From contig NZ_LR593887.1 in NCBI RefSeq assembly GCF_901538355.1, forward strand, positions 992,001 to 1,056,000: a DNA stretch of 64,000 nucleotides, given 5' to 3'. Made by a program: the position numbers and the translations under genes. This document shows positions 1-64,000 of this stretch, piece after piece (within the stretch, counting starts at the first letter, position 1; every line of letters begins with the position of its first letter). A model generated the notes under the pieces. It made no database searches, was not told where the DNA came from, and saw only the letters and a program-made list of their open reading frames with translations. The stretch is from Tuwongella immobilis. GTDB lineage: Bacteria; Planctomycetota; Planctomycetia; Gemmatales; Gemmataceae.

Positions 1-1621
1 TGGTCAGATTCGGTTTATCGCCCAGCGTGACGACGGTGCCATTGCGGAGATCCAAAATGGCGGAGGTGTCGAACGCGGTATTGAGCGCGAGGGTGCCGGT
101 GCCTTCTTTCTGCCACTTGCCGTTGCTCAATTTGGAGGTGACATTCAGCCGCGTCAGCGGGTTGGTGCCGTTGACGGTGACCAATCGCGTGCCGCCGGCG
201 AGGTTGATGGTGCCGTTGAGGATACTCGAGGTGACCGAGGTTCCATCGGCGTTGATGGTGGTATTTCCATCGAGAATCAGCGTTCCGGTGGCGCCGTTGT
301 TGATGCTGCCGGTGCCCATGGTGAGCGTGCTGATGGTGAGCTGCCCGTTGTTGACCAGCGCTTTGCCATCGTTGGTGATGTTGAGCTGGCCGATGGTTTC
401 GGTCTTCCCGTTGATATCCAACGTGCCCAAGAATCCGAGGTTGAGCACCTTGCCATCGGCGATGACATTGGAGTTGATGAGCCGCAGCGTGGGATTGGTG
501 TCGAGATCGCCGCTGATGGAGACAAGATTGTTGACGGCGTTCAATCCGGACGGTGTGGCGAGTTCCAGCACGCCATTGCGCACACTGGTTTGGCCGGTGA
601 AGCTGTTGCCGGTGGGCGATTCCAGTCGCATGGTGCCCGCGCCGGTCTTGCGGAACGACTTGCTGCCGGAAATTTCGCCGGTGACCAACAAATCGGTCGC
701 CGCGGTGCCGTTATCGACCGTTACCACGGTGAACAGCAGATTTCCGAAGGCGAGTTCGGAGCTAATTTTGGAGGATGTCGGCGAGGGGGTGACATTGATG
801 GCGTTGTTGACCACCAGCGTGCCGGCCCCCTGAACGGTGCCGCCGCCGATGCCGTTGCCCAGCGTGAGCGTGTTGGCCGTGAAGGTGCTGTTTCCGGCCA
901 GGCCGATGGTGCCATCGTTGCGAACCAGGGCATTGGTGGCCGAAACGCTGGCATTCACGGTGACCGTGACAAAGCCCGAAGCGGTGCCATTGTCGCCGTC
1001 GCCCACTTGCAGGTTGGCCAGGTTGCCCACTCCCCCATACAAGCTGAGGTGGCCATCGCTCACAAATGTGGTGCCCGTGTAGCTGTTGGCCCCCTGGAAC
1101 CAGACGTCGCCCGCACCGCGGATTTCGATTTGGCCGGACCCGGTGATCGGTGCGGAAATCGTCAGTGTGGTATTCGTGGGAGCGATAATCTGGTGGCCGA
1201 AGCCGGTGAAATTCAGCTTGCTGGCACCGGTAATTTTGTTGCCTGTGGTGAATGCTTCGATGCCCGGCACACCCGCGCCGGAATCCACGGTCAATTGCGT
1301 GTTGAGCGTCAGAATCGTCGTGCTGCCCGGATCAAAGCGAATTTCGTTGACCTTCAAATTGGCAGTCAGGCTATCCACGGTGACATTCGCCGCCGTGTTG
1401 AACACCACCGTCACGGGGTTGCCCGGATCGTTGACGGGGACACCGCCGTTCCAGTTGGCAGCGTTGCTCCACAGCGAATTGCCGCCGCCACCCGTCCACG
1501 TATGCGTTGCCGGAACCACCCGTTCATCCAGCGATTCCAACATCGGGCGAATCGGCCGTGCTGGTGATGCGGTCACTGGGGAGGGGGCCGATTTTCGATT
1601 GCGACGCGAGAGCCAACCCAT
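1..1621 (-). CDS. Autotransporter-associated beta-strand-repeat surface protein (3' end outside window)
   Basis: The minus strand is open from 1621 to the window edge, giving about 540 residues with no stop. The N terminus carries LESLDERVVP (residues 28-37), resembling the LE.LE.R motif found at the N termini of large planctomycete surface proteins. It is followed by TWTGGGGNSLWSNAANW. At least three repeats of the form 'KTGAGTM...NSFTGQTSVRNGVLEL' follow, typical of the PF12951 beta-strand repeat, and the protein is rich in Gly, Asn and Thr. The start at 1621 has GGAG eight bases upstream; the ATG at 1627 is too close to it. Family knowledge suggests a secreted or cell-surface beta-helical protein. 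The C-terminal part and any anchor lie outside the window, so the function is unknown. Confidence 0.85.
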   Translation of the reverse strand, partial: MGWLSRRNRKSAPSPVTASPARPIRPMLESLDERVVPATHTWTGGGGNSLWSNAANWNGGVPVNDPGNPVTVVFNTAANVTVDSLTANLKVNEIRFDPGSTTILTLNTQLTVDSGAGVPGIEAFTTGNKITGASKLNFTGFGHQIIAPTNTTLTISAPITGSGQIEIRGAGDVWFQGANSYTGTTFVSDGHLSLYGGVGNLANLQVGDGDNGTASGFVTVTVNASVSATNALVRNDGTIGLAGNSTFTANTLTLGNGIGGGTVQGAGTLVVNNAINVTPSPTSSKISSELAFGNLLFTVVTVDNGTAATDLLVTGEISGSKSFRKTGAGTMRLESPTGNSFTGQTSVRNGVLELATPSGLNAVNNLVSISGDLDTNPTLRLINSNVIADGKVLNLGFLGTLDINGKTETIGQLNITNDGKALVNNGQLTISTLTMGTGSINNGATGTLILDGNTTINADGTSVTSSILNGTINLAGGTRLVTVNGTNPLTRLNVTSKLSNGKWQKEGTGTLALNTAFDTSAILDLRNGTVVTLGDKPNLT

Positions 1622-1784
1622 GATCATCGCTCCAACTCGAAAGTAAGGATCGTCATGCCACAATCGACTGATGCATTTGACCGGGCAAAGCGAAACACTC
1701 GAAGTCGGAATTTTTTTCCAACTTTGGCCCATGCCCCCGATGGTGTCAACGATTGGAAATTGTAACCCGAATCCATTCAACGCG
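1622..1784. other. Intergenic gap between surface-protein gene and sigma-factor gene
   Basis: This gap lies between two minus-strand genes. On the minus strand a perfect TTGACA (forward 1744-1749) sits about 120 bases upstream of the surface-protein start, but the hexamer 17 bases further on (CAAAGT) is a poor -10, so the promoter is only suggestive. A run of seven T (1711-1717) lies nearby. No terminator hairpin with a proper stem was found. Confidence 0.25.
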
Positions 1785-2390
1785 TTAGAACCAATCATCT
1801 CGCACACCGGATGCCCGTAATTTGGCGCGAAGTCGGCTCAGTTTCACGCGGAGAATATCGGCGTTCTGTCCGAGCATGTCGGCAATTTCCACGGTGCGGT
1901 ATCCCATGGCGGACAGTTCCAACAATTGCCGATCGCTGGCGGGTAATTCGCGGCAGAGCCGTTCGACGGCATCGCGATTGGCGACCGTGTGCGTGGGTTC
2001 GGGGGTGTCATCGCTGAGTGCGAGAATGACTTCCGGGAGATTCGCACCGCTCCCCGCATCGCCGCCAGCGCCATGGCCGCATTCCGGGCGAGATTGCCGT
2101 TGGGCACGTTGCCATTGGCGGGCGGCCTTGCGACGGACGATCGTCAACGCCAGGGCGATCAGTTGTTCCGGGCCGGTGAATTCGAATTTGTTCTGACGAA
2201 GACCCATCAACAGCGAGCGATGCACCGATTGCACCAAATCGATGGTGTCCAGATATGGGCGAAGGGCGGCCCCCAACCGCACGCGGGCGACGGCGCGCAC
2301 TTGCGGTTCGTATTGCCGAGCGATTTCCAGCAGTGCATCCGCATTCCCTTGCCGGGCTTGCACTAAGAGTTCGTCAAAGGGCAAACTCAT
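1785..2390 (-). CDS. ECF-type RNA polymerase sigma factor (planctomycete sigma-70 family)
   Basis: A 201-aa protein with sigma-70 region 2, including DTIDLVQSV at residues 48-56 and a conserved basic stretch IVRRKAARQW. Region 4 is a C-terminal helix-turn-helix (about 145-195; GYRTVEIADMLGQN). There are no other domains, as in ECF factors. It would direct RNA polymerase to a small regulon. The ATG at 2390 has GGAGGG ten bases upstream; an in-frame ATG at 2417 has a weaker site. The gene is transcribed away from the kinase gene at 2587, with 196 bases between starts. ECF factors linked to Ser/Thr kinases are established in Planctomycetes, so the kinase may control this factor; that is inference. 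No anti-sigma factor is visible nearby. Confidence 0.88.
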   Translation of the reverse strand: MSLPFDELLVQARQGNADALLEIARQYEPQVRAVARVRLGAALRPYLDTIDLVQSVHRSLLMGLRQNKFEFTGPEQLIALALTIVRRKAARQWQRAQRQSRPECGHGAGGDAGSGANLPEVILALSDDTPEPTHTVANRDAVERLCRELPASDRQLLELSAMGYRTVEIADMLGQNADILRVKLSRLRAKLRASGVRDDWF

Positions 2391-2481
2391 GGATCGCAAT
2401 CCCTCCCGTGTTGACATCCCGCAGCGAATCCCTGCTGCAGATGCGATGCGATTCGGTGATGCTTTCGGCGTGGCATGGTCG

Positions 2482-2503
2482 GAAAATTTCCCGAAAAATT
2501 TTC
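2482..2503. promoter_or_regulatory. AT-rich inverted repeat in the divergent sigma/kinase promoter region
   Basis: GAAAATTT (2482-2489) and AAATTTTC (2496-2503) form a perfect 8-bp inverted repeat with a 6-bp centre. It lies about midway between the divergent starts at 2390 and 2587. It could be an operator for a regulator acting on both genes. No convincing -35/-10 pair was placed on either strand. Confidence 0.35.
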
Positions 2504-2586
2504 GCCTTGCCTGTTTCGTTTTTCGGTCCTTCTGGCATCATCCAATAGCCGTCCCCTCGCCCGCTATTGCTCGTGGAGATCCAACC

Positions 2587-5500
2587 ATGGAACGTCCGCA
2601 AGTGGATGATCCCATGCAGCAATTTCGCGCTGCCTGCCAACAAGTGGACCGTTGCGTCCGAGCGGGGGAGCCATCCATCCTCGCGGATTGGGTCGCACCC
2701 GGGGCACCACTGCTGGCCGATCTCGATCTGGCCGTCGAACTCGTCTTCACCGAATATGTCACTCGGGAAATGCTCGGCCAAAAGCCCTCTCCCGATGAAT
2801 ACTATAATCGCTTTCCCCACCTGGCGAAAGCATTAGCCCAGTTGTTTCAGGTTGACCAACTTCTCCAGGACTCGCAATCGCTACAACCCGAACACGAACG
2901 CTCCCGGTCAACGCTGCCCGATGGCACCTGGACCGGCTTGCATCGTCCGAATCGGGCCATGCCCACGCACTTGGGCCGCTATCGAATTTTGCAAGAACTC
3001 GGCGCGGGGGGGATGGGCATCGTCTACCACGCCTGGGATGGATTGCTTCGGCGACCGGTGGCCATCAAACTCATCCGCTCGGGAGCCGCCGCCAGCGAAA
3101 GTGATCTCGCCCGCCTTCGACAAGAAGCCGCCGCACTCGCGCGATGTTCCCATTCGCATTTGGTGCAGATTTTTGAAGTCGGCGAATCCGAAGGCCAGCC
3201 GTTTCTGGTGCTGGAATACGTCCCCGGCCCGACCTTGCGGGAACAGTTATCCCAGGGACCGCTCGCGCCCCACGATGCCGCCCATCTGCTGGAACGGCTG
3301 GCGCTGGCGATGGATCACGCGCATTTACGCGGGGTCTTGCACCGCGATTTGAAGCCCGCCAATATCTTGCTCCAGGTGGAATCCAAGGAGTTGCCTCACT
3401 CCCAACAGACGGAACGCCCCACCGAATGGACCGGCCCCTGGACTCCGAAAATCACCGATTTCGGACTCGCCGTATTGCGAACCAGCGATGACCGACTCAC
3501 GGAGACTGGCCACCTCATTGGCACCATCGCCTACATGGCCCCCGAACAGGCCGAAGGACGGCCCGGATGGGTGCAACCCGCCGTCGATTTATACGCGCTG
3601 GGCGTGATCCTCTACGAATGCCTCACGGGGCGCCCGCCGTTCTTGGCCGATTCTCCCGTCGAACTCATGCGCCGCATCAGCCAGGAAGAGGTGCCGGCGA
3701 TTCGGCTGGTGGCCCCGCAGGTTCCCCGAGATTTGCAGGTGATTTGCGAGCGCTGTCTGCGGAAACGGCCCGATCAGCGGTACGAATCTGCCGCCGACTT
3801 AGCTGCCGACTTGCGCCGATTTCTGGAAGGCAAGTCGATCTTGGCGCGACCGCAGCCGATTTGGGAGCGTTCCTGGCGCTGGATTCGCCGCAACCAGACG
3901 CTTTCCGGGCTGAGCATCGTCGGAGTTGTCGCGGTCGTGGGCATGCTGATTGCCTGGGCCCAGTTCACCCATCGGCTGGCATTGGAGCGCGATGCAACAC
4001 GCCAGCAACGCAATCTGGCAATCACCGCGCTGAGCGATGCCCAAACCGCGAATGCCACCGCGCAGGCCGAGCAAGCGCGGGCCGAGCAGTTGCTCCGCGA
4101 TCGGGAAGGAATGCTCTACGCGGCGACGATCACCCGTGCGGCCATGATGGCGACGACGAATCCCATACTGGCGCAATCGCTGTTGCAATCGCCGGAACGC
4201 TGCCCACCACAACAGCGAGACTTCGCTTGGAATTTTCTGCATTCCATGAGTCGATCGCAGTTGGTGCGACCGACGGAGAGTCGCGCTGGGATCAACGCGA
4301 TTGCGCTGGCTCCGATGAGTCGGCGGCTGGTGAGCGTGGATCAGGGCGGGAATATTCTGCTGTGGAATTCCGCCACTGCACAGTTGGAAATGCGTCTGCG
4401 CTCAGTGCATTCGGGGGCTGTCACGGCCGTGGCAATCAGCACCGATGGCCGCTGGTTGGTCACCGGCGGCTCGGATGGCACCGTGGGCACGCTGTCACTG
4501 CCAGAAGGCAAAATTTCCGGAGAAATTCAGCGATTTCCCGGGGAAATCCACGCGCTGGCGATCTCCGCCAACGGGGATGAGATTGCTGCCGCCGCCACCT
4601 CCGCACAAGACAATCGCCAAGGAACCGCACTGCGTCTCTGGCGACGCGATGCACCCCAAACGCAGCGGGAATTCGCGCGTCCTGGCAGTGTGCGGGCCGT
4701 TCAGTTCTCGCCCGATTCGCGGCGATTGCTGGCCGGGTACGCCTCCCACGATGCTCAGGGGCGATTGCTTGGAGAATCCGTCTTGTGGAACATCGCCACC
4801 GGCAAACCGGCGCATGTGCAAGCCTGGCCCGGCTCGCTGGTGCGGGCGATTGGTTTCTCGCCGGATGGCTCGCTGTTTGCCGCCGCGAATGGGGAGATGA
4901 CCGCCCAAATTCGTGACAGTGCCGAGCCGACGATCCGTGTCTGGAAATCGGCGGATTTATCGCAAGTCGCATCGCTGAGTTTGTCGCTGAGTGTGACCCA
5001 ATTGGCCTTTCGTCCCGACGCCCGAACCATTGTCGTGGGTGCCTCGGATTCGTCGCTGACCTGCGTGGATTGGCAATCGGGTGAATCGACGCACCGACTC
5101 CCGCCGCACGAGGCGAAAATCCCCATCAAGCGGGACGCCGATGCCGATGCACCCATGCCCCCATTGCAACCCTATGCCGCACAAGGGCAATCGCTGCGCA
5201 GTGTCTCCGGGTTGGGCTGGGATGTTGAGGGGCGCTGGTTGATGAGTTCAGGAGCAGACGGCACCCTGCGTTGGACGGCGTTGGCGGAGGATCGCCAGGC
5301 ACGGAGCTACACGCTGGCGAATGCGGCCATCTACGGGGCGGATGGCTTCGCCGATGGCTGGGTGTGGACGCATTACAACGCATCCCTGGTGCAGGGAAGT
5401 TCGCAATCGATGCAGCATCGCTCGCATGCCATTGCCGGGCAGGTGAAATTGGTCGCCACCTCGCCGGATCAAAAACGGGTGGCTGTCGCCGTCGATCGGC

Positions 5501-6258
5501 TCAACGATCGCAACGAAATCGGCCGTTGGCTGGTGGTTTCCGAATTGGGCAGCGCTCAACCGCTCTTCGAGGGACCGTTCCCGGCTCGCGATGGCGTCAC
5601 GGGCTTATGCTGGGATCTCGACGGCGAATGGGTGCATGCGCTGCAAGGCCCCGCCTGGGTGAGTTGGAGCCGCGAATCCAAGCGATTCCGGTTTCAACGC
5701 GTGGCGAATCGCACCTTGGGTTCGTTGGCTCGCGGCCCCGAGAATGAGTGCGTGTGGCTGATTCAACCCGCCGGAATCGAACTCCAGCACCTGGGGCAAT
5801 CCGAGCCGAGTTATCGCTGGGCACCCCCCGAAGGACGGATCATTCGCCATAGCGTTAGTGCAGATGGGCGAACGCTGCTGCTGACCGTGCATCGTGACCC
5901 GCGCGTGCGGATGATGCTCTATCGAATTGTCTGGGGCGAGACGCCGAGCGTGACAATTCTTCCCGTGGAACTTGAAGCGCGGAGCGTGCTGACCATCAGC
6001 CCCGATGCCCGAAACCTCGCCGTGACGCACCCGACCCGACGTGAGATTGCCATTTGGCACCTGGCGACGCTGCAAGAGTTATTCCGCGTGCACGCTCCAT
6101 TGGGCATTTACCGCTTGCATTTCAGCGGCGACAACCGCCACCTCGCCGCCTTCGCCCGCTCCGGAAACCGCCGAGAAACCCTCTTCACCACCTGGGGCAC
6201 CATCCCGCTCCACACCCACTTCGCCATCCCCACACCCCCCAACCCAACGCCGAAATAA
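2587..6258 (+). CDS. Membrane Ser/Thr protein kinase with C-terminal WD40 repeats
   Basis: A 1223-aa protein. Residues 1-125 form a helical region with an EYYNRFPHLA motif, common before planctomycete kinases. The kinase domain runs about 129-408: glycine loop ELGAGGMGIVY, VAIK lysine near 160, catalytic HRDLKPANILL near 251, DFG near 292 and MAPEQAEG near 317, so it looks active. About 20 residues are inserted between NILL and DFG. A transmembrane helix (about 438-460, GLSIVGVVAVVGMLIAW) is followed by a short coiled coil (about 480-505) and degenerate WD40 repeats to the end, probably a propeller. The kinase should be cytoplasmic and the propeller on the far side of the membrane. The start is set by GGAG at 2575, eight bases before ATG. 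It is divergent from the sigma-factor gene, a likely signalling partner. Confidence 0.92.
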   Translation: MERPQVDDPMQQFRAACQQVDRCVRAGEPSILADWVAPGAPLLADLDLAVELVFTEYVTREMLGQKPSPDEYYNRFPHLAKALAQLFQVDQLLQDSQSLQPEHERSRSTLPDGTWTGLHRPNRAMPTHLGRYRILQELGAGGMGIVYHAWDGLLRRPVAIKLIRSGAAASESDLARLRQEAAALARCSHSHLVQIFEVGESEGQPFLVLEYVPGPTLREQLSQGPLAPHDAAHLLERLALAMDHAHLRGVLHRDLKPANILLQVESKELPHSQQTERPTEWTGPWTPKITDFGLAVLRTSDDRLTETGHLIGTIAYMAPEQAEGRPGWVQPAVDLYALGVILYECLTGRPPFLADSPVELMRRISQEEVPAIRLVAPQVPRDLQVICERCLRKRPDQRYESAADLAADLRRFLEGKSILARPQPIWERSWRWIRRNQTLSGLSIVGVVAVVGMLIAWAQFTHRLALERDATRQQRNLAITALSDAQTANATAQAEQARAEQLLRDREGMLYAATITRAAMMATTNPILAQSLLQSPERCPPQQRDFAWNFLHSMSRSQLVRPTESRAGINAIALAPMSRRLVSVDQGGNILLWNSATAQLEMRLRSVHSGAVTAVAISTDGRWLVTGGSDGTVGTLSLPEGKISGEIQRFPGEIHALAISANGDEIAAAATSAQDNRQGTALRLWRRDAPQTQREFARPGSVRAVQFSPDSRRLLAGYASHDAQGRLLGESVLWNIATGKPAHVQAWPGSLVRAIGFSPDGSLFAAANGEMTAQIRDSAEPTIRVWKSADLSQVASLSLSLSVTQLAFRPDARTIVVGASDSSLTCVDWQSGESTHRLPPHEAKIPIKRDADADAPMPPLQPYAAQGQSLRSVSGLGWDVEGRWLMSSGADGTLRWTALAEDRQARSYTLANAAIYGADGFADGWVWTHYNASLVQGSSQSMQHRSHAIAGQVKLVATSPDQKRVAVAVDRLNDRNEIGRWLVVSELGSAQPLFEGPFPARDGVTGLCWDLDGEWVHALQGPAWVSWSRESKRFRFQRVANRTLGSLARGPENECVWLIQPAGIELQHLGQSEPSYRWAPPEGRIIRHSVSADGRTLLLTVHRDPRVRMMLYRIVWGETPSVTILPVELEARSVLTISPDARNLAVTHPTRREIAIWHLATLQELFRVHAPLGIYRLHFSGDNRHLAAFARSGNRRETLFTTWGTIPLHTHFAIPTPPNPTPK

Positions 6259-6294
6259 CGGCAAGTCTTCACCGCGAACCGTCGGCAAGTCTTC
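6259..6294 (+). repeat. Two 12-bp direct repeats upstream of the KAP gene
   Basis: CGGCAAGTCTTC occurs at 6259-6270 and again at 6283-6294, 24 bases apart (about two helical turns). The repeats follow the kinase stop and precede the KAP NTPase gene. They may be binding sites for a regulator; nothing further can be shown. Confidence 0.45.
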
Positions 6295-6349
6295 GCCGAT
6301 TTTCCGACGATCGAATATCGCATTTCGACATCCATTCCATGTAAGATAC

Positions 6350-6367
6350 GTGTCGATGTTCCGACAC
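6350..6367 (+). promoter_or_regulatory. Short palindrome upstream of KAP NTPase gene
   Basis: GTGTCG (6350-6355) and CGACAC (6362-6367) form a 6-bp inverted repeat with a 6-bp spacer, 40 bases before the KAP start. A TAAGAT (6342-6347) just upstream could be a weak -10, without a clear -35. This is operator-like but weakly supported. Confidence 0.25.
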
Positions 6368-6407
6368 CCGTCCGGAACGCGTCGCTCTGTCGCCGTGGAA
6401 TCGACCG

Positions 6408-9152
6408 ATGAACGAACCGAATGCCCCTACGCCCGCTCCCGACAACGATCGCAAGAAGAACTGGTACGATTGGCTATTCAACATCTCGACGAAGCAGTGG
6501 CTTCTCTGGGGTGTCAACCTCGTGATTGCGATCGTCGCTGGGATGCTGTTGATTCCGTGGGCGAGGGTGTTTCCCGAAGACTTCCATCGCTTCGTGGTTG
6601 AGAAAGATAGTGTGGTGCGCTGGACGATTCGGTTCGGCGTTGGCTTGGGCGTGACATGGCTCCTCTTTCGGTTCTTCTCGGTGAAAGTCACCCAGATTGG
6701 CAGCTTGATCTGGCTCAAGTTTCCCCCCTTATGGCTCGCGTGGTGTTTCGCACTGGCGTTCTTGTGGGGATACGATTTGACTTACGGATTGGGGCCGCGG
6801 GGGGGCGAAATGGACTTCTGGGAATGGGCCGCGGAGGGATTCCCCCGCGATTCCGAGAAGGCCACATACCAGGCCTCGTGGGAGGATTGGTTGGTCGTGG
6901 CGTTGCTTCCGGTGGGGTTGTTTTTTGCAGGACAATACTTGTTCCCGAAAAATCCTGAGGAAGCCGAATCTGATTTGCTGCCAATCCAGCTGCCGATCGA
7001 TGAGCTGCTCAAGGACTGGGATCGTGTTGAATCCTGGCTCAAATCGGAAGACCCCGCTCAGTATGACATTCTCGGTTATGTGCGGATCGCAGATCGGATG
7101 GCCGAACGGATGCTAAACGATCATGGCACATTCGGCTTGATTGGTGATTACGGGAGCGGGAAAACGACGCTGATTCAGTGGACGAAAGCCAAGGTACGGG
7201 AGAAGCAGAAAAACCAGAAATCGTCGCCGAAAATTTGGTTTGTGAAACAGAGTTGCTGGGGGTTCGAGGATTCCTCGACGGCGATTCATCAGCTCTTGTC
7301 GGCAGCGGTCGATGAGATTGGGAAACACGTCGATTGCTTCTCGTTTCGGTTCCTGCCCGAATCGTATCGCAAAACCTTTTCCGGCGGCGACGATTGGGTG
7401 CATTCCATTTTGGACATGGTGCTGGGTTGCACCGACCCGATTGAACAATTTCACCACTTGAAAGCGATTCTGGAGTGTGCCCACGCTCGGGTGATCTTCA
7501 TCATCGAAGACTTGGACCGCAACGACAGCGACCGATTCGATCGCCAAGACATCCTCGCCCTGCTGCAACGCCTCCGCGAATTCAAGAAACAATTCTCATT
7601 CGTGCTGGCAACCGGCAAAGAGCGATCCAACGATATCGATTTCGCAAAACTCTGCGATCATTTCCAACTGCTCCCGGAGTTGACGAAAGAGCAAATGGGG
7701 AAATTGATTTCTCGGGTCCGTCGGCAGTGTTTGGATGAGTATAAAGTTATTTCTCCAGAGAATGAGAAGACATGTTGGTATCTTGATCCATCTGATTTGA
7801 AATCACATGAATTGGATTTTTTAACCCCAGTATCTAGGCTAATTCGGACACCAAGAGTGTTAAAACGGGCTCTTCGCCACGCGTATCATGCATGGGAGCA
7901 CCTCCATGGTGAAGTATCGTTGGATGTGCTTCTTGCGGTGAACATGATACGATACGGAGTCCCTGATCTATTTGATTTTTTACTTCGATTTCATTCCGAG
8001 CTATTATCTGACGAAGCAGAACGAACTTTTATGAAACTATCTGATGTTGAGATGTTTCCCAGATTAAAGCTGCCATGGGAGGACCTGACTCAAAGAAATG
8101 GGGCGATGTTACCGAATCTAATTGAAATGTTGAGTGTCATAATGCCAAGCTCGATTAAGAATTTAGGAGTTGAGCAATCTGGATGGCGTAGTATTCCCCA
8201 GGGAATCGAATCTTCAAAATATTGGATGCGAATTGTGAATGAGTTTGTTGAAGGAGAACAAATCAAAGATGAGGATTTTCTAAGGGATTTTGGTGATTGG
8301 ATTGATAATCCAAAAGATGAGATGATGTTCGTTGATCGATTGCAATCTAGTCAACAGTATTATTCTCTCTTTCAATATTTTTCAAAGTGGATCTTCAGAA
8401 ATCGTGAAGATTGCATATTTGAGTTGTTTGCTCAGGTGATTGTGCGATATCGTCAAGAGGTTGAGGATCAGATCACTAACAATACTATAGTGAGCAAAAA
8501 AATATTCCCATCTAGGGTTATTGACGATCTTGCAAGATTGATCGAGCAATCGGAGCTTTCTGGAAATAAGATTGAAGAATTTTATACCAAACAATTACAA
8601 CTTGCAGCAAAAATACAGATTGATCTCGTAAATCAGCTGTACCACTATGTCTTGAGGTTGCCGGTAAATAGAATTAACCCGGATTTTAAGCCGATGGTAA
8701 CACAGAAAAGTGCTGAATTCATGCATGATGGATTCAAAACTAGCAAAGAACCGTATCAACTGTTTTATACAAGTCATCATAATTCGCTGTATGACCTCAT
8801 CCGTCTTGGTAAAGATAAAGATCTAGATTGGTCCTGGATTGGTTTGTATTTGATTAGGTGTCTCCAATCAAAACAAATGCCTATAGTTGGCCGGATTGTT
8901 ATGATGAATGTATTTAATCTGATTATAAGAAGATTTCCTGATGGAAGTCTAGCGGTTGATGAAGTCGATTTGTCCTGTCTCAAAAAATACTTTCCTGGTA
9001 ATGAATCCAAACTTCTGGATCTTATTGATCTGAGTGTCCTTGGATATAGTTCCCAACTAGCAAACACCATCCAAAAGGGAATCAATGCGGCCCGTTCGGA
9101 GTTGGCAAAAAAATCTGGCGATAATTCTCCACAGCCCCCCACCGGCTCCTGA
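6408..9152 (+). CDS. KAP family P-loop NTPase with four transmembrane helices
   Basis: A 914-aa protein. Four hydrophobic helices lie at about 30-52, 71-93, 97-125 and 162-181. A KAP-type P-loop domain follows: Walker A GDYGSGKTT near 246 and Walker B RVIFIIEDLDR near 361, followed by a sensor-like VLATGKE. Membrane helices in or near a P-loop domain are characteristic of the KAP family, whose best-known bacterial member, PifA of the F plasmid, blocks phage T7. The C-terminal 470 residues match nothing I recognise. Base composition changes abruptly near 7739 (residue about 444): upstream codons are GC-rich like the neighbours, while downstream to about 9120 they are AT-rich. No partner gene is adjacent. 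Defence is plausible but unproven. Confidence 0.85.
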   Translation: MNEPNAPTPAPDNDRKKNWYDWLFNISTKQWLLWGVNLVIAIVAGMLLIPWARVFPEDFHRFVVEKDSVVRWTIRFGVGLGVTWLLFRFFSVKVTQIGSLIWLKFPPLWLAWCFALAFLWGYDLTYGLGPRGGEMDFWEWAAEGFPRDSEKATYQASWEDWLVVALLPVGLFFAGQYLFPKNPEEAESDLLPIQLPIDELLKDWDRVESWLKSEDPAQYDILGYVRIADRMAERMLNDHGTFGLIGDYGSGKTTLIQWTKAKVREKQKNQKSSPKIWFVKQSCWGFEDSSTAIHQLLSAAVDEIGKHVDCFSFRFLPESYRKTFSGGDDWVHSILDMVLGCTDPIEQFHHLKAILECAHARVIFIIEDLDRNDSDRFDRQDILALLQRLREFKKQFSFVLATGKERSNDIDFAKLCDHFQLLPELTKEQMGKLISRVRRQCLDEYKVISPENEKTCWYLDPSDLKSHELDFLTPVSRLIRTPRVLKRALRHAYHAWEHLHGEVSLDVLLAVNMIRYGVPDLFDFLLRFHSELLSDEAERTFMKLSDVEMFPRLKLPWEDLTQRNGAMLPNLIEMLSVIMPSSIKNLGVEQSGWRSIPQGIESSKYWMRIVNEFVEGEQIKDEDFLRDFGDWIDNPKDEMMFVDRLQSSQQYYSLFQYFSKWIFRNREDCIFELFAQVIVRYRQEVEDQITNNTIVSKKIFPSRVIDDLARLIEQSELSGNKIEEFYTKQLQLAAKIQIDLVNQLYHYVLRLPVNRINPDFKPMVTQKSAEFMHDGFKTSKEPYQLFYTSHHNSLYDLIRLGKDKDLDWSWIGLYLIRCLQSKQMPIVGRIVMMNVFNLIIRRFPDGSLAVDEVDLSCLKKYFPGNESKLLDLIDLSVLGYSSQLANTIQKGINAARSELAKKSGDNSPQPPTGS

Positions 9153-9181
9153 AAACCGCGTGTGGATGTCGGGGGGGCACT

Positions 9182-9191
9182 TACAATTGTA
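9182..9191 (+). promoter_or_regulatory. TACAATTGTA palindrome upstream of acid phosphatase gene
   Basis: A perfect 10-bp palindrome contains TACAAT (9182-9187), a good -10 hexamer on both strands, about 50 bases before the start at 9237. The matching -35 is poor, so it is a candidate promoter or operator only. Confidence 0.25.
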
Positions 9192-9236
9192 GTGGTGGCG
9201 TGCTGCGGAGTGGTTTGCAATCGGGGAGGGGGCGTG

Positions 9237-10169
9237 ATGCGGCGGAATTTGCAGGCGATGGGGTGGATGACGGTGTCGGTGGCGGCGTTTTTTCTGGGGC
9301 GGACGGTGCAGCCGCTGGCTCCGGCAGTTGGGCAGCCGCTAACGCTGCCAGTGCAGCCGCTGAATCCGGCAGTGGGGCAGCCGCTGAATCCTGCATTGCA
9401 ACCGTTGACACCAGCGGGGCAGGCACTGACGCCGGCGGGGCAGGTGGGGGCCAATTTCTACATGCAAACCGCGGCGGAATATCGAGCGTGCTGCCTGCAA
9501 ACGTATCGGCTGGCGACGGAGAAACTCGACGCTGCCCGGAAGGCGGATGATGGCAGTGGCAAACCGATGGCCATTGTCATGGATCTCGATGAAACGGTCG
9601 TCGATAACGGGGCGTTTCAAAGCTATTTGCTCGCTAATGGCAAGGGATATGCCCAGGCCGATTGGGATCGGTATGAGCAGTTTCGTCCGCAGGATGTCGC
9701 CTGGGTGCCCGGTGCCAAGGCGTTTATCGCGGCGGCGGAGGCGAAGGGGTTCACGATGATTTATCTGAGCAATCGCCAAGAGAAATTCATCGATGGAACC
9801 GTGGCGGCGCTGAAGCATTTGGGAATGGCCGAGGCGGGGTTGAAGGAGCGATTGTTTCTTTCCACCACGACCAGCAATAAAGAACCGCGTCGAATGGCGA
9901 TTCGGGAGAAATATCAGGTCAAAATGCTGTTTGGCGATAATCTACGGGATTTCTCGGAGGATTATCGGGCGAATGTTGCGATGCCACGCAGTGTGGACGA
10001 CAATCGCAAGGTGATGCAAGCGCGGAAAGCCCAGGTGGATGCTGACGCAACGCATCTGGGTGTGGATTGGTGGATTTTGCCGAATCCGGCGTATGGCGAA
10101 TGGGAGAAATTGGGCACGCCGAATGTGTTGCCGTTGCTCCACCCGGCCACGAAATTGAGCATGCCGTAA
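9237..10169 (+). CDS. HAD-superfamily acid phosphatase (class IIIB, lipoprotein e(P4)-like)
   Basis: A 310-aa protein with an N-terminal signal or anchor (MGWMTVSVAAFFLGRTV). A proline-rich tandem repeat of QPL.PAVG units spans about residues 24-67. The catalytic HAD domain has DLDETVVDNG near 115 (nucleophile and acid/base Asp of DxDxT), LSNR near 177 and GDNLRDFSED near 236. This matches the acid phosphatase class B family (PF03767), which removes phosphate from external organic phosphates. The catalytic domain should be outside the cytoplasmic membrane. The start at 9237 follows GGGGAGGGGG, four bases away; an upstream ATG-like start would lack a site and a signal peptide. There is no lipobox, unlike true e(P4). 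The repeat linker is unusual. Confidence 0.85.
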   Translation: MRRNLQAMGWMTVSVAAFFLGRTVQPLAPAVGQPLTLPVQPLNPAVGQPLNPALQPLTPAGQALTPAGQVGANFYMQTAAEYRACCLQTYRLATEKLDAARKADDGSGKPMAIVMDLDETVVDNGAFQSYLLANGKGYAQADWDRYEQFRPQDVAWVPGAKAFIAAAEAKGFTMIYLSNRQEKFIDGTVAALKHLGMAEAGLKERLFLSTTTSNKEPRRMAIREKYQVKMLFGDNLRDFSEDYRANVAMPRSVDDNRKVMQARKAQVDADATHLGVDWWILPNPAYGEWEKLGTPNVLPLLHPATKLSMP

Positions 10170-10191
10170 TCGCTGGCCCAGGAATGCCGGG

Positions 10192-11367
10192 TTAGCCACG
10201 GGTGGAGCGCGGCGAATCCGGCTTGGACGACGATTGGCCGAATCGCATGCCGGGATTCGCGGGTCGGTCTTGCCGGGGATCGACCGCAGATTCGGCAGGG
10301 AGTTGCGACGCGGCGACGCGATCGGGGACGAGTCGGCCCATGGTGCGCCAAATCAGCACGCCGAATCCCAGCAGCACAATTGCCCCGGAGCAGCGAAATC
10401 CCCAGCGGCGCAGGCTTGTTTCGGAATCCGCGTTCGATGCGGTGGTCGAATGGCCGCCAAACCAGTCCCAAGACGATTCTGCTCCGACGCGGAATTTCAC
10501 GGCCGAGCGGAAATCCTCGACCAAACAGCCGGGGGTGAATTGCCACTGGGGCGGTGTGGCGCTGGGACCGTGGGCGAAGCGGGTGCATTCCGCGTGGATC
10601 TCTTCTTCGAAGCGCACCCCCAGATTGTCCCCATCAATGACAAATCGCGTGAGCAGCATTTCGTTGGCCATCCAACCACCGCTGGGAGTCGGCTGAAACT
10701 CTTCGGCGAGCAGTTGTTCGAGAATCTGCCATTGCTCGGAGCCTCGGAAGCGAATGTCGATCGACCGCATCAGAATGATGTCCGGATGGGCGCGATCCAT
10801 GATGATGCGATGGCGAATCTCGTATCGTTCGCACAGCGCGATCGGCGGGCTATGCCAAATCGTGCCCTGCGGGAATTGCGGGTCGGTGGCCCCGAGTTGT
10901 GCGACCAACGTGGGCAGCACCGTGGTAATGGCGTTGCGTTCGCTGCGAAACCAAAATTCATGGGGCGAAATGCCGAAATCGAACAATGCGGGGGATTGAG
11001 CCATGCAGCCACACAGCGGTTCGTTGGGCTTCGGGGCGGCGGCGTGGGGATGCCATTGGGTCTCTTCCCGATACACCTGCCCATCAAACCAGGCGCGTGT
11101 GGAGTGCTGCGGGTTGGACTGGGGGGCGGAGAAATCGGTGACGTGCCGTTCCATCCACAGGGATTCGCCGGCGACTTGGAAGCGTGTTTTCCAGCATTCG
11201 CGTGGGCGGAGTTTTCGGGATTTCAAATCTCGGCGCAGGACTTCGAGCTGAAATTCTGCGCAGAAACAGTCACTCGGTGCGATTCCCAATCGCGGTCGGT
11301 TGTCGACAATCGGCATTTGGTCGAACAACGGCACCAACACCAACATGGGAACCCATAGCGAGAGCAT
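10192..11367 (-). CDS. Hypothetical protein with N-terminal signal and C-terminal membrane helix
   Basis: A 391-aa protein I do not recognise. An N-terminal hydrophobic segment (MLSLWVPMLVLVPLF) looks like a signal sequence. A long region rich in aromatic residues follows, then one transmembrane helix near residues 320-345 (CSGAIVLLGFGVLIWRTMG) and a basic/proline tail, so the tail is probably cytoplasmic and the bulk external. The start at 11367 has AGGAG seven bases upstream. The gene converges with the acid phosphatase gene, with stops 22 bases apart, and is divergent from the gene at 11685. No catalytic motif was found. Confidence 0.75.
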   Translation of the reverse strand: MLSLWVPMLVLVPLFDQMPIVDNRPRLGIAPSDCFCAEFQLEVLRRDLKSRKLRPRECWKTRFQVAGESLWMERHVTDFSAPQSNPQHSTRAWFDGQVYREETQWHPHAAAPKPNEPLCGCMAQSPALFDFGISPHEFWFRSERNAITTVLPTLVAQLGATDPQFPQGTIWHSPPIALCERYEIRHRIIMDRAHPDIILMRSIDIRFRGSEQWQILEQLLAEEFQPTPSGGWMANEMLLTRFVIDGDNLGVRFEEEIHAECTRFAHGPSATPPQWQFTPGCLVEDFRSAVKFRVGAESSWDWFGGHSTTASNADSETSLRRWGFRCSGAIVLLGFGVLIWRTMGRLVPDRVAASQLPAESAVDPRQDRPANPGMRFGQSSSKPDSPRSTRG

Positions 11368-11684
11368 GGGGATTCTCCTTCGCAGGGCGTGCATCCAAAC
11401 ATGCCACCACATCAATCACACGAAACAGGCGATATCGAAGACAGTTGATCTGATAAGTGAAAATTGATTGATGTATTCGAGCTTGATGGCATTATCCCTT
11501 GTTCAAGGCAATTGTCAATAGGGTATTCGATCCGAGGGAAAATTTAGCGATGGAGAAGCGATTTCGGTTCGGGCTTGCAATCCTCGCGGGAATCCGGGAA
11601 TGCCCGCGAAATTCCGCTCGCCATTGCCCGCGATTTGCGGTAGCCTGAACCCCGAATCTGCGGGTGCGGCAGGGAGTCGTCGCG
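11368..11684. other. Divergent intergenic region, 317 bases
   Basis: This gap holds the upstream regions of the genes starting at 11367 (minus) and 11685 (plus). It contains an AT-richer core (about 11440-11530) likely to hold promoters, but no hexamer pair with good spacing was found. The last part is GC-rich with repeated GCCCGCGA words (11600-11632). No ORF or hairpin of note. Confidence 0.4.
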
Positions 11685-12203
11685 ATGAGTGAATCGAGTT
11701 CCGGGAATTCGGCGGTCATTTGGGTGGCGTTGATTGGGGCGCTGGGCAGCGTTGCCGCTGCGCTCATTGGCCTCATGCCCTGGCTGCTCAGCAAGCCAGA
11801 GCCAAGCCCGGCAACTGCGAACGTGGCACCGACAACCGCCGCGAAAGCGACGCCGAATCTGACCGGGCCGGGTGGGGTGCCACCCATGGAAAAGAAAGCC
11901 AAGCCGGTCAAGCCGCCGGTGGATGTCTCGTTCCGTCGAGCGGCGGTTCCGACCCGTGGTGTGGTGATTCAACTCGCCAACACGGCCGCGCGGGAGCCGC
12001 TGGAAAAAGTCGTGGTCACCATCCAGCGCCCCGGGGAAAAATCCGATCGTGTCTTTCGAGCCGAAAAGCCGATTCGCCCCAACGAATCCATCAGCGTCGG
12101 CTGGCTGGAACTGGGGAATTTCGCTCCCAAAAAGGGGGACACCGTGCGGGTGCGTGCGGAAGGCTACCCCGTGGATTGGGAAGAAGTCATCAACGTGAAT
12201 TGA
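11685..12203 (+). CDS. Small membrane-anchored protein of unknown function
   Basis: A 172-aa protein with one N-terminal transmembrane helix (about residues 10-37, VIWVALIGALGSVAAALIGLMPWLL). A Pro/Ala/Thr-rich linker leads to a C-terminal domain of about 100 residues that looks beta-rich (GVVIQLANTAAREPLEKVVVTIQRPG). The C-terminal half may be an Ig-like or fibronectin-like fold. The start at 11685 has AGGGAG eight bases upstream. It ends 16 bases before the DUF58 gene and is probably in the same operon. Function unknown. Confidence 0.75.
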   Translation: MSESSSGNSAVIWVALIGALGSVAAALIGLMPWLLSKPEPSPATANVAPTTAAKATPNLTGPGGVPPMEKKAKPVKPPVDVSFRRAAVPTRGVVIQLANTAAREPLEKVVVTIQRPGEKSDRVFRAEKPIRPNESISVGWLELGNFAPKKGDTVRVRAEGYPVDWEEVINVN

Positions 12204-12219
12204 TGCCATCGGAGCCGCG

Positions 12220-13170
12220 ATGATTTCTCCGCAGGATGTTCAGCGGCTGCGTCGGTTGCAATGGCGGGTCCGCAAACTCATTCGCGGCTTGCTCGAAGGG
12301 GCGTATCGCAGTACCTTTCCCGGCACCGGCCTCATCTTCGAGGAATTGCGGGCTTACACTCCTGGCGACGACATTCGCAACATGGATTGGAATGTTACTG
12401 CCAGGTTGGGTGAACCCTACATTCGGCGGTATGTGGATGAACGCGAACGCACGCTGATTTTGGCCGTGGACCGCTCGGCAAGTCTCGATTTTGGCACGCA
12501 CCTCGACCCCGAATCCGGGGAGATTCTCACCAAGCGACAAATTCTGGCCGAATCGGCGGCGATGCTGGCGATGTTGGCCGAAACCAACCGCGACCGCATT
12601 GGCCTGCGCATGGCCGATGCGACCATTCATTGCGATCGTTCGCCGAGTCGGGGGGGGCCGCATATGATGCGACTGCTCGCCGATTTGCTCAACCGCGAGA
12701 CACCTTCCGATCGTCGCTCGATGCCGAGAACCGAACCGATGCCGAAATCGATTCCGTCGGCTGGCCCCTCGCCGCTGCGGATCTTGCTGCAATCGCTGCT
12801 GAATACCCCCCGTCGGCGGGCGGTGGTGCTGCTGATGTCGGACTTCGTCGATTCGGATTTCGCCGATCTGTTTCGGCTGGTTGCGCGAAAGCATGAGCTG
12901 GTGGCGGTGACGGTGGATGACCCCCGCGAGCGGGCGTTGCCGTCGGTCGGCTGGGTGCGCTTGCGGGATGCCGAGACGGGAGCGGTTGCCCTGGTGGAAA
13001 CCCACGCGCCGGCGGTGCGGGCGGCGATGGCGCAAGCCGTTGCCAATCGGTGGGATGCGTGCGATTCGCTGATTCGTGGCAGTGGCGCAACGCGGCTGCA
13101 TTTGGCGACCGATCAGCCGCCCTTGGATGCGCTCATTCGCTGGCTCCAGCAGCGAGGCGGGAATCGATGA
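12220..13170 (+). CDS. DUF58 domain-containing protein (vWA-like fold)
   Basis: A 316-aa protein matching DUF58 (PF01882). The typical N-terminal signature is GTGLIFEELRAYTPGDDIR..DWNVTARLGEPYIRRYVDERE (residues about 36-80). A MIDAS-like loop VDRSASLDFG follows at about 84-93. DUF58 proteins usually act with MoxR-type AAA ATPases and BatABD-like proteins at the membrane, often in envelope or stress functions. Here only a BatD-like gene follows, overlapping by four bases (ATGA at 13167-13170), so the two are translationally coupled. No moxR gene is in the window, which is unusual for this cluster type. Confidence 0.92.
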   Translation: MISPQDVQRLRRLQWRVRKLIRGLLEGAYRSTFPGTGLIFEELRAYTPGDDIRNMDWNVTARLGEPYIRRYVDERERTLILAVDRSASLDFGTHLDPESGEILTKRQILAESAAMLAMLAETNRDRIGLRMADATIHCDRSPSRGGPHMMRLLADLLNRETPSDRRSMPRTEPMPKSIPSAGPSPLRILLQSLLNTPRRRAVVLLMSDFVDSDFADLFRLVARKHELVAVTVDDPRERALPSVGWVRLRDAETGAVALVETHAPAVRAAMAQAVANRWDACDSLIRGSGATRLHLATDQPPLDALIRWLQQRGGNR

Positions 13171-14243
13171 CCGGCCACGCTCGGTTCCGATGGGCGAAAT
13201 CCGTGTTGTGGGCGGGCATTCTTGCGACTCTGCTGGCGATGACCGGCCGCGCTCAACCGCCGCAATCCCCGCCGACTTCCGCCACCTCCAATACGCCAAC
13301 CGAACGCAGCGAACCGCTGTCGATTCCCGCTGTGCAAGAGCGGCGACTTGGCCCGGTGGATGTGCGATTGGAGATCAGTCGCACGCGGTTGACGCTTTCG
13401 GAATTCGCCGAGGTACAAATCATCGTCGAAGGCCCAAGTCCGGTGACGATTCAACCGGAGCCGCTGCCGCTGCGAGCGCGAAGCATTCCGTTTTGGTCGT
13501 TGACACCGTTGGCACCGGATCGTCGGGAGCCGTTGCCGAATGAGCGAGAACGGATCATCCGTCGCTTGCGCTTGGAGCCGTTCGAGGTGGGCGATCTGCT
13601 GCTGGAATGGACTCCGTTGCGCATTCGTTCGGGGCGACTTGGCCAAGAAGCGATTGCGGATTTTCGTCGGCTGGTGATTCCGGTGAGTAGTGCGCTGGCC
13701 GAGCCAAACATCGATCTGTTGCGGCCGATGATCGCGCCGCCGCCATTGCCGCCGATGCCGGAAGTGGTGACTCCCCGCTGGCCGCAATCACTGCTGATGG
13801 CGGTGCTGCTCGTTGGCGTGCTGGTGATGGCGTGGCCCCGATTGCGGCGACGCTGGCGCGAATCGCGGGAGCGGCCGCTGCCCTGGGCAGTGCGGTTGCA
13901 TCGGAATGCGTTGGCGATCGATCCGCAATGGAATCAGTCGGAATGTTGGAATCAAGTCGCGGCGTTGCATCAGGCATGGTGGCGTGCGATGGCGGGGGAT
14001 GCGGCGGCGAGTTGGGGATTGCCCGAACGTCTGGCGTGGCTTGAAGATCGGGCAGATTGGCCAGCGGAGCAGCGTGACCATTGGCGACAATTGGAGGCCG
14101 AGTGGGAACACCTCCGCTATCAGCCCGAAACCCCACATCGGCAACAGGTTGCAGAAACATGGTGGATGGCGTGGATTGGCGAGTTGGCGCGATTGGCGCA
14201 GATTGGAGGATTGGGCGAAACTGGGGGAAATGCAAAGAATTGA
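13167..14243 (+). CDS. BatD-like/DUF4381-like membrane protein
   Basis: A 358-aa protein with an N-terminal signal peptide (SVLWAGILATLLAMTGRAQ). A beta-rich external region (LGPVDVRLEISRTRLTLSE..., about 50-190) is of the kind seen in BatD. A transmembrane helix lies near 208-228 (SLLMAVLLVGVLVMAWP), and a cytoplasmic, Trp-rich helical tail follows. The start codon overlaps the stop of the DUF58 gene as ATGA, which fixes the start and implies coupled translation. The family assignment rests on architecture and position rather than on a specific motif. Confidence 0.75.
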   Translation: MTGHARFRWAKSVLWAGILATLLAMTGRAQPPQSPPTSATSNTPTERSEPLSIPAVQERRLGPVDVRLEISRTRLTLSEFAEVQIIVEGPSPVTIQPEPLPLRARSIPFWSLTPLAPDRREPLPNERERIIRRLRLEPFEVGDLLLEWTPLRIRSGRLGQEAIADFRRLVIPVSSALAEPNIDLLRPMIAPPPLPPMPEVVTPRWPQSLLMAVLLVGVLVMAWPRLRRRWRESRERPLPWAVRLHRNALAIDPQWNQSECWNQVAALHQAWWRAMAGDAAASWGLPERLAWLEDRADWPAEQRDHWRQLEAEWEHLRYQPETPHRQQVAETWWMAWIGELARLAQIGGLGETGGNAKN

Positions 14244-14428
14244 GAAATCAGCTAAAGTGGGTTGACGATTCTGGCCGATCCTTCCTGCAACGAGTGGACG
14301 ACCATGTTGTGATTCGGGGTCGTTTATTCGCTCCTTCCGACACTCGATTTGCTCTCCGACGAGTCCATCTGGCTGGATTGCTGCCGTTGGCCGGGGTGAC
14401 TTGTCTGACATTCGCAGGAGATCGCACC

Positions 14429-14890
14429 ATGATGCGCTGGTTTCCCATGACGATGTTGATGATGCTCACTCTGACCGCCGCCTGGGGATGCTCCCGCCAG
14501 TCGGATCGCCCCGATGTGACCGGCGAAGCCCTTCGCAAACTCGAAAATCGCAATCAACGGCTAGAAAGCGACATGCAAGCCGCCGGTGCCCAACTCGCGA
14601 TTTTGCAGCAACAATTGCTCGACGCCGAAACCACCAAGAAACAATTGCAAGGCGAAGTGAGCCGACTGTTGCAAGCGACTCGGGAACGCGACGATGCCCG
14701 CACGCAATTGGCCGATGCCGCCGTGCAGTTGAAAATCCGCACCAGCGAACGCGATGCGCTGCAATCGCAATTCGAGAATTTCCGCAAAGCCCTCCGCACG
14801 CAATTGGAACAGGCAGATGTGCTGTTGAAGCCCGAAACCCGTCCTGCCCCGGCAGCAACCACCTCCGCGCCATCCGCACGGCAAACGTGA
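14429..14890 (+). CDS. Coiled-coil lipoprotein
   Basis: A 153-aa protein. The N terminus MMRWFPMTMLMMLTLTAAWGC ends in a plausible though imperfect lipobox (AWGC, Cys 21). Residues 30-130 form one long heptad-rich coiled coil (KLENRNQRLESDMQAAGAQ...). An Ala/Pro/Thr tail follows. It is probably an envelope lipoprotein with an oligomeric stalk. The start at 14429 has AGGAG eight bases upstream. It follows the DUF58/BatD-like pair by 185 bases and may be separately transcribed; a TTGACG at 14262-14267 lacks a good -10. Function unknown. Confidence 0.8.
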   Translation: MMRWFPMTMLMMLTLTAAWGCSRQSDRPDVTGEALRKLENRNQRLESDMQAAGAQLAILQQQLLDAETTKKQLQGEVSRLLQATRERDDARTQLADAAVQLKIRTSERDALQSQFENFRKALRTQLEQADVLLKPETRPAPAATTSAPSARQT

Positions 14891-14995
14891 GCATTCCTCT
14901 GGGATTCCACCGCGTTCCGTTGGGATGAATCGGCAACCGTCTCTGCCAACTGCGAATCGTTACGAGTCCGAGTCCGCCAAGCGATCACAACCCTT

Positions 14996-15028
14996 CTCGC
15001 ATGACTACTCACGCCTCCCGCATGCGAG
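14996..15028. promoter_or_regulatory. Inverted repeat upstream of the TIM-barrel gene
   Basis: CTCGCATG (14996-15003) and CATGCGAG (15021-15028) are perfect inverted repeats separated by 17 bases. A TACAAT -10-like hexamer follows at 15055-15060, 42 bases before the start at 15102, without a good -35. This may be a terminator for the lipoprotein gene or an operator. Confidence 0.35.
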
Positions 15029-15101
15029 GGACGCCGATTCGGTCGAGCTGCTGCTACAATAGATGCAGATGGCTCCCGTGTCTTGGGAAGGATCAATTGG
15101 T

Positions 15102-15890
15102 ATGAATGGATTGCAGATTGGGATTCGTGCGGAATCGACCGGGCTGCCCCTGCGACGAGCTTTCGCGGAGGCGGCCCGTGCTGGCGCTTCGGGGATCGAA
15201 GTCGAAGCCGTGGGCGACATCCTCCCCACGCGATTGAGCGAAACCGGTCGCCGTGAGTTTCGGCATCTCTTGCGAAGTTACAATCTTTCTCTCACCGCGC
15301 TGAATTGTCCCTTGCGGGGCACCATCGATGAACCCACGGGGTTGGATACCCGCATTGCGTACATTCAATCGGTGATGACTTTGGCCTACGATCTCGGCAC
15401 GCGCGTCGTGATTATCGAAAATGGCAAACTCCCTGCCGATCCGCAATCGCCACGGGCGCAACTGCTTGCGGAATCGCTGCGTGGGCTGGCCGCGCACGGC
15501 GATCGGACCGGCGTGACGCTGGCGCTCGAAACCGGGCTGGATGGCGGCGATGTGCTCGCGACATTTCTCGAGAAATTCGACACGGGCAGTCTGGGAGTGA
15601 ATTTCGATACCGGCAACATGCTCATCAACGGATTCCACCCCATCGATCATTTGCTTCCATTGCGGAAATATCTGGTGCATCTGCATGCCCGTGATATTCG
15701 GCAGGGGAGCATGAACCGGCTGGCGGCGGAGGTGTCTTTGGGAGCGGGCAGTATCGATTGGCTGAATTTACTTGCGACGCTTAGTGTTATTGAGTACACT
15801 GGTTATGTCGTCGTGGACCGCGAGCAGGGGGAGAACCGGCTGGCGGATCTGCTGGCAGGGGTCGCATTTTTGAAACGGATTTCGGGGTAG
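15102..15890 (+). CDS. Sugar phosphate isomerase/epimerase family TIM-barrel protein
   Basis: A 262-aa protein with the xylose isomerase-like TIM-barrel pattern (PF01261). It has GIEVEAVGD near 30-40, VVIIENGKLP in the middle, a metal-site type ALETG strand, NFDTGNMLI, and HLHARDIR near 190-200. These carry the Glu, Asp and His residues that usually bind a divalent metal. The substrate cannot be told. The start at 15102 follows AAGGA by nine bases. It ends four bases before the next gene at 15895, so the two are probably cotranscribed. Confidence 0.85.
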   Translation: MNGLQIGIRAESTGLPLRRAFAEAARAGASGIEVEAVGDILPTRLSETGRREFRHLLRSYNLSLTALNCPLRGTIDEPTGLDTRIAYIQSVMTLAYDLGTRVVIIENGKLPADPQSPRAQLLAESLRGLAAHGDRTGVTLALETGLDGGDVLATFLEKFDTGSLGVNFDTGNMLINGFHPIDHLLPLRKYLVHLHARDIRQGSMNRLAAEVSLGAGSIDWLNLLATLSVIEYTGYVVVDREQGENRLADLLAGVAFLKRISG

Positions 15891-15894
15891 GCCG

Positions 15895-16419
15895 ATGCTT
15901 CAGCGGGTGATTTCGGGTGGCCAAACGGGAGCCGATCAAGCCGGGGTGCGAGTCGCGGCGCGCTTTGGCTATGCAACCGGCGGGTGGATGCCTCGTGGAT
16001 TCATCACCCTGGATGGGCCGAATCCGGAATTTGCTGCCGAGTATCACCTTCAGGAACACCCGGAGGGCTACGCCGCTCGAACCTGGGCGAATGTGCGGGA
16101 TTCGGATGCCACGATTCGGCTCGCGGGGACATTCGCTTCATCGGGCGAGAAATGCACGCTGCGGGCGATTCGGCATTATGGTCGGCCGCACTTTGATGTG
16201 CTGAAATCAGATCCACCCGCGCCGGATGCCGTCGTCGATTGGCTCTTGGCGCACGAGGTGCGGGTGTTGAATATCGCGGGGAATGCCGAGCGAATTAGCC
16301 CACTGGCCAAAGCGCACGGCATTACCGAGTTTGTCACCGAGTATTTGACGCAAGTGCTGACCCGATACGAGCAACGGCTTGCGACATACCTGCTGGCGGA
16401 ATCTCCGCCGGCGGCTTAG
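15895..16419 (+). CDS. YpsA-like putative molybdenum carrier protein
   Basis: A 174-aa protein beginning RVISGGQTGADQAGVRVA, the Rossmann-type nucleotide-binding signature of the cpYpsA/molybdenum carrier family (PF12694, SLOG superfamily). GWMPRGF, NVRDSDATIRLAG and SGEKCTLRAI follow. SLOG proteins bind nucleotide derivatives; the molybdenum-carrier label comes from a distant structural match, and the physiological ligand is uncertain. The gene lies four bases after the TIM-barrel gene. Its stop overlaps the stop of the convergent ndk gene by four bases (16416-16419). Confidence 0.85.
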   Translation: MLQRVISGGQTGADQAGVRVAARFGYATGGWMPRGFITLDGPNPEFAAEYHLQEHPEGYAARTWANVRDSDATIRLAGTFASSGEKCTLRAIRHYGRPHFDVLKSDPPAPDAVVDWLLAHEVRVLNIAGNAERISPLAKAHGITEFVTEYLTQVLTRYEQRLATYLLAESPPAA

Positions 16420-16862
16420 CTCACCCAGCTGGCATCGCACAGAGCGTAGCCCAGCAGTTCTGCTTGGGTGAACCACAGTGCGATTTCGGTGGCGGCGTTT
16501 TCCGGGCTGTCGCTGCCGTGAATCAGGTTGTTTTGCACGCTCAGGGCATAATCTCCGCGAATGGTGCCCGGAGCGGATTTGGCGCCATCGGTGGCACCCA
16601 TCATGCTGCGAACCACCGTCACCGCTTCGCGACCTTCCAGCACCAACGCAATGGTCGGTCCCGAGGTCAGAAACGACAGCAGCGATTCGTAGAACGGCTT
16701 GCCGGCGTGAACGGCATAGTGCTTTTCGGCCAGCGCACGATCGGCCTGCACCAACTTCAACCCCACCAATCGCAAGCCCTTGGCTTCAAAGCGAGACAGA
16801 ATCGCCCCAGCAAGGCGACGTTGGACGGCATCCGGCTTCAACAAAACCAGTGTACGTTGCAT
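16416..16862 (-). CDS. ndk: Nucleoside diphosphate kinase
   Basis: A 148-aa protein of normal family length. LVLLKPDAVQR lies at the N terminus and the active-site histidine (His115) is in NLIHGSDSPENA. The enzyme transfers the gamma phosphate of NTPs to NDPs through a phosphohistidine, in the cytoplasm. The start at 16862 is the ATG at the conserved N terminus; a TTG codon three residues upstream (16871) is in frame but unlikely. A possible promoter (TTCGGA, 17 bases, TATTCT on the minus strand) lies at 16878-16906. Confidence 0.97.
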   Translation of the reverse strand: MQRTLVLLKPDAVQRRLAGAILSRFEAKGLRLVGLKLVQADRALAEKHYAVHAGKPFYESLLSFLTSGPTIALVLEGREAVTVVRSMMGATDGAKSAPGTIRGDYALSVQNNLIHGSDSPENAATEIALWFTQAELLGYALCDASWVS

Positions 16863-16877
16863 GGCGTGCAAATCCCC

Positions 16878-16906
16878 AGAATAGCAATCGCATCAATCGG
16901 TCCGAA
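16878..16906 (-). promoter_or_regulatory. Candidate ndk promoter
   Basis: On the minus strand TTCGGA (forward 16901-16906) and TATTCT (forward 16878-16883) are 17 bases apart, the ideal spacing. They lie just upstream of the ndk start and would give a very short leader. The -35 matches the consensus at only three of six positions. Confidence 0.3.
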
Positions 16907-17088
16907 CTCTTATCGTGCGACCCAACCCCGGATTCGTCCAGTCCCCCGAAGCGGGAAGTTGCATTCCGGTGGGCGAAAGATCCCGGAACGCAGTCGCATC
17001 GGCTAGCCAATCGGCGGGAAAACTCCTATTGTGGCGAAGATGCCCAGTTCGATCGACGGGAGCGATCGCCCCCGATGAGGATGCCGGA

Positions 17089-18939
17089 ATGACGCTGCAC
17101 GAACAGATTCCCCTCGGTGCCACCCGACATGGGGATGGGACGGTGACGTTTCTCGTCTGGGCACCCCTGGCCACGCAGGTCCGGTTGCATCTTCACCCCG
17201 ATCGATGGGAGCCAATGACCGCGCTGGCGGATGGCTATTTTCACACCATCCTTACCGATTTACCCGCCGATTCGCGCTACACCTACGAACTCGATGGCCG
17301 CGATTGGCCCGATCCAGTCTCGCGGTCGCAACCCGATGGTGTGCATGCCCCTTCGGCGATTATCGAACCGCACTTTGACTGGACCGATGCGGCCTGGACC
17401 GGGCGGCACCTGGCCGATTGCATTGTCTATGAAATGCACATTGGCACATTCACACCAGAAGGCACGTTTGATGCCGCCATTGGCCGATTGGATCGCCTCG
17501 TCGATCTCGGCGTGAATGCGCTGGAAATCATGCCCGTGTCGCAGTTTCCCGGCTCGCGCAATTGGGGGTATGACGGCGTTTATCATTTCGCGGTGCAGCA
17601 TTCGTATGGCGGGGCGGCGGCGCTGAAGCGATTTGTCGATGCCTGTCATGCCCGCGGGTTGGCCGTGTTTCTGGATGTGGTCTACAACCACTTCGGGCCG
17701 GAAGGCAATTACCTGTCGCAGTTTGCGCCGTATTTCACGACGAAATACGATACCCCCTGGGGGCAGGCTGTCGATTACGAAGGCCCGCATGCGCACGGCG
17801 TTCGGCGGTTTGTCCTGGAGAATGCCCGACAATGGCAGGTGGAGTTCCATCTCGACGGGCTGCGGCTCGATGCCACCGATGCGATTTTCGATGCCTCGGA
17901 CAAGTACATCCTTCAGGAGTTGGTCGAACAATGTCGGCAGCGCGAGGCGACCACGGGACGGCCGTTTTCCCTGATTGCGGAAATGTCCTCGAATCGGCCC
18001 AAGGTCGTGCGACCGATTGAACAGGGGGGCTATGGGCTGCATGCGCAATGGAATTTCGACTTCCATCACTGCTTGCAGGCGATTCTGACCGGCGATCGGC
18101 ATGGGTACTATGTCGATTTCGATCACGCAGCGCAACTCGCTCGCTGCTATCGAGATGCGTATTATTTCACCGGGCAACTTAGTCAGTATCGTGGGCATTT
18201 CGGCGAGATGCCGGTCGGGGCACGCGGCGACCAGTTCATTGTCTATTCGCAATCGCACGATGAGGTCGGCAATCGCGCCAAGGGCGATCGATTGGCCGCC
18301 CAGGTGGAATTCGAGGCACTGCGATTCGCGGCAGCGGCGGTCCTGCTCAGCCCGTTCGTACCGATGTTATTTATGGGCGAGGAATACGCCGAACCTTCGC
18401 CATTTTACTATTTTGTCTCACACGGCGACGCGGATTTGATCGAAGCGGTGCGAGCGGGGCGACGGCGGGAGTTCGCGGAATTCGCCGCCGATGAGGATTT
18501 CCCCGATCCGCAAAGCGAATTGATCTTCGAACGCTCTCGCTTGCAATGGTTGAAAGCGGGGCATGGCCGCAATTTGATTATGTGGGCATTCTACCGCGAA
18601 CTGATCGCCCTGCGGAAACGCAACGCCGTGCTGCGCACCCCGGATCGGGACCGCTGCGAAGTCATCGGCGGCGAGCCTGGCCGCGCCATCCGCTTGCGGC
18701 GCTGGCAGGGCGACGCCGATCAGCCGCACGAAGAATTGCTCATTGGATTAAACGCCAGCCGCGATCCCGTCCAACTCGAATGGCCAGCGGGCACCTGGAC
18801 GCAGATTTTGGACGCCGATGAGCGACTCTGGCGCGGACGCGGCCCATTGCAACCCGCGACGGTCACCGGCGGAACGACGACCACCATGCACCCCTGGGGC
18901 GTGGTGGTGTACGCTCGCCAATTGCCCGAAACGACCTGA
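17089..18939 (+). CDS. treZ: Malto-oligosyltrehalose trehalohydrolase
   Basis: A 616-aa GH13 enzyme. An N-terminal CBM48-like domain (about 1-95) is followed by the catalytic barrel: YEMHIGTFTPEGTF, LDVVYNHFGPEGNYL, the nucleophile Asp in DGLRLDATDAI near 258, the acid/base Glu in LIAEMSSN near 298, and SHDEVGNR near 389. The TreZ-type spacing and motifs (GTFTPEGTF, HDEVGNRAKG) separate it from glycogen branching enzyme. It releases trehalose from maltooligosyltrehalose made by TreY; no treY is in the window. The start at 17089 has GAGG eight bases upstream. The longer reading frame from 16915 has no matching homology. Confidence 0.92.
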   Translation: MTLHEQIPLGATRHGDGTVTFLVWAPLATQVRLHLHPDRWEPMTALADGYFHTILTDLPADSRYTYELDGRDWPDPVSRSQPDGVHAPSAIIEPHFDWTDAAWTGRHLADCIVYEMHIGTFTPEGTFDAAIGRLDRLVDLGVNALEIMPVSQFPGSRNWGYDGVYHFAVQHSYGGAAALKRFVDACHARGLAVFLDVVYNHFGPEGNYLSQFAPYFTTKYDTPWGQAVDYEGPHAHGVRRFVLENARQWQVEFHLDGLRLDATDAIFDASDKYILQELVEQCRQREATTGRPFSLIAEMSSNRPKVVRPIEQGGYGLHAQWNFDFHHCLQAILTGDRHGYYVDFDHAAQLARCYRDAYYFTGQLSQYRGHFGEMPVGARGDQFIVYSQSHDEVGNRAKGDRLAAQVEFEALRFAAAAVLLSPFVPMLFMGEEYAEPSPFYYFVSHGDADLIEAVRAGRRREFAEFAADEDFPDPQSELIFERSRLQWLKAGHGRNLIMWAFYRELIALRKRNAVLRTPDRDRCEVIGGEPGRAIRLRRWQGDADQPHEELLIGLNASRDPVQLEWPAGTWTQILDADERLWRGRGPLQPATVTGGTTTTMHPWGVVVYARQLPETT

Positions 18940-18961
18940 TTTCGCCGCAACTGCCGATCCA

Positions 18962-21367
18962 TCAAGCGGTTGCGTCCAACCAGGGAAAGAGCCGATGGAC
19001 GGTGCCCCGATAGCTGGCATCCAATCGCAATAACTGCGTCAGACAATCGCGGGCCAATTCGCGCTCCCCGGCCGCATCGGCGAGTTTCGCCAATTCCAAC
19101 CAGGGGTGCGGCAGTGTCGGGCGAAATTGCACTGCCTGGCGAAATGCCTTGCGGGCATCGAGTTCGTGGCCCGGCTCCAGATCCACCAACAATCGTCCCA
19201 ATGCATACCAGGCTTCGCCATCGTCGGGTTGCAATCGCAGGGCAGCCTCGAACGATTCGCGGGCACGCTGGAATTCGCAGCGGAAGCGATTGATCGCCGG
19301 TTGGACCCACTCGCGGGCCACCTCGCCGCCGTGGAGTTTCTCGAAGGCCGCGAATTGGGCACGCACCCGCGATTGGGCGGCGTGGGCGGCAATCTCGTGG
19401 GCCAATCCTTTCCAGTAGCGATACCGCGATTGTTGCGGATCGAGAATGAGTGCCTCGTCGAATGCCTCGATCGCCTGATCCAGGGCATCATCGTCCAGCG
19501 GGGATAATCCGCCTTCTTTCGGCTCGCAGAATCGTGCCAGCACCAACCCACGCAGAAACCACGGTTCCGCCTCATCCGGGCGGGCGTCGTGCAGTCGATT
19601 CAGATCGGCGAGCGCATCCTCGGCCCGACCCATTGCCCGGAGCAGATCCGCACGATCGAGCCGCGCTTGAACGTGCGAGTCATCCGCAGCCAAAATCGCA
19701 TCCAATTGGCGAATCGCATTCGGGAAATCGTCGTGATCGACCGCCGTGCGAATCGCCTCGTACCCCCGATAGGCATGGGCACGCCACAGCGGTTGCGGCC
19801 CCGCCGGGCGACTGACTTGCACGGTCGCGGAGTGCAGCTTCTGCAAGCTGGGCGGTTGCGGCGATTGCAGCGCGGCCAAACCATCGTGGACGTTCTTCAG
19901 AAACGCATCCAATCGGGGGCCGGCAGCCGGAGTTTCTCGCAGGGCGAGCAAGCGGCGTTCGGATTCGCGGTACTGCTCGGCGGCGGATTCGAGTTGGCCC
20001 AATTGCCGCAGCGTGTGCCCCAGATTGCATTGCGTCCCCGCCAGATACAGCGCGTTGTCCGCATCATCCGGGTGCGATTGCCCCCACTCGGTGCGAACGG
20101 CCAGCGATGCCTCGTACAGCGTGATCGCACGATGCGGGCGACCCGTATTCTGATTCAAAATCCCCCGATGATTCAGCGTCCCGGCATACCGACTGGTGAA
20201 GGCCCGTTCTTGGGGATATTCTTCGCGCAGATGTTCCCAGACACGTTCCGCCCGGCGATACGATTCCTCGGATGCGTCCGGACGGCCCAAATCCGCGAAG
20301 CAGATGCCGCGATCGAACAGCGTCGAAGCGTACACATGCCGATGTTGAGCGGTTCCGCCGCGGCCGGCCAATCGCGCGAGTTGTTCGGATGCCAAGTCGT
20401 ATTGCTCGGCAGCATCGCTGAGTTGTTTCTGATCGTGCAACGCGGAGGCCCATTGCAGGGTGGTCAACCCCAACGCGAATTCCTCTTCCGTGCGATCCGC
20501 CATGGATTGCATCCGTTGTTGGCGAATCCGGGTGAGTTGCTGATAGATTTCCTTGGCGCGATCCAGCGGCGGCTGGGCAATCGTCAGCGAAAACAGCGTC
20601 TCCAGCGCCCGAAGATGGGCGGTTGCGAATGCGGCCTCATCGGGTTTGAGTCGATGCAATTCATCGAATCGAGCGACGGCCCGTTCCGCTTGTTCGATCG
20701 CTTCCGGGAGTCGTCGCATCTGCTGGAAAATCTGGCTGAGATTCGAGTGGGCACGGGCCAAATCGAAGCGGTAATCCGGCTGCTTGGGGTATTGTTCGAT
20801 CAATCCTTCCAGCACGGTCTGGGCCTGCACATACGATTCCACGGCTTGATTGCCGCGTCGCAGCGCTTCGCCAATGTAGCCGCGATTGAAATACGCCTGG
20901 GCGAGATCGTGCTGAATCTTCGGATTGGTTTCCGTATCGCTCAGCCGTTGCAGCAGTTGAATGGCCGCATCGAGCGATTCATCCGCCTTGGCATATTGAT
21001 GGGTGCCAATCAGCACGGTGCCGAGTTGGGCATGGGTCAGCGCGAGCCGATGCCGATACGCGGCTTGCTTGGGATGCGATGCCACCAACGATTTGCGAAT
21101 CGGCAGCGCACGCCGAAACGCCGCCTCTGCCGCCGCCGTCGATTGATTCCGGGCCGCGATATTGCCGATGTTATCGTGCATTCCGGCGAGCAAATCGGCT
21201 AGCGGATGCGCTTCGGGCTGCTGTTCGATCAGCCGTTCCAACTTGGCGATCACGACTTCGCAGGTTTGTCGGGCACGTTCGCCATCATACTGGGCGAGGT
21301 GGCCCCGCATTTGCTCCAGAAGTTGGTGCAATTCGGTGCGTTCGACATCGGTTAAAAACTCATCCAT
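18962..21367 (-). CDS. Tetratricopeptide repeat protein
   Basis: An 801-aa protein, mostly TPR-like helical pairs. Clear units include AEAAFRRALPIRKSLVASHP and AQLGTVLIGTHQYAKADESL, and more occur near the C terminus (AWYALGRLLVDLEPGHELDARKAFRQA). There is no signal peptide or membrane helix, so it is likely a cytoplasmic scaffold. The arrangement resembles the TPR half of planctomycete kinase-TPR proteins, but no kinase domain is present. The start at 21367 (MDEFLTDVERTELHQ) has GGGGAG about six bases upstream. The frame stays open to 22750, but that stretch is antisense to larC and is not coding. It converges with treZ and diverges from larC. Confidence 0.85.
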   Translation of the reverse strand: MDEFLTDVERTELHQLLEQMRGHLAQYDGERARQTCEVVIAKLERLIEQQPEAHPLADLLAGMHDNIGNIAARNQSTAAAEAAFRRALPIRKSLVASHPKQAAYRHRLALTHAQLGTVLIGTHQYAKADESLDAAIQLLQRLSDTETNPKIQHDLAQAYFNRGYIGEALRRGNQAVESYVQAQTVLEGLIEQYPKQPDYRFDLARAHSNLSQIFQQMRRLPEAIEQAERAVARFDELHRLKPDEAAFATAHLRALETLFSLTIAQPPLDRAKEIYQQLTRIRQQRMQSMADRTEEEFALGLTTLQWASALHDQKQLSDAAEQYDLASEQLARLAGRGGTAQHRHVYASTLFDRGICFADLGRPDASEESYRRAERVWEHLREEYPQERAFTSRYAGTLNHRGILNQNTGRPHRAITLYEASLAVRTEWGQSHPDDADNALYLAGTQCNLGHTLRQLGQLESAAEQYRESERRLLALRETPAAGPRLDAFLKNVHDGLAALQSPQPPSLQKLHSATVQVSRPAGPQPLWRAHAYRGYEAIRTAVDHDDFPNAIRQLDAILAADDSHVQARLDRADLLRAMGRAEDALADLNRLHDARPDEAEPWFLRGLVLARFCEPKEGGLSPLDDDALDQAIEAFDEALILDPQQSRYRYWKGLAHEIAAHAAQSRVRAQFAAFEKLHGGEVAREWVQPAINRFRCEFQRARESFEAALRLQPDDGEAWYALGRLLVDLEPGHELDARKAFRQAVQFRPTLPHPWLELAKLADAAGERELARDCLTQLLRLDASYRGTVHRLFPWLDATA

Positions 21368-21547
21368 CGTCGCTCCCCATTCCCACGCCTGCGAATCTTC
21401 TTCGATGGTAGATGCCGATGCCCCCAACTGCAAGTGGCGTTGTCGATTCATCGAATCGACCGATCGCGTTGTCGATTCATACAATCGATGGGGGGCGATT
21501 GCCAGCAGCGGCGGCTGATTCCGATTCTTGTGCCCATGAGAGTGCCC

Positions 21548-22714
21548 ATGCGCGTTGCACATTTTGATTGTTTCAGCGGAATTTCCGGCGATATGACACT
21601 CGGGGCGCTCATCGATGCCGGGGTGCCCAGCGAGATCATCGCCGATGGGCTGGCTTCGCTGGGGCTGCCGATCCGCATGACCGTGGAACGCCAAAAACGC
21701 AACGGATTGGTCGGCACGCGCGTCCTCATTGTCGCACCCGATGAAGAATCGCACCGGTATCTTCCCGATATCGAAGCGATTCTGAGCAAGGGGAAACTCA
21801 CCGAAGCGCAATTTCAACTGGCCATGCGAATCTTTCGGCGATTGGGCGAAGCCGAGGCGGCCGCGCACGGCGTTCCCATCGAGAAAGTCCACTTCCACGA
21901 AGTCGGTGCGCTCGACAGCATCGCGGATATCGCCGGTGCCGCCATTGGACTGGATTGGCTGAAAATCGACCGATTCACCAGCCGATCGGTGCCACCCGGT
22001 TCCGGCACCGTGAAATGCGCCCACGGAATCATGCCGATTCCCACCCCGGCCACCGCTCGCCTGCTGGTTGGCGTGCCGATGGCCACCAGCGTTGTCAAGG
22101 GCGAACTCACCACCCCCACTGGGGCCGCCATCCTGACCACCGTTGTCAGCCAATATACCGATAGCCCGCAAATGACCATCGACGCCATCGGTTACGGCGC
22201 AGGCTACAAAGACTTCTGGGAACAACCCAATCTCTTGCGATTGCTCATCGGCACCGCCCCGGATCACTCCCCTGGCGAATCCCCCGAGCAGGATCGCATC
22301 TGGCTGCTCGAAACCAATCTCGATGATCTCCCGGCGGAGATTCTCAGTTATTGTAGCGATCGGCTCTTTCAAGCGGGGGCCGTGGATGTGTTCAGCACGC
22401 CAATCACCATGAAGAAAAGCCGACCGGGAATCCTGTTCAGCGTCCTGGTGCCGCCCCAAGCGGTCGCCGCCTGCGAAACGATTCTGTTTGAAGAAACGGG
22501 CACCTTCGGCATCCGACGCGTCCCCGTGGAACGCACGATTTTGCAGCGCGAAATCGTCACCGTCCAAACTCCATACGGCCCACTCACCGCCAAACGCGGC
22601 TTCCGTTCCAACGGATTCTCGATCCTCACCCCCGAATTCGAATCCGCCGCCCAACTCGCCCAACAACACCAAGTCCCCCTCCGACTCATCTATCAATCCC
22701 TCCCCCGCGAATAA
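21548..22714 (+). CDS. larC: Nickel-pincer cofactor biosynthesis protein LarC
   Basis: A 388-aa protein of the LarC family (PF01969). It begins MRVAHFDCFSGISGDMTLGALIDAG, has HFHEVGALDSIADIAGAAIGLDWL and PTPATARLL, and ends with a ferredoxin-like C-terminal region. LarC inserts nickel into the pyridinium bis-thiocarboxylate mononucleotide made by LarB and LarE. Here it is one continuous frame, unlike the LarC1/LarC2 frameshift arrangement of Lactobacillus. No larA, larB or larE is in the window. No clear Shine-Dalgarno was seen; ATG 21536 is an alternative start. Confidence 0.93.
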   Translation: MRVAHFDCFSGISGDMTLGALIDAGVPSEIIADGLASLGLPIRMTVERQKRNGLVGTRVLIVAPDEESHRYLPDIEAILSKGKLTEAQFQLAMRIFRRLGEAEAAAHGVPIEKVHFHEVGALDSIADIAGAAIGLDWLKIDRFTSRSVPPGSGTVKCAHGIMPIPTPATARLLVGVPMATSVVKGELTTPTGAAILTTVVSQYTDSPQMTIDAIGYGAGYKDFWEQPNLLRLLIGTAPDHSPGESPEQDRIWLLETNLDDLPAEILSYCSDRLFQAGAVDVFSTPITMKKSRPGILFSVLVPPQAVAACETILFEETGTFGIRRVPVERTILQREIVTVQTPYGPLTAKRGFRSNGFSILTPEFESAAQLAQQHQVPLRLIYQSLPRE

Positions 22715-23070
22715 CTCCGTCTCGCCGTCCCAACGATCTCGCCGCCCCAACTATCCCCATTCTGGGGAGATCGTCGGGGGCGTCGGGCATGGATACCGGA
22801 TCGCCCACGGTGCCTCAAGATTCGGCCATGCGCTCCATTCCGAATTGGCAACGGATAAAACCGATGGAACGAAAAACTCGAAGATTCGTTCAGTCGTGCA
22901 GTCAGTTTTTAAGATTCCCTTGATCGTAAGCCGACGATGATGGACAATCCGAACGACTTCGAGTGGTGAAGTATCGAAGCCGAGGATCGACTGGGTTCCA
23001 AAGGATTCGATCCAACAACGTCGATTGCCATGGGAGCGATACCCAGACAACGAAGCAGGGAACGCGAACG
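22715..23070. other. Intergenic region with nested hairpin after larC
   Basis: This 356-base gap begins after the larC stop. ACGATCTC (22733-22740) and GAGATCGT (22767-22774) are perfect inverted repeats enclosing a CCCC/GGGG hairpin (22755-22767), a possible larC terminator without a T run. The rest (about 22800-23070) is lower in GC and has no supported ORF. It probably contains the promoter of the small gene at 23071. Confidence 0.4.
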
Positions 23071-23541
23071 ATGAAAACGATGAGACGAATCGGGATTCTG
23101 CTCGGGGTGTTGATTTCCGGGATTTATGGCATCACCTCAATTCGGGAATGTGATCGAATTGCGAAGCGGATGCGAGCTGACCACACACTCTTGAAATTAG
23201 CATCGGTTCAGATCGTTGGCGGAGCCAAGTCATCCGATCCGGAAACATTGCAGCTATTTGAAACCATCATCTCACGGTCAACACCTTGCTGGGGCGATTG
23301 GGTCGATCACGGATATTCTTCCGAGCGTCCATTTTATGTAGACATCAGTCCTGCCTCTTGTCGTGAATTTCAGATTCTGTGTTCGATCGGCAATCTGGAT
23401 CGGATCATCTTTGAATGGAGCCCATTTGAGCCATTTCTCGGGCCGAGACATCAGTATTTTTGCGAGTTAAAGTTGAACGAAATCCCGAAGCACCTGCATC
23501 CCTATTTCTTACCGCCCAAGCTGCAAAAGAAACAAGAATAA
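23071..23541 (+). CDS. Small membrane-anchored protein, unknown
   Basis: A 156-aa protein with an N-terminal transmembrane or signal-anchor helix (about residues 5-24, IGILLGVLISGIYGITSI). A soluble domain with no motif I recognise follows. Base composition is more AT-rich than neighbouring housekeeping genes, suggesting a recent arrival or weak selection. The start at 23071 has AGGGA about nine bases upstream. It lies in the same gene-poor stretch as another small membrane protein at 24035. It may be real but poorly conserved. Confidence 0.55.
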   Translation: MKTMRRIGILLGVLISGIYGITSIRECDRIAKRMRADHTLLKLASVQIVGGAKSSDPETLQLFETIISRSTPCWGDWVDHGYSSERPFYVDISPASCREFQILCSIGNLDRIIFEWSPFEPFLGPRHQYFCELKLNEIPKHLHPYFLPPKLQKKQE

Positions 23542-24034
23542 TAAGATGTCATAAACTCTCAGCGATGTGTGCGAGACAGGTTCCGCCGCGACGCGCTGCC
23601 CCTGGCCCCGGCCAAGGGAACGGCGTCCCCTTGGCGAACCCCGTCTTCGCTCCGGTCATTTTCCGAGACGTGCTTTGTCTGCGACAAATCCCGCCTCGGA
23701 AAATGCTCGTCGCGGTGGGCCACTTTGGGCTTATTAGCGGGAGATGAGCGCTGGCTGACGCCCCTTTTCGGGGACTCCGCCGCCGACTTTGGCGATGCCC
23801 GTGATTGGGCGATTGGGGGGGCTTGGTCCAGGTCTGCGACTGAGCTACTGACTGGATTTCATCAGGTGAAATCGACGATTCACGGCAGTGGGAGCCGAGA
23901 TTGCTTGTCGATTCGAGTAAAGGGGATGATTTGTGGGCGAAAGTCTGAGAGACTTGTCATCGGAATGGACTTCTGTGATGCTCGTGATGGCGGCTTGACA
24001 ACCTTGCTCATTCCACTGGAAAGAATTCGCACCC
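23542..24034. other. Gene-poor, hairpin-rich intergenic region
   Basis: A 493-base gap between two small membrane-protein genes. Its GC-rich first half contains the structured element at 23583-23718 and a CCCC-TTTTC-GGGG hairpin at 23761-23773. The second half (about 23830-24030) is less GC-rich and unstructured, and is probably the promoter region of the gene at 24035. A + strand frame (23569-24159) and others are open but have low-complexity translations and are probably not coding. Confidence 0.5.
23583..23718 (+). ncRNA. Candidate structured RNA or folded repeat element (three-way junction)
   Basis: A closing helix pairs 23583-23593 with 23708-23718 (11 bp, one G-U at 23585/23716). It encloses hairpin one, GCCAAGGG (23611-23618) with CCCTTGGC (23628-23635), and hairpin two, CATTTTCCGAG (23657-23667) with CTCGGAAAATG (23695-23705). 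Hairpin two contains an inner TTTGTC/GACAAA stem (23674-23688). The one non-Watson-Crick pair is a wobble only if the + strand is transcribed; on the minus strand it would be A-C. This fits a folded RNA or a palindromic repeat element. No known family is recognised. Confidence 0.3.
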
Positions 24035-24382
24035 ATGCAGCATGTCAAACGTCGATCCCACCGATTGATCCGAGTCTTGATCATTTCCGCAGCGATCATT
24101 TTCGTCGCGGTGAATTGTCTCGTGATGTTGACCAATCAGAGCATTCATCAATACGTTGAACCGTTTCTCACGATTGGAGCATCGGCGGATCGGTTCGTTG
24201 AGTCGATTCGGCACACGAAACATGAGGTGATTGACGATCCTGCCAATCAGACGATGCGCGTGATCCTTCGGAATTATCAACAAACCATGTTTGTGACAAC
24301 CTCACGAGTTTACACAATCCGTTATGATGCAACTCGGGCAATCATTGACGTTTTGTTCGAAGATCATCACACGGGGCTCTAA
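24035..24382 (+). CDS. Small single-pass membrane protein, unknown
   Basis: A 115-aa protein with a basic N terminus (MQHVKRRSHRLIR) and one transmembrane helix (about 12-33, VLIISAAIIFVAVNCLVML). An external domain of about 80 residues of unknown fold follows. The start is weakly supported by GGAAAG eleven bases upstream. Composition is AT-richer than average. It is separated from purB by convergent terminator-like hairpins. Function unknown. Confidence 0.5.
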   Translation: MQHVKRRSHRLIRVLIISAAIIFVAVNCLVMLTNQSIHQYVEPFLTIGASADRFVESIRHTKHEVIDDPANQTMRVILRNYQQTMFVTTSRVYTIRYDATRAIIDVLFEDHHTGL

Positions 24383-24426
24383 CGACAGTTGCCATCGAAA
24401 CGAAGCAGGGCGAGGGATGGCCAGGA

Positions 24427-24497
24427 GGCTTCCAGTCCCTTGGCCGCTGGCACAAGGGTGGAAGCCCGATCATGGATTCCCGAAGGCGCACTTCGGG
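24427..24497. terminator. Two hairpins between convergent genes, likely bidirectional terminator
   Basis: GGCTTCCA (24427-24434) pairs with TGGAAGCC (24459-24466). The inner CCCTT/AAGGG pair (24437-24441 with 24454-24458) makes one long hairpin. A second hairpin, CCCGAAG (24479-24485) with CTTCGGG (24491-24497), follows six bases before the purB stop. They lie between convergent genes. There is no T run, so factor-dependent termination or a repeat element remains possible. Confidence 0.5.
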
Positions 24498-24502
24498 GGG
24501 GA

Positions 24503-25963
24503 TTACACGCGGACTTCGGCTTGTTGGTTTAAGTGTTGAGCGTAGCGTTCGCGGATGGGTTGGATTTCTGCGTCGATGAATTCCAACACCTGTTCGGGGG
24601 AACGGCCAATAAAGTCGTGCGGATTCACGACTTTGGCGAAATCGACTTGTTGGAAGCTCGGCTCGGCTTGCAGTTTGGTCAACAGATCCAACGAGGAGCC
24701 TTGGCCGGCTTTGATGCTCAGCGTGACATCTCGACTGTGCATGCGGATGATTTCGTGCAGTTCTTGGCGGTCGCCTCCTTGAGCGACGGCGGCCATGAGC
24801 AGGTTTTCGGTGGCCATGTACGGAATCGCCTCGGCGACACCTTTGGCGATGATCGGCGTGTTGACGATCAGGCCGCGGGCCAAGTTGAGGGCGAGTCGCA
24901 GGACGGCGTCGGCGGCCAGGAACGCTTGGGGAATGACCAAGCGGCGGGTGCTGCTATCGTCCAACGTGCGCTCGAACCATTGCGTGGCGGCGGTCTCTGC
25001 GGCGATGGCGGGCAGGCCCATGAGATACCGCGACAATCCGCACATCCGCTCGGCCCGCATGGGGTTGCGCTTGTACGCCATTGCGGAGCTACCGATTTGG
25101 TTGCTGCCAAACGGCTCGTCAATTTCCTGACGATGGGCCAACAATCGCAGATCGCACCCCCATTTGGAGGCGGATTGTCCGATGCCCGCCAGCGATTCGA
25201 CGATCTGACTATCGATCTTGCGGGAGTAGGTTTGGCCGGTGACGGGGAAGGTGCGCGAGAAGCCCATTTTTTCGGAAACCCGACGGTCGAGTTCTCGAAC
25301 TTTCGCATGATCGCCATGGAACAATGCCAGGAAGCTGGCTTGGGTGCCCGTGGTGCCTTTCGTTCCGCGGAATGGCAATTGATTGCGGCGATTTTCGAGT
25401 TCCTGCAAATCGAGGACGAACTCGTAGGCCCATAAGGTGGCGCGTTTGCCGACGGTGGTGAGTTGGGCCGGTTGGAAGTGGGTGAAGCCCAGGGTTGGCT
25501 CGTTTCGCCATTGTTCGGCGAATCGGGCGAGTGCATCAATGACATTCGCCAGCGTGAGAATGAGCTGGTCGAGTCCTTCACGCATCAAAATCAGGTCGGT
25601 ATTATCGGTGACATAGCAACTGGTGGCCCCGAGATGGACGATATCGCGCGCCTCCGGGCAGACATCGCCCAGCGCGTGAATGTGGGCCATGACATCGTGC
25701 CGGAGTTTGTTCTCGTATTGATCGGCGGCGGCAAAATCGATGTCGTCCAGATGCTTGGCAAGCGCTTCCAACTGGGCGGGTTGAATGCGTGGGGTGACGC
25801 CGTCATCGGTGGTGAGTCCGAGTTCGGCTTCGGTTTCCGCCAATGCCAGCCATAACCGTCGCCAGGTTTGGAACTTGCGTTGCGGGCCCCAGCGTTCGGC
25901 CATTTCTCGGCTGGCATAACGGCCAATCAGCGGATTGTCATACACCCGGTACGCGTCGTTCAT
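24503..25963 (-). CDS. purB: Adenylosuccinate lyase
   Basis: A 486-aa protein. It has the fumarase/aspartase superfamily signature SSAMAYKRNPMRAERM near 285-300, TSCYVTDNTDLILMREG, and a catalytic-site type stretch GFTHFQPAQLTTVGKR. The enzyme removes fumarate from adenylosuccinate and SAICAR in purine synthesis. It is closer to the longer, eukaryote-like PurB type than to the short bacterial one (inferred from length and motifs). The start at 25963 has AGGA ten bases upstream. The gene is alone, and its upstream neighbour is divergent at 26205. Confidence 0.95.
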   Translation of the reverse strand: MNDAYRVYDNPLIGRYASREMAERWGPQRKFQTWRRLWLALAETEAELGLTTDDGVTPRIQPAQLEALAKHLDDIDFAAADQYENKLRHDVMAHIHALGDVCPEARDIVHLGATSCYVTDNTDLILMREGLDQLILTLANVIDALARFAEQWRNEPTLGFTHFQPAQLTTVGKRATLWAYEFVLDLQELENRRNQLPFRGTKGTTGTQASFLALFHGDHAKVRELDRRVSEKMGFSRTFPVTGQTYSRKIDSQIVESLAGIGQSASKWGCDLRLLAHRQEIDEPFGSNQIGSSAMAYKRNPMRAERMCGLSRYLMGLPAIAAETAATQWFERTLDDSSTRRLVIPQAFLAADAVLRLALNLARGLIVNTPIIAKGVAEAIPYMATENLLMAAVAQGGDRQELHEIIRMHSRDVTLSIKAGQGSSLDLLTKLQAEPSFQQVDFAKVVNPHDFIGRSPEQVLEFIDAEIQPIRERYAQHLNQQAEVRV

Positions 25964-26204
25964 CGCAATCGATTCCTGGACTGGACTTGGCCGCGCAACA
26001 GGGACAGTCACCCGTGACTGCCTGCGGAGCTGGCGCAATCGATACATTTGGCATCAGCGGTTCAACCGCATCGAATTCCATCTTTAGTGTAGGAGTTTTC
26101 GCCGGGTGTGTCTGAGTGACTCGCGGGGATTGGTCGATAGATTCAGCAGCAAGATCGTGCAGTATGGAAGCTGCGGAATCATCGGCACAAGGACAGGAGT
26201 CGAG

Positions 26205-26513
26205 ATGAAAAATCGCTGGATCATGCAAGCGGGGCTGGCCCTGCTGGTGGCGATCACCTGGATGGTAACCGGATCGACCGCGAAGGCGGACGGGCAACAA
26301 TTGCCCCGCTATTCGTACTATCCCTACTATTATTTCCCGCACAACTACTGGCCGCAATACAGCGCCCCTTGGCCGGAAAAGCCCGGTCAACCGTACCAAA
26401 AGCCGCCCGCTTATATGGCTTACCCCCCGTTCAAAGAGCCGGGCTGGCGGTATGAACTCTGGTCGCCGATGAAGTACTATCGTGGCATGCACTTCTGGCT
26501 GGACCAGTTCTAA
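26205..26513 (+). CDS. Small secreted Tyr/Pro-rich protein
   Basis: A 102-aa protein with a clear signal peptide (GLALLVAITWMVTGSTAKA, cleavage near residue 28). A mature part of about 74 residues is rich in Tyr, Pro and Trp (PRYSYYPYYYFPHNYWPQYS). No domain is recognised. Such composition suggests an extracellular or envelope structural peptide. The start has AGGAG five bases upstream. It is divergent from purB. Confidence 0.75.
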   Translation: MKNRWIMQAGLALLVAITWMVTGSTAKADGQQLPRYSYYPYYYFPHNYWPQYSAPWPEKPGQPYQKPPAYMAYPPFKEPGWRYELWSPMKYYRGMHFWLDQF

Positions 26514-26686
26514 TTCGTGACCCGACGTCCCCCGATGCTCGTTTCCCCGACGCAATCCTCTGCACCTTCCCGGTTGCAGGGGATTGTGTTTTTGTTGGCA
26601 TTTCCGTAGCATCCCTGCAATCCTGGATTCCAGGCGGGAATCGGGGGCGGATTCGGAAGCATCGGTCGAATACAAGGCAGATGGGT

Positions 26687-27172
26687 ATGCGGTTGTGGAT
26701 GGCAATTGTTGGGCTAAGCCTCTGCGGAGTCACGGGTTGCGGAATGCAGCCCGTGGAATGGAATGATCCGCAAGATGGCTGTACGGTGCGATTCCCGGGC
26801 AAGCCGAATGTGGAACCCACCACCGTTGCCGGGCAGCCCGCACGGGAATTGTGGCTGAAGCCGCGCGGCGGTTCGATCCGCTTGCTCGCGGTGCCGGTGA
26901 TTGCCGAGGCTGCGGCCGAGCGACTCATCGCCGAGACACTCGCGCAACCCTTGCAGCAGCAGGGCTTTACGATTGATGAGCAGGCACGCCTTCCGCAAGG
27001 AACAGACGTGATTCAACGGGTGATCGGCACGATGCCGGAACGGAATCTGGCCGCCCGCATTCAGGCAGTTCGATCGGGAACAGGGCTGTGGATTCTCACG
27101 GCGATTGGCAACCCGGAATGGATGCAATCGCCGGATGTGGTGACTTGTTTCGATTCGCTGAAACGACGCTAA
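26687..27172 (+). CDS. Small lipoprotein, unknown
   Basis: A 161-aa protein with a signal and lipobox (AIVGLSLCGVTGC, Cys about 18). The mature domain of about 140 residues starts with a beta-rich CTVRFPGKPNVEPTTVAG pattern, as seen in several planctomycete envelope proteins. The start at 26687 lies nine bases after AAGG; an ATG at 26681 is only three bases from it. The gene converges with the zinc protein at 27197. Function unknown. Confidence 0.78.
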   Translation: MRLWMAIVGLSLCGVTGCGMQPVEWNDPQDGCTVRFPGKPNVEPTTVAGQPARELWLKPRGGSIRLLAVPVIAEAAAERLIAETLAQPLQQQGFTIDEQARLPQGTDVIQRVIGTMPERNLAARIQAVRSGTGLWILTAIGNPEWMQSPDVVTCFDSLKRR

Positions 27173-27175
27173 GTG

Positions 27176-27190
27176 CCGATTCGGAATCGG
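27176..27190. terminator. Short palindromic hairpin between convergent genes
   Basis: CCGATT (27176-27181) and AATCGG (27185-27190) form a perfect 6-bp stem with a 3-base loop, between the stops at 27172 and 27197. There is no T run. It may serve as a weak bidirectional terminator. Confidence 0.3.
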
Positions 27191-27196
27191 GATCGG

Positions 27197-27622
27197 TCAA
27201 ACCGAGTGAATCTTGCGATGATGCTCGGCAATGTTTTCGAGCGGAACGTGCCAGCCGCAGTTGTCGCAAGGCGGAACTTCGGGGAAGCACTTTTCGCAGT
27301 AAAATGGCCCGCCGTGGAAGAATTGTTCCATGCGCACGAGCTTGTCGTCGTCCAGCCCTTCCAGGGTCATGGGCAATTGTTCGACAGTTTGACAGCGATC
27401 GCACGCACGATTGCGATTGGCGGCGAGAACCGGCGAAAAGTGGTTGTGCAATCCACGGGGTAGCACGCCGGTGCCGGTGCAGAGCGGGCAGGTCATCCCG
27501 AATTGGGCAATGATCGCCTTGCGAATGAACTCACTCTTATTGGGCAATTTGTCCAGGAATTGTGCCAATTCCTCTTCGACCTTGAAGGCGACAATTTGCG
27601 TCTTTGGCGAGCGGCGTGCCAT
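27197..27622 (-). CDS. Putative RHH/zinc-ribbon DNA-binding protein
   Basis: A 141-aa protein. Residues 9-38 (QIVAFKVEEELAQFLDKLPNKSEFIRKAI) look like a ribbon-helix-helix DNA-binding unit. Four CxxC pairs follow (C45/C48, C74/C77, C109/C112, C119/C122), then a His cluster (H134, H135, H139), enough for two or more zinc sites. It is probably a metal-dependent transcription regulator or metal sensor. The start at 27622 has GAGG six bases upstream. No target operator was found. The RHH plus multi-zinc arrangement is unusual. Confidence 0.7.
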   Translation of the reverse strand: MARRSPKTQIVAFKVEEELAQFLDKLPNKSEFIRKAIIAQFGMTCPLCTGTGVLPRGLHNHFSPVLAANRNRACDRCQTVEQLPMTLEGLDDDKLVRMEQFFHGGPFYCEKCFPEVPPCDNCGWHVPLENIAEHHRKIHSV

Positions 27623-27806
27623 GGCGACCTCGCGGAGAATCGGGGAATGTCATGTGTTGAATTTTAGACAGAATGAAGTGCTTCTGCAAGCCATCCGCGA
27701 TGATTCGATGGTCGATTTGCTCAGCCTGTGCAGAAATGATGCGCCCCACGCTCGTGATTGGCTCACGAACGGGGGCAACTTTGCGATCCGTCACGATTCT
27801 AAAAAA

Positions 27807-28124
27807 TTATTTGTCGGTCTTGTTCTTGCCGCCCTTTTTGAGCATCTTGATTTCTTCGACCACGTCTTTGTCGCTGACCTTCAATTCCAGTTTGGCCCCT
27901 TCTTTGACCTTGGCGAACACCTTGCTGAAGTTCTTGCTGGGGACGTTCTTCTTGGCAACGATCACGCTGTTATCGTCGGTCTTGAAGGTGGTTTCCTTAT
28001 CGTCGACTTTGACGGTCAGCGAGCCTTCTTCGTACTTGACAAAGGTGCCTTTGACATCTTTGGCGAAGATCGACGAAACCAGAATCAGGCAGCCCAAAAC
28101 GGTGGCAGCAACAGTGCGAATCAT
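27807..28124 (-). CDS. Small secreted lysine-rich protein
   Basis: A 105-aa protein. It has a signal peptide (MIRTVAATVLGCLILVSSIFA, cleavage near residue 21) and a mature domain that looks beta-rich (VKGTFVKYEEGSLTVKVDD), ending in a Lys-rich tail (LKKGGKNKTDK). It might be a small OB- or SH3-like domain. The start at 28124 has AAGGAG about five bases upstream. It is divergent from the SBP5 gene at 28245, 120 bases apart. Function unknown. Confidence 0.75.
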   Translation of the reverse strand: MIRTVAATVLGCLILVSSIFAKDVKGTFVKYEEGSLTVKVDDKETTFKTDDNSVIVAKKNVPSKNFSKVFAKVKEGAKLELKVSDKDVVEEIKMLKKGGKNKTDK

Positions 28125-28244
28125 TGGAACTCCTTCGGTTGAATGGAAATGAGTCCCAGTCGTGGTGGTGCCAAACGACCGGCTCATGGTAGAATCAACC
28201 CTCGGGGCGGCCACGAGTTTCGGTGAGGTCGGGGAGACTTCGTC

Positions 28245-30956
28245 ATGTTTTCATTTCGCATGAGCGATTCCGGGCGACGGGGATTGGCGGCGGCATTGGG
28301 AATGCTGCTGCTGGCATGTTGCTTGACATTGGCCTCGGCGCAAGAGGAAGAAGAAGCCCCGAAGGCTCCCACGCAAAAGCCGTTGCCAAAAGTGGATGAA
28401 GCGCCCAAGGTGCCAGTGCCGAAAACTACCGATCCGGCGACCCCGCGACGGCCCGTCCCCGATGAAGGCGATGGTGGCCCGACCCTCGCCAACGAAGCCG
28501 AACAAGCCAGCCATCCGCAAGTCCGCGAATTGTTTCGCAAATACGCCATTCCGTTTGATGAACTGTACACCGAAAAAGGTCCGGGCATGCGCATCGAGCC
28601 ATACCCCGACACGTACAGCGACCTGAGCGGCGAATCGATCACAATTGTGCCGTTGCTCAACAACGGGAAGTCGTTGCCCAGCCGCGAGATGAAGCTGACC
28701 AACGTGCGCAACCTGCGTTCGTATGAAAAGAACATCAGCGATGAAGTGAAGAATTTTCTGCGCAAGCAGCCTGAAGATTTTAACCCCCGATTGCCGCGTG
28801 AAGATCAATTGGTGGCCGCCGAAAAAGTGCTATCGGCAGGGGTGCGATTCCACTTGTCCGCCGTGGAAAGCAATCAGCGGCGTGGCAAAGGCTGGCGGAC
28901 GATCTTTAATCCGTTGGATAATCAGTTGCGGGCCGTTCGCCAGCAGTTGCTCCAAACGGTGATTGAACGCAAAGATTGGCAGCGGGCCGGGGAGTTGGCG
29001 CTGAAGATGGGCGTGGATTACCCCGATGACCCGGAAATTACCCGTGCGATCTATCGGGTGGAATTGCAACGGCTGGTGGATACCGTCCGGGATTCCGGCG
29101 ACGCCAGTTATCTGTCGCTGCGGGAAGCCTTGCAGCAATACTCCCGACTGGATTTGTTGAATTCTGCCAAAGATCCGCTCGTCGATACCGCACGCAACCA
29201 ATTGCGGGCACGGGCGTTGCAGTTGGTGTCCGAGGCCAAGGGCATCGCCGAATCCGAGCCATCCAACGCGATGCTCAAACTCAATACCGCCGAGCAACTC
29301 GATCCGGAACTTGCCGACTTGGATCGCCTGCGGTCGACGCTCAAACTGAAGTACCCGATTCTGTATGTTGGCATGAGCGAACTGCCACAATACCTGTCGC
29401 CGACTTTGGCGCGCAGTGAGGCCGATCGGCGGGCCGTGGAGTTGATCTTTGAAGGCTTGTTGGACCGCCTTCCCGATCCGAAATTGGGCTATCGCTATCG
29501 TCCGAGTTTGGCGGCCCGGTTGCCGTTGGGTGCGCCGTTGGTGCGGGAATTCGAGATTCGTTCGGGGAGTTTTTGGAGCGATGATCCGAATGCGGAAGTG
29601 ACAGCGGCGGATATTCGCGGTTCTGTGGAATTGTATCGTCAGATTGCCGCTCGACCAAATGCCACCGGCGTGGAACTGCTCACCGGCGTTGCGGGCATGA
29701 GCCGACCGTTGGAATTCCGAATCGGCCTGACGCAAGGGGTGTTCGATCCCTTGGAACGGATGATGTTTAAGGTGATGCCGGCCACGCGATTGCTCAGCAA
29801 AGGTCAAAAGGCCGACGATGTGAATTTCGCCGCCAAGCCGGTGGGAAGCGGGCCGTTTCGCTACATGGGACGCCAGTCCGATACCACGGGGCGCGAGTTC
29901 GCCGTGTTCCGTCGCAATCCGCAATATGGTCGCCGATCGGATCGATTGGGGCTGCCGCTGTTGAGCGAAATTCGCTTCTTCGTCGCCAAATCGTCGGAAG
30001 TGCCGCAAGATTTCCGCACGGGGCGGCTGCATCTGATGCTGGATCTGCCCTCGTCGCAAGTGGGCAATTTGCAGTCGGCGACATCGGGGTTGGCCGGGCT
30101 GGTGGATACCATGACCGTGCGTCAGCCGCGCATGATTCACATGCTGGCGGTGAATCATCGTCGGGTGCCGTTGCAACAGGCGGAATTGCGGCGGGGCGTG
30201 TCGCTGGCGATTGACCGCGATACCGTCTTGAAGGATGTCTACCGCAGTGGAAACGATGATTGGCACCGCTCGTTGAATGGGCCATTTCCGCCGGGCACGT
30301 GGGCCAGTCCCAGTGGTGGTGCGCCGTTGTACAACGCAGTGCTGGCGACGACGTTTCTGCAGGAAGCCACGCAGCGGACCAGCGGTCAGGTCAAATTGTC
30401 GCTGGTGTATTGCGCAGAAGACCCCGCCGATGCCCAAGCCTGTGTGCTCCTCAAAAGCCAGATCGAATCCGCATCCGGTGCCGACAAGCCGCGATTGCTT
30501 CTCGAGTTGCAAGGGGTCGATCGGGCGACCTATCACAAGCGAATTTTCCAGGAACATGATTTCGATTTGGCCTATGTTCGCTACGAATATCCCGATGACC
30601 GCTTTAATCTGGCCTGGTTGTTGGATCGCAATGCCGGTGGGTACGAAGGCCGGAACTTCCTGGGCTACCTGACCGATGGGACCGGGGCCGGGGATGGCGA
30701 TGCGCAACTGGCACAGTTGTTGCGGGAGATGAATTTGCGACGCGATTTACCCGGCGGTCTGATGAATATGACCGGCGAAGTGACGCGTCTGTTCAACGAG
30801 CGGGTGCCGTTTATTCCGTTGTGGCAGTTGGATCGGCATTTGGCGAAGCATCGGGATTTGGAAATTCGCTTTGGAGATTCGACGGAGCTGATTTCGCCCA
30901 GTCAGCTTGATCCGTCAATCGTGTTTCAGCAGGTGCAAACCTGGAAGCTGAAATAA
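28245..30956 (+). CDS. Extracellular solute-binding protein family 5 with long N-terminal extension
   Basis: A 903-aa protein with an N-terminal signal peptide (LGMLLLACCLTLASA, cleavage near residue 32) and an acidic linker. An N-terminal helical region runs to about residue 365. The C-terminal half resembles SBP_bac_5: an LSPTLARSEADRRAVELIFEGL start, RPSLAARLP, GSGPFRYMGRQ, and LAVNHRRVPLQQAELRRGVSLAIDRD in the lobe. Family members usually have about 500-600 residues and bind peptides or nickel for ABC import. Here the extension is unusual and no permease or ATPase genes are adjacent, so a sensing or non-transport role is possible. GGGGAG lies upstream of the ATG at 28245. Confidence 0.82.
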   Translation: MFSFRMSDSGRRGLAAALGMLLLACCLTLASAQEEEEAPKAPTQKPLPKVDEAPKVPVPKTTDPATPRRPVPDEGDGGPTLANEAEQASHPQVRELFRKYAIPFDELYTEKGPGMRIEPYPDTYSDLSGESITIVPLLNNGKSLPSREMKLTNVRNLRSYEKNISDEVKNFLRKQPEDFNPRLPREDQLVAAEKVLSAGVRFHLSAVESNQRRGKGWRTIFNPLDNQLRAVRQQLLQTVIERKDWQRAGELALKMGVDYPDDPEITRAIYRVELQRLVDTVRDSGDASYLSLREALQQYSRLDLLNSAKDPLVDTARNQLRARALQLVSEAKGIAESEPSNAMLKLNTAEQLDPELADLDRLRSTLKLKYPILYVGMSELPQYLSPTLARSEADRRAVELIFEGLLDRLPDPKLGYRYRPSLAARLPLGAPLVREFEIRSGSFWSDDPNAEVTAADIRGSVELYRQIAARPNATGVELLTGVAGMSRPLEFRIGLTQGVFDPLERMMFKVMPATRLLSKGQKADDVNFAAKPVGSGPFRYMGRQSDTTGREFAVFRRNPQYGRRSDRLGLPLLSEIRFFVAKSSEVPQDFRTGRLHLMLDLPSSQVGNLQSATSGLAGLVDTMTVRQPRMIHMLAVNHRRVPLQQAELRRGVSLAIDRDTVLKDVYRSGNDDWHRSLNGPFPPGTWASPSGGAPLYNAVLATTFLQEATQRTSGQVKLSLVYCAEDPADAQACVLLKSQIESASGADKPRLLLELQGVDRATYHKRIFQEHDFDLAYVRYEYPDDRFNLAWLLDRNAGGYEGRNFLGYLTDGTGAGDGDAQLAQLLREMNLRRDLPGGLMNMTGEVTRLFNERVPFIPLWQLDRHLAKHRDLEIRFGDSTELISPSQLDPSIVFQQVQTWKLK

Positions 30957-30984
30957 TCGCGTGGGATGAATCAGGAGGATCGGC

Positions 30985-32334
30985 ATGACCGGAATGGGAA
31001 TCTGGGGCGCGGTCGAAGCCGCTCATGCGTGGCAGGTGACACCCGTGGCGGCCATGCCATTTGTGCTCATGCTGCTGGGCATTGCGGTACTGCCCCTGGT
31101 GGCCGAGCATTGGTGGCATTCCAATCGCAATAAGGGAATTGTCTCCGTGCTGCTGGGCTTGCCGATTGTCGTCTATCTGTTGGCGCATGGCGAAGCGGGC
31201 AGTCATCGGCTGATGCACGCCGTGGAAGAATACGCTGCGTTCATCTTGTTGCTGCTGGCGTTGTACACCATCTCCGGCGGGATTCTGCTGACCGGAGATT
31301 TGCCGGCGCATCCTCGCACGAATGTGATGTTCCTGGGATTGGGGGCGGTGCTGGCGAATTTCGTCGGCACCACCGGCGCGAGCATGCTGCTCATCCGCCC
31401 GCTGCTGCGCACCAACAGCGAACGGAATCGCAAAGCCCATGTGCCGCTCTTTTTCATCTTTGTGGTCAGCAATTTGGGTGGCCTGCTGACTCCGCTGGGC
31501 GATCCGCCGTTGTTCTTAGGATTTCTCAAGGGTGTGAGCTTTTTCTGGACGTTGTCGCTGTGGCCGCAATGGCTGGTGGCCAATGGCATCGTGCTGGCCG
31601 TGTTTTATGTCTGGGATTCATTGGCCTATCGCAATGAAACCGTGCGAGACCGCTACAAAGACGAGCGCATGGTCGAGCCGCTGAAGCTCCACGGGGCCAT
31701 CCTGAACGGCGTGCTGCTGCTGGGGGTGTTGTTGGTGGTGATCTTCCAATCCCCGCAAGTGGGGGAGGCGTTTGGCAAGCTGGTCGGCGGCGGAAATCTG
31801 ATGATTCCGAAGCCGTTTGGTGAAGTCGCCATGGCGAGTTTAACGCTCTTGTCTGTCCTATTCACGGCCAAAGACGTGCGCCAACGCAACCAATTCACCT
31901 GGGGGCCGATCGTCGAAGTGGCGGTGCTGTTTGTTGGCATCTTTGTCACCATGGTGCCCGCGCTGATGCTGCTGGAGGCCAATCGGGAGACGCTCGGTGT
32001 CACCCAACCGTGGCAGTATTTCTGGCTGACCGGGTCGCTGTCGGCATTTTTGGATAACGCGCCGACCTATGTGACGTTTGCGACGTTGGCATCCGGCGGC
32101 GAAGGATTTGGCCAACTGGCGGTGACGGCTCCCACGATTTTGGCCGCTGTCAGTTGCGGGGCCGTCTTCATGGGGGCGATGACCTACATCGGCAATGGGC
32201 CGAATCTGATGGTCAAGGCGATCTCCGATGAAATGGGCTACCGAATGCCCTCATTCTTTGGCTATTTGCTCCGCTCCGTGTTGGTGTTGGGGCCGGTGAT
32301 GGGGCTGATTACGGTGATTTTCTTCCGCGGCTGA
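30985..32334 (+). CDS. Sodium:proton antiporter, NhaD/citrate-transporter-like
   Basis: A 449-aa integral membrane protein with about ten to twelve helices. The IT-superfamily motifs are visible: EEYAAFILLLLALYTISGG, NFVGTTGASMLLIRPLLRTN, NLGGLLTPLGDPPLFLGFLKGV and DNAPTYVTF. It would exchange Na+ for H+ across the inner membrane, or transport an anion; the exact substrate is not decided by the sequence. The start at 30985 follows an AGGAGG site. It lies 28 bases after the SBP5 gene and 20 before plsY, so they may form one operon. Confidence 0.9.
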   Translation: MTGMGIWGAVEAAHAWQVTPVAAMPFVLMLLGIAVLPLVAEHWWHSNRNKGIVSVLLGLPIVVYLLAHGEAGSHRLMHAVEEYAAFILLLLALYTISGGILLTGDLPAHPRTNVMFLGLGAVLANFVGTTGASMLLIRPLLRTNSERNRKAHVPLFFIFVVSNLGGLLTPLGDPPLFLGFLKGVSFFWTLSLWPQWLVANGIVLAVFYVWDSLAYRNETVRDRYKDERMVEPLKLHGAILNGVLLLGVLLVVIFQSPQVGEAFGKLVGGGNLMIPKPFGEVAMASLTLLSVLFTAKDVRQRNQFTWGPIVEVAVLFVGIFVTMVPALMLLEANRETLGVTQPWQYFWLTGSLSAFLDNAPTYVTFATLASGGEGFGQLAVTAPTILAAVSCGAVFMGAMTYIGNGPNLMVKAISDEMGYRMPSFFGYLLRSVLVLGPVMGLITVIFFRG

Positions 32335-32353
32335 TTCCGCACGGAGCATGGGC

Positions 32354-33613
32354 ATGGAACCGACTTTGGCCGCTGGTTTGGCCATCGGCTTGGCGTATTG
32401 CATTGGGGCGATTCCGTTTGGGTATCTGGTCGGCCGTCTCAAGGGGGTCAACCTGCTGCAAGCGGGCAGTGGCAACATTGGCGCCACCAATGTCGGCCGC
32501 GTGTTGGGCACCAAGTACGCGATTCTGGTGTTCGTGCTGGATGTGCTGAAGGCGGTTCTGCCTGTGCTGATGGTCGATCGGTTGCTGCCGCGAATCGCCC
32601 CCGATGCGCTGACGGCGGTGGGATCGCCGGCCATGCTGCGCGTGTTGGTGGCGTTGGCGGCATTCTTGGGGCACCTGTTCCCGATTTATCTGCGATTTCG
32701 CGGCGGAAAAGGCGTGGCCACCGGCGTTGGTGCGGTCCTCGCTTTGGCTCCGCTGCCCGGCGTCGTCGGCCTGCTGACCTGGGCGGCATTCTTGGCGGCG
32801 TTCCGGTATGTGTCGTTGGCGTCGATCGGTGCGACATTCTTGCTATTGCTCACGCAGATTGTCACCGCGCCGCAACCGTTCGCCGGGGAATCGCTACCCG
32901 TCACCGGATTCTGCGCGGTGGGCACGCTGTTGGTGGTGATTCGGCATCGCACCAACTTGCAACGACTCCTGCAGGGGACCGAATCCAAGATGAAGCCGCG
33001 GCCCATTTGGGATCATCTGCAAGCGATGCAACATACGCTGGCGGTGGGACTTTGGGCCGGAAGCGTGACGTTCTTCACGTTCATTGCCGCTCCGCCAATC
33101 TTCACGTCGTTTACCGAAACCGTGAACACGGCTCCCAATGATCGCACGGCGAATCTGCCATTGTTCCAAACCGACGATGCCGAACAACTGGCGCTGCTGC
33201 GTCCGAAGCTGGCCAGCGCGCTGGCGGGGGCGGCCGTCGGGCCGGTGTTCCCTCGATTGTTCTTGCTGCAAAGCATTTGCGCGGCGGTGGCGCTGATTAC
33301 CGCGCTGGGCTGGAATCGGCTTGGCGGGAGTGTGCAGCGGTGGCGGGTGCGGCTCTTGGTGCTGGCGGCGCTCCTGGTCGCCGTCGGGTGGCCGCTGAGC
33401 GATGAAGTCACTCGCTTGCGATTGGAGCGATTGTCACCCGATGCGAGCATTGCCGAGACGGCCCGCAAGCAGTTTGGCCCGTTGCATGTGGTGAGTTTAT
33501 TCGGCAGCATGATTACCAGCGGATTGGCGCTGACGGTGCTGGTGCTGGCTGGCCGATTGCCCGCGCGGCCCGTCGAATCGGGGTTGTCTCCAGCCGGATC
33601 GACCGCCGCTTGA
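32354..33613 (+). CDS. plsY: PlsY glycerol-3-phosphate acyltransferase fused to DUF4149 membrane domain
   Basis: A 419-aa protein. Residues 1-205 are PlsY: GSGNIGATNVGR near 38-49, RFRGGKGVATGVG near 114-127, and five or so membrane helices. They acylate glycerol 3-phosphate using acyl phosphate, the first step of phospholipid synthesis. From about residue 220 a second membrane domain begins (HTLAVGLWAGSVTFFTFIAAPPIF), with the pattern of DUF4149 (TMEM205-like); it ends in a Pro-rich tail. PlsY is usually about 200 residues, so this is a fusion. The start at 32354 is seven bases after GGAG; ATG 32348 is too close. Confidence 0.88.
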   Translation: MEPTLAAGLAIGLAYCIGAIPFGYLVGRLKGVNLLQAGSGNIGATNVGRVLGTKYAILVFVLDVLKAVLPVLMVDRLLPRIAPDALTAVGSPAMLRVLVALAAFLGHLFPIYLRFRGGKGVATGVGAVLALAPLPGVVGLLTWAAFLAAFRYVSLASIGATFLLLLTQIVTAPQPFAGESLPVTGFCAVGTLLVVIRHRTNLQRLLQGTESKMKPRPIWDHLQAMQHTLAVGLWAGSVTFFTFIAAPPIFTSFTETVNTAPNDRTANLPLFQTDDAEQLALLRPKLASALAGAAVGPVFPRLFLLQSICAAVALITALGWNRLGGSVQRWRVRLLVLAALLVAVGWPLSDEVTRLRLERLSPDASIAETARKQFGPLHVVSLFGSMITSGLALTVLVLAGRLPARPVESGLSPAGSTAA

Positions 33614-33625
33614 GCCGCCGCACAC

Positions 33626-36600
33626 TTACGGGGCGGAGTGTCCCGATCGCAGTTGTTGGGCGGGATGATGCGTGGGGAACAGCGAAATCATCGATGGAAT
33701 CTGCGGGAAGTTGAACGGATGGTGCTGAACCGCGACCATCCCCCCATTTGGGGCGACTGCGATCGATTCCACTCCGCGATATTCGCAGTGCCAGCGAAGC
33801 AGTTGGCCCGATTCGGTCTGCCAGATATACAACCGTTGGTCGCTCCCCACGCTCAGACATTCTTGCCCATCCGCGGAAAAGGCGATCTGTCGAATCGGCC
33901 CACGGTGCGCCTTAATCGGCAGGGAGCGGTTCCATTCCCGAAGCCGACCCAGATGCAGCGTGCCGGGCAGTTGATCGGAACTCCACGCCAGTGATTGGTG
34001 CTTGGGATTGACCCGACAGAGACGAACAGGCGATTCCGAAATCGGAATCGATTCTTCCAGCCGAGGCGGATTCACCGACCACGATTCGAGCTTTCCATCG
34101 CGTGTTGTGACCCACACGCGCCCATTGGGTGCATCGATGGTGGATTGCGATAAATCCATCAGCACAGGAAACTCCGCATCCACCTCCCAGGAATTGCCAC
34201 GCTGGGTCAAGACACGGCATCGCCCAGATTCGCTGCCGACCAATAGACAGTTCGATGAGACAACGAGCAGTGTCTTGGGCGGATCATTCGGCATTTCCGG
34301 CGACGGGGGAAGCTGCCCACACGGTTGGGAAATCAGGGTGGCCGGTCCCAGTAGCGGTCGGTGAACGGGTAACTTCCAGGATCGCAGGGAGCCATCGGCA
34401 TGGATCGAAATGGCAGTCGAACGATTGGGGAGCATCCCCAGTCGGATCAATGGCGGTGCCCCTTCTTTGCTCGAAGTACCGATCAGTTCTCGGGATGCGC
34501 AATCCCAGAGCTGCAGTTGGTTGTCACGGTTCCAACTGAGTAGCCGTTGGGAATCGGGCGTGAATGCAAAGGCACCGACAACGGGAGTGCCAGCAGGTTG
34601 CGGGATGGGCGATTCCAAGACACCGAGGGTCTCGAGATAGGGCCATTGTTGGACGGTGCCATCGTCGGAAAGCGAGATCCATTCGTGACCATCTGGACGG
34701 AATCGCAGATGCCAAATCCGTCGCTGATGACCCAGCAACTCCCGAATGCGCTCCATGCTGCGGGCATTCCAGTAAGTGATGCGGCTATCATCATGCCCGG
34801 AAAGCAGATAGCGACCATCTGGGGAATAACAGAGCGAACAGATTCGTGATAGTCCCCGAGTCAGCAGTTCGAGCGGTGTCGAGTCGTTGAGTTGGAGCCG
34901 ATACAGGCCACCGGAGAGGGTGGCAATAATGGCTTGCTCCCCGGCGGGGTCAATGGCCACCGTCGAAACATATTCGTTGAGTTGCACCTCGCGTTCGCGG
35001 GCGACGCCGACGATTCGCTCGAATCGAATCGCGTCGCTGCGCACAGTGATCTCCCACTCACCTTGGCGGTCGTGCCGAATCCAAGGCCGTTTGGCAAAGG
35101 GATGCACGGTTTCGGAAATCAGCCGCTGTTGCTCCAAGTCCCAGGTTTGCCGAATGCCGTGGTTATCCATGATCGTCACCGAGCGACTATCCGGCGCGAT
35201 GACCAGCGAGAATAACTTCCCGAGTCGGCACGGGATTGTCACTGGGGCGGTAAACTGCGGAACATTCCAAACCACGATGGTGGAGTGATCGGTGATGGCG
35301 ATGAGACGTTTTCCGTCCGGTGTAAAGCTCAGTTCGTTGATTTCGCTTCCGACCGTCGGCAAAATGTGGAGGATTTCGCCTTGTGGAATTCGCCAGAGCC
35401 AGACAATCCCCGCCGACCCCGCACATGCCAAGATCGGCTCATTGGGGTGGTAACTGGCGGTGTACAATGATCCCTCTGCGGTGAGGGTTTGACGGAATGC
35501 GTGCAGATCGTTCCAAAGCCAACGCCAGGAAAGACTTTGGACGGCGAGTGGGCCAACGGATTCCTGCAACCCGCTGAGCATTTCCCGAGCGGGCTGCCAC
35601 CGGCCGGAACGCACAAATTCATTCGCCAGGCGGGTTTGCGACGCCAACTGACGATATTCCGACAGCCGCGTGGCTTCGGATTGGGCCGATGCGTCTGCTT
35701 TGGTTTGTTCGGTCGGCTCCGGGGGCGGATCGGGGGCTAATTTGCGGATGCCGTGGACAATCCCCAGCATCATCAGCGAACCGATGAGAATGCCACCCAG
35801 TGTCGGGCGGGCGATTCGACGAATCGTGCGTAACCCACGCTGGAGCCGAGCGTTCCGTTGACGCGGCAGCGGATTGCCCGTGAGAAAGCATTCCAAATCG
35901 GTCATCAACTCTGTGACCGTGGGATACCGTTGGTCGGCTCGAAATGCCAAGCATCGTTCGCAGATGCGGATGAAATCGGCTGGGAGGGGGGCAGTCGTGG
36001 CGGCGGCTTCGATTTGCGGTGGGGTGCCGCGAAGAAGTTCGTCGGTATTCGCAAACGGACGTTTGCCGGTGGTCAACTCGACCAACATGACCCCGAGCGA
36101 GAAAATGTCCATCCCCGGATGGGCGGCCAAGGTATCGGCACGCAGGCATTCCGGGGCCGAGTATTGCGGCGTTCCGGCCTGAAATGGGGTGGGCACAACC
36201 GGGAGATCGTTCGCGGGGTGAATCAACTGCGCCAGGCCAAAATCGGCAATTCGCGGCAGCACCGCCCCGACTTCGCCATCCAACGTGAGTTGAACCCAAC
36301 TCCCGGTGGTGAGATGATCTTGCGGATATCTCCCGGAATCCGACATTGGTTGCAGCAGGATATTCGACGGTTTCAGATCGCAATGAATGATGCCGCGACT
36401 GTGAGCATGATTCAGCCCACGGGCGACGGTGAGAATCAGCGATGCCCCCACGATGGCCGAGACCGGGTGGGGCTGTTGCAACATCCATCGGGTGAGATCG
36501 GGGCCCAGACAGAGCGCGGAGGCAATATAGCACACCGGCCCGATTTCGTTCACCTCATATATCGGTACGATATTCGGATGATCGAGCTGACCCGCCATTC

Positions 36601-36877
36601 GGGCTTCGCGCAAGAATCGTTCTCGCGTTTCCGGGGAAAACAGCCGTTGCGGTTGGGGCATTTTGAGCGCCACCGACCGATTCAACACCGGGTCAAATGC
36701 CTCATAGACCACCCCGTAGCCGCCACGCCCCAGAATGCGCTGCAGTTGATACCGGCCAAACTCCCGCACCAACACGCGATCCGTGTCCGATCCAGACGCA
36801 GCCGGGTCATCGAGTCGATTCATCGGCTCGGTCTGCTGCTGCACAGGAGTGGGGGGAACCGGCGTCGACATCATCAT
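33626..36877 (-). CDS. Membrane Ser/Thr protein kinase with WD40 repeats (HCD catalytic loop)
   Basis: A 1083-aa protein. The kinase domain is at about 42-330: LGRGGYGVVYEAFD, VALK lysine near 72, catalytic loop HCDLKPSNILL near 162 (Cys replaces the usual Arg), DFG near 212, and SAPECLRAD. The Arg of HRD links to the activation loop in RD kinases; HCD suggests non-RD regulation, and the catalytic Asp is present. A transmembrane helix lies near 356-380 (GGILIGSLMMLGIVHGI). The remaining 700 residues are WD40-like repeats (LSFTPDGKRLIAITDHSTIVVWN). The start is uncertain; ATGs at 36898, 36877, 36874 and 36871 are all in frame. Confidence 0.9.
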   Translation of the reverse strand: MMMSTPVPPTPVQQQTEPMNRLDDPAASGSDTDRVLVREFGRYQLQRILGRGGYGVVYEAFDPVLNRSVALKMPQPQRLFSPETRERFLREARMAGQLDHPNIVPIYEVNEIGPVCYIASALCLGPDLTRWMLQQPHPVSAIVGASLILTVARGLNHAHSRGIIHCDLKPSNILLQPMSDSGRYPQDHLTTGSWVQLTLDGEVGAVLPRIADFGLAQLIHPANDLPVVPTPFQAGTPQYSAPECLRADTLAAHPGMDIFSLGVMLVELTTGKRPFANTDELLRGTPPQIEAAATTAPLPADFIRICERCLAFRADQRYPTVTELMTDLECFLTGNPLPRQRNARLQRGLRTIRRIARPTLGGILIGSLMMLGIVHGIRKLAPDPPPEPTEQTKADASAQSEATRLSEYRQLASQTRLANEFVRSGRWQPAREMLSGLQESVGPLAVQSLSWRWLWNDLHAFRQTLTAEGSLYTASYHPNEPILACAGSAGIVWLWRIPQGEILHILPTVGSEINELSFTPDGKRLIAITDHSTIVVWNVPQFTAPVTIPCRLGKLFSLVIAPDSRSVTIMDNHGIRQTWDLEQQRLISETVHPFAKRPWIRHDRQGEWEITVRSDAIRFERIVGVAREREVQLNEYVSTVAIDPAGEQAIIATLSGGLYRLQLNDSTPLELLTRGLSRICSLCYSPDGRYLLSGHDDSRITYWNARSMERIRELLGHQRRIWHLRFRPDGHEWISLSDDGTVQQWPYLETLGVLESPIPQPAGTPVVGAFAFTPDSQRLLSWNRDNQLQLWDCASRELIGTSSKEGAPPLIRLGMLPNRSTAISIHADGSLRSWKLPVHRPLLGPATLISQPCGQLPPSPEMPNDPPKTLLVVSSNCLLVGSESGRCRVLTQRGNSWEVDAEFPVLMDLSQSTIDAPNGRVWVTTRDGKLESWSVNPPRLEESIPISESPVRLCRVNPKHQSLAWSSDQLPGTLHLGRLREWNRSLPIKAHRGPIRQIAFSADGQECLSVGSDQRLYIWQTESGQLLRWHCEYRGVESIAVAPNGGMVAVQHHPFNFPQIPSMISLFPTHHPAQQLRSGHSAP

Positions 36878-37299
36878 AATGGTGGGCAAAATCCTCATTC
36901 GTATGGCGGTCGTTTGGGGGCGCCCGCGATGGATGAATGTCGGAACTTTACAAGGCTTGCACAATTCTCTGCAATGGAATTGTCCCGAGGATGAGAATTG
37001 CGACTCAATTCATCTGCAATTTAGCGAGTCTGGGGAATTCAGTGGATGGTTAATCACGTCGCAGGCTGAAAATTTCATTCTCACATGATTCTTCATCCAG
37101 ATTAGCTCGCGTTCCAGTGACGTCAACTGTTGCGGACAAAAAAGTCGAATTTTCAGTCAAACGTGTTTTTATTCACGATCGAATCGGATTGATGATGAGA
37201 TTACGATTTGTCTGCGAATCGTAATGTAGCAAATGATTCGATTCTTGAGATTCATTTCCTGCTGCTTTGCCATGGTCAGTCAAGGCACGGACTTGGACA
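36878..37299. other. Divergent intergenic region with two inverted repeats
   Basis: This gap separates the kinase gene (minus) and hrpB (plus), and is AT-richer than the genes. ACAATTC (36961-36967) with GAATTGT (36977-36983) is a 7-bp inverted repeat. ATTACGATT (37200-37208) with AATCGTAAT (37217-37225) is a 9-bp inverted repeat, 75 bases before hrpB. Either may be an operator. No clear -35/-10 pair was placed. Confidence 0.45.
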
Positions 37300-39894
37300 A
37301 TGCAAAGCATTGCGCTTCAGGCGAACTCGAAGCGAATTCCAATTTTGGAGAACCAGCGCGTGGGACTGCCGCGATTCCCCATTGATGATGTGCTGCCTGA
37401 GCTGATCCGCCAGCTCCGCGATGCCTCCAGCGTGGTCCTTCGCGCACCCACCGGAGCCGGGAAAACCACCCGAGTGCCGCCCGCATTGCTCGATGCCGGA
37501 TTCGCCGATTCCGGATGGATCGTCATGCTCGAACCCCGTCGCGTCGCGGCTCGGGCTGCCGCTCGACGCATGGCCAGCGAACGTGGCGAACCCATCGGAG
37601 AAACCATCGGCTACCAGGTGCGATTGGAACGAGTGGCCGGGCCGCGAACCCGCATCCTCGTCGTCACGCCGGGGATTTTGCTTCGCATGCTCCAGGATGA
37701 TCCCTTTTTAGAGAAAATTGCGGTCATCGTCATGGACGAATTTCACGAACGCAGCCTGGAAGGCGACCTCGTACTGGGAATGACGCGCTTGGTGCAGACG
37801 ACGGTGCGCCCGGAATTGAAATTGCTGCTGATGTCCGCGACGCTGGCCGATCAACGATTGTCCGCGTATCTGGGCGATTGCCCGATCGTCCGCAGCGAAG
37901 GGCGGTTATACCCCGTGCAACTGCGGTATCATCCCCGCCGTGGCGATGCCGATTTGCTGGATACCGCCCGCGACGCGATTGAGCGGATTTGGCCCGAAAC
38001 TCCCGGCGATCTGCTGGTCTTTCTCCCCGGTGTCGGGGAAATTCGCACGTTGGAACGCGAGTTGCAGCCATTTGCGGCGGCGCGCGGCGTGCGCGTGATG
38101 CCGCTATACGGCGATTTGCCCGCCGAGCAGCAGGATTTGGCGCTGCGGAAATTCCCTGAGCGAAAAATTGTGCTGGCAACCAACGTCGCCGAAACCTCAG
38201 TCACCGTCGATGGCGTGACGGCGGTGATCGATACCGGGTTGGCGCGGCAGAATCGGTTCGATGCCAGCGTTGGCCTGGATCGTCTCGAATTGGTGCCGAT
38301 TGCTCAGGACTCGGCGGATCAGCGGGCCGGTCGTGCGGGCCGAACGCAACCCGGCATCTGCGTGCGACTTTGGGAAGAAGCGGGGCATCGGCAACGACCC
38401 GAAACCACGCTGCCGGAAATTCAGCGAATCGATCTTTCCGGGGCGCTGCTGCATCTGCTTTGCTTGGGTGAAGCGAAACCGGAGGATTTTCTCTGGCTGG
38501 ATGCGCCGCGTTCTGAGGCGCTGGAGCAGGCATTTCGGTTGCTGCGTCGGCTGGGGGCGGTCGATGCCAATGGCGTGACCGAATTGGGCCGCGCGATGGG
38601 GCGATTGCCGTTGCATCCGCGCTTGGCTCGCATGGTGTTGGATGGGGCGGAGCGCGGCGTATTGCGCAGCACGCTGTTGGCGGCTGTGTTACTCACGGAG
38701 CGCGATCCCATCCAACGACGTTCGGGAATCCGCAGCGATCGGCAATCGGATGTCTTGGATCGTCTGGATGTGCTGGAGCAATTCCAACGCACGGGCCGAA
38801 CGGAATTTCCCGTGGGCAATCTGGTGCCTGGAGCGGCGCGGCAACTGTTGCGACTCGCCGAGCAACTCGAACGCCAACTGGCGCGAGAAGGTGTGCGAGC
38901 GGCGGAACGTCCATCGCAATCCGTTGAAGATGCAGAGGTTGCGCTGTTGCGGGCATTGCTGGCGGGATTCCCGGATCGAGTCGCCAAACGGCGCGAACCC
39001 GGAAGCCGGCGGGCGCGGATGGTGGGTGGTCGCGGCGTGCAGATTGGGCCGATGTCTGGTGTGGATGGGCCGGAATATTTCCTGGCAATCGATGTCGATG
39101 GCGGCGGCAGCGAGGCACTCGTGCGGATGGCTTCGGGAATCGAACGATCGTGGCTGCCGGAATCTGTCATTGTCGTGCGGGATGAGGTCGAATTCGACGA
39201 AGCGAGTGGCAAAATCCAAGGGCGGCGTCGGCGGCGCTACGACGATTTGATCCTGGAGGAATCCCCAATCGCGATCCGCGATTCCGAAGCCGCCGCCGAG
39301 TTACTCGCCGAAGTGGCCGCATCGCGCTTGGAACAGGCGTTGCCCGACAGCGAATCCGCCGCAGGGCAATGGTTGAATCGGCTGCGATGTCTGGCCGAAT
39401 GGGTTCCCGATGTCGAACTGCCACGTTTGGACGAAGCCGGAATGCGCGAGATTCTGCGTCAGGTCTGTCGGGGGTGTCGCTCGTTGGACGAGGTTCGCCA
39501 AGCCGATTGGATCGGCATCATTCAGGGGATGATGGATTACGCGACGACGCAATGGATCGAGCGCGAAGCCCCCGAGCGGCTCGAAGTGCCCAGCGGCAGT
39601 CGGATTGCATTGCGGTACGAACCGGGGCGGCCACCGATTCTGGCGGTGCGCATTCAGGAATTGTTCGGCCTGACCGAGACACCGCGCATCGCCCGCGGTC
39701 GGGTGCCGGTGCTGCTGCATCTGTTGGCCCCGAATTATCGTCCGCAGCAGATTACCGATGATCTGTCGAGTTTCTGGGCGAATGTCTATCCGCAGGTTCG
39801 CAAAGATTTGCGGGCACGCTATCCCAAACACGCCTGGCCGGAAGACCCTTGGACCGCTACCGCACAATCCCGTCCGCAGCGCCGCCCCTCCTGA
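37300..39894 (+). CDS. hrpB: ATP-dependent RNA helicase HrpB
   Basis: An 864-aa DEAH/RHA helicase. Motifs in order: Walker A APTGAGKTTR near 50, DEFHE near 145 (variant of DEAH), SATL near 179, TNVAETSVT near 297, and QRAGRAGR near 340. A helicase-associated region and the HrpB C-terminal domain complete it (LLAPNYRPQQITDDLSSFW near 805-825, then YPQVRKDLRARYPKHAWPEDP, the usual terminus). It unwinds RNA in an ATP-dependent way; its biological role is poorly defined. The start is uncertain: ATG 37300 has only a weak GGA upstream, and in-frame GTG codons lie downstream. It is divergent from the kinase gene. Confidence 0.93.
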   Translation: MQSIALQANSKRIPILENQRVGLPRFPIDDVLPELIRQLRDASSVVLRAPTGAGKTTRVPPALLDAGFADSGWIVMLEPRRVAARAAARRMASERGEPIGETIGYQVRLERVAGPRTRILVVTPGILLRMLQDDPFLEKIAVIVMDEFHERSLEGDLVLGMTRLVQTTVRPELKLLLMSATLADQRLSAYLGDCPIVRSEGRLYPVQLRYHPRRGDADLLDTARDAIERIWPETPGDLLVFLPGVGEIRTLERELQPFAAARGVRVMPLYGDLPAEQQDLALRKFPERKIVLATNVAETSVTVDGVTAVIDTGLARQNRFDASVGLDRLELVPIAQDSADQRAGRAGRTQPGICVRLWEEAGHRQRPETTLPEIQRIDLSGALLHLLCLGEAKPEDFLWLDAPRSEALEQAFRLLRRLGAVDANGVTELGRAMGRLPLHPRLARMVLDGAERGVLRSTLLAAVLLTERDPIQRRSGIRSDRQSDVLDRLDVLEQFQRTGRTEFPVGNLVPGAARQLLRLAEQLERQLAREGVRAAERPSQSVEDAEVALLRALLAGFPDRVAKRREPGSRRARMVGGRGVQIGPMSGVDGPEYFLAIDVDGGGSEALVRMASGIERSWLPESVIVVRDEVEFDEASGKIQGRRRRRYDDLILEESPIAIRDSEAAAELLAEVAASRLEQALPDSESAAGQWLNRLRCLAEWVPDVELPRLDEAGMREILRQVCRGCRSLDEVRQADWIGIIQGMMDYATTQWIEREAPERLEVPSGSRIALRYEPGRPPILAVRIQELFGLTETPRIARGRVPVLLHLLAPNYRPQQITDDLSSFWANVYPQVRKDLRARYPKHAWPEDPWTATAQSRPQRRPS

Positions 39895-40051
39895 TTCCGC
39901 TTCGCAACCGGGCGTCGGCTCGATTTCCTGAGAATCTTCCGGGATTTCTCGGAAGTCAATTCGCATTCGCTGGTTATGTTCTATGCTACAGCGATAATCG
40001 AACCCGCCGGACCCGCCCGGCCCCAGGCCGCAATGCCGTGGAGGATGATTC

Positions 40052-42349
40052 GTGAGCGAAACGTCTGTCTCGACCGCCCAACTCGGACGCGGTCACTTGT
40101 TCGGCATCAGTATGCTGATTCTCTTCCTGGAATTGGCGTGCATTCGCTGGTTCCCGTCGCATGTGCTGTTCCTGACCTTCTTCACGAATATGATCCTGCT
40201 GGCGTGCTTTTTGGGCATGTCGTTGGGTTGCCTGATGGCGCGGGGCAATCCGCAGTGGATTCGCCTGAGTCCCTGGCTGCTGATCTTGGCCATGGGGTTG
40301 GGGATGTTCGCGGATGTCACCGATAGCGTCATCAATGAGTATGTCGATGTCGGTCGCAACTCCGAATCGCCGCAAATGGTGTTCTTTGGCACGGAGACCG
40401 CCGGCAAAGCTGAATTCAATAACAAAATCCCGATTGAAGTGATCGGCTTAGTCTTCTTTCTGCTGATTACCGGCAGCATGATCGGTCCGGGGATGATCCT
40501 GGGCCGCTGCCTGATGGCCGTGCCGGGGCGAGTCGAGGCGTACACCATCGACATTGCCGGCAGTCTCACCGGGATTCTGTTGTTTTCGACTCTGTCTTGG
40601 TTCTCGGTGCCGGCGTGGGTGTGGTTCCTGCTCATCGCCCTGGCGCTCGTGAAATTCATGGATCTGCTGGAACCGGCGATGCGTCCGGAATGGCCGTTGC
40701 GGTTGTTCATGGTCATCATTCTTCCAGTGCTGGCATTGTCTCCACTGCGACCGATTTTGTTCGATAAGTTGGTTCAGATTGAAATGTGGTCGCCCTATTA
40801 CCGGATTTTGTACACACCGAACGTGTACGATCTGCCCATTCGAGACATTAGTACCAATCTCATCGGGCATCAGCGCATTCATCCACGCAATGAAACGCCG
40901 GTGGCGTATCCGTTGCCGCATTTGCTGAATCGGGATGCGGGACTGCCGAAGTTCAAGAGCATCCTGATTATCGGTGCAGGGTCGGGGAATGATGTCAGCC
41001 GAGCGTTGCAATTTGCGGCACCGGATGCCCATATCGATGCCGTGGATATTGAGCCGGTGATTCAATCGATCGGCGTGCGGGAGAATCCGGATCAACCCTA
41101 TGCCGACCCGCGCGTGCATGTGCAGATTAACGATGGCCGCAACTTCCTGAAATCGACCACCCGCAAATACGATTTCGTGCTGTTCGCGCTGGTCGATTCG
41201 CTGGTGTTGCATTCCGGCTACAGCAACATCCGCCTGGAATCGTATCTGTTTACCCAGGAATCGATTGCGGATGTGAAGCGCTGTCTGGCCGATGACGGCT
41301 TGTTCGTCATGTCGAACTACTTCCGGCAGGGGTTCATCATCCATCGCTTGGATCAGACGTTGGCGAGCGTGTTTGGCGAGCAGCGATTTGTCATGACCAT
41401 GCCGCCCGTGAAGGAACTCGACGCAACCGGCGTGGCCGATGGCTTTGGCATGTTCTTTTCTGGCCCACGAACGGAACCAATTCGCGCCAAATTGAATCAG
41501 CACGGCGGGAACTTCTGGGTGCCCACCAAGAAGGGGATCATCCGCGATGCGCTGGCGTTGCCCAATGGCTACCGCGATGCGCCGCCGCCGGAGGAAGCGG
41601 GCGTGAATTGGATCGGCTTCCATCCCACGCCGATCATCAATCCCACGCCACCGATTTTGGCGACGGACGATTGGCCGTTTCTGTACCTGCGAGAACCGAT
41701 GGTGCCGGACTTGAGCATTCGCACCATGATCATGATCGGCAGCGTCTCGCTGGTGCTGTTGTACCTCACCGGACTTCGCACCCACGGGCAGGGGGGCACC
41801 ACTCTGATTGCCCGCATGTTCTTCCTGGGGGCAGCGTTTATGCTGCTTGAAACCAAGGCCGTGGTGCATATGTCGCTGCTGTATGGCAGCACCTGGATTG
41901 TGAACTCGGTGGTGTTCGCCGGGATTCTCGTGATGATTCTGCTGTCGAATCTGTGGGTCATCGCCCGCCGTCCGCAGGTGCTGACGGTGTATTATGTGTT
42001 GCTGATTGCCTCGCTGGTGCTGAACGCATTGGTGCCGTTGGATGCGTTTTTGGGCATGTCGTCAATGCTGCAGTTGATTTTGCCGACGGGAATGGTGGCG
42101 TTACCTGTGTTCTTCGCCGGGGTGATTTTCGCGACATCGTTTAGCCGTTCGACCGATGCGGATCGCTCGTTCGGCTTCAACATTGCCGGGGCGATTCTCG
42201 GCGGGTTGGTGGAATACTTCTCCATGTTGATCGGTTTCCGGTACTTGGTGCTGCTCGCAGCGGGCTTGTATCTGCTCTCCTCGCTGCAATCCGGCACGAA
42301 CGCGGCATCGAGCGAATCGGCCGCTCCCGCCTCGCCACCAGGAGCCTAA
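40052..42349 (+). CDS. Membrane spermidine-synthase-like methyltransferase-fold protein
   Basis: A 765-aa protein: N-terminal helices (about 15-240), a Rossmann domain (about 300-470) and C-terminal helices (about 555-745). The Rossmann part has ILIIGAGSGNDVSRAL near 303 (nucleotide/SAM-type motif), AVDIEP near 330, and DGRNFLKSTTRKYDFVLF, which resemble spermidine synthase (SpeE) and its membrane-bound relatives. The substrate is unknown; polyamine transfer should not be assumed. The start is GTG at 40052 with GGAGG about seven bases upstream. A terminator hairpin lies just beyond the stop. Confidence 0.85.
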   Translation: MSETSVSTAQLGRGHLFGISMLILFLELACIRWFPSHVLFLTFFTNMILLACFLGMSLGCLMARGNPQWIRLSPWLLILAMGLGMFADVTDSVINEYVDVGRNSESPQMVFFGTETAGKAEFNNKIPIEVIGLVFFLLITGSMIGPGMILGRCLMAVPGRVEAYTIDIAGSLTGILLFSTLSWFSVPAWVWFLLIALALVKFMDLLEPAMRPEWPLRLFMVIILPVLALSPLRPILFDKLVQIEMWSPYYRILYTPNVYDLPIRDISTNLIGHQRIHPRNETPVAYPLPHLLNRDAGLPKFKSILIIGAGSGNDVSRALQFAAPDAHIDAVDIEPVIQSIGVRENPDQPYADPRVHVQINDGRNFLKSTTRKYDFVLFALVDSLVLHSGYSNIRLESYLFTQESIADVKRCLADDGLFVMSNYFRQGFIIHRLDQTLASVFGEQRFVMTMPPVKELDATGVADGFGMFFSGPRTEPIRAKLNQHGGNFWVPTKKGIIRDALALPNGYRDAPPPEEAGVNWIGFHPTPIINPTPPILATDDWPFLYLREPMVPDLSIRTMIMIGSVSLVLLYLTGLRTHGQGGTTLIARMFFLGAAFMLLETKAVVHMSLLYGSTWIVNSVVFAGILVMILLSNLWVIARRPQVLTVYYVLLIASLVLNALVPLDAFLGMSSMLQLILPTGMVALPVFFAGVIFATSFSRSTDADRSFGFNIAGAILGGLVEYFSMLIGFRYLVLLAAGLYLLSSLQSGTNAASSESAAPASPPGA

Positions 42350-42407
42350 TGCGACTCGCCCGCCTCGCTGGGCCGGGATGAACTGCGTGAATCCGCTGGA
42401 AATCTCC

Positions 42408-42451
42408 GCCAACCGCCTCGTGTTGAGTTCGACATGAGGCGGTTGGCTTTT
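42408..42451. terminator. Strong bidirectional terminator
   Basis: GCCAACCGCCTC (42408-42419) pairs perfectly with GAGGCGGTTGGC (42436-42447). The loop is about 16 bases and is partly paired itself, and TTTT follows at 42448-42451. It lies between the convergent genes ending at 42349 and 42469. Its core resembles the hairpin at 46193-46220 (shared GTTCGACA.GAGGC). Confidence 0.75.
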
Positions 42452-42468
42452 CCGATCGGCGAACGCAA

Positions 42469-45400
42469 CTACTTCGCTGGCGTTGGAATCGAACATTGGA
42501 ACGTCAAACGAATCGAATGCTCCGATTTCTCCGTGAGATCACTTAGCGCTGTACCTTTAATCACCGGAATGATTTTGATTTCCGATGAGGTGAATCCATC
42601 GTTCAATGGGTTGTTCGCATCGGAAAACGGTCCAAACGGATTCAGCGATCGAAATAGAGTGTTACAGATGCGAATAATCGCTTCTTGATTCAATTCATAT
42701 AAACCGCCTTGAGATTTGAGATTTTCCACGCGGATCGTGATTGGACAATCCCGATACAGGAACGTGATGTCCGCTTTGGCATTAGCCGGAGCGTTGCCGG
42801 CTTTCGTGGGCCATTGAATCCAAAGCGTATCCGCACTGGGGATTTCCGGCTTCGCAAGTTCGAATTCACCCTTGGTTTTCCCAATTTTCTCATAGGCAAT
42901 TTCGATCGAGGTCGGCAGTCCAATCGCGGGCTGAGTCGATGGTTTCTCGTCGGGTGAATAAACCGGAACTAACAAATCTTGGCTGACACCATAGGGAGTG
43001 GAAACATTCACCTGAACCGATTTTCCGGTGGGGAACGAGCCCGCAGGAACCGTGATTTTCATCACCTGGCGGCTAATCATATCCAATGACTTGATCGGCT
43101 GGTTGCCAACGAGAATTCGAGATTGGGTGACACTGAAGTGTTTTCCAACCAGAAATAGCTCGGTATCCCGATCAAGTCGAATGCCCGGGGCACCATACCA
43201 GCCATAAAGTTCCGGTGCGAGATCGGTGGTGCCGCTCACAAATAATTCAAATCCACCGAGATTGGAATCAATAGGCACCTGTTGGGTGACACTTTGCATG
43301 GGGAGTCGTGATGATAATTGTTCCGCGCGATTTAACAATCGAGCCAGATCGCCTGCTCGATATTGATCGGCATCCGAAACTTGACAACCGCCGGTGCGAA
43401 TCGCTTGCACTTTTCGGCTCAACCGAAGCGCTTGCGTATGATCAAAGACCTTATGTTTGGGATTGGCCAACCCAAACCAATTACTGGTGCTATCGAGTGT
43501 GACATACGGAACGAACGACGGCATAATGACGAGCGCAACACATTCCCGCGGCCCCGCTTCCAAGCGTCGTTCCCGAAGGAGTTGGTTCCGATTCGGGCCA
43601 CCAATGAGATGATCCCGCAAAATCACATTGAGATTGCTGCGCGTTTCCGGTGTTTGGAATCGTGGATAAAATCGCCAGCCGAAGATATTTTCTCCATTGG
43701 AGAATCCCAACTGGGTGCGATTCAATTGCAGTGCTTCATATTCGGATTCCAGCCGGCGAGCGAATCGTGTGAATTGATTGACGTTGATTCGCCCTGCCGC
43801 GAAGGCCAACGACAACGCAAACTGTGATTCACGACGCACGCTCAGCGAATCGGCGATATTTTGGTCATCCGTCGCCGGGTCTAACGCAAACACATGGATC
43901 GGCCAACGAAGTTGCACATATTGATTAAAGAGCCGTCGCGCTTCGATCGGCGGATTCGGGTGGAAATACGGGAGATATTCTCCGCATAACGGCGTCGCTT
44001 GTCCCTTCGCGGCAAGAACTTCCTTAATATCCAGCGTAAGACGATCTGCGAGCAAGGCCGCATCCACGACCATTTTCCACGCTAACGCGACGGTCGATGA
44101 ATACTGCGGCTGTTTATTGAGATCATCCGCAGACATCACTCCACCGGCTAACTCCAGCAACTCCGCACGGAATTCCTCCCGCTTCAATTGGAGTCCGTGA
44201 TAATTCCGGGTGTGAACCAGATGCACCAAATCTGGGGTGCAATATTTGGTCCACAAATGTTGATTGCGTTCATGCCGCAGTAAGCGATAGGCGGCTTCGA
44301 GTTCAATTTTTAAGAATGATTGCACATCTGGCAGATGCGCGTATCCCTGTTGCTTGAATTTGCTACCCAGCGCATGTTGGGCCTGATAGGCAATTTCAAA
44401 GGCAAACTCGCCCCCAAATACTTCCAGATATTGCGAAAACGGAATCGACTGCCGCCCCCGAGTCCCCGTCGAAAACGGCACTTTCACCGCCTCTAATTTC
44501 TCACGAACCCGAGTGATTTGATTGATTGCATCATTAATAGGTTCTGCATCGAAACCAGCGGTGCCTATCTTGTTGGCTCCGTATGTCCTCATTTTGTCTA
44601 GCAATGTGGTCGGGATGTATCTGCTTTCGGAATTAGTTAAATAATCACGAAGACTCATCTTATCATCATTGGTTAGGTTTATACCATACAATAAAAAATT
44701 TTGAATAATTGTGTCTTCGGATATCCCAAGTGCATCGGCAAGTTTCGGTGAATTCTTCCTCAATTCGGATATGAGCGTTACTTTCTGTTCAGGGGACGCT
44801 TTGGTAATTGCAGTAATCTCTTCTAAATGTCGGACGATGAGGCGGTTCTTTTCCGAGAGTAATTCGTTGGCTTCTGGATCGTCGAGGTAACGCGATAATG
44901 GGAAGCCTAATTGATCCACCAGATCGTTAATCAGCAGTGTGCGGAAGGTGGCCGGAAGGAGTTCATCACTGAGTACGGGGCTGACGGTGAAGGTGATTTC
45001 TGCTCCGTGGCCCACATCGGTGCGTTTTCCAGGCAGCAGCGAGACGGGAATTCGCATCAACGTGAGTGCGTAGCCGGGGCTGTCTGCCGTGTCATCGCCC
45101 TCATTATTGCGACGCAACTGACCGAGATAATCGAGATACCGTTTCAATTGGTTGAGCTTTTCGGTTGGCTCGAGCCCAATTCCTTCAACCGTTTTGAGAA
45201 TCTTCCGCTGGGTGACTGGGCTAGGGGCGGTTGAGACAATCGTGGGATTCGATGGGGGCGGCATGTCTTTGGGGGACTCTGCCGGCGGCGCAACCGCTTC
45301 CGGGGCAGGGGCCGGTGATTCCGCGAGTGATGCTGGCCCTTCCATAACCGTCACTTTTTTGACTTCTTCGCCTTCCTTGTTGAAGGTCGTTGCGATGGTT

Positions 45401-45867
45401 TCTCGCGAAGTGCGAATCAGCGGCGGAATCACAAATTCGGCCCCGGATTTCCCGGATTCTTTGGCCACTTCTTTCACGCTCGCCAACGCCGATAATGTCG
45501 TTGCGGATTCAAAAAAGGATTGATCCGCGCGAGCGATTTGACCCGACAATGCCACGTTGAACTGATGCAATTCCTTGGCCAATTCTTGATCGATTTCATT
45601 GCGGTATCGGGTTAAGCGGGCCTCACCCCAAATGTCGGGTGCTTTCGCGGTCACGCTGCCGAACCAATCGATCAGCAACTCCAGTTGATCCAAATCTTTC
45701 GCGACTGCCATCATCGATTGATCGGACGCCACATTCGGTTCGCAAACCGTGGCGATGTCGGGCTCGCCGGTGATCCCCGAGCGATCAAACGAATGACAAC
45801 CGGCTCCACCCTGGAGGAGCGCAATTGCCAAGAAGCCGATGGTAAACCGCCGCCGTTGTTTGGACAT
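42469..45867 (-). CDS. Very large lipoprotein of unknown function with IPT/TIG-like domain
   Basis: A 1132-aa protein. The signal and lipobox are clear (IGFLAIALLQGGAGC, Cys 24). A Pro/Ala/Glu-rich linker lies near 180-225, and a large helical-mixed region of unknown fold follows. Near the C terminus (about 915-965; DTELFLVGKHFSVTQ, then QVNVSTPYGVSQDLLVPVYSP) is an IPT/TIG-like immunoglobulin fold. GGAG lies seven bases before the ATG at 45867. The stretch 44560-44900 (about residues 320-435) is much more AT-rich than the rest of the gene. Probably envelope-associated; no enzyme motif was found. Confidence 0.8.
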   Translation of the reverse strand: MSKQRRRFTIGFLAIALLQGGAGCHSFDRSGITGEPDIATVCEPNVASDQSMMAVAKDLDQLELLIDWFGSVTAKAPDIWGEARLTRYRNEIDQELAKELHQFNVALSGQIARADQSFFESATTLSALASVKEVAKESGKSGAEFVIPPLIRTSRETIATTFNKEGEEVKKVTVMEGPASLAESPAPAPEAVAPPAESPKDMPPPSNPTIVSTAPSPVTQRKILKTVEGIGLEPTEKLNQLKRYLDYLGQLRRNNEGDDTADSPGYALTLMRIPVSLLPGKRTDVGHGAEITFTVSPVLSDELLPATFRTLLINDLVDQLGFPLSRYLDDPEANELLSEKNRLIVRHLEEITAITKASPEQKVTLISELRKNSPKLADALGISEDTIIQNFLLYGINLTNDDKMSLRDYLTNSESRYIPTTLLDKMRTYGANKIGTAGFDAEPINDAINQITRVREKLEAVKVPFSTGTRGRQSIPFSQYLEVFGGEFAFEIAYQAQHALGSKFKQQGYAHLPDVQSFLKIELEAAYRLLRHERNQHLWTKYCTPDLVHLVHTRNYHGLQLKREEFRAELLELAGGVMSADDLNKQPQYSSTVALAWKMVVDAALLADRLTLDIKEVLAAKGQATPLCGEYLPYFHPNPPIEARRLFNQYVQLRWPIHVFALDPATDDQNIADSLSVRRESQFALSLAFAAGRINVNQFTRFARRLESEYEALQLNRTQLGFSNGENIFGWRFYPRFQTPETRSNLNVILRDHLIGGPNRNQLLRERRLEAGPRECVALVIMPSFVPYVTLDSTSNWFGLANPKHKVFDHTQALRLSRKVQAIRTGGCQVSDADQYRAGDLARLLNRAEQLSSRLPMQSVTQQVPIDSNLGGFELFVSGTTDLAPELYGWYGAPGIRLDRDTELFLVGKHFSVTQSRILVGNQPIKSLDMISRQVMKITVPAGSFPTGKSVQVNVSTPYGVSQDLLVPVYSPDEKPSTQPAIGLPTSIEIAYEKIGKTKGEFELAKPEIPSADTLWIQWPTKAGNAPANAKADITFLYRDCPITIRVENLKSQGGLYELNQEAIIRICNTLFRSLNPFGPFSDANNPLNDGFTSSEIKIIPVIKGTALSDLTEKSEHSIRLTFQCSIPTPAK

Positions 45868-46163
45868 AATTTTCTCCAGTGTTTAAAACCATCAAAATGG
45901 CATGAAACGAAATTGGGCTCCAACGCTAATGTGAATCTTCTCGGTGATCCGTGGGCAACGGTTGTGGATGGAACCGCACTTGATTGTTATTTGATTCGGA
46001 TTTCGCACTTACTCATGCTGTCGCTGAGAATCAAGACCAGAAATTCGTTTGCTTCGACTTTGGTATGCCGTTGCGATTTCCGGTGGTTGTTCGAGATGTG
46101 GCGATATCGCGATCCGACTGCGAGATGAGGCATTCGCTGCGGTTTGAGGGGAGTGACTGAACC

Positions 46164-46192
46164 TCGTCATTTTCCAGTGGCTCTTCTACAAT
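46164..46192 (+). promoter_or_regulatory. Candidate metG promoter
   Basis: TCGTCA (46164-46169) and TACAAT (46187-46192) are separated by 17 bases. The -10 matches the consensus at five of six positions, the -35 at four. Transcription would start about 46199, inside the palindrome that follows. Confidence 0.45.
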
Positions 46193-46220
46193 AGCCTCTT
46201 GTTGGGTTCGACAAGAGGCT
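46193..46220. promoter_or_regulatory. Perfect palindrome at metG transcription start
   Basis: AGCCTCTTGT (46193-46202) and ACAAGAGGCT (46211-46220) are perfect 10-bp inverted repeats with an 8-base centre, 27 bases before the metG start. No T run follows. It overlaps the predicted start site, so an operator role is more likely than termination. The core resembles the terminator at 42408. Confidence 0.5.
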
Positions 46221-46247
46221 GTTGGCTGTCCCACAAGCGAGCGTTGC

Positions 46248-47816
46248 ATGAGCGAGAAACCGCGATTTTATCTGACCACTGCGATCGATTATCCGAATAG
46301 CCGTCCGCACATCGGGACGGCGTTCGAGAAACTCGGGGCTGATGTGCAGGCGCGCTATCGCCGAATGGAAGGGGCCAACGTCTTTTTCTTGATGGGCAAC
46401 GACGAAAACACCATCAAAGTGGCCAAGCGGGCCGCCGAGTTGGGGCTGGAACCCAAGCCCTACTGCGATGATATGGCCCGACAGTTCAAAGAAGTTTGGA
46501 CGATGCTGAATATCAGCTTCGATGATTTCATCCAAACCAGTGAAGAACGTCACCATATTGGCTGCCGAAAATTCATCCAGAAGGTGTACGACAACGGTTA
46601 TATTCGCAAAGGTAGTTACGAAGGTTGGTATTGCGAAGGTTGCGAGGCATTCAAAACTGAGAAGGAATTGGTCGAAGGCAAGTGCCCCGATCACAAGATG
46701 CCCGCGATTCGACGCACGGAGCCGTGCTTCAGCTTTGAATTGTCGAAATTCCAAGCGCAACTGCTCGCCTTCTACGAGGCTAACCCGGATTTCATCCAGC
46801 CGGAATCGCGCCGCAACGAAATTTTAGCACTGGTGAAAGAAGAACTCCGGGATGTCAACATCACCCGCGTCGGGCAGACCTGGGGGATTCGCGTTCCGTT
46901 TGACGAAACCTTTACCATCTATGTTTGGTTCGATGCGCTGTTGAATTACATCACGGGGGTGGGCTACGGCACGGATGAGGAACGCTTTGCGAAGTGGTGG
47001 CCTGCGGATATCCACTTCATTGGCAAAGACATCACGCGCTTTCACTGTGCGCTGTGGCCGGCGATGTGCTTTGCGGCCGGGATCACGCCGCCGAAACTCG
47101 TGTTCGGGCATGGCTTTGTGAACAACGACGGCCAGAAGATGAGTAAATCGCTGGGCAATATCGTCGAACCCGGTGAGATTCTCAGCAAGTTTGGAGTGAC
47201 ATCCGACGCCGTCCGCTATTATTTCATGCGGGAATGTCCGTTCCCCAGTGATGGTGATTATTCGGAGAAGCGGTTTGTCGAAGTCTTTAACTCCGAACTG
47301 GCAAACACTTACGGCAATTTGTACAGTCGGATTGTCACGCTCGTGACCGGGAATTATGCCGGGACATTTGCAGGGACGGCGGGCCAGACTGCGGATGCAA
47401 TTCCAGGATTAGATATTCCGAAGATTGTTGCCAATGTCCGAGAGGCCGTCGAGCAGTGTCGCTATAGTCAAGCCCTGCAAGCGGTTATGGTCGATTTGCT
47501 GATGCCGGTCAACCAGTTCATGGAGGCCAATGCCCCCTGGAAATTGGTGAAAACCGATCTGCCCGCCGCCGCGAAAGTGCTGTTCACGGCCTTGGAGCCG
47601 CTTCGCGTGGCGACGATTTTGCTCAAACCGTTCATCCCGCTTGGGGCCGAGACGATCTACCGCGGCTTCAATTTTGATACGCCGTGGGAATCGGTTTCCT
47701 ATGCGGATGCGGCCCGACCCGGTCGATGGGAAAGCGATCTCCGCGTGACCGCCGAACTCAACGAAAAGGGCAAGGTGACGCCGGTGTATCAGCGATTGAA
47801 TGTGAAAACGACCTAA
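46248..47816 (+). CDS. metG: Methionine--tRNA ligase
   Basis: A 522-aa class I synthetase. It has the PHIG signature (residues 20-23, the HIGH equivalent), a zinc knuckle CEGCEAFKTEKELVEGKCPDH near 128, and the KMSKSLGN loop near 295. The anticodon-binding domain completes it, and there is no C-terminal EMAP/dimerisation domain, so it is the short form. It charges tRNA-Met. The start at 46248 has no strong Shine-Dalgarno (GCGAGCG only) but matches the family N terminus. Confidence 0.97.
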   Translation: MSEKPRFYLTTAIDYPNSRPHIGTAFEKLGADVQARYRRMEGANVFFLMGNDENTIKVAKRAAELGLEPKPYCDDMARQFKEVWTMLNISFDDFIQTSEERHHIGCRKFIQKVYDNGYIRKGSYEGWYCEGCEAFKTEKELVEGKCPDHKMPAIRRTEPCFSFELSKFQAQLLAFYEANPDFIQPESRRNEILALVKEELRDVNITRVGQTWGIRVPFDETFTIYVWFDALLNYITGVGYGTDEERFAKWWPADIHFIGKDITRFHCALWPAMCFAAGITPPKLVFGHGFVNNDGQKMSKSLGNIVEPGEILSKFGVTSDAVRYYFMRECPFPSDGDYSEKRFVEVFNSELANTYGNLYSRIVTLVTGNYAGTFAGTAGQTADAIPGLDIPKIVANVREAVEQCRYSQALQAVMVDLLMPVNQFMEANAPWKLVKTDLPAAAKVLFTALEPLRVATILLKPFIPLGAETIYRGFNFDTPWESVSYADAARPGRWESDLRVTAELNEKGKVTPVYQRLNVKTT

Positions 47817-47828
47817 CCCGTTGGCTGG

Positions 47829-48965
47829 TTACGGTTTCCATCGCGTGACCGCGATCATTCCTTGGGGATGGTCGCGGTCCGCCCAATAATAGACGATCAC
47901 CAATTCCCCCGCGGCATTCTCCACCATTCGGGGGTAGCCTAGATCCATCTCTCCCTGGGCATCTCGCGCAAAGTCTTTCCGCAGAATCATTTCCGGCTGC
48001 CAATCGGCATCCCACGATTGCCGCCAACGCAGTCGCAAACTGCCATCACTGCGATTGCCATACACGCAAACGATTCTGCCGGCTCGTGTCGTGAGCAGCG
48101 CGGCGGGATTGCCCCCATTTGGTCCGGTGTCTGCAATTGTCCCAACTGATTTCCATTGCTGGGTTTGCGGCGAAATCGCATACGCATCGAGCCGACTGGA
48201 ACCCCCCACCTCGGGCCGGACTCGAACGACCGCCAACCCTTTGCCCGAAGTGTCCCACGTCGATGCGGGCATGATTGTACGTTCGCTCACGGTTGCGGGC
48301 GTAATCCAGCGAAAGTCGGTCAGCCGTCGCCCCGAATCGGTCCAGGTTGCCGAGAAACAGCGTTCGCGTGCCAAAAGCCGATTCTCTTTCGCTGATCCGA
48401 GCAAGCGAATTGTGCCATCTGGTTGCCGATGCAGTTCCGTCCTCGCACTCAGTTGCAGCGCAAGTGATTTCCCTGTCTGAGGATCGGTGATTTCGGGTAA
48501 CACCAATGGCCCAAGCCAACTGCGGCCACGATCATTGGAGAGTTGAACCATTCCCGACGCGGGACCACCCCCCGCATGGTAGCCGTCGCAAATCACGCGA
48601 ATGATCGTGTCGGGGTGAGACCAATCGATTCCCGAAGGGGGCATCGGCTTCCAGGTGTCGCCGGGCTGGTAATATCCCTGGGGCGATTCCACGACCCAAG
48701 TCTTTCCGCCATCACGCGTTCGGGCAAGTCGATTACGGTATGGCTTCCCGATATTGTGCCCCTGCCGCGAAGTCCATGGTCCGCTGACGAAGCCGACGAG
48801 CACCTCCCGGCCGTTGTCCCAACTCCAGATGCCGCAATTGGCCGGCCAGCCCAAAAACTGCCCTGATTCGGCTGCCACCACGCCATGAATCGGCGTGGAT
48901 TCCATCGCGTAACTCCCATTCTGCACGATACTTATGCTAATCAGACAGATGAGCAGATAACGCAT
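47829..48965 (-). CDS. Secreted sialidase-like BNR repeat protein
   Basis: A 378-aa protein with an N-terminal signal peptide (YLLICLISISIVQNGSYA). It carries Asp-box sequences of the six-bladed sialidase fold: TRDGGKTWVV near 80-90 and SNDRGRSWLG near 130-140. Planctomycetes have many such proteins, probably glycan-active; the exact activity is not shown. The start at 48965 has AGGGAG about seven bases upstream. It converges with metG, with stops 12 bases apart, and diverges from the EVE gene. Confidence 0.85.
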   Translation of the reverse strand: MRYLLICLISISIVQNGSYAMESTPIHGVVAAESGQFLGWPANCGIWSWDNGREVLVGFVSGPWTSRQGHNIGKPYRNRLARTRDGGKTWVVESPQGYYQPGDTWKPMPPSGIDWSHPDTIIRVICDGYHAGGGPASGMVQLSNDRGRSWLGPLVLPEITDPQTGKSLALQLSARTELHRQPDGTIRLLGSAKENRLLARERCFSATWTDSGRRLTDFRWITPATVSERTIMPASTWDTSGKGLAVVRVRPEVGGSSRLDAYAISPQTQQWKSVGTIADTGPNGGNPAALLTTRAGRIVCVYGNRSDGSLRLRWRQSWDADWQPEMILRKDFARDAQGEMDLGYPRMVENAAGELVIVYYWADRDHPQGMIAVTRWKP

Positions 48966-49085
48966 AACGCGGCTCCCTGGTGATGGGTGGGCTTGACGTG
49001 CGGTTGCGGATGCGGAACCATCGGTATCCGGATGATACCGGGGCGGCGACGCGATTGCGACCCCCGACCAAACGCAGGAGCAGTG

Positions 49086-49463
49086 ATGGCACGTTGGTTG
49101 TTCAAACAAGAGCCGGATTCGTACTCCTATTCCGATCTCGAGCGCGATGGCGAGACCGTTTGGGATGGCGTCTCGAACGCCTTGGCACTGAAGCACTTAC
49201 GACAAGCCCAGCCCGGTGATGTGGTGTGGTTTTACCATACTGGAAAGGAAAAGGCGATTGTCGGTGAAATGCGTGTGGTGGCGAATGATGCCGGGGTGGT
49301 GAAGGTGGCGGCGGTACGGCGGTTGGCCAAACCAGTGACATTGGCGATGGTCAAGGCCGATGCACTGCTGGCGGATTGGGAGTTGGTGCGGTTGGCGCGG
49401 TTGTCGGTAATGCCGGTTAGCGAAGCGCAATGGCAACGGGTGGAAGCACTTGCGGCGGAATGA
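49086..49463 (+). CDS. EVE domain protein
   Basis: A 125-aa protein with the EVE fold (PF01878). The N-terminal WLFKQEPDSYSYSDLERDGETVWDGVSN motif is typical, followed by RQAQPGDVVWFYHTG and VGEMRVVA. EVE domains resemble PUA and YTH folds and are thought to bind modified nucleic acid bases; some sit beside modification-dependent restriction genes. None lies nearby here. It is somewhat short for the family (about 140-150), ending soon after the core. AGGAG is five bases before ATG. Confidence 0.88.
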   Translation: MARWLFKQEPDSYSYSDLERDGETVWDGVSNALALKHLRQAQPGDVVWFYHTGKEKAIVGEMRVVANDAGVVKVAAVRRLAKPVTLAMVKADALLADWELVRLARLSVMPVSEAQWQRVEALAAE

Positions 49464-49544
49464 CGGCAATGAATCGGCCGCTCTCCCGAGCGTTGCGGCG
49501 TGGCAGCGAACGCGAACGCGGGGGAGAGGCGGCTGGCATTGATC

Positions 49545-50927
49545 TTACAGCAATTCCGAAATCGGCGTCGGGTCGTCCAGCACTGGCACCGGGCGTCCGG
49601 TTGGATCGAACAGATTGAGTTTCGGATCGATCCCAAGGACATCGTAGATGGTCGCGTGAATGTTGGACGGCGTGACCGGGCGGGATTTGGGCGATTCGCC
49701 GAGTCGGTCGGTTGATCCAACGACGATTCCGCCTTTGACGCCCCCGCCACCCATGAGGCAGAACATCGAGTTGCCCCAGTGATCGCGGCCGGGGGTGCCC
49801 ATGCTCATGGGAGCGCCGCCGTTGCCGCCGTCGTTCATGCGCGGCGTGCGGCTAAACTCGCCACAGAGAACGACTAACGTCGATTCCAGCAGTCCGCGTT
49901 CGGCCAAATCGGTGAACAGTGCCCAGACCAATCGATCGATCTTCGGCAGATAGTCTTCCATTCCCTTCTTGAGATCCCAGTGATGGTCCCAGCCGCCGAA
50001 ATGGGCGGTCACGAAGGTGGCACCTGCTTCCACCAGTCGCCGTGCCAGCAGGGTCGATTGGCCCCATTGATGGCGGCCATACCGATCGCGGATGCGGGGA
50101 TCTTCGGCAGAGAGATCGAACGCTTTCTTGGCGACACCGCTGGAGACGAAATCAAATGCTTCTTGCGAAAATCGATCCATCGTGCGGGCTTCGGGGCGTT
50201 GGTCCAAGTCGCGTCGTGCCTGATCGAAGTGCTTCACCAGCGATCGGCGGTCGTTGAGATGGTCCAGCTTTAACCCGTTGGCCAGGTTGAGGTTCTGCAC
50301 CTGGAAGTTGGTCGCGTTGGGGTCGCCGTTGGTCTCAAACGGGTTGTACGCCGCCCCGACCATGTGGGCACCAAAATAGCCGGGCCGCACCCCGACGCTC
50401 ATGGCATATGGAACGGCAACATAGCCGGGCATGCCGGGCTGGCGCGGGCCCAATTCGCGCTGCACAATCGAGCCGATTCCAGGGAATTTGATCGCCGTGT
50501 TGGCCCCGCTCACGCCCATGTCTTTGGTGGTGAGCATGCGGTGGGCACCGGCAAAGTGGTCGCCGGTATTGTGGTACAGCGATCGCACCATCGAAAAATG
50601 GTCGGTGATTCGTGCTTGCAGCGGAAAGAGTTCGGTGACATCGAATCCGGGCACCTTACTGCGAATCGGCTTCCAGATGCCGCGGTATTCTGCGGGGGCA
50701 TCGGGCTTCATGTCGTAGGTGTCCATGTGACCGGGGCCGCCATCGAGCCAGAGCAAAATGACGGAAGTGTTTTTGCGCGTTCCGGTTGCGGCGGTAGATG
50801 CGTCCTTGGCCCGCAACAGATTGGGCAATCCGAGGCTGGCCATGCCAGCGACGCCCAGGGTGAGAAAATCGCGGCGGTTGACGCCATCGCAATAGTTGGC
50901 CGATCGTCCGAGATCGAGCGTAAACAT
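49545..50927 (-). CDS. DUF1501 domain protein (sulfatase-like fold)
   Basis: A 460-aa protein of the DUF1501 family (PF07394), abundant in Planctomycetes. It has an N-terminal NRRDFLTLGVAGMASLG segment, a twin-arginine-like secretion signal. Later motifs are VILLWLDGGPGHMDTYDMKP, HNTGDHFAGAHRMLTT, GGWDHHWD and GEFSRTPRMNDGGNGGA, which fit the alkaline-phosphatase-like metal sites. Such genes often follow DUF1549/1553 genes; none is adjacent here. The ATG at 50927 has GGGGGG seven bases upstream. Confidence 0.92.
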   Translation of the reverse strand: MFTLDLGRSANYCDGVNRRDFLTLGVAGMASLGLPNLLRAKDASTAATGTRKNTSVILLWLDGGPGHMDTYDMKPDAPAEYRGIWKPIRSKVPGFDVTELFPLQARITDHFSMVRSLYHNTGDHFAGAHRMLTTKDMGVSGANTAIKFPGIGSIVQRELGPRQPGMPGYVAVPYAMSVGVRPGYFGAHMVGAAYNPFETNGDPNATNFQVQNLNLANGLKLDHLNDRRSLVKHFDQARRDLDQRPEARTMDRFSQEAFDFVSSGVAKKAFDLSAEDPRIRDRYGRHQWGQSTLLARRLVEAGATFVTAHFGGWDHHWDLKKGMEDYLPKIDRLVWALFTDLAERGLLESTLVVLCGEFSRTPRMNDGGNGGAPMSMGTPGRDHWGNSMFCLMGGGGVKGGIVVGSTDRLGESPKSRPVTPSNIHATIYDVLGIDPKLNLFDPTGRPVPVLDDPTPISELL

Positions 50928-51448
50928 GGAAGTGCCCCCCGGCTGCCGTGGGTGGGTTGGGTGGATGGAGCGAACCTCAGGCGAGGATCGAGAGAAGTAT
51001 AGCCGAGAGAATTCGGACTTCCCAGCCCATTGTTGACAATTTGGGGAACCATCGCGGAATCGTGGTGAATGCGACGGGGTTTTCGCCGTCGATTCTTCGC
51101 CACTGGCGACGATGTGCGGGGAAAATGCACGGCTGAGCGGCGAAATGCTTGACGGTGAACCGCGATCTTCTATCAATACCGGGAATGAACGGGCCAGGCC
51201 CACCCGAGAATCATCGGGGTCGGTTGGCGACGGAATTGAACCATCCGTCGTGAACTGTGCCTTCGAGGAACTCTCTACCAGCCAAGGGGTTGCGATGGCA
51301 AATCGTTCCGGATGCCAGGATTGTGGAGCGGATGCGCTCGTACAATCGGGGCCGATCACGGGGCGACGATTCTTCGCATCCGCATGCCAATCGGGCTGGT
51401 TCCTTCCGATAGCTCGAAGATGATTTGAATTGGAGAAGAGCGAATCCC
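50928..51448. other. Divergent intergenic region, 521 bases
   Basis: This gap separates the DUF1501 gene (minus) and icd (plus). TACAAT at 51341-51346, about 100 bases before icd, is a good -10 but has no well-spaced -35 (TTGTGG at 51321 is 14 bases away). Small open frames exist but none has a site or homology. Nothing else was seen. Confidence 0.4.
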
Positions 51449-52912
51449 ATGACGACGGCAACCAAGACAGTGACGGTGATTCCGGGCGATGGTATCGGGC
51501 CGGAATGCGTGAAGTCCGCCCAAGAAATTATCGCAGCCAGCGGCGCGGCGATTTCCTGGGATGAGCAAATCGCCGGTGCCAGCGCGTTCCGCCAAGGCAT
51601 CGCTTCGGGGGTGCCCGATGCGACCATCGAATCTGTCCACAAGACCCGCTGCGTCCTGAAGGGGCCGCTCGAAACTCCCGTGGGCTTCGGCGAAAAGTCG
51701 GCCAACGTGACCCTGCGCAAGCTGTTTGAAACCTACGCCAACATCCGCCCCGTGCGGGAGTTGCCCGGCGTGGTCACTCCGTACAGCGGCCGGGGCATCG
51801 ACCTGGTGGTCATCCGCGAAAACGTCGAAGACTTGTATGCGGGCATCGAGCATATGCAAACGCCGGGCGTCGCCCAGTGCTTGAAGCTCATCTCTCGCAA
51901 GGGCTGCGAAAAGGTCGTTCGCTTGGCCTTTGAATTCGCCCGCGCCGAAGGCCGCAAGTCGATCGCCTGCGCCACCAAGTCCAACATCATGAAGATGACC
52001 GAAGGGTTGCTCAAGCGCACCTTCGAAGAAGTGGCCAAGGAATATCCGGATATCGAATCGTGGCACGTGATTATCGATAACTGCGCTCACCAGCTCGTCA
52101 AGAAGCCGGAGCAGTTCGATATCATCGTCACCACGAACATGAACGGTGACATCATCTCCGACTTGACCAGCGCGTTGGTCGGTGGCCTGGGCTTCGCTCC
52201 GTCGGCGAACATCGGCAACGATGTGGCCATTTTCGAAGCGGTCCACGGGTCGGCACCGAAGTACGCCGGCAAGAACGTCATCAATCCGTCGGCCGTCATC
52301 GGTTCGGCGATCATGATGCTGCGTCACCTGGGCGAATACGAAGCGGCCGAGAAGGTCGAAAACGCCATGCTTGTCACCTTCGAAGAAGGCAAGCACAAGA
52401 CGGGCGATGTGGTTGGCTACGGCAGCCCGGAAGCGACCAGCACCACCGCCTTCACCGAGGCGATCATCGCCAACTTGGGCAAGACCTCGTCCCGCTATCG
52501 CAAGCGCGAACATTCGCCGATCAAGCTGCCGAAAGTCAGCGCGGAACCGGCGTTGGTGTTCCCGAAGACCCGCCGCGTGATTGGTGCGGATGTCTTCGTC
52601 GAAGCCAACCAACTGCCCAGCGTGGTTGGTCCGGCGTTGGAAGCGGCCGTCGAAGGTTCGCCGATCAAGCTGAAGATGATCTCCAACCGTGGGACGCAAG
52701 TCTATCCGTCGCGCGGTGCCATCACCGACTGCATCGATCAACATCGCTGCCGATTCGTGCTGCGGGATCTCTCCGCTGGCAACGAAGTCACCAACGAAAT
52801 CATCAACGACCTGATCGCCCGCGTGACCGCCAAGTTCAACTGGATGCACATCGAAAAGCTGCAAGAATTCGATGGCGCTGCCGGTTACACCAAGGCCCAA
52901 GGCGAAGATTGA
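51449..52912 (+). CDS. icd: NADP-dependent isocitrate dehydrogenase (long form)
   Basis: A 487-aa enzyme. The N terminus VTVIPGDGIGPE and the substrate-site stretch VVIRENVEDLYAGIEH are typical of the isocitrate/isopropylmalate dehydrogenase family. FDIIVTTNMNGDIISDLTSALVGGLGFAPSANIG carries the metal-binding Asp residues. A C-terminal extension of about 120 residues (LPKVSAEPALVFPKTRRVIGAD onward) places it with the long homodimeric type seen in Thermus and alphaproteobacteria. It makes 2-oxoglutarate in the TCA cycle. Codon use is strongly biased (highly expressed). The ATG at 51449 has a GGAG 13 bases upstream. Confidence 0.93.
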   Translation: MTTATKTVTVIPGDGIGPECVKSAQEIIAASGAAISWDEQIAGASAFRQGIASGVPDATIESVHKTRCVLKGPLETPVGFGEKSANVTLRKLFETYANIRPVRELPGVVTPYSGRGIDLVVIRENVEDLYAGIEHMQTPGVAQCLKLISRKGCEKVVRLAFEFARAEGRKSIACATKSNIMKMTEGLLKRTFEEVAKEYPDIESWHVIIDNCAHQLVKKPEQFDIIVTTNMNGDIISDLTSALVGGLGFAPSANIGNDVAIFEAVHGSAPKYAGKNVINPSAVIGSAIMMLRHLGEYEAAEKVENAMLVTFEEGKHKTGDVVGYGSPEATSTTAFTEAIIANLGKTSSRYRKREHSPIKLPKVSAEPALVFPKTRRVIGADVFVEANQLPSVVGPALEAAVEGSPIKLKMISNRGTQVYPSRGAITDCIDQHRCRFVLRDLSAGNEVTNEIINDLIARVTAKFNWMHIEKLQEFDGAAGYTKAQGED

Positions 52913-52937
52913 TTGTCGTGAGATGGTTCGGGAAATG

Positions 52938-53008
52938 AATCGCCGGCCACGGTCCGCCTCGGGAGTTGTCCTGAGGATGGGCAGTGGCCGGTTTGCTGAA
53001 TGGCGATT
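52938..53008. terminator. Long inverted repeat between convergent icd and SDR genes
   Basis: CCGGCCAC (52943-52950) pairs with GTGGCCGG (52984-52991). An outer AATCGCC/GGCGATT pair (52938-52944 and 53002-53008) gives a larger alternative stem, and TTT follows the inner right arm. It lies between the convergent genes ending at 52912 and 53043, so it is probably a bidirectional terminator. Confidence 0.55.
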
Positions 53009-53042
53009 GATGCCTAAACTCAATCCATCACACGGGTTGCGA

Positions 53043-53801
53043 TTACTGGGCCAACCAGCCGCCATCCACCGGCAGCGAGATGCCCGTGGTGAAACTCGCG
53101 GCATCCGAAGCGAGATACAGCACCGCCGCTGCGACTTCTTCCGCCTTCCCCAGTCGGCCCACCGGATGCAGGCTTGCCAGATATTTGCCGCCTTCGGTAT
53201 CGGCCCCGCCGACAAATCGGTCGATCATATCGGTGACAATCGCCGCCGGGGCGACCGCATTCACGCGAATTCCCTGCTTGGCATATTCCAGGGCCGCCGC
53301 TTTGGTGATGCCTTCCACGGCGTGCTTGGCCCCGACATACACGCTCACACTCGCCATGCCGATATGCCCAGCGACGGAGCTGGTGTTGATGATCGATCCG
53401 CCGCCAGTCTTCAGCATCGCCAGCACTTCGTACTTCATGCTCAGCAGCACACCTAAGACGTTGGCATCAAAGATCTTGCGATACGATTCTGGAGTAAGTT
53501 CCGTGACGGCTGCGGTATGCTCTACGCCGGCATTGTTGAAGGCGATATCCAATCGGCCATAGGTGGCCACGGTGGTTTCGATCAGCCGTTGCACTTGGGC
53601 TTCGTCGGTGACATCGGTTTGCACGAACAGCCCTTGGCCACCCAGCGCGTGAATGGCAGCGACCACCGCTTCCCCTTCCGGAATGCGTCGGCCCGAGACC
53701 ACGACCTTGGCACCGGCTTTGGCAAATTCCAAAGCAGTCGCTTTGCCGATGCCGCTGGTGCCGCCGGTAATCACAACCACTTTGTCGGTAAATGTCGCCA
53801 T
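53043..53801 (-). CDS. Short-chain dehydrogenase/reductase
   Basis: A 252-aa classical SDR. It has GGTSGIGKATALEFA near 12-27 (TGxxxGIG cofactor motif), NNAGVEHT, catalytic Ser in INTSSVAGHIG, and YVGAKHAV (YxxxK) near 155. GRRIPEG after strand two suggests NADP over NAD; PVGRLGKAEEVAAAVLYL and VDGGWLAQ are typical C-terminal motifs. Substrate unknown. The gene faces icd. Confidence 0.93.
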   Translation of the reverse strand: MATFTDKVVVITGGTSGIGKATALEFAKAGAKVVVSGRRIPEGEAVVAAIHALGGQGLFVQTDVTDEAQVQRLIETTVATYGRLDIAFNNAGVEHTAAVTELTPESYRKIFDANVLGVLLSMKYEVLAMLKTGGGSIINTSSVAGHIGMASVSVYVGAKHAVEGITKAAALEYAKQGIRVNAVAPAAIVTDMIDRFVGGADTEGGKYLASLHPVGRLGKAEEVAAAVLYLASDAASFTTGISLPVDGGWLAQ

Positions 53802-54020
53802 GGGGATTCTCGTGTGAGGATTGCACGAAATCGAAATTCAACACCGCCTGAAGTTTTCGTATCAGGTTGGATGACGATGGTAACCGTTCGTTTCAGAATT
53901 GTTGAGAATTTTCGGCGGCCGCGGTCTGGGCGAATTCTGGGGCGGTTGATTGCGTTGCGGACCGCGCCGCGATACACTCGCAGCCACCCCCCGCGAAACA
54001 CTCCAATCGGAAGGATGATG

Positions 54021-55208
54021 ATGATGCGAATGGTTCGAACCACATTGGGAATGCTGCTGGTCGGTTTGGGCACGGTCGCGATGACGGTGCCAGGCAGCGC
54101 GTCCGAGTCAAGCGGACCGGTAAAATCGGTTGCGCCGGGCACCCGATTGGATCACAAGCAGGGCAACGCGGATGAAAAGGCAAAGCTGATCTGGTTTGAT
54201 GCGAAACTGCTGCCGATGGAGGGGCGGATTTGGAGCGATGTGGCGGCTCCGTATGATCGCTTCCCGGCGAGGGCGGAAAAGCTCGTGCCGCCGGCGGTCT
54301 GGGGGCTGAGCCGACAATCCGCGGGGCTGGCCTACCGATTCGTGACCGATGCGCCGACGATTCACGCGAAATGGACGCTGACCGGCACGAATTTGGCGAT
54401 GCCGCACATGCCCGCAACCGGGGTGAGCGGATTGGATTTGTATGTGAAGACCGAATCGGGCCGCTGGCAATGGTTGGGCGTGGGGCAACCGCGGGCCAAG
54501 AGCAATCAGCAGGCGTTGGTGTCGGGATTGCCGAAGGGGAAGCGGGAATTTCTCTTGTATTTGCCGCTGTATAACGGTGTCGAATCGTTGAGTCTGGGCG
54601 TGCCCGCATCGGCGAGTTTGGAAGCCGCCCCCACCCGCGCTGCGGAATCCGCCAAGCCGTTGGTGTTCTACGGCACCTCGATTACGCAGGGGGGCTGTGC
54701 CTCGCGTCCGGGCATGGTGCATACGGCAATTTTGGGCCGTAAACTGAATCGGCCAGTGATCAATCTCGGATTCTCCGGGAACGGTCGGATGGATTCGGGC
54801 GTGGTCGAATTATTGTCGGAAATTGATGCGGCGGTGTTCATCATCGATTGTCTGCCGAATATGAACGCCGAGCAGGTGAGCGAACGCACGATTCCGCTGG
54901 TGCAAATGCTGCGGAAGAAGCGACCGAATACGCCGATTCTGCTGGTGGAAGACCGCAGTTACACGAACTCGACGGTGCTGAGCGGGCCGCGTGAGCGCAA
55001 CCGCAGTAGCCGTCAGGCGTTGCAGCGAGCGTATGCCCAATTGCAGGCGGACAAAGTGCCCGGAATTTCCTATCTGGAAGGCGAGACGCTGTTGGGCGAT
55101 GACGGCGAGGGGACCGTGGATAGTTCGCATCCCACGGATCTGGGCTTCATGCGTCAGGCGGATGTGATGGCCAAAGTTTTGGAACCGCTGCTGAAGTCCG
55201 GCAAATGA
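54021..55208 (+). CDS. Secreted SGNH/GDSL-type hydrolase with N-terminal beta domain
   Basis: A 395-aa protein. The signal peptide (TLGMLLVGLGTVAMTVPGSASE) is followed by an N-terminal beta-rich domain (about 40-200). The C-terminal SGNH domain has YGTSITQGG near 214-222 (block I Ser), GFSGNGRMD and DSSHPTDLGF (Asp/His). The architecture matches the SGNH_hydro_3/GxDLY type (PF14606/PF14607), likely an acetyl-esterase of surface glycans. Of four consecutive ATGs (54015-54024), 54021 is six bases after GGAAGG. It overlaps the next gene by ATGA. Confidence 0.88.
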   Translation: MMRMVRTTLGMLLVGLGTVAMTVPGSASESSGPVKSVAPGTRLDHKQGNADEKAKLIWFDAKLLPMEGRIWSDVAAPYDRFPARAEKLVPPAVWGLSRQSAGLAYRFVTDAPTIHAKWTLTGTNLAMPHMPATGVSGLDLYVKTESGRWQWLGVGQPRAKSNQQALVSGLPKGKREFLLYLPLYNGVESLSLGVPASASLEAAPTRAAESAKPLVFYGTSITQGGCASRPGMVHTAILGRKLNRPVINLGFSGNGRMDSGVVELLSEIDAAVFIIDCLPNMNAEQVSERTIPLVQMLRKKRPNTPILLVEDRSYTNSTVLSGPRERNRSSRQALQRAYAQLQADKVPGISYLEGETLLGDDGEGTVDSSHPTDLGFMRQADVMAKVLEPLLKSGK

Positions 55209-56719
55209 CGCGACGATTGTGGCTGATTTTGGCCGTGGTGTTGGCCGCGCACGGACTCATCCGCTTGGCCATTGGCCCGGCGTTGGAATCCGATGATGCC
55301 GATCTGGCGGTGTTCACGCAGTCCTGGGAATGGGGCTTTAGCGAACAACCGCCGCTGTTTTCATGGATTGTCGGGCTGATGACGCCGATTTTCGGCGTGA
55401 ATCTGGCGACGTTGACGCTGGTGCGGATGCTCATGCTCGCCGGAATGCTGCTGGCGATTGGGCGGCTGGCGCGAGTGCTGGCGCCGCAGCAGTCCGACGC
55501 CCCCGCGCGGCTGATTCTCGCCCTCATGCTCATCCCCAATTTTTCTTGGCATGCGCTGATTTTTCTGACGCATTCGATTCTGGCGGTCACATTCTCCATC
55601 CTCATCCTCAAGCAGGTGCTGCACTTGCGGCAGAATCGCAGTTGGGGTGGGTATCTCATCTTGGGGCTGCTCGTCGGGCTGGGCGGACTGAGCAAATATA
55701 CGGTGCTGCCGGTGGTGCTGGCGGCGATGCTGGCATCGTTGGGAGATGCGGCCTCGCGGCGAGCGCTGATCGATCGGCGCATGCTGCTGGCGATTCTGCT
55801 GGCTGGCGGAATCATCACGCCGCATCTGCTGTGGCTGCGGGAGCATTGGGAATCGGTTTGGTCAACGCTCAGCGGCAAGGCGATGCATTCCTCGCAATGG
55901 AATTTGCTGGCGGTGCTGCGTGGGTGTGGGCATTTCGTGCTGCAATGGCTGCTGATTCTGCTGCCGATGGGCGGACTGCTGGCGATGGCGTTCCGCGATG
56001 GGCGATGGCGTGGCATCTGGCGACCAGCCACCGAGGTGGATGCCTGGATGCTGCGTGTGCTGGCAGCGGGAGCGGTGATTTTTGGCCTGCAAATCGTGAT
56101 TCTCGGGGCGGACAAACTCCACGAACGCTGGTATCAGCCGTTTGTGGTGATGTTGCCCATGGTGGTGATCGCTCGCATTTCGCCCAGCGCATGGACCGCG
56201 ATTCGTGAGCGTCGCTATCGCCAGACGATGCTGGTGATGTTCGGGCTGCTGACCATCGCGCGACTGTCGCAGGTGGCCATCGGGGATACGCTGCCGGGCA
56301 GTGCGCCGAAGCGCTTCCCGATTCGGGCGGACTATCGTCCGGTGGCCTTGGAATTGTCACGGGAACAGGCCATCGAGTTTCCGACGGCGGGCCTGATTTT
56401 GGCCAGCGAACGCCAAATCGCGGGCAATCTGCGCGTGCAACTGCCGATGTGGTGGGTGGCGTGCCGCAGTCATTTGGTATACACTCCGCCGCTGCCCGAC
56501 GATTGGCAGTTGCTACCGCTCATCGCCGTGTGGCGGGCCGATGAGGGCGAGTCGATGCCCAAGACACTGCGTCTGTTGGGCGGTGCCAAACTCGACTCCG
56601 TGCTCCACCCCATCGGGCCGATCCACGCCATCGATGCGGGGAGCGAGGCCGCTCCGGTGCCGTTGCGCTGGGTGCGATTGCAAGCCCGGTGGCGGGATGA
56701 TTCGCCGATGATCGATTGA
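55205..56719 (+). CDS. ArnT/GT39-family membrane glycosyltransferase
   Basis: A 504-aa protein with about ten transmembrane helices. The first external loop holds ESDDADLAVFTQSWEWGFSEQPPLFSW (residues 28-54), with the conserved acidic residues (DD/E) of GT39/ArnT-type enzymes. Such enzymes transfer sugars from lipid carriers on the outer face of the membrane. A periplasmic C-terminal part follows the last helix. Its ATG overlaps the stop of the SGNH hydrolase (ATGA, 55205-55208), so the pair is translationally coupled and may modify the same glycan. Substrate unknown. Confidence 0.85.
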   Translation: MTRRLWLILAVVLAAHGLIRLAIGPALESDDADLAVFTQSWEWGFSEQPPLFSWIVGLMTPIFGVNLATLTLVRMLMLAGMLLAIGRLARVLAPQQSDAPARLILALMLIPNFSWHALIFLTHSILAVTFSILILKQVLHLRQNRSWGGYLILGLLVGLGGLSKYTVLPVVLAAMLASLGDAASRRALIDRRMLLAILLAGGIITPHLLWLREHWESVWSTLSGKAMHSSQWNLLAVLRGCGHFVLQWLLILLPMGGLLAMAFRDGRWRGIWRPATEVDAWMLRVLAAGAVIFGLQIVILGADKLHERWYQPFVVMLPMVVIARISPSAWTAIRERRYRQTMLVMFGLLTIARLSQVAIGDTLPGSAPKRFPIRADYRPVALELSREQAIEFPTAGLILASERQIAGNLRVQLPMWWVACRSHLVYTPPLPDDWQLLPLIAVWRADEGESMPKTLRLLGGAKLDSVLHPIGPIHAIDAGSEAAPVPLRWVRLQARWRDDSPMID

Positions 56720-56765
56720 CGCAAGCGACTGCGCATGCGGGAGTTACGCGGCGGAATGAGTCGTC

Positions 56766-58574
56766 TCAGTTCACCCGACCGAACACGGCGGCGGGACGTG
56801 CGGGAGCGACAAACGATTGAGCGATTGCCAACGCGACCTGCTGCCAGGGGAGTGTTCGCGGGCGATGCCATTCGAGCGAGAGTCGATGCAATGCCGTGTC
56901 ACCAATCCAGACATGCGAATATCCCGCGTGCGTGGCACACTGCCAACCAACGGCCGCCTGCTGCGATCCGAATTCGCCCGAATTCTGGGGCCGCTGCGCA
57001 ATCCAGCGAACGCCGCGGTGCAACGGCTCGAACGATTTCAACCATCGGGCCCAACTGTGCGGGCGATTCGCGGGGAGCGGCAGCCGTTCCAATTGAATGA
57101 CGGTCGGCCCGTTGTGCAGCAGACAGGGGTGTTCGTGGCAGTTCCCGAATTCCTGCCAGCTTCCCAGGAGCGTGGAATTTGGCCAATCGCGGCCATCGGT
57201 CGGGCGGGCCGTCGGCGGACAGACGCGACGAAACCAGGGCGGAATGCGAATGACCGAACCATCTCGCAGCGGTTTGATCGCACGCGGTTCCGCAAGCCAC
57301 GCGGCAATCGTCTGGGCGTCTTCCGGCAGCGATCCGTGGATGGTCGACAGCAAGATTCGGCGGCGTTCCAATTCCGCACGCACCCCCATTGGAATGGCGT
57401 CCATTCGGATCTTCGGAATCCCCAGCATGCGCAACCGCGGCATGCCACGAAACCAATTGACACTGGGCAGCCATTTGCAGTCAACCACCGTCAATTCCAA
57501 CAGTTTCGGATGCTGCAATCGGTCTAAAATTCGATGCGTGGTAGATTTCCATCCGACCAACTGGAGGCATCGCAACTGACGTAAGGCCGCCAACGGTTCC
57601 AGACAGGCATCGGGATCGTGGAGATCCGTTTCGATTTCCAACGATTCCAACTGCGAACAGTTCCGAAGCGTCTCGACAAGACCCGATATCGCATGTTGAG
57701 AAGAACGCTGTCGCAGTTCGCGCAACCCGGCCCAATGCTGCGATAAGGGAGCATTCGCTTGGTTGCCGTCTTGAAGGGTGAGCGAGTGTAGCCCGGGCAG
57801 CGACCACAGCGGATCGGTGATGACTTGGCGTGCAGGGGAGTGGAGTGTGAGCGATCGCAAATTGGGAAGAAACGCAAGCCAATTGCGGCTCTCCGATGAG
57901 ATGACGTGGGCCAAACGACGCAGCCCGTTGCGAGTGGTGATCCCCGCCCCCTGAAGATGATGCCACGCGGCTGCGAATTGTTCTCGCTGCGTTCGTCCAC
58001 GAATCTGGGCAAATTGCTCCTCGCGTAATGACGGCCTGCGAAATTCGCTGCTTCCGCCAAACGACAGGGATCGAAGATGTGGGCATGATTGGATCAATGC
58101 GAACCGATCGGCCATCGAGACAGCCGGAGTGACTGAAATCATCAGCGAGCGAAGGTCGCGCAGTGGCATCAGGTGCGTCAGGAAGGTTGATGTTAACCGG
58201 GGAGCTGATCGGCTTTGATTGATGGTGAGTTCCTGAAGCAGTGGGAATTGACGCAAGACGGCGAATTGCTCATCGGTGAATGCGCCTTCCAATCGCAATT
58301 TCACCAGGAAGCAACCGAACCATTCGCATGCATGCGAACCCGAGCGAAATAGCGGGACGAGCGGGGCCAACCAGTCGGCTTCTCGGGCTTGGCGAATCGC
58401 CGCAATCGCGGAATTCCGCTCCTCGGATTGGCGATTCGGCGAACATTCCAGCCGCAGGATCGTCGCTTCGTCCAGGTGGCCCTGTTCTTCCAACCAATCG
58501 GCGGCCACCAGCAGCGGCGTAGGATCATCCGGTGAAAGGATGATCGCGTCGATCAATTCTCGCGGCAAATCCAT
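56766..58574 (-). CDS. TIGR02996-domain LRR protein 1 of 4
   Basis: A 602-aa protein. The N-terminal domain (MDLPRELIDAIILSPDDPTPLLVAADWLEEQGHL) is the TIGR02996 repeat-companion domain. Leucine-rich stretches follow (LRSLMISVTPAVSMAD, LESLEIETDLHDPD, LRCLQLVGWKSTTHRI), then a conserved C-terminal domain including GSWQEFGNCHEHPCLLHNGPTVIQLERLP. The paralogues share this plan. It lies four bases after the stop of paralogue 2. There is no signal peptide, so it is probably cytoplasmic. Function unknown; family knowledge is limited to its expansion in Gemmata-like planctomycetes. Confidence 0.88.
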   Translation of the reverse strand: MDLPRELIDAIILSPDDPTPLLVAADWLEEQGHLDEATILRLECSPNRQSEERNSAIAAIRQAREADWLAPLVPLFRSGSHACEWFGCFLVKLRLEGAFTDEQFAVLRQFPLLQELTINQSRSAPRLTSTFLTHLMPLRDLRSLMISVTPAVSMADRFALIQSCPHLRSLSFGGSSEFRRPSLREEQFAQIRGRTQREQFAAAWHHLQGAGITTRNGLRRLAHVISSESRNWLAFLPNLRSLTLHSPARQVITDPLWSLPGLHSLTLQDGNQANAPLSQHWAGLRELRQRSSQHAISGLVETLRNCSQLESLEIETDLHDPDACLEPLAALRQLRCLQLVGWKSTTHRILDRLQHPKLLELTVVDCKWLPSVNWFRGMPRLRMLGIPKIRMDAIPMGVRAELERRRILLSTIHGSLPEDAQTIAAWLAEPRAIKPLRDGSVIRIPPWFRRVCPPTARPTDGRDWPNSTLLGSWQEFGNCHEHPCLLHNGPTVIQLERLPLPANRPHSWARWLKSFEPLHRGVRWIAQRPQNSGEFGSQQAAVGWQCATHAGYSHVWIGDTALHRLSLEWHRPRTLPWQQVALAIAQSFVAPARPAAVFGRVN

Positions 58575-58578
58575 TGTC

Positions 58579-60390
58579 TCAACCCTTCTGCGGACGTTGC
58601 ACCATTTGAGCCAACGTCGTGAAATAGTCTGTCCAATTCACGACGCGAAGACAACTCCCAACGCCCGACAATCGCAGAATTCCAGAACCGCACTGCCAGA
58701 CCACTTGGAGTCCGAGCCGATCATCGTCCCGATAGTTTGCTGCGTCATCGCCCAAGCCGGGCACCTCGTGGCTGAAGCTGTTCAGTCGTAGCGGCCACTG
58801 GAGCCAAGAACGCAACGAGCCGGGACCGGTCGCCGGGAGTGGCTCGTCCATCTCGGTGGTTGCCTCGGCTGGCGTGGCGGAATTCGCCAGTTCCGGCGGC
58901 TCGATCCATTCCCAGTGGATGCGTGCGGGGGCGTAGCTGCAACCCTCGATCGCGTCGCGGAATGGGCCGAATTCCCGAACCGATGCAACCAGGCGTGGGC
59001 CGTTGGTGCGGGTGGCCCGCTCCTGGTCGCTGGCGATGATCCAATCGGGCGGCACGGGAAACCGCCAGCGTCCGCCGTGGGGATCGATCCATTCCTGCCA
59101 GGTGCAGAATGTCTCGAAAAACCGCCGCAATTGTTCCATTTCGTTCGGCTCGCTCAAATCGGACGCCCAGACGCCGATTGCGGCCAACTCTCGCCGCCAA
59201 ATGCCACTTTCGAAGTCATCCGAATTGGAATCGTACCAGATTCGCAGTTTCGGTAATCCGACGTGTGGGTCGGTGTTGCGATACGACTCCTGAATCGGCA
59301 TCGCCAGTTCGATCAATTCCGGCAGGCGAACCGCGTTCAATTGCGGAGCGGGAGCCTTCTCCCATGCACCGTGTAATACGCGAAGCCCGGGATGAAATGA
59401 CAGCTCTTGCCAAAATTGGTTCGCATCGTCGATGGGTGCCCGAAATGCGAACATCTCCAACTGCGGATGCGATTGCAACCATCGGGCCAAGTCGCGGGCC
59501 GGGATTGGCAGATTGTCGGTCGTCAACGACAGTTCGCGCAGATGGGGCAACTGCGGCCATGATCCGAAATCCGTGGCCCGGCAGCGAATCAACCGCAGTG
59601 ATTCCAATTGCGAACATGCTGCGAGATGCTCCAGCCCATCAGGCGACAGCCGATGAATCGACAGGTGACGCAAATGCGGATCGAGCCGGGCAAACAGTCC
59701 ATCCGAATGCCACGACTGCGAGTCATACCGCGACTCGGTGGGACTCAGGCAGACATGGTGTGACCCCAACATCGCTTGGATGGCCTGGGTGCGAGCGATG
59801 GGCGGAAGTTCCGTGATGGCTTGGCGCTTGGCGGCATGGAAGCGGTCCATTTGCGCGGTGAGGAGGTTGAATCCGAATCGCGTGTGAACGTCTGCAATCC
59901 GAAGCTGCGGAAATGACCCCAGTTGCACGACTTGCGCTGGCGTGAGTTCCTGACACCGCAGGGGAAGTTGCAACCGGGTCAACCCGCGGAGTGGCAGAAT
60001 CGCCTCAATGGCGCTCGGGGCCAAACCGTCTGGCGAGACGATGGTCAGTTCCTGCAAGGTGGGCAGATGTCTCAGATGCGCCAGAAGTTCCGCGTCGGGC
60101 GTGCCGCGAATTTCCAGAATGGAGGGAAATCCAGATCGAAACAGAAGCCCACGACGCACATAGGGGAGTAATGGCCCAAGCGGTTCGAGCAGTCGATTGG
60201 CGAGCTGAGTTCTGATTTCGTGAATCGGAATCCCCGCGCTGGGGAAGCGATCCAGTTGAATCCGCACCAGAAGTGCCCAATCGGTTTCGCCTTGTTCTTC
60301 AAGCCAATCGGCGGCCAGCAATCGTGGGGTCGGATCATCCCCCGCGTACCAAATGGCTTCCAACAGTGGCTGGGGAAGTTGGGGAATCAT
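58579..60390 (-). CDS. TIGR02996-domain LRR protein 2 of 4
   Basis: A 603-aa protein. The N-terminal domain is PQPLLEAIWYAGDDPTPRLLAADWLEEQGETD, then LRR stretches (LQELTIVSPDGLAPSAIEA, LRELSLTTDNLPIPARDL), then a C-terminal domain containing SVREFGPFRDAIEGC and WQCGSGILRLSGVG. GGAG is nine bases before the ATG at 60390. Its ATG overlaps the stop of the next gene (ATGA, 60387-60390), which shows translational coupling. It is similar in plan to the neighbours but divergent in sequence. Confidence 0.88.
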   Translation of the reverse strand: MIPQLPQPLLEAIWYAGDDPTPRLLAADWLEEQGETDWALLVRIQLDRFPSAGIPIHEIRTQLANRLLEPLGPLLPYVRRGLLFRSGFPSILEIRGTPDAELLAHLRHLPTLQELTIVSPDGLAPSAIEAILPLRGLTRLQLPLRCQELTPAQVVQLGSFPQLRIADVHTRFGFNLLTAQMDRFHAAKRQAITELPPIARTQAIQAMLGSHHVCLSPTESRYDSQSWHSDGLFARLDPHLRHLSIHRLSPDGLEHLAACSQLESLRLIRCRATDFGSWPQLPHLRELSLTTDNLPIPARDLARWLQSHPQLEMFAFRAPIDDANQFWQELSFHPGLRVLHGAWEKAPAPQLNAVRLPELIELAMPIQESYRNTDPHVGLPKLRIWYDSNSDDFESGIWRRELAAIGVWASDLSEPNEMEQLRRFFETFCTWQEWIDPHGGRWRFPVPPDWIIASDQERATRTNGPRLVASVREFGPFRDAIEGCSYAPARIHWEWIEPPELANSATPAEATTEMDEPLPATGPGSLRSWLQWPLRLNSFSHEVPGLGDDAANYRDDDRLGLQVVWQCGSGILRLSGVGSCLRVVNWTDYFTTLAQMVQRPQKG

Positions 60391-62189
60391 TTCGGCGATC
60401 TCCGGGTACGTTTGGGAGATTCCAATGCGGGGAATCGCAGCGAGCGAATGACCGCGCGAATCAGCGGCAGCGCCAACTGGCTGCGCTGTTCGGGGTGTTC
60501 CGCCAGCAGCCGCACCAGATGCGTTGGCGTGATCCAGACGGCTCGTGTGCCCGACAGCCAGCCGTGATTCCAACTCAACACACGCAGCGTCGTCTTTTGC
60601 GGCGATTCCACGGCGTGAAAATTGCTCCAATCCACGCGGACCAATCCGGTGGTCGGGCCGGTGAGCCACTCGCGGGAGCGGACGGCACCGGCGGGGCGTT
60701 CCAAGCGTTCCAGCCAGATGCGAATCCCGCCCAGCCAGCACATTTGCGGGAATTCCGCAGTGGCATCCTCGGCGAATTCTGTCCATGCGCCCAATGGTTG
60801 AATCTCGCTCACCTGGTCGGCATGCGGCGCGGCCACAGCCCCATGAGCGGCCATCCACCGCGGCATCTGCATCGTCATGCCATCGGGCAGATTCGGCACC
60901 GGCTGCCATTGTGATTCGGGAATTCGGCCATTGATCGCGCAATCCGGCAGCATCTGCTCCCAATCCAGACGGTTTTCATCCGATCCTTTCAGAAGCAGCG
61001 AATGCAGATGCGGAAATTGCGAGCGAATCCACTCGGGAGTGATTCCCGTGGGGAGTTTGCCGAAGGCGAGTTCGCGCACCTTGGGACGTGGCTGGAGCTT
61101 CCAGTGTTCCAATGTGGTGGGATTGGCGAGATTCCAATGCAACACCCGCAATTCTGGGAGATTGCCCACGATGCCGAATTGCTGATTCGCCGGGACCAGC
61201 GTGCCGCGAATCCCCAACGAGCGCAGTCGGGGGAGCGGCTGACGCGGCAGCAGGGCATCGTTGATGGGGAAGCGGGCGTGGATGGTGAAATCTTCCAATT
61301 CGGGAAGTTCCTGCAACGCATTGGGAACCCACCCGCTAACATCTTCCAGCGATAGCGAGCGCACCGTGTCGCAGGAACGCAGCCCGACAATGCGAGAATT
61401 GGTCTGGCGATGAATTTCGATGCGGCGCAATCCCGGCAGATTGGCGGCGAATTGCAGCGCACTGCGTGGCGGATTGATGATCGTTACGATGTCCAATCCC
61501 GTGGTGGTGCTGGTGAGCATTTTGCCCAGTTTGGCGCGATAGGCGGTCTGCTGGTCGTCGTCGGGGAGTTTCTCGCTTTGTTGTGCCCAGGCACGCTTCA
61601 GCCACCCGCGCAGCGAGGTCAGCAGCGAGCCACCCCATCGCCCCCCGCGAATTCGCAATTGCTTCACCCGAGTTAACACGATGATCGGCTGAAGATCGGC
61701 GGTCCTGAGTTGCTGACCGGGGAACCATAACTCGATGGTGCGCAGATTCGATAGCTTGGCGACTTGCTCCAGAATCGTGCGTGGCGTGCCGCTTTGCCAG
61801 CGCAAGCGCAGGCGTTCGATGAACGGCTCGATGGCAAATTGTGCGAGTGCGGCTTCGGGCAAGGCGTGATCGGTCAGGATTTCCCGAATCATGCCGCGAT
61901 GAAAATGCACCTGCAACTGCCTGTCTCGTACCACCGGCGCGAGTGGGCCGACCCAGGTGAGTTGGTGGGCCAGCAGCAGTTCGGTTTCTTGCTGGGTGAG
62001 TTCCACGCGGCGGCGTTCGTTGCGAATGCGTTTCTGGCGCATCTCGGCCAGCTCGCATTGCACGCGAATGAAGGCGGCTCGGTCAGTTTCGCCCTGTTCT
62101 TCGAGCCAATCGGCGGCCACCAATCGGGGGGAGTCCGAATCGGGGGCGGCCAGAATCGCGGTCTGCAAATCCTCGGGAAGCACCAGCAT
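60387..62189 (-). CDS. TIGR02996-domain LRR protein 3 of 4
   Basis: A 600-aa protein. It starts VLPEDLQTAILAAPDSDSPRLVAADWLEEQGETDRAAFIRVQCELAEMRQKRIR, the classic domain plus a coiled-coil extension. LRR strands follow (LRTIELWFPGQQLRTADLQPI, LEDFTIHARFPINDALLP). The C-terminal domain includes LGAWTEFAEDATAEFPQMCWLGGIRIWLERLERPAGAVRSREWLTGP, closely matching paralogue 4. GGGAG is seven bases before the ATG at 62189. It is separated from paralogue 4 by 26 bases. Confidence 0.88.
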   Translation of the reverse strand: MLVLPEDLQTAILAAPDSDSPRLVAADWLEEQGETDRAAFIRVQCELAEMRQKRIRNERRRVELTQQETELLLAHQLTWVGPLAPVVRDRQLQVHFHRGMIREILTDHALPEAALAQFAIEPFIERLRLRWQSGTPRTILEQVAKLSNLRTIELWFPGQQLRTADLQPIIVLTRVKQLRIRGGRWGGSLLTSLRGWLKRAWAQQSEKLPDDDQQTAYRAKLGKMLTSTTTGLDIVTIINPPRSALQFAANLPGLRRIEIHRQTNSRIVGLRSCDTVRSLSLEDVSGWVPNALQELPELEDFTIHARFPINDALLPRQPLPRLRSLGIRGTLVPANQQFGIVGNLPELRVLHWNLANPTTLEHWKLQPRPKVRELAFGKLPTGITPEWIRSQFPHLHSLLLKGSDENRLDWEQMLPDCAINGRIPESQWQPVPNLPDGMTMQMPRWMAAHGAVAAPHADQVSEIQPLGAWTEFAEDATAEFPQMCWLGGIRIWLERLERPAGAVRSREWLTGPTTGLVRVDWSNFHAVESPQKTTLRVLSWNHGWLSGTRAVWITPTHLVRLLAEHPEQRSQLALPLIRAVIRSLRFPALESPKRTRRSPK

Positions 62190-62215
62190 GGCTCGACTCC
62201 CATGAGAGAGAAGGA

Positions 62216-64000
62216 TTACATTCCTTGGGGCGGACGCACCGACGCGATCAGATCCAGAATGCGGCGATACCAATCGGCAATGCGATAATTGCTGAACTCC
62301 GCCATCAGCCGCAGCACCGATTGCTTGCCCATCCAGACCGCGCGAATTCCGCAGAATTCTTGCAGATCCCAGCGCAGCACCCGTGGCTCGGGCCGCACCG
62401 ATTCGTTGACTTTGATGAAGGCGCTCCAATTGGCACCGACAAACGGCGTGGGCGGGCCGGTGAGCCAATCGCGGGCATTCATCACACCCAGCGGCGTTTC
62501 GATTCGTTCCAGCCAAATCCGAGTCGGGTGCAGGATGCAGCAATCCGGCCATTCGTGCGTGGTGCCGAACTCCCGCCACCCCGCCAGGGTGACGACTCCC
62601 GACGTGGCCGAGGGCGATTTCGCATCGGGAATCGCTTCCAGGCCGTTGGGCAGTTGCAGTGACAGCGTCGGAATCGCGTCTTCCGCAGGCGATTTGGCCT
62701 TCGCCCCACGCCGGGGAGCGGTCGCCGGTCGTGGCTCATTCGGGCCGAACAGCGGCAATTCGACCAAATGACTGCGATCGGGCGGCACCAGATCCAACAT
62801 GGCCTGCATGGATGCATATTCGGGCACAAACAGATTGGATTGTGCCAGCCGTTGCGCGCTTTCAATCGATGTTGGCATCAGGCTCGAAAGCGTCTCCAAT
62901 TTCGGGAATTGGCTGCGGTGTTCGAGAATGGTTTCGGGGAGGATTCGGGCGGCTAACTCGCGCAATTCCGGGAAGTGGAATCCCGCCAGCCGAGTGGCAT
63001 CGATCCAATCGAGCAATCGCAGCACCCGCAGCGTGCGGGAGTGATTCAGCGGGCGAAGCACGGTGCCGGGCGTGCCGATTGGCATCTGAATGTTGAGGAT
63101 TTCGAGTCGTTCTTGCCGGGCCAACCATTCGCCCAATCCGGGAGCGTGACTGACCCGATGATCCAAGAAATGCAGTTCGCGGAACTGCGTGCAATTGGCC
63201 AGGATTTCCGGCAATTCCGGGGGATATTCCAACAGTTCCAGCGATTCGATCTGCGGAAGTTGGGCCAGACTGCGCAAATTGGTGGCGCTGCAGCGAAACA
63301 GTCGCACCCGGCGAAGCGTGGTGAGCGAGCGGGCAATGTTGATTTCTTGTCGCGGAATGTGCGAAATGCTCATCGTGTCTAATCCGCTGACACTGGTGCG
63401 GACGACGGGCCGCAGCCGCGCTCGCAAGTCGCTGAGCCGACCCGATTCATCGGTGGAATGCTCTTGCGTTTTCTCGCGTTGGGAATTGAGTCGGCGACGA
63501 TTCGCACTGCTAATCAGCGAGCGTCCTTGATGCGCAACCTGGATGTCGGTCAATCGCGGATGCTGCGTGAGCGGTTGCAGTTCCTCCCATTCCAAGGGCG
63601 GGCGATTGATCGCCAGATGCACCGTTCGCAAATCCCGACAGGGGAGCAAAACAGCGAGCCAATCCGGTGGCACGGGGGGCGTGATTTGCACTGCCAAGAA
63701 TCGCAGAAACGGGACACGCGTGAGCATCGCCGTGAAGCTGTCCCAATTCACGGGCAGAATGCCGAACAGATAGGTGGGGAAGCCCCGCCAGAACTGCACG
63801 GGGCTGAAAATGGCCGTGTTTAATTCGGATTCCGCGAGCCAGCGGTTGCCGTTCAGTTGCCATAATTCCGCTTCGCGGCTCGTCAATTCGCTATAATTTT
63901 TGGGGCGTTTCACCCGCACATTGGCTTCGCGGATCTTGGCCAGTTCGCATTGCACGCGAATGAATTCGGCCCGGTCGGCGTCGCCCTGTTCGATGTACCA
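62216..64000 (-). CDS. TIGR02996-domain LRR protein 4 of 4 (5' end outside window)
   Basis: The frame is open to the window edge; 594 residues are visible. The first visible residues (WYIEQGDADRAEFIRVQCELAKI) are the second half of the TIGR02996 domain, so only about 30 residues are missing. LRR stretches (LRTVHLAINRPPLEWEELQ, IESLELLEYPPELPEI) and the shared C-terminal domain (LAGWREFGTTHEWPDCCILHPTRIWLERIETPLGVMNARDWLTGPP) follow. It is most similar to paralogue 3 in its C-terminal motif. The cluster continues or starts beyond the edge. Confidence 0.87.
   Translation of the reverse strand, partial: WYIEQGDADRAEFIRVQCELAKIREANVRVKRPKNYSELTSREAELWQLNGNRWLAESELNTAIFSPVQFWRGFPTYLFGILPVNWDSFTAMLTRVPFLRFLAVQITPPVPPDWLAVLLPCRDLRTVHLAINRPPLEWEELQPLTQHPRLTDIQVAHQGRSLISSANRRRLNSQREKTQEHSTDESGRLSDLRARLRPVVRTSVSGLDTMSISHIPRQEINIARSLTTLRRVRLFRCSATNLRSLAQLPQIESLELLEYPPELPEILANCTQFRELHFLDHRVSHAPGLGEWLARQERLEILNIQMPIGTPGTVLRPLNHSRTLRVLRLLDWIDATRLAGFHFPELRELAARILPETILEHRSQFPKLETLSSLMPTSIESAQRLAQSNLFVPEYASMQAMLDLVPPDRSHLVELPLFGPNEPRPATAPRRGAKAKSPAEDAIPTLSLQLPNGLEAIPDAKSPSATSGVVTLAGWREFGTTHEWPDCCILHPTRIWLERIETPLGVMNARDWLTGPPTPFVGANWSAFIKVNESVRPEPRVLRWDLQEFCGIRAVWMGKQSVLRLMAEFSNYRIADWYRRILDLIASVRPPQGM

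What the first reader, a model, noticed from the sequence alone, without database searches (positions are those of the whole stretch)
6408..9152. KAP NTPase with a sharp composition break at its middle
The gene is GC-rich and host-like up to about 7738, then AT-rich with runs of AT-ending codons to about 9120, then GC-rich again. The break falls after the NTPase domain, so the C-terminal effector/sensor half may have been exchanged by recombination. KAP proteins include PifA, a phage-exclusion protein, and rapid swapping of specificity domains is typical of immune genes.
Basis: partly seen in the sequence, partly recalled or inferred. Interest (0 to 1): 0.62.

Follow-up and report, generated by a model that had tools for sequence, protein, structure and literature searches.

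The report
Two-part mosaic membrane NTPase gene
A planctomycete gene for a membrane-anchored NTPase of a family sometimes found in phage-defence gene clusters has a front half written in the host's own codon style and a back half written in a foreign, AT-rich style, most likely because the back half was swapped in from a distant relative.

Summary
In the 914-codon gene at 6408-9152, third-position GC drops from 0.69 to 0.36 at codon ~440 (7728). It is the strongest break among 690 ORFs sampled from 1.26 Mb of the same genome, far beyond shuffled codons. The N-half matches host codon usage; the C-half is more atypical than all 540 comparison windows. No homologue shows such a break. Both halves belong to one co-linear, patchily distributed planctomycete family: N-terminal membrane helices, KAP-type P-loop NTPase, all-helical C-terminal half. 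The C-half was therefore not fused from an unrelated protein; if exchanged, it came from a distant member of the family. Relative to the rest of the tree, this protein's branch is more than twice as long in the C-half as in the N-half, though topologies do not significantly conflict and no donor was found. The defence reading gains indirect support: homologues sit inside a DISARM/Druantia-like operon, directly behind drmMI in a second genome, and near BREX. The window's own neighbours look ordinary. Best explanation: within-family replacement of the C-terminal (putative sensor) half by DNA from an AT-rich source. It is a new member of a known kind; function, donor and selective reason are inferred.

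The parts
6408..9152 (+). 914-aa membrane-anchored KAP-type P-loop NTPase, the only PF07693 match in this genome
6408..7007 (+). N-terminal hydrophobic helices (residues 1-200), before the NTPase domain
   Evidence: hydropathy peaks 31-49 and 161-179; long helices 15-54, 68-90, 108-126, 158-178 in the low-confidence model
7116..7622 (+). KAP_NTPase domain, residues 237-405, with Walker A GDYGSGKT (246-253) and Walker B VIFIIEDLDR (362-371)
   Evidence: Pfam PF07693 36.4 bits, cut-off 20; motifs; sequence
7728..7740 (+). composition break point, codons 440-444
   Evidence: GC3 change point, gain 52
7728..9132 (+). AT-rich half (GC3 0.35), all-helical C-terminal region, inferred replaced tract
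   Evidence: right edge uncertain (9063-9132)

Best explanation
The gene encodes a membrane-anchored P-loop NTPase. Its N-terminal helices fix it in the membrane, the NTPase acts as an ATP-driven switch, and the helical C-terminal half probably recognises a partner or trigger. I think the gene is a recombination mosaic. Homologous (or homeologous) recombination with a distant gene of the same family from an AT-rich genome replaced codons ~440 to ~900, with the left junction just after the NTPase core and the right one within the last 30 codons. A deletion-fusion between two tandem family members would leave nearly the same product. The shared core would have been kept while recognition changed. 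Shown: the break, its rank in the genome, common family membership of both halves, excess divergence of the C-half. Inferred: the exchange event, the sensor role and the anti-phage role.
For: Sharp GC3 step, strongest of 690 ORFs. Host-like codon usage in the N-half, outside the whole null in the C-half. No equivalent step in any homologue. C-half homologous to the family's C-half throughout, with family-wide residues kept in it (T481 P482 R483, W496, G501 E502). This protein's end branch relative to the rest of the tree: N 0.112 (0.087-0.149), C 0.249 (0.208-0.309), while L015, L026 and L005 stay level; the excess is also seen in the well-conserved block 470-560 (0.22). Sparse distribution (16 of 397 Planctomycetia genomes at E<=0.001, several of these weak) fits horizontal transfer. 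Homologues in or by defence genes.
Against: No donor found in plasmids, phages, viral contigs or sampled genomes. Topology not in significant conflict: L015 is nearest in both trees, weakly. Some other homologues also change relative branch length between halves (L003, L012). Alignment uncertainty beyond residue 560 could inflate the C branch. No border repeats that look like a junction. Neighbours in the window are not recognisable defence genes by eye.
Confidence: 0.66

Rival explanations
1. The whole gene was acquired from an AT-rich source and the N-terminal half was later replaced by a host-like relative; the AT-rich half is the original and the host-like half the newcomer.
For: In several genomes the family gene has lower GC3 than most of its neighbours (for example 0.47 beside 0.57-0.69 in L105, 0.58 beside 0.72-0.76 for the large genes of L102), so an AT-rich gene may be the family norm and the host-like N-half the odd part. 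The N-half is closest to L015, a homologue from the same bacterial family.
Against: No second KAP gene remains in the genome to act as source. The C-half is the part with excess divergence.
Confidence: 0.18
2. No exchange: the C-half evolves faster under relaxed or diversifying selection, and local mutation bias or relaxed codon selection made it AT-rich.
For: Trees do not conflict significantly. The C-terminal half is the faster part in all pairs of the core family compared, and a few homologues show a mild GC3 fall (0.63 to 0.50 in L004).
Against: The step is abrupt and affects all classes of synonymous sites. No other sampled gene has one as strong. No homologue approaches it.
Confidence: 0.13
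3. Assembly or sequencing artefact joining two DNAs.
For: No reads were available to check.
Against: The genome is one contig of 6.69 Mb; the join keeps frame and family homology on both sides.
Confidence: 0.03

Closest known systems
KAP P-loop NTPases (Pfam PF07693)
   Same: NTPase core matches above the curated cut-off (36.4 vs 20 bits), Walker A and B present
   Different: Membrane helices lie before the NTPase domain, with none between Walker A and Walker B, whereas the title of the founding paper describes segments inserted within it (title as cited in PMC11846954; the paper itself was not held)
PifA (F plasmid phage exclusion)
   Same: Weak match over part of the NTPase core (E 1.8e-9, best stretch residues 218-306)
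   Different: No detected similarity to the C-terminal half
Tmn anti-phage KAP NTPase (PMC11846954)
   Same: KAP family NTPase with membrane segments, described as a defence system
   Different: Described with two unusual transmembrane domains; no Tmn model was among the PADLOC matches at E<=1
QatA
   Same: Weak similarity at the NTPase core (16.7 bits)
   Different: Far below the family cut-off of 600 bits; qatBCD were not searched for specifically
STAND-type immune NTPases (Avs, NLR-like)
   Same: Works-like analogy: N-terminal output part, central NTPase, helical C-terminal part; weak NACHT score (22.4 bits)
   Different: Below the NACHT cut-off of 26.7; no recognised repeat family in the C-half

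Membership tests
KAP_NTPase (PF07693) | Profile match over the curated cut-off | tested here: met
   36.4 bits against 20, residues 237-405
KAP_NTPase (PF07693) | Walker A and acidic Walker B motifs | tested here: met
   Walker A at 246, Walker B at 362
[quoted passage not shown]
   Hydropathy peaks at 31-49 and 161-179 only, none between 246 and 371; so not filed in that subgroup
PifA | Similarity along the whole protein | tested here: not met
   Best stretch is profile 15-102 of 720
QatA | NCBIfam equivalog score of 600 bits | tested here: not met
   16.7 bits
Tmn | Match to a Tmn profile | tested here: inconclusive
   No Tmn model listed at E<=1 in PADLOC 2.0.0; whether that release holds such a model was not verified
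Anti-phage defence gene | Protects cells against phage | not testable with these tools
   Only indirect: homologues in DISARM/Druantia-like and BREX loci
Recombinant (mosaic) gene | Two halves with different composition | tested here: met
Recombinant (mosaic) gene | Significantly different phylogenetic placement of the halves | tested here: inconclusive
   Topologies compatible, relative branch lengths differ

The most novel reading that the evidence does not exclude
This family of membrane-anchored NTPases is a modular phage-sensing device whose helical C-terminal half is exchanged between lineages at a fixed joint after the NTPase core. It acts alone in some genomes and as an interchangeable accessory of DISARM/Druantia-like operons in others.
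Probability: 0.15. Interest if true: 0.65.

Novelty: new member of a known kind. Interest (0 to 1): 0.4.

Why it matters
It is a clear natural case of a gene whose two halves appear to have different histories, with the joint at the border between the ATP switch and a putative recognition region. If the family is a defence NTPase, the joint marks where specificity may be exchanged. The link to DISARM/Druantia-like operons suggests a role for a poorly characterised planctomycete family.

Tried and rejected
Second copy or remnant of the C-half in the same genome: none. Donors in plasmids, phages and viral contigs: only two distant plasmid matches over the NTPase and adjoining region. Two pattern-based genome-collection scans: none, then five loci. 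Solved structures by sequence: none. Fold search on a low-confidence model (pLDDT 62.7, pTM 0.39): ORC/AAA+, STAND and RdrA chains at low TM-scores, not used as evidence. Border repeats: none convincing. Fusion to an unrelated domain rejected, because the C-half is a family C-half. A literature search on fragment-wise exchange gave nothing specific.

Full report
Observation. The ORF at 6408-9152 encodes 914 residues without interruption. Local GC falls from 0.52-0.59 to about 0.36 and returns to above 0.6 past 9150. At third codon positions the fall is a step at codon 440-444, from 0.69 to 0.36, with a log-likelihood gain of 52; 5000 shuffles of the same codons reached at most 12.6. I sampled 1.26 Mb of the same genome (6.69 Mb, one contig): among 690 ORFs of 200 codons or more this gene has the strongest break, the 99th percentile being 16, and the genome's median GC3 is 0.664. 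The N-half is therefore host-like and the C-half is the anomaly: its codon usage lies below all 540 host windows of 440 codons (z -4.3), while the N-half is average (z 0.3). All classes of synonymous sites change. A transition of up to about 80 codons cannot be told from a step. The species is not stated; size and kinship suggest a Gemmataceae planctomycete, perhaps Tuwongella, which is an inference from memory.

What the protein is. Residues 237-405 match KAP_NTPase (36.4 bits, cut-off 20), with Walker A at 246 and Walker B at 362. Hydrophobic helices lie before the NTPase domain and none lies between the Walker motifs, so the inserted-membrane-segment feature of the classical transmembrane KAP proteins is not met. 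The C-terminal half is predicted to be almost entirely helical (model confidence low, mean pLDDT 62.7). It is the only PF07693 match in this genome.

Homologues. Full-length, co-linear homologues with 27-33% identity were found in a few planctomycetes: none among 58 near relatives by single-sequence search, and 16 of 397 genomes of the class by profile, several of these weak. None has a comparable break; the largest gain is 8.4. The C-half belongs to the family: a profile of eight homologues' C-halves, built without this protein, finds it at E = 3e-61.

Different histories? NTPase-part identity to the core homologues is 35-47%, C-half 18-23%; the ratio (1.7-2.2) exceeds that of most other pairs (1.1-1.9). 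On a fixed topology the protein's end branch relative to the rest of the tree is 0.112 (0.087-0.149) in the N-half and 0.249 (0.208-0.309) in the C-half, by column bootstrap, while L015, L026 and L005 stay level; L003 and L012 also shift, so rate differences are not unique to this gene. Free trees place it nearest L015 in both halves, weakly. The data show excess divergence and foreign composition of the C-half but not a topological conflict. I read this as replacement by a distant, unsampled member of the family.

Context and function. The window's neighbours are a kinase with repeats upstream and a phosphatase-like gene downstream (identified by eye); no defence system is evident near them, and PADLOC was not run on them. 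Homologues elsewhere do point to defence. In G424 (L102) the gene sits in a run of genes: DrmD-like helicase, DrmMI-like methylase, small ORFs, this NTPase, DruE-like helicase, with a McrBC gene nearby. In L018 it starts three bases after the last sense codon... that is, directly behind, a DrmMI-like gene (917-5983, then 5986). In L019 BrxA and BrxC genes lie within 7 kb. In G225 a partial homologue lies about 6 kb from a DruE-like gene. In G108 the same drmD-drmMI-druE order holds a different ATP-binding protein in the slot. Other homologues stand alone or beside mobile-element genes. Association with defence genes is thus recurrent but not universal, and its enrichment over chance was not measured.

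Mechanism. By analogy with central-NTPase immune proteins, the membrane part would be the output, the NTPase the switch and the helical half the recogniser. This is inference. The joint after the NTPase core is where an exchange would alter recognition while keeping the switch.

Verdict. Observation confirmed; exchange within the family likely (0.66); defence role plausible but untested; nothing categorically new.

Noticed in passing
L102 (G424) 71-16418; L018 48-8673; L120 (G108) 3806-19386: Planctomycete DISARM/Druantia-like operons (DrmD-like, DrmMI-like, DruE-like) with a slot between methylase and DruE that holds the KAP-type NTPase in G424 and a different ATP-binding (OLD-like by eye) protein in G108; in L018 the NTPase follows DrmMI and the contig ends.
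   Followed up: partly
L106 8506-11245 (G159): A second family member is cut short and followed directly by a transposase-like ORF, apparently an insertion in the C-terminal half.
   Followed up: no
L053 4941-7052: Second strongest GC3 break in the genome sample (0.35 to 0.87 at codon 63); may be a wrong start.
   Followed up: no
L052, L090, L081, L099: Clusters of AT-rich or atypical-codon genes in the same genome, candidate acquired islands.
   Followed up: no
window 9299-9388: Two 45-bp tandem units (82% alike) encoding a proline-rich repeat near the start of the downstream phosphatase-like gene.
   Followed up: no
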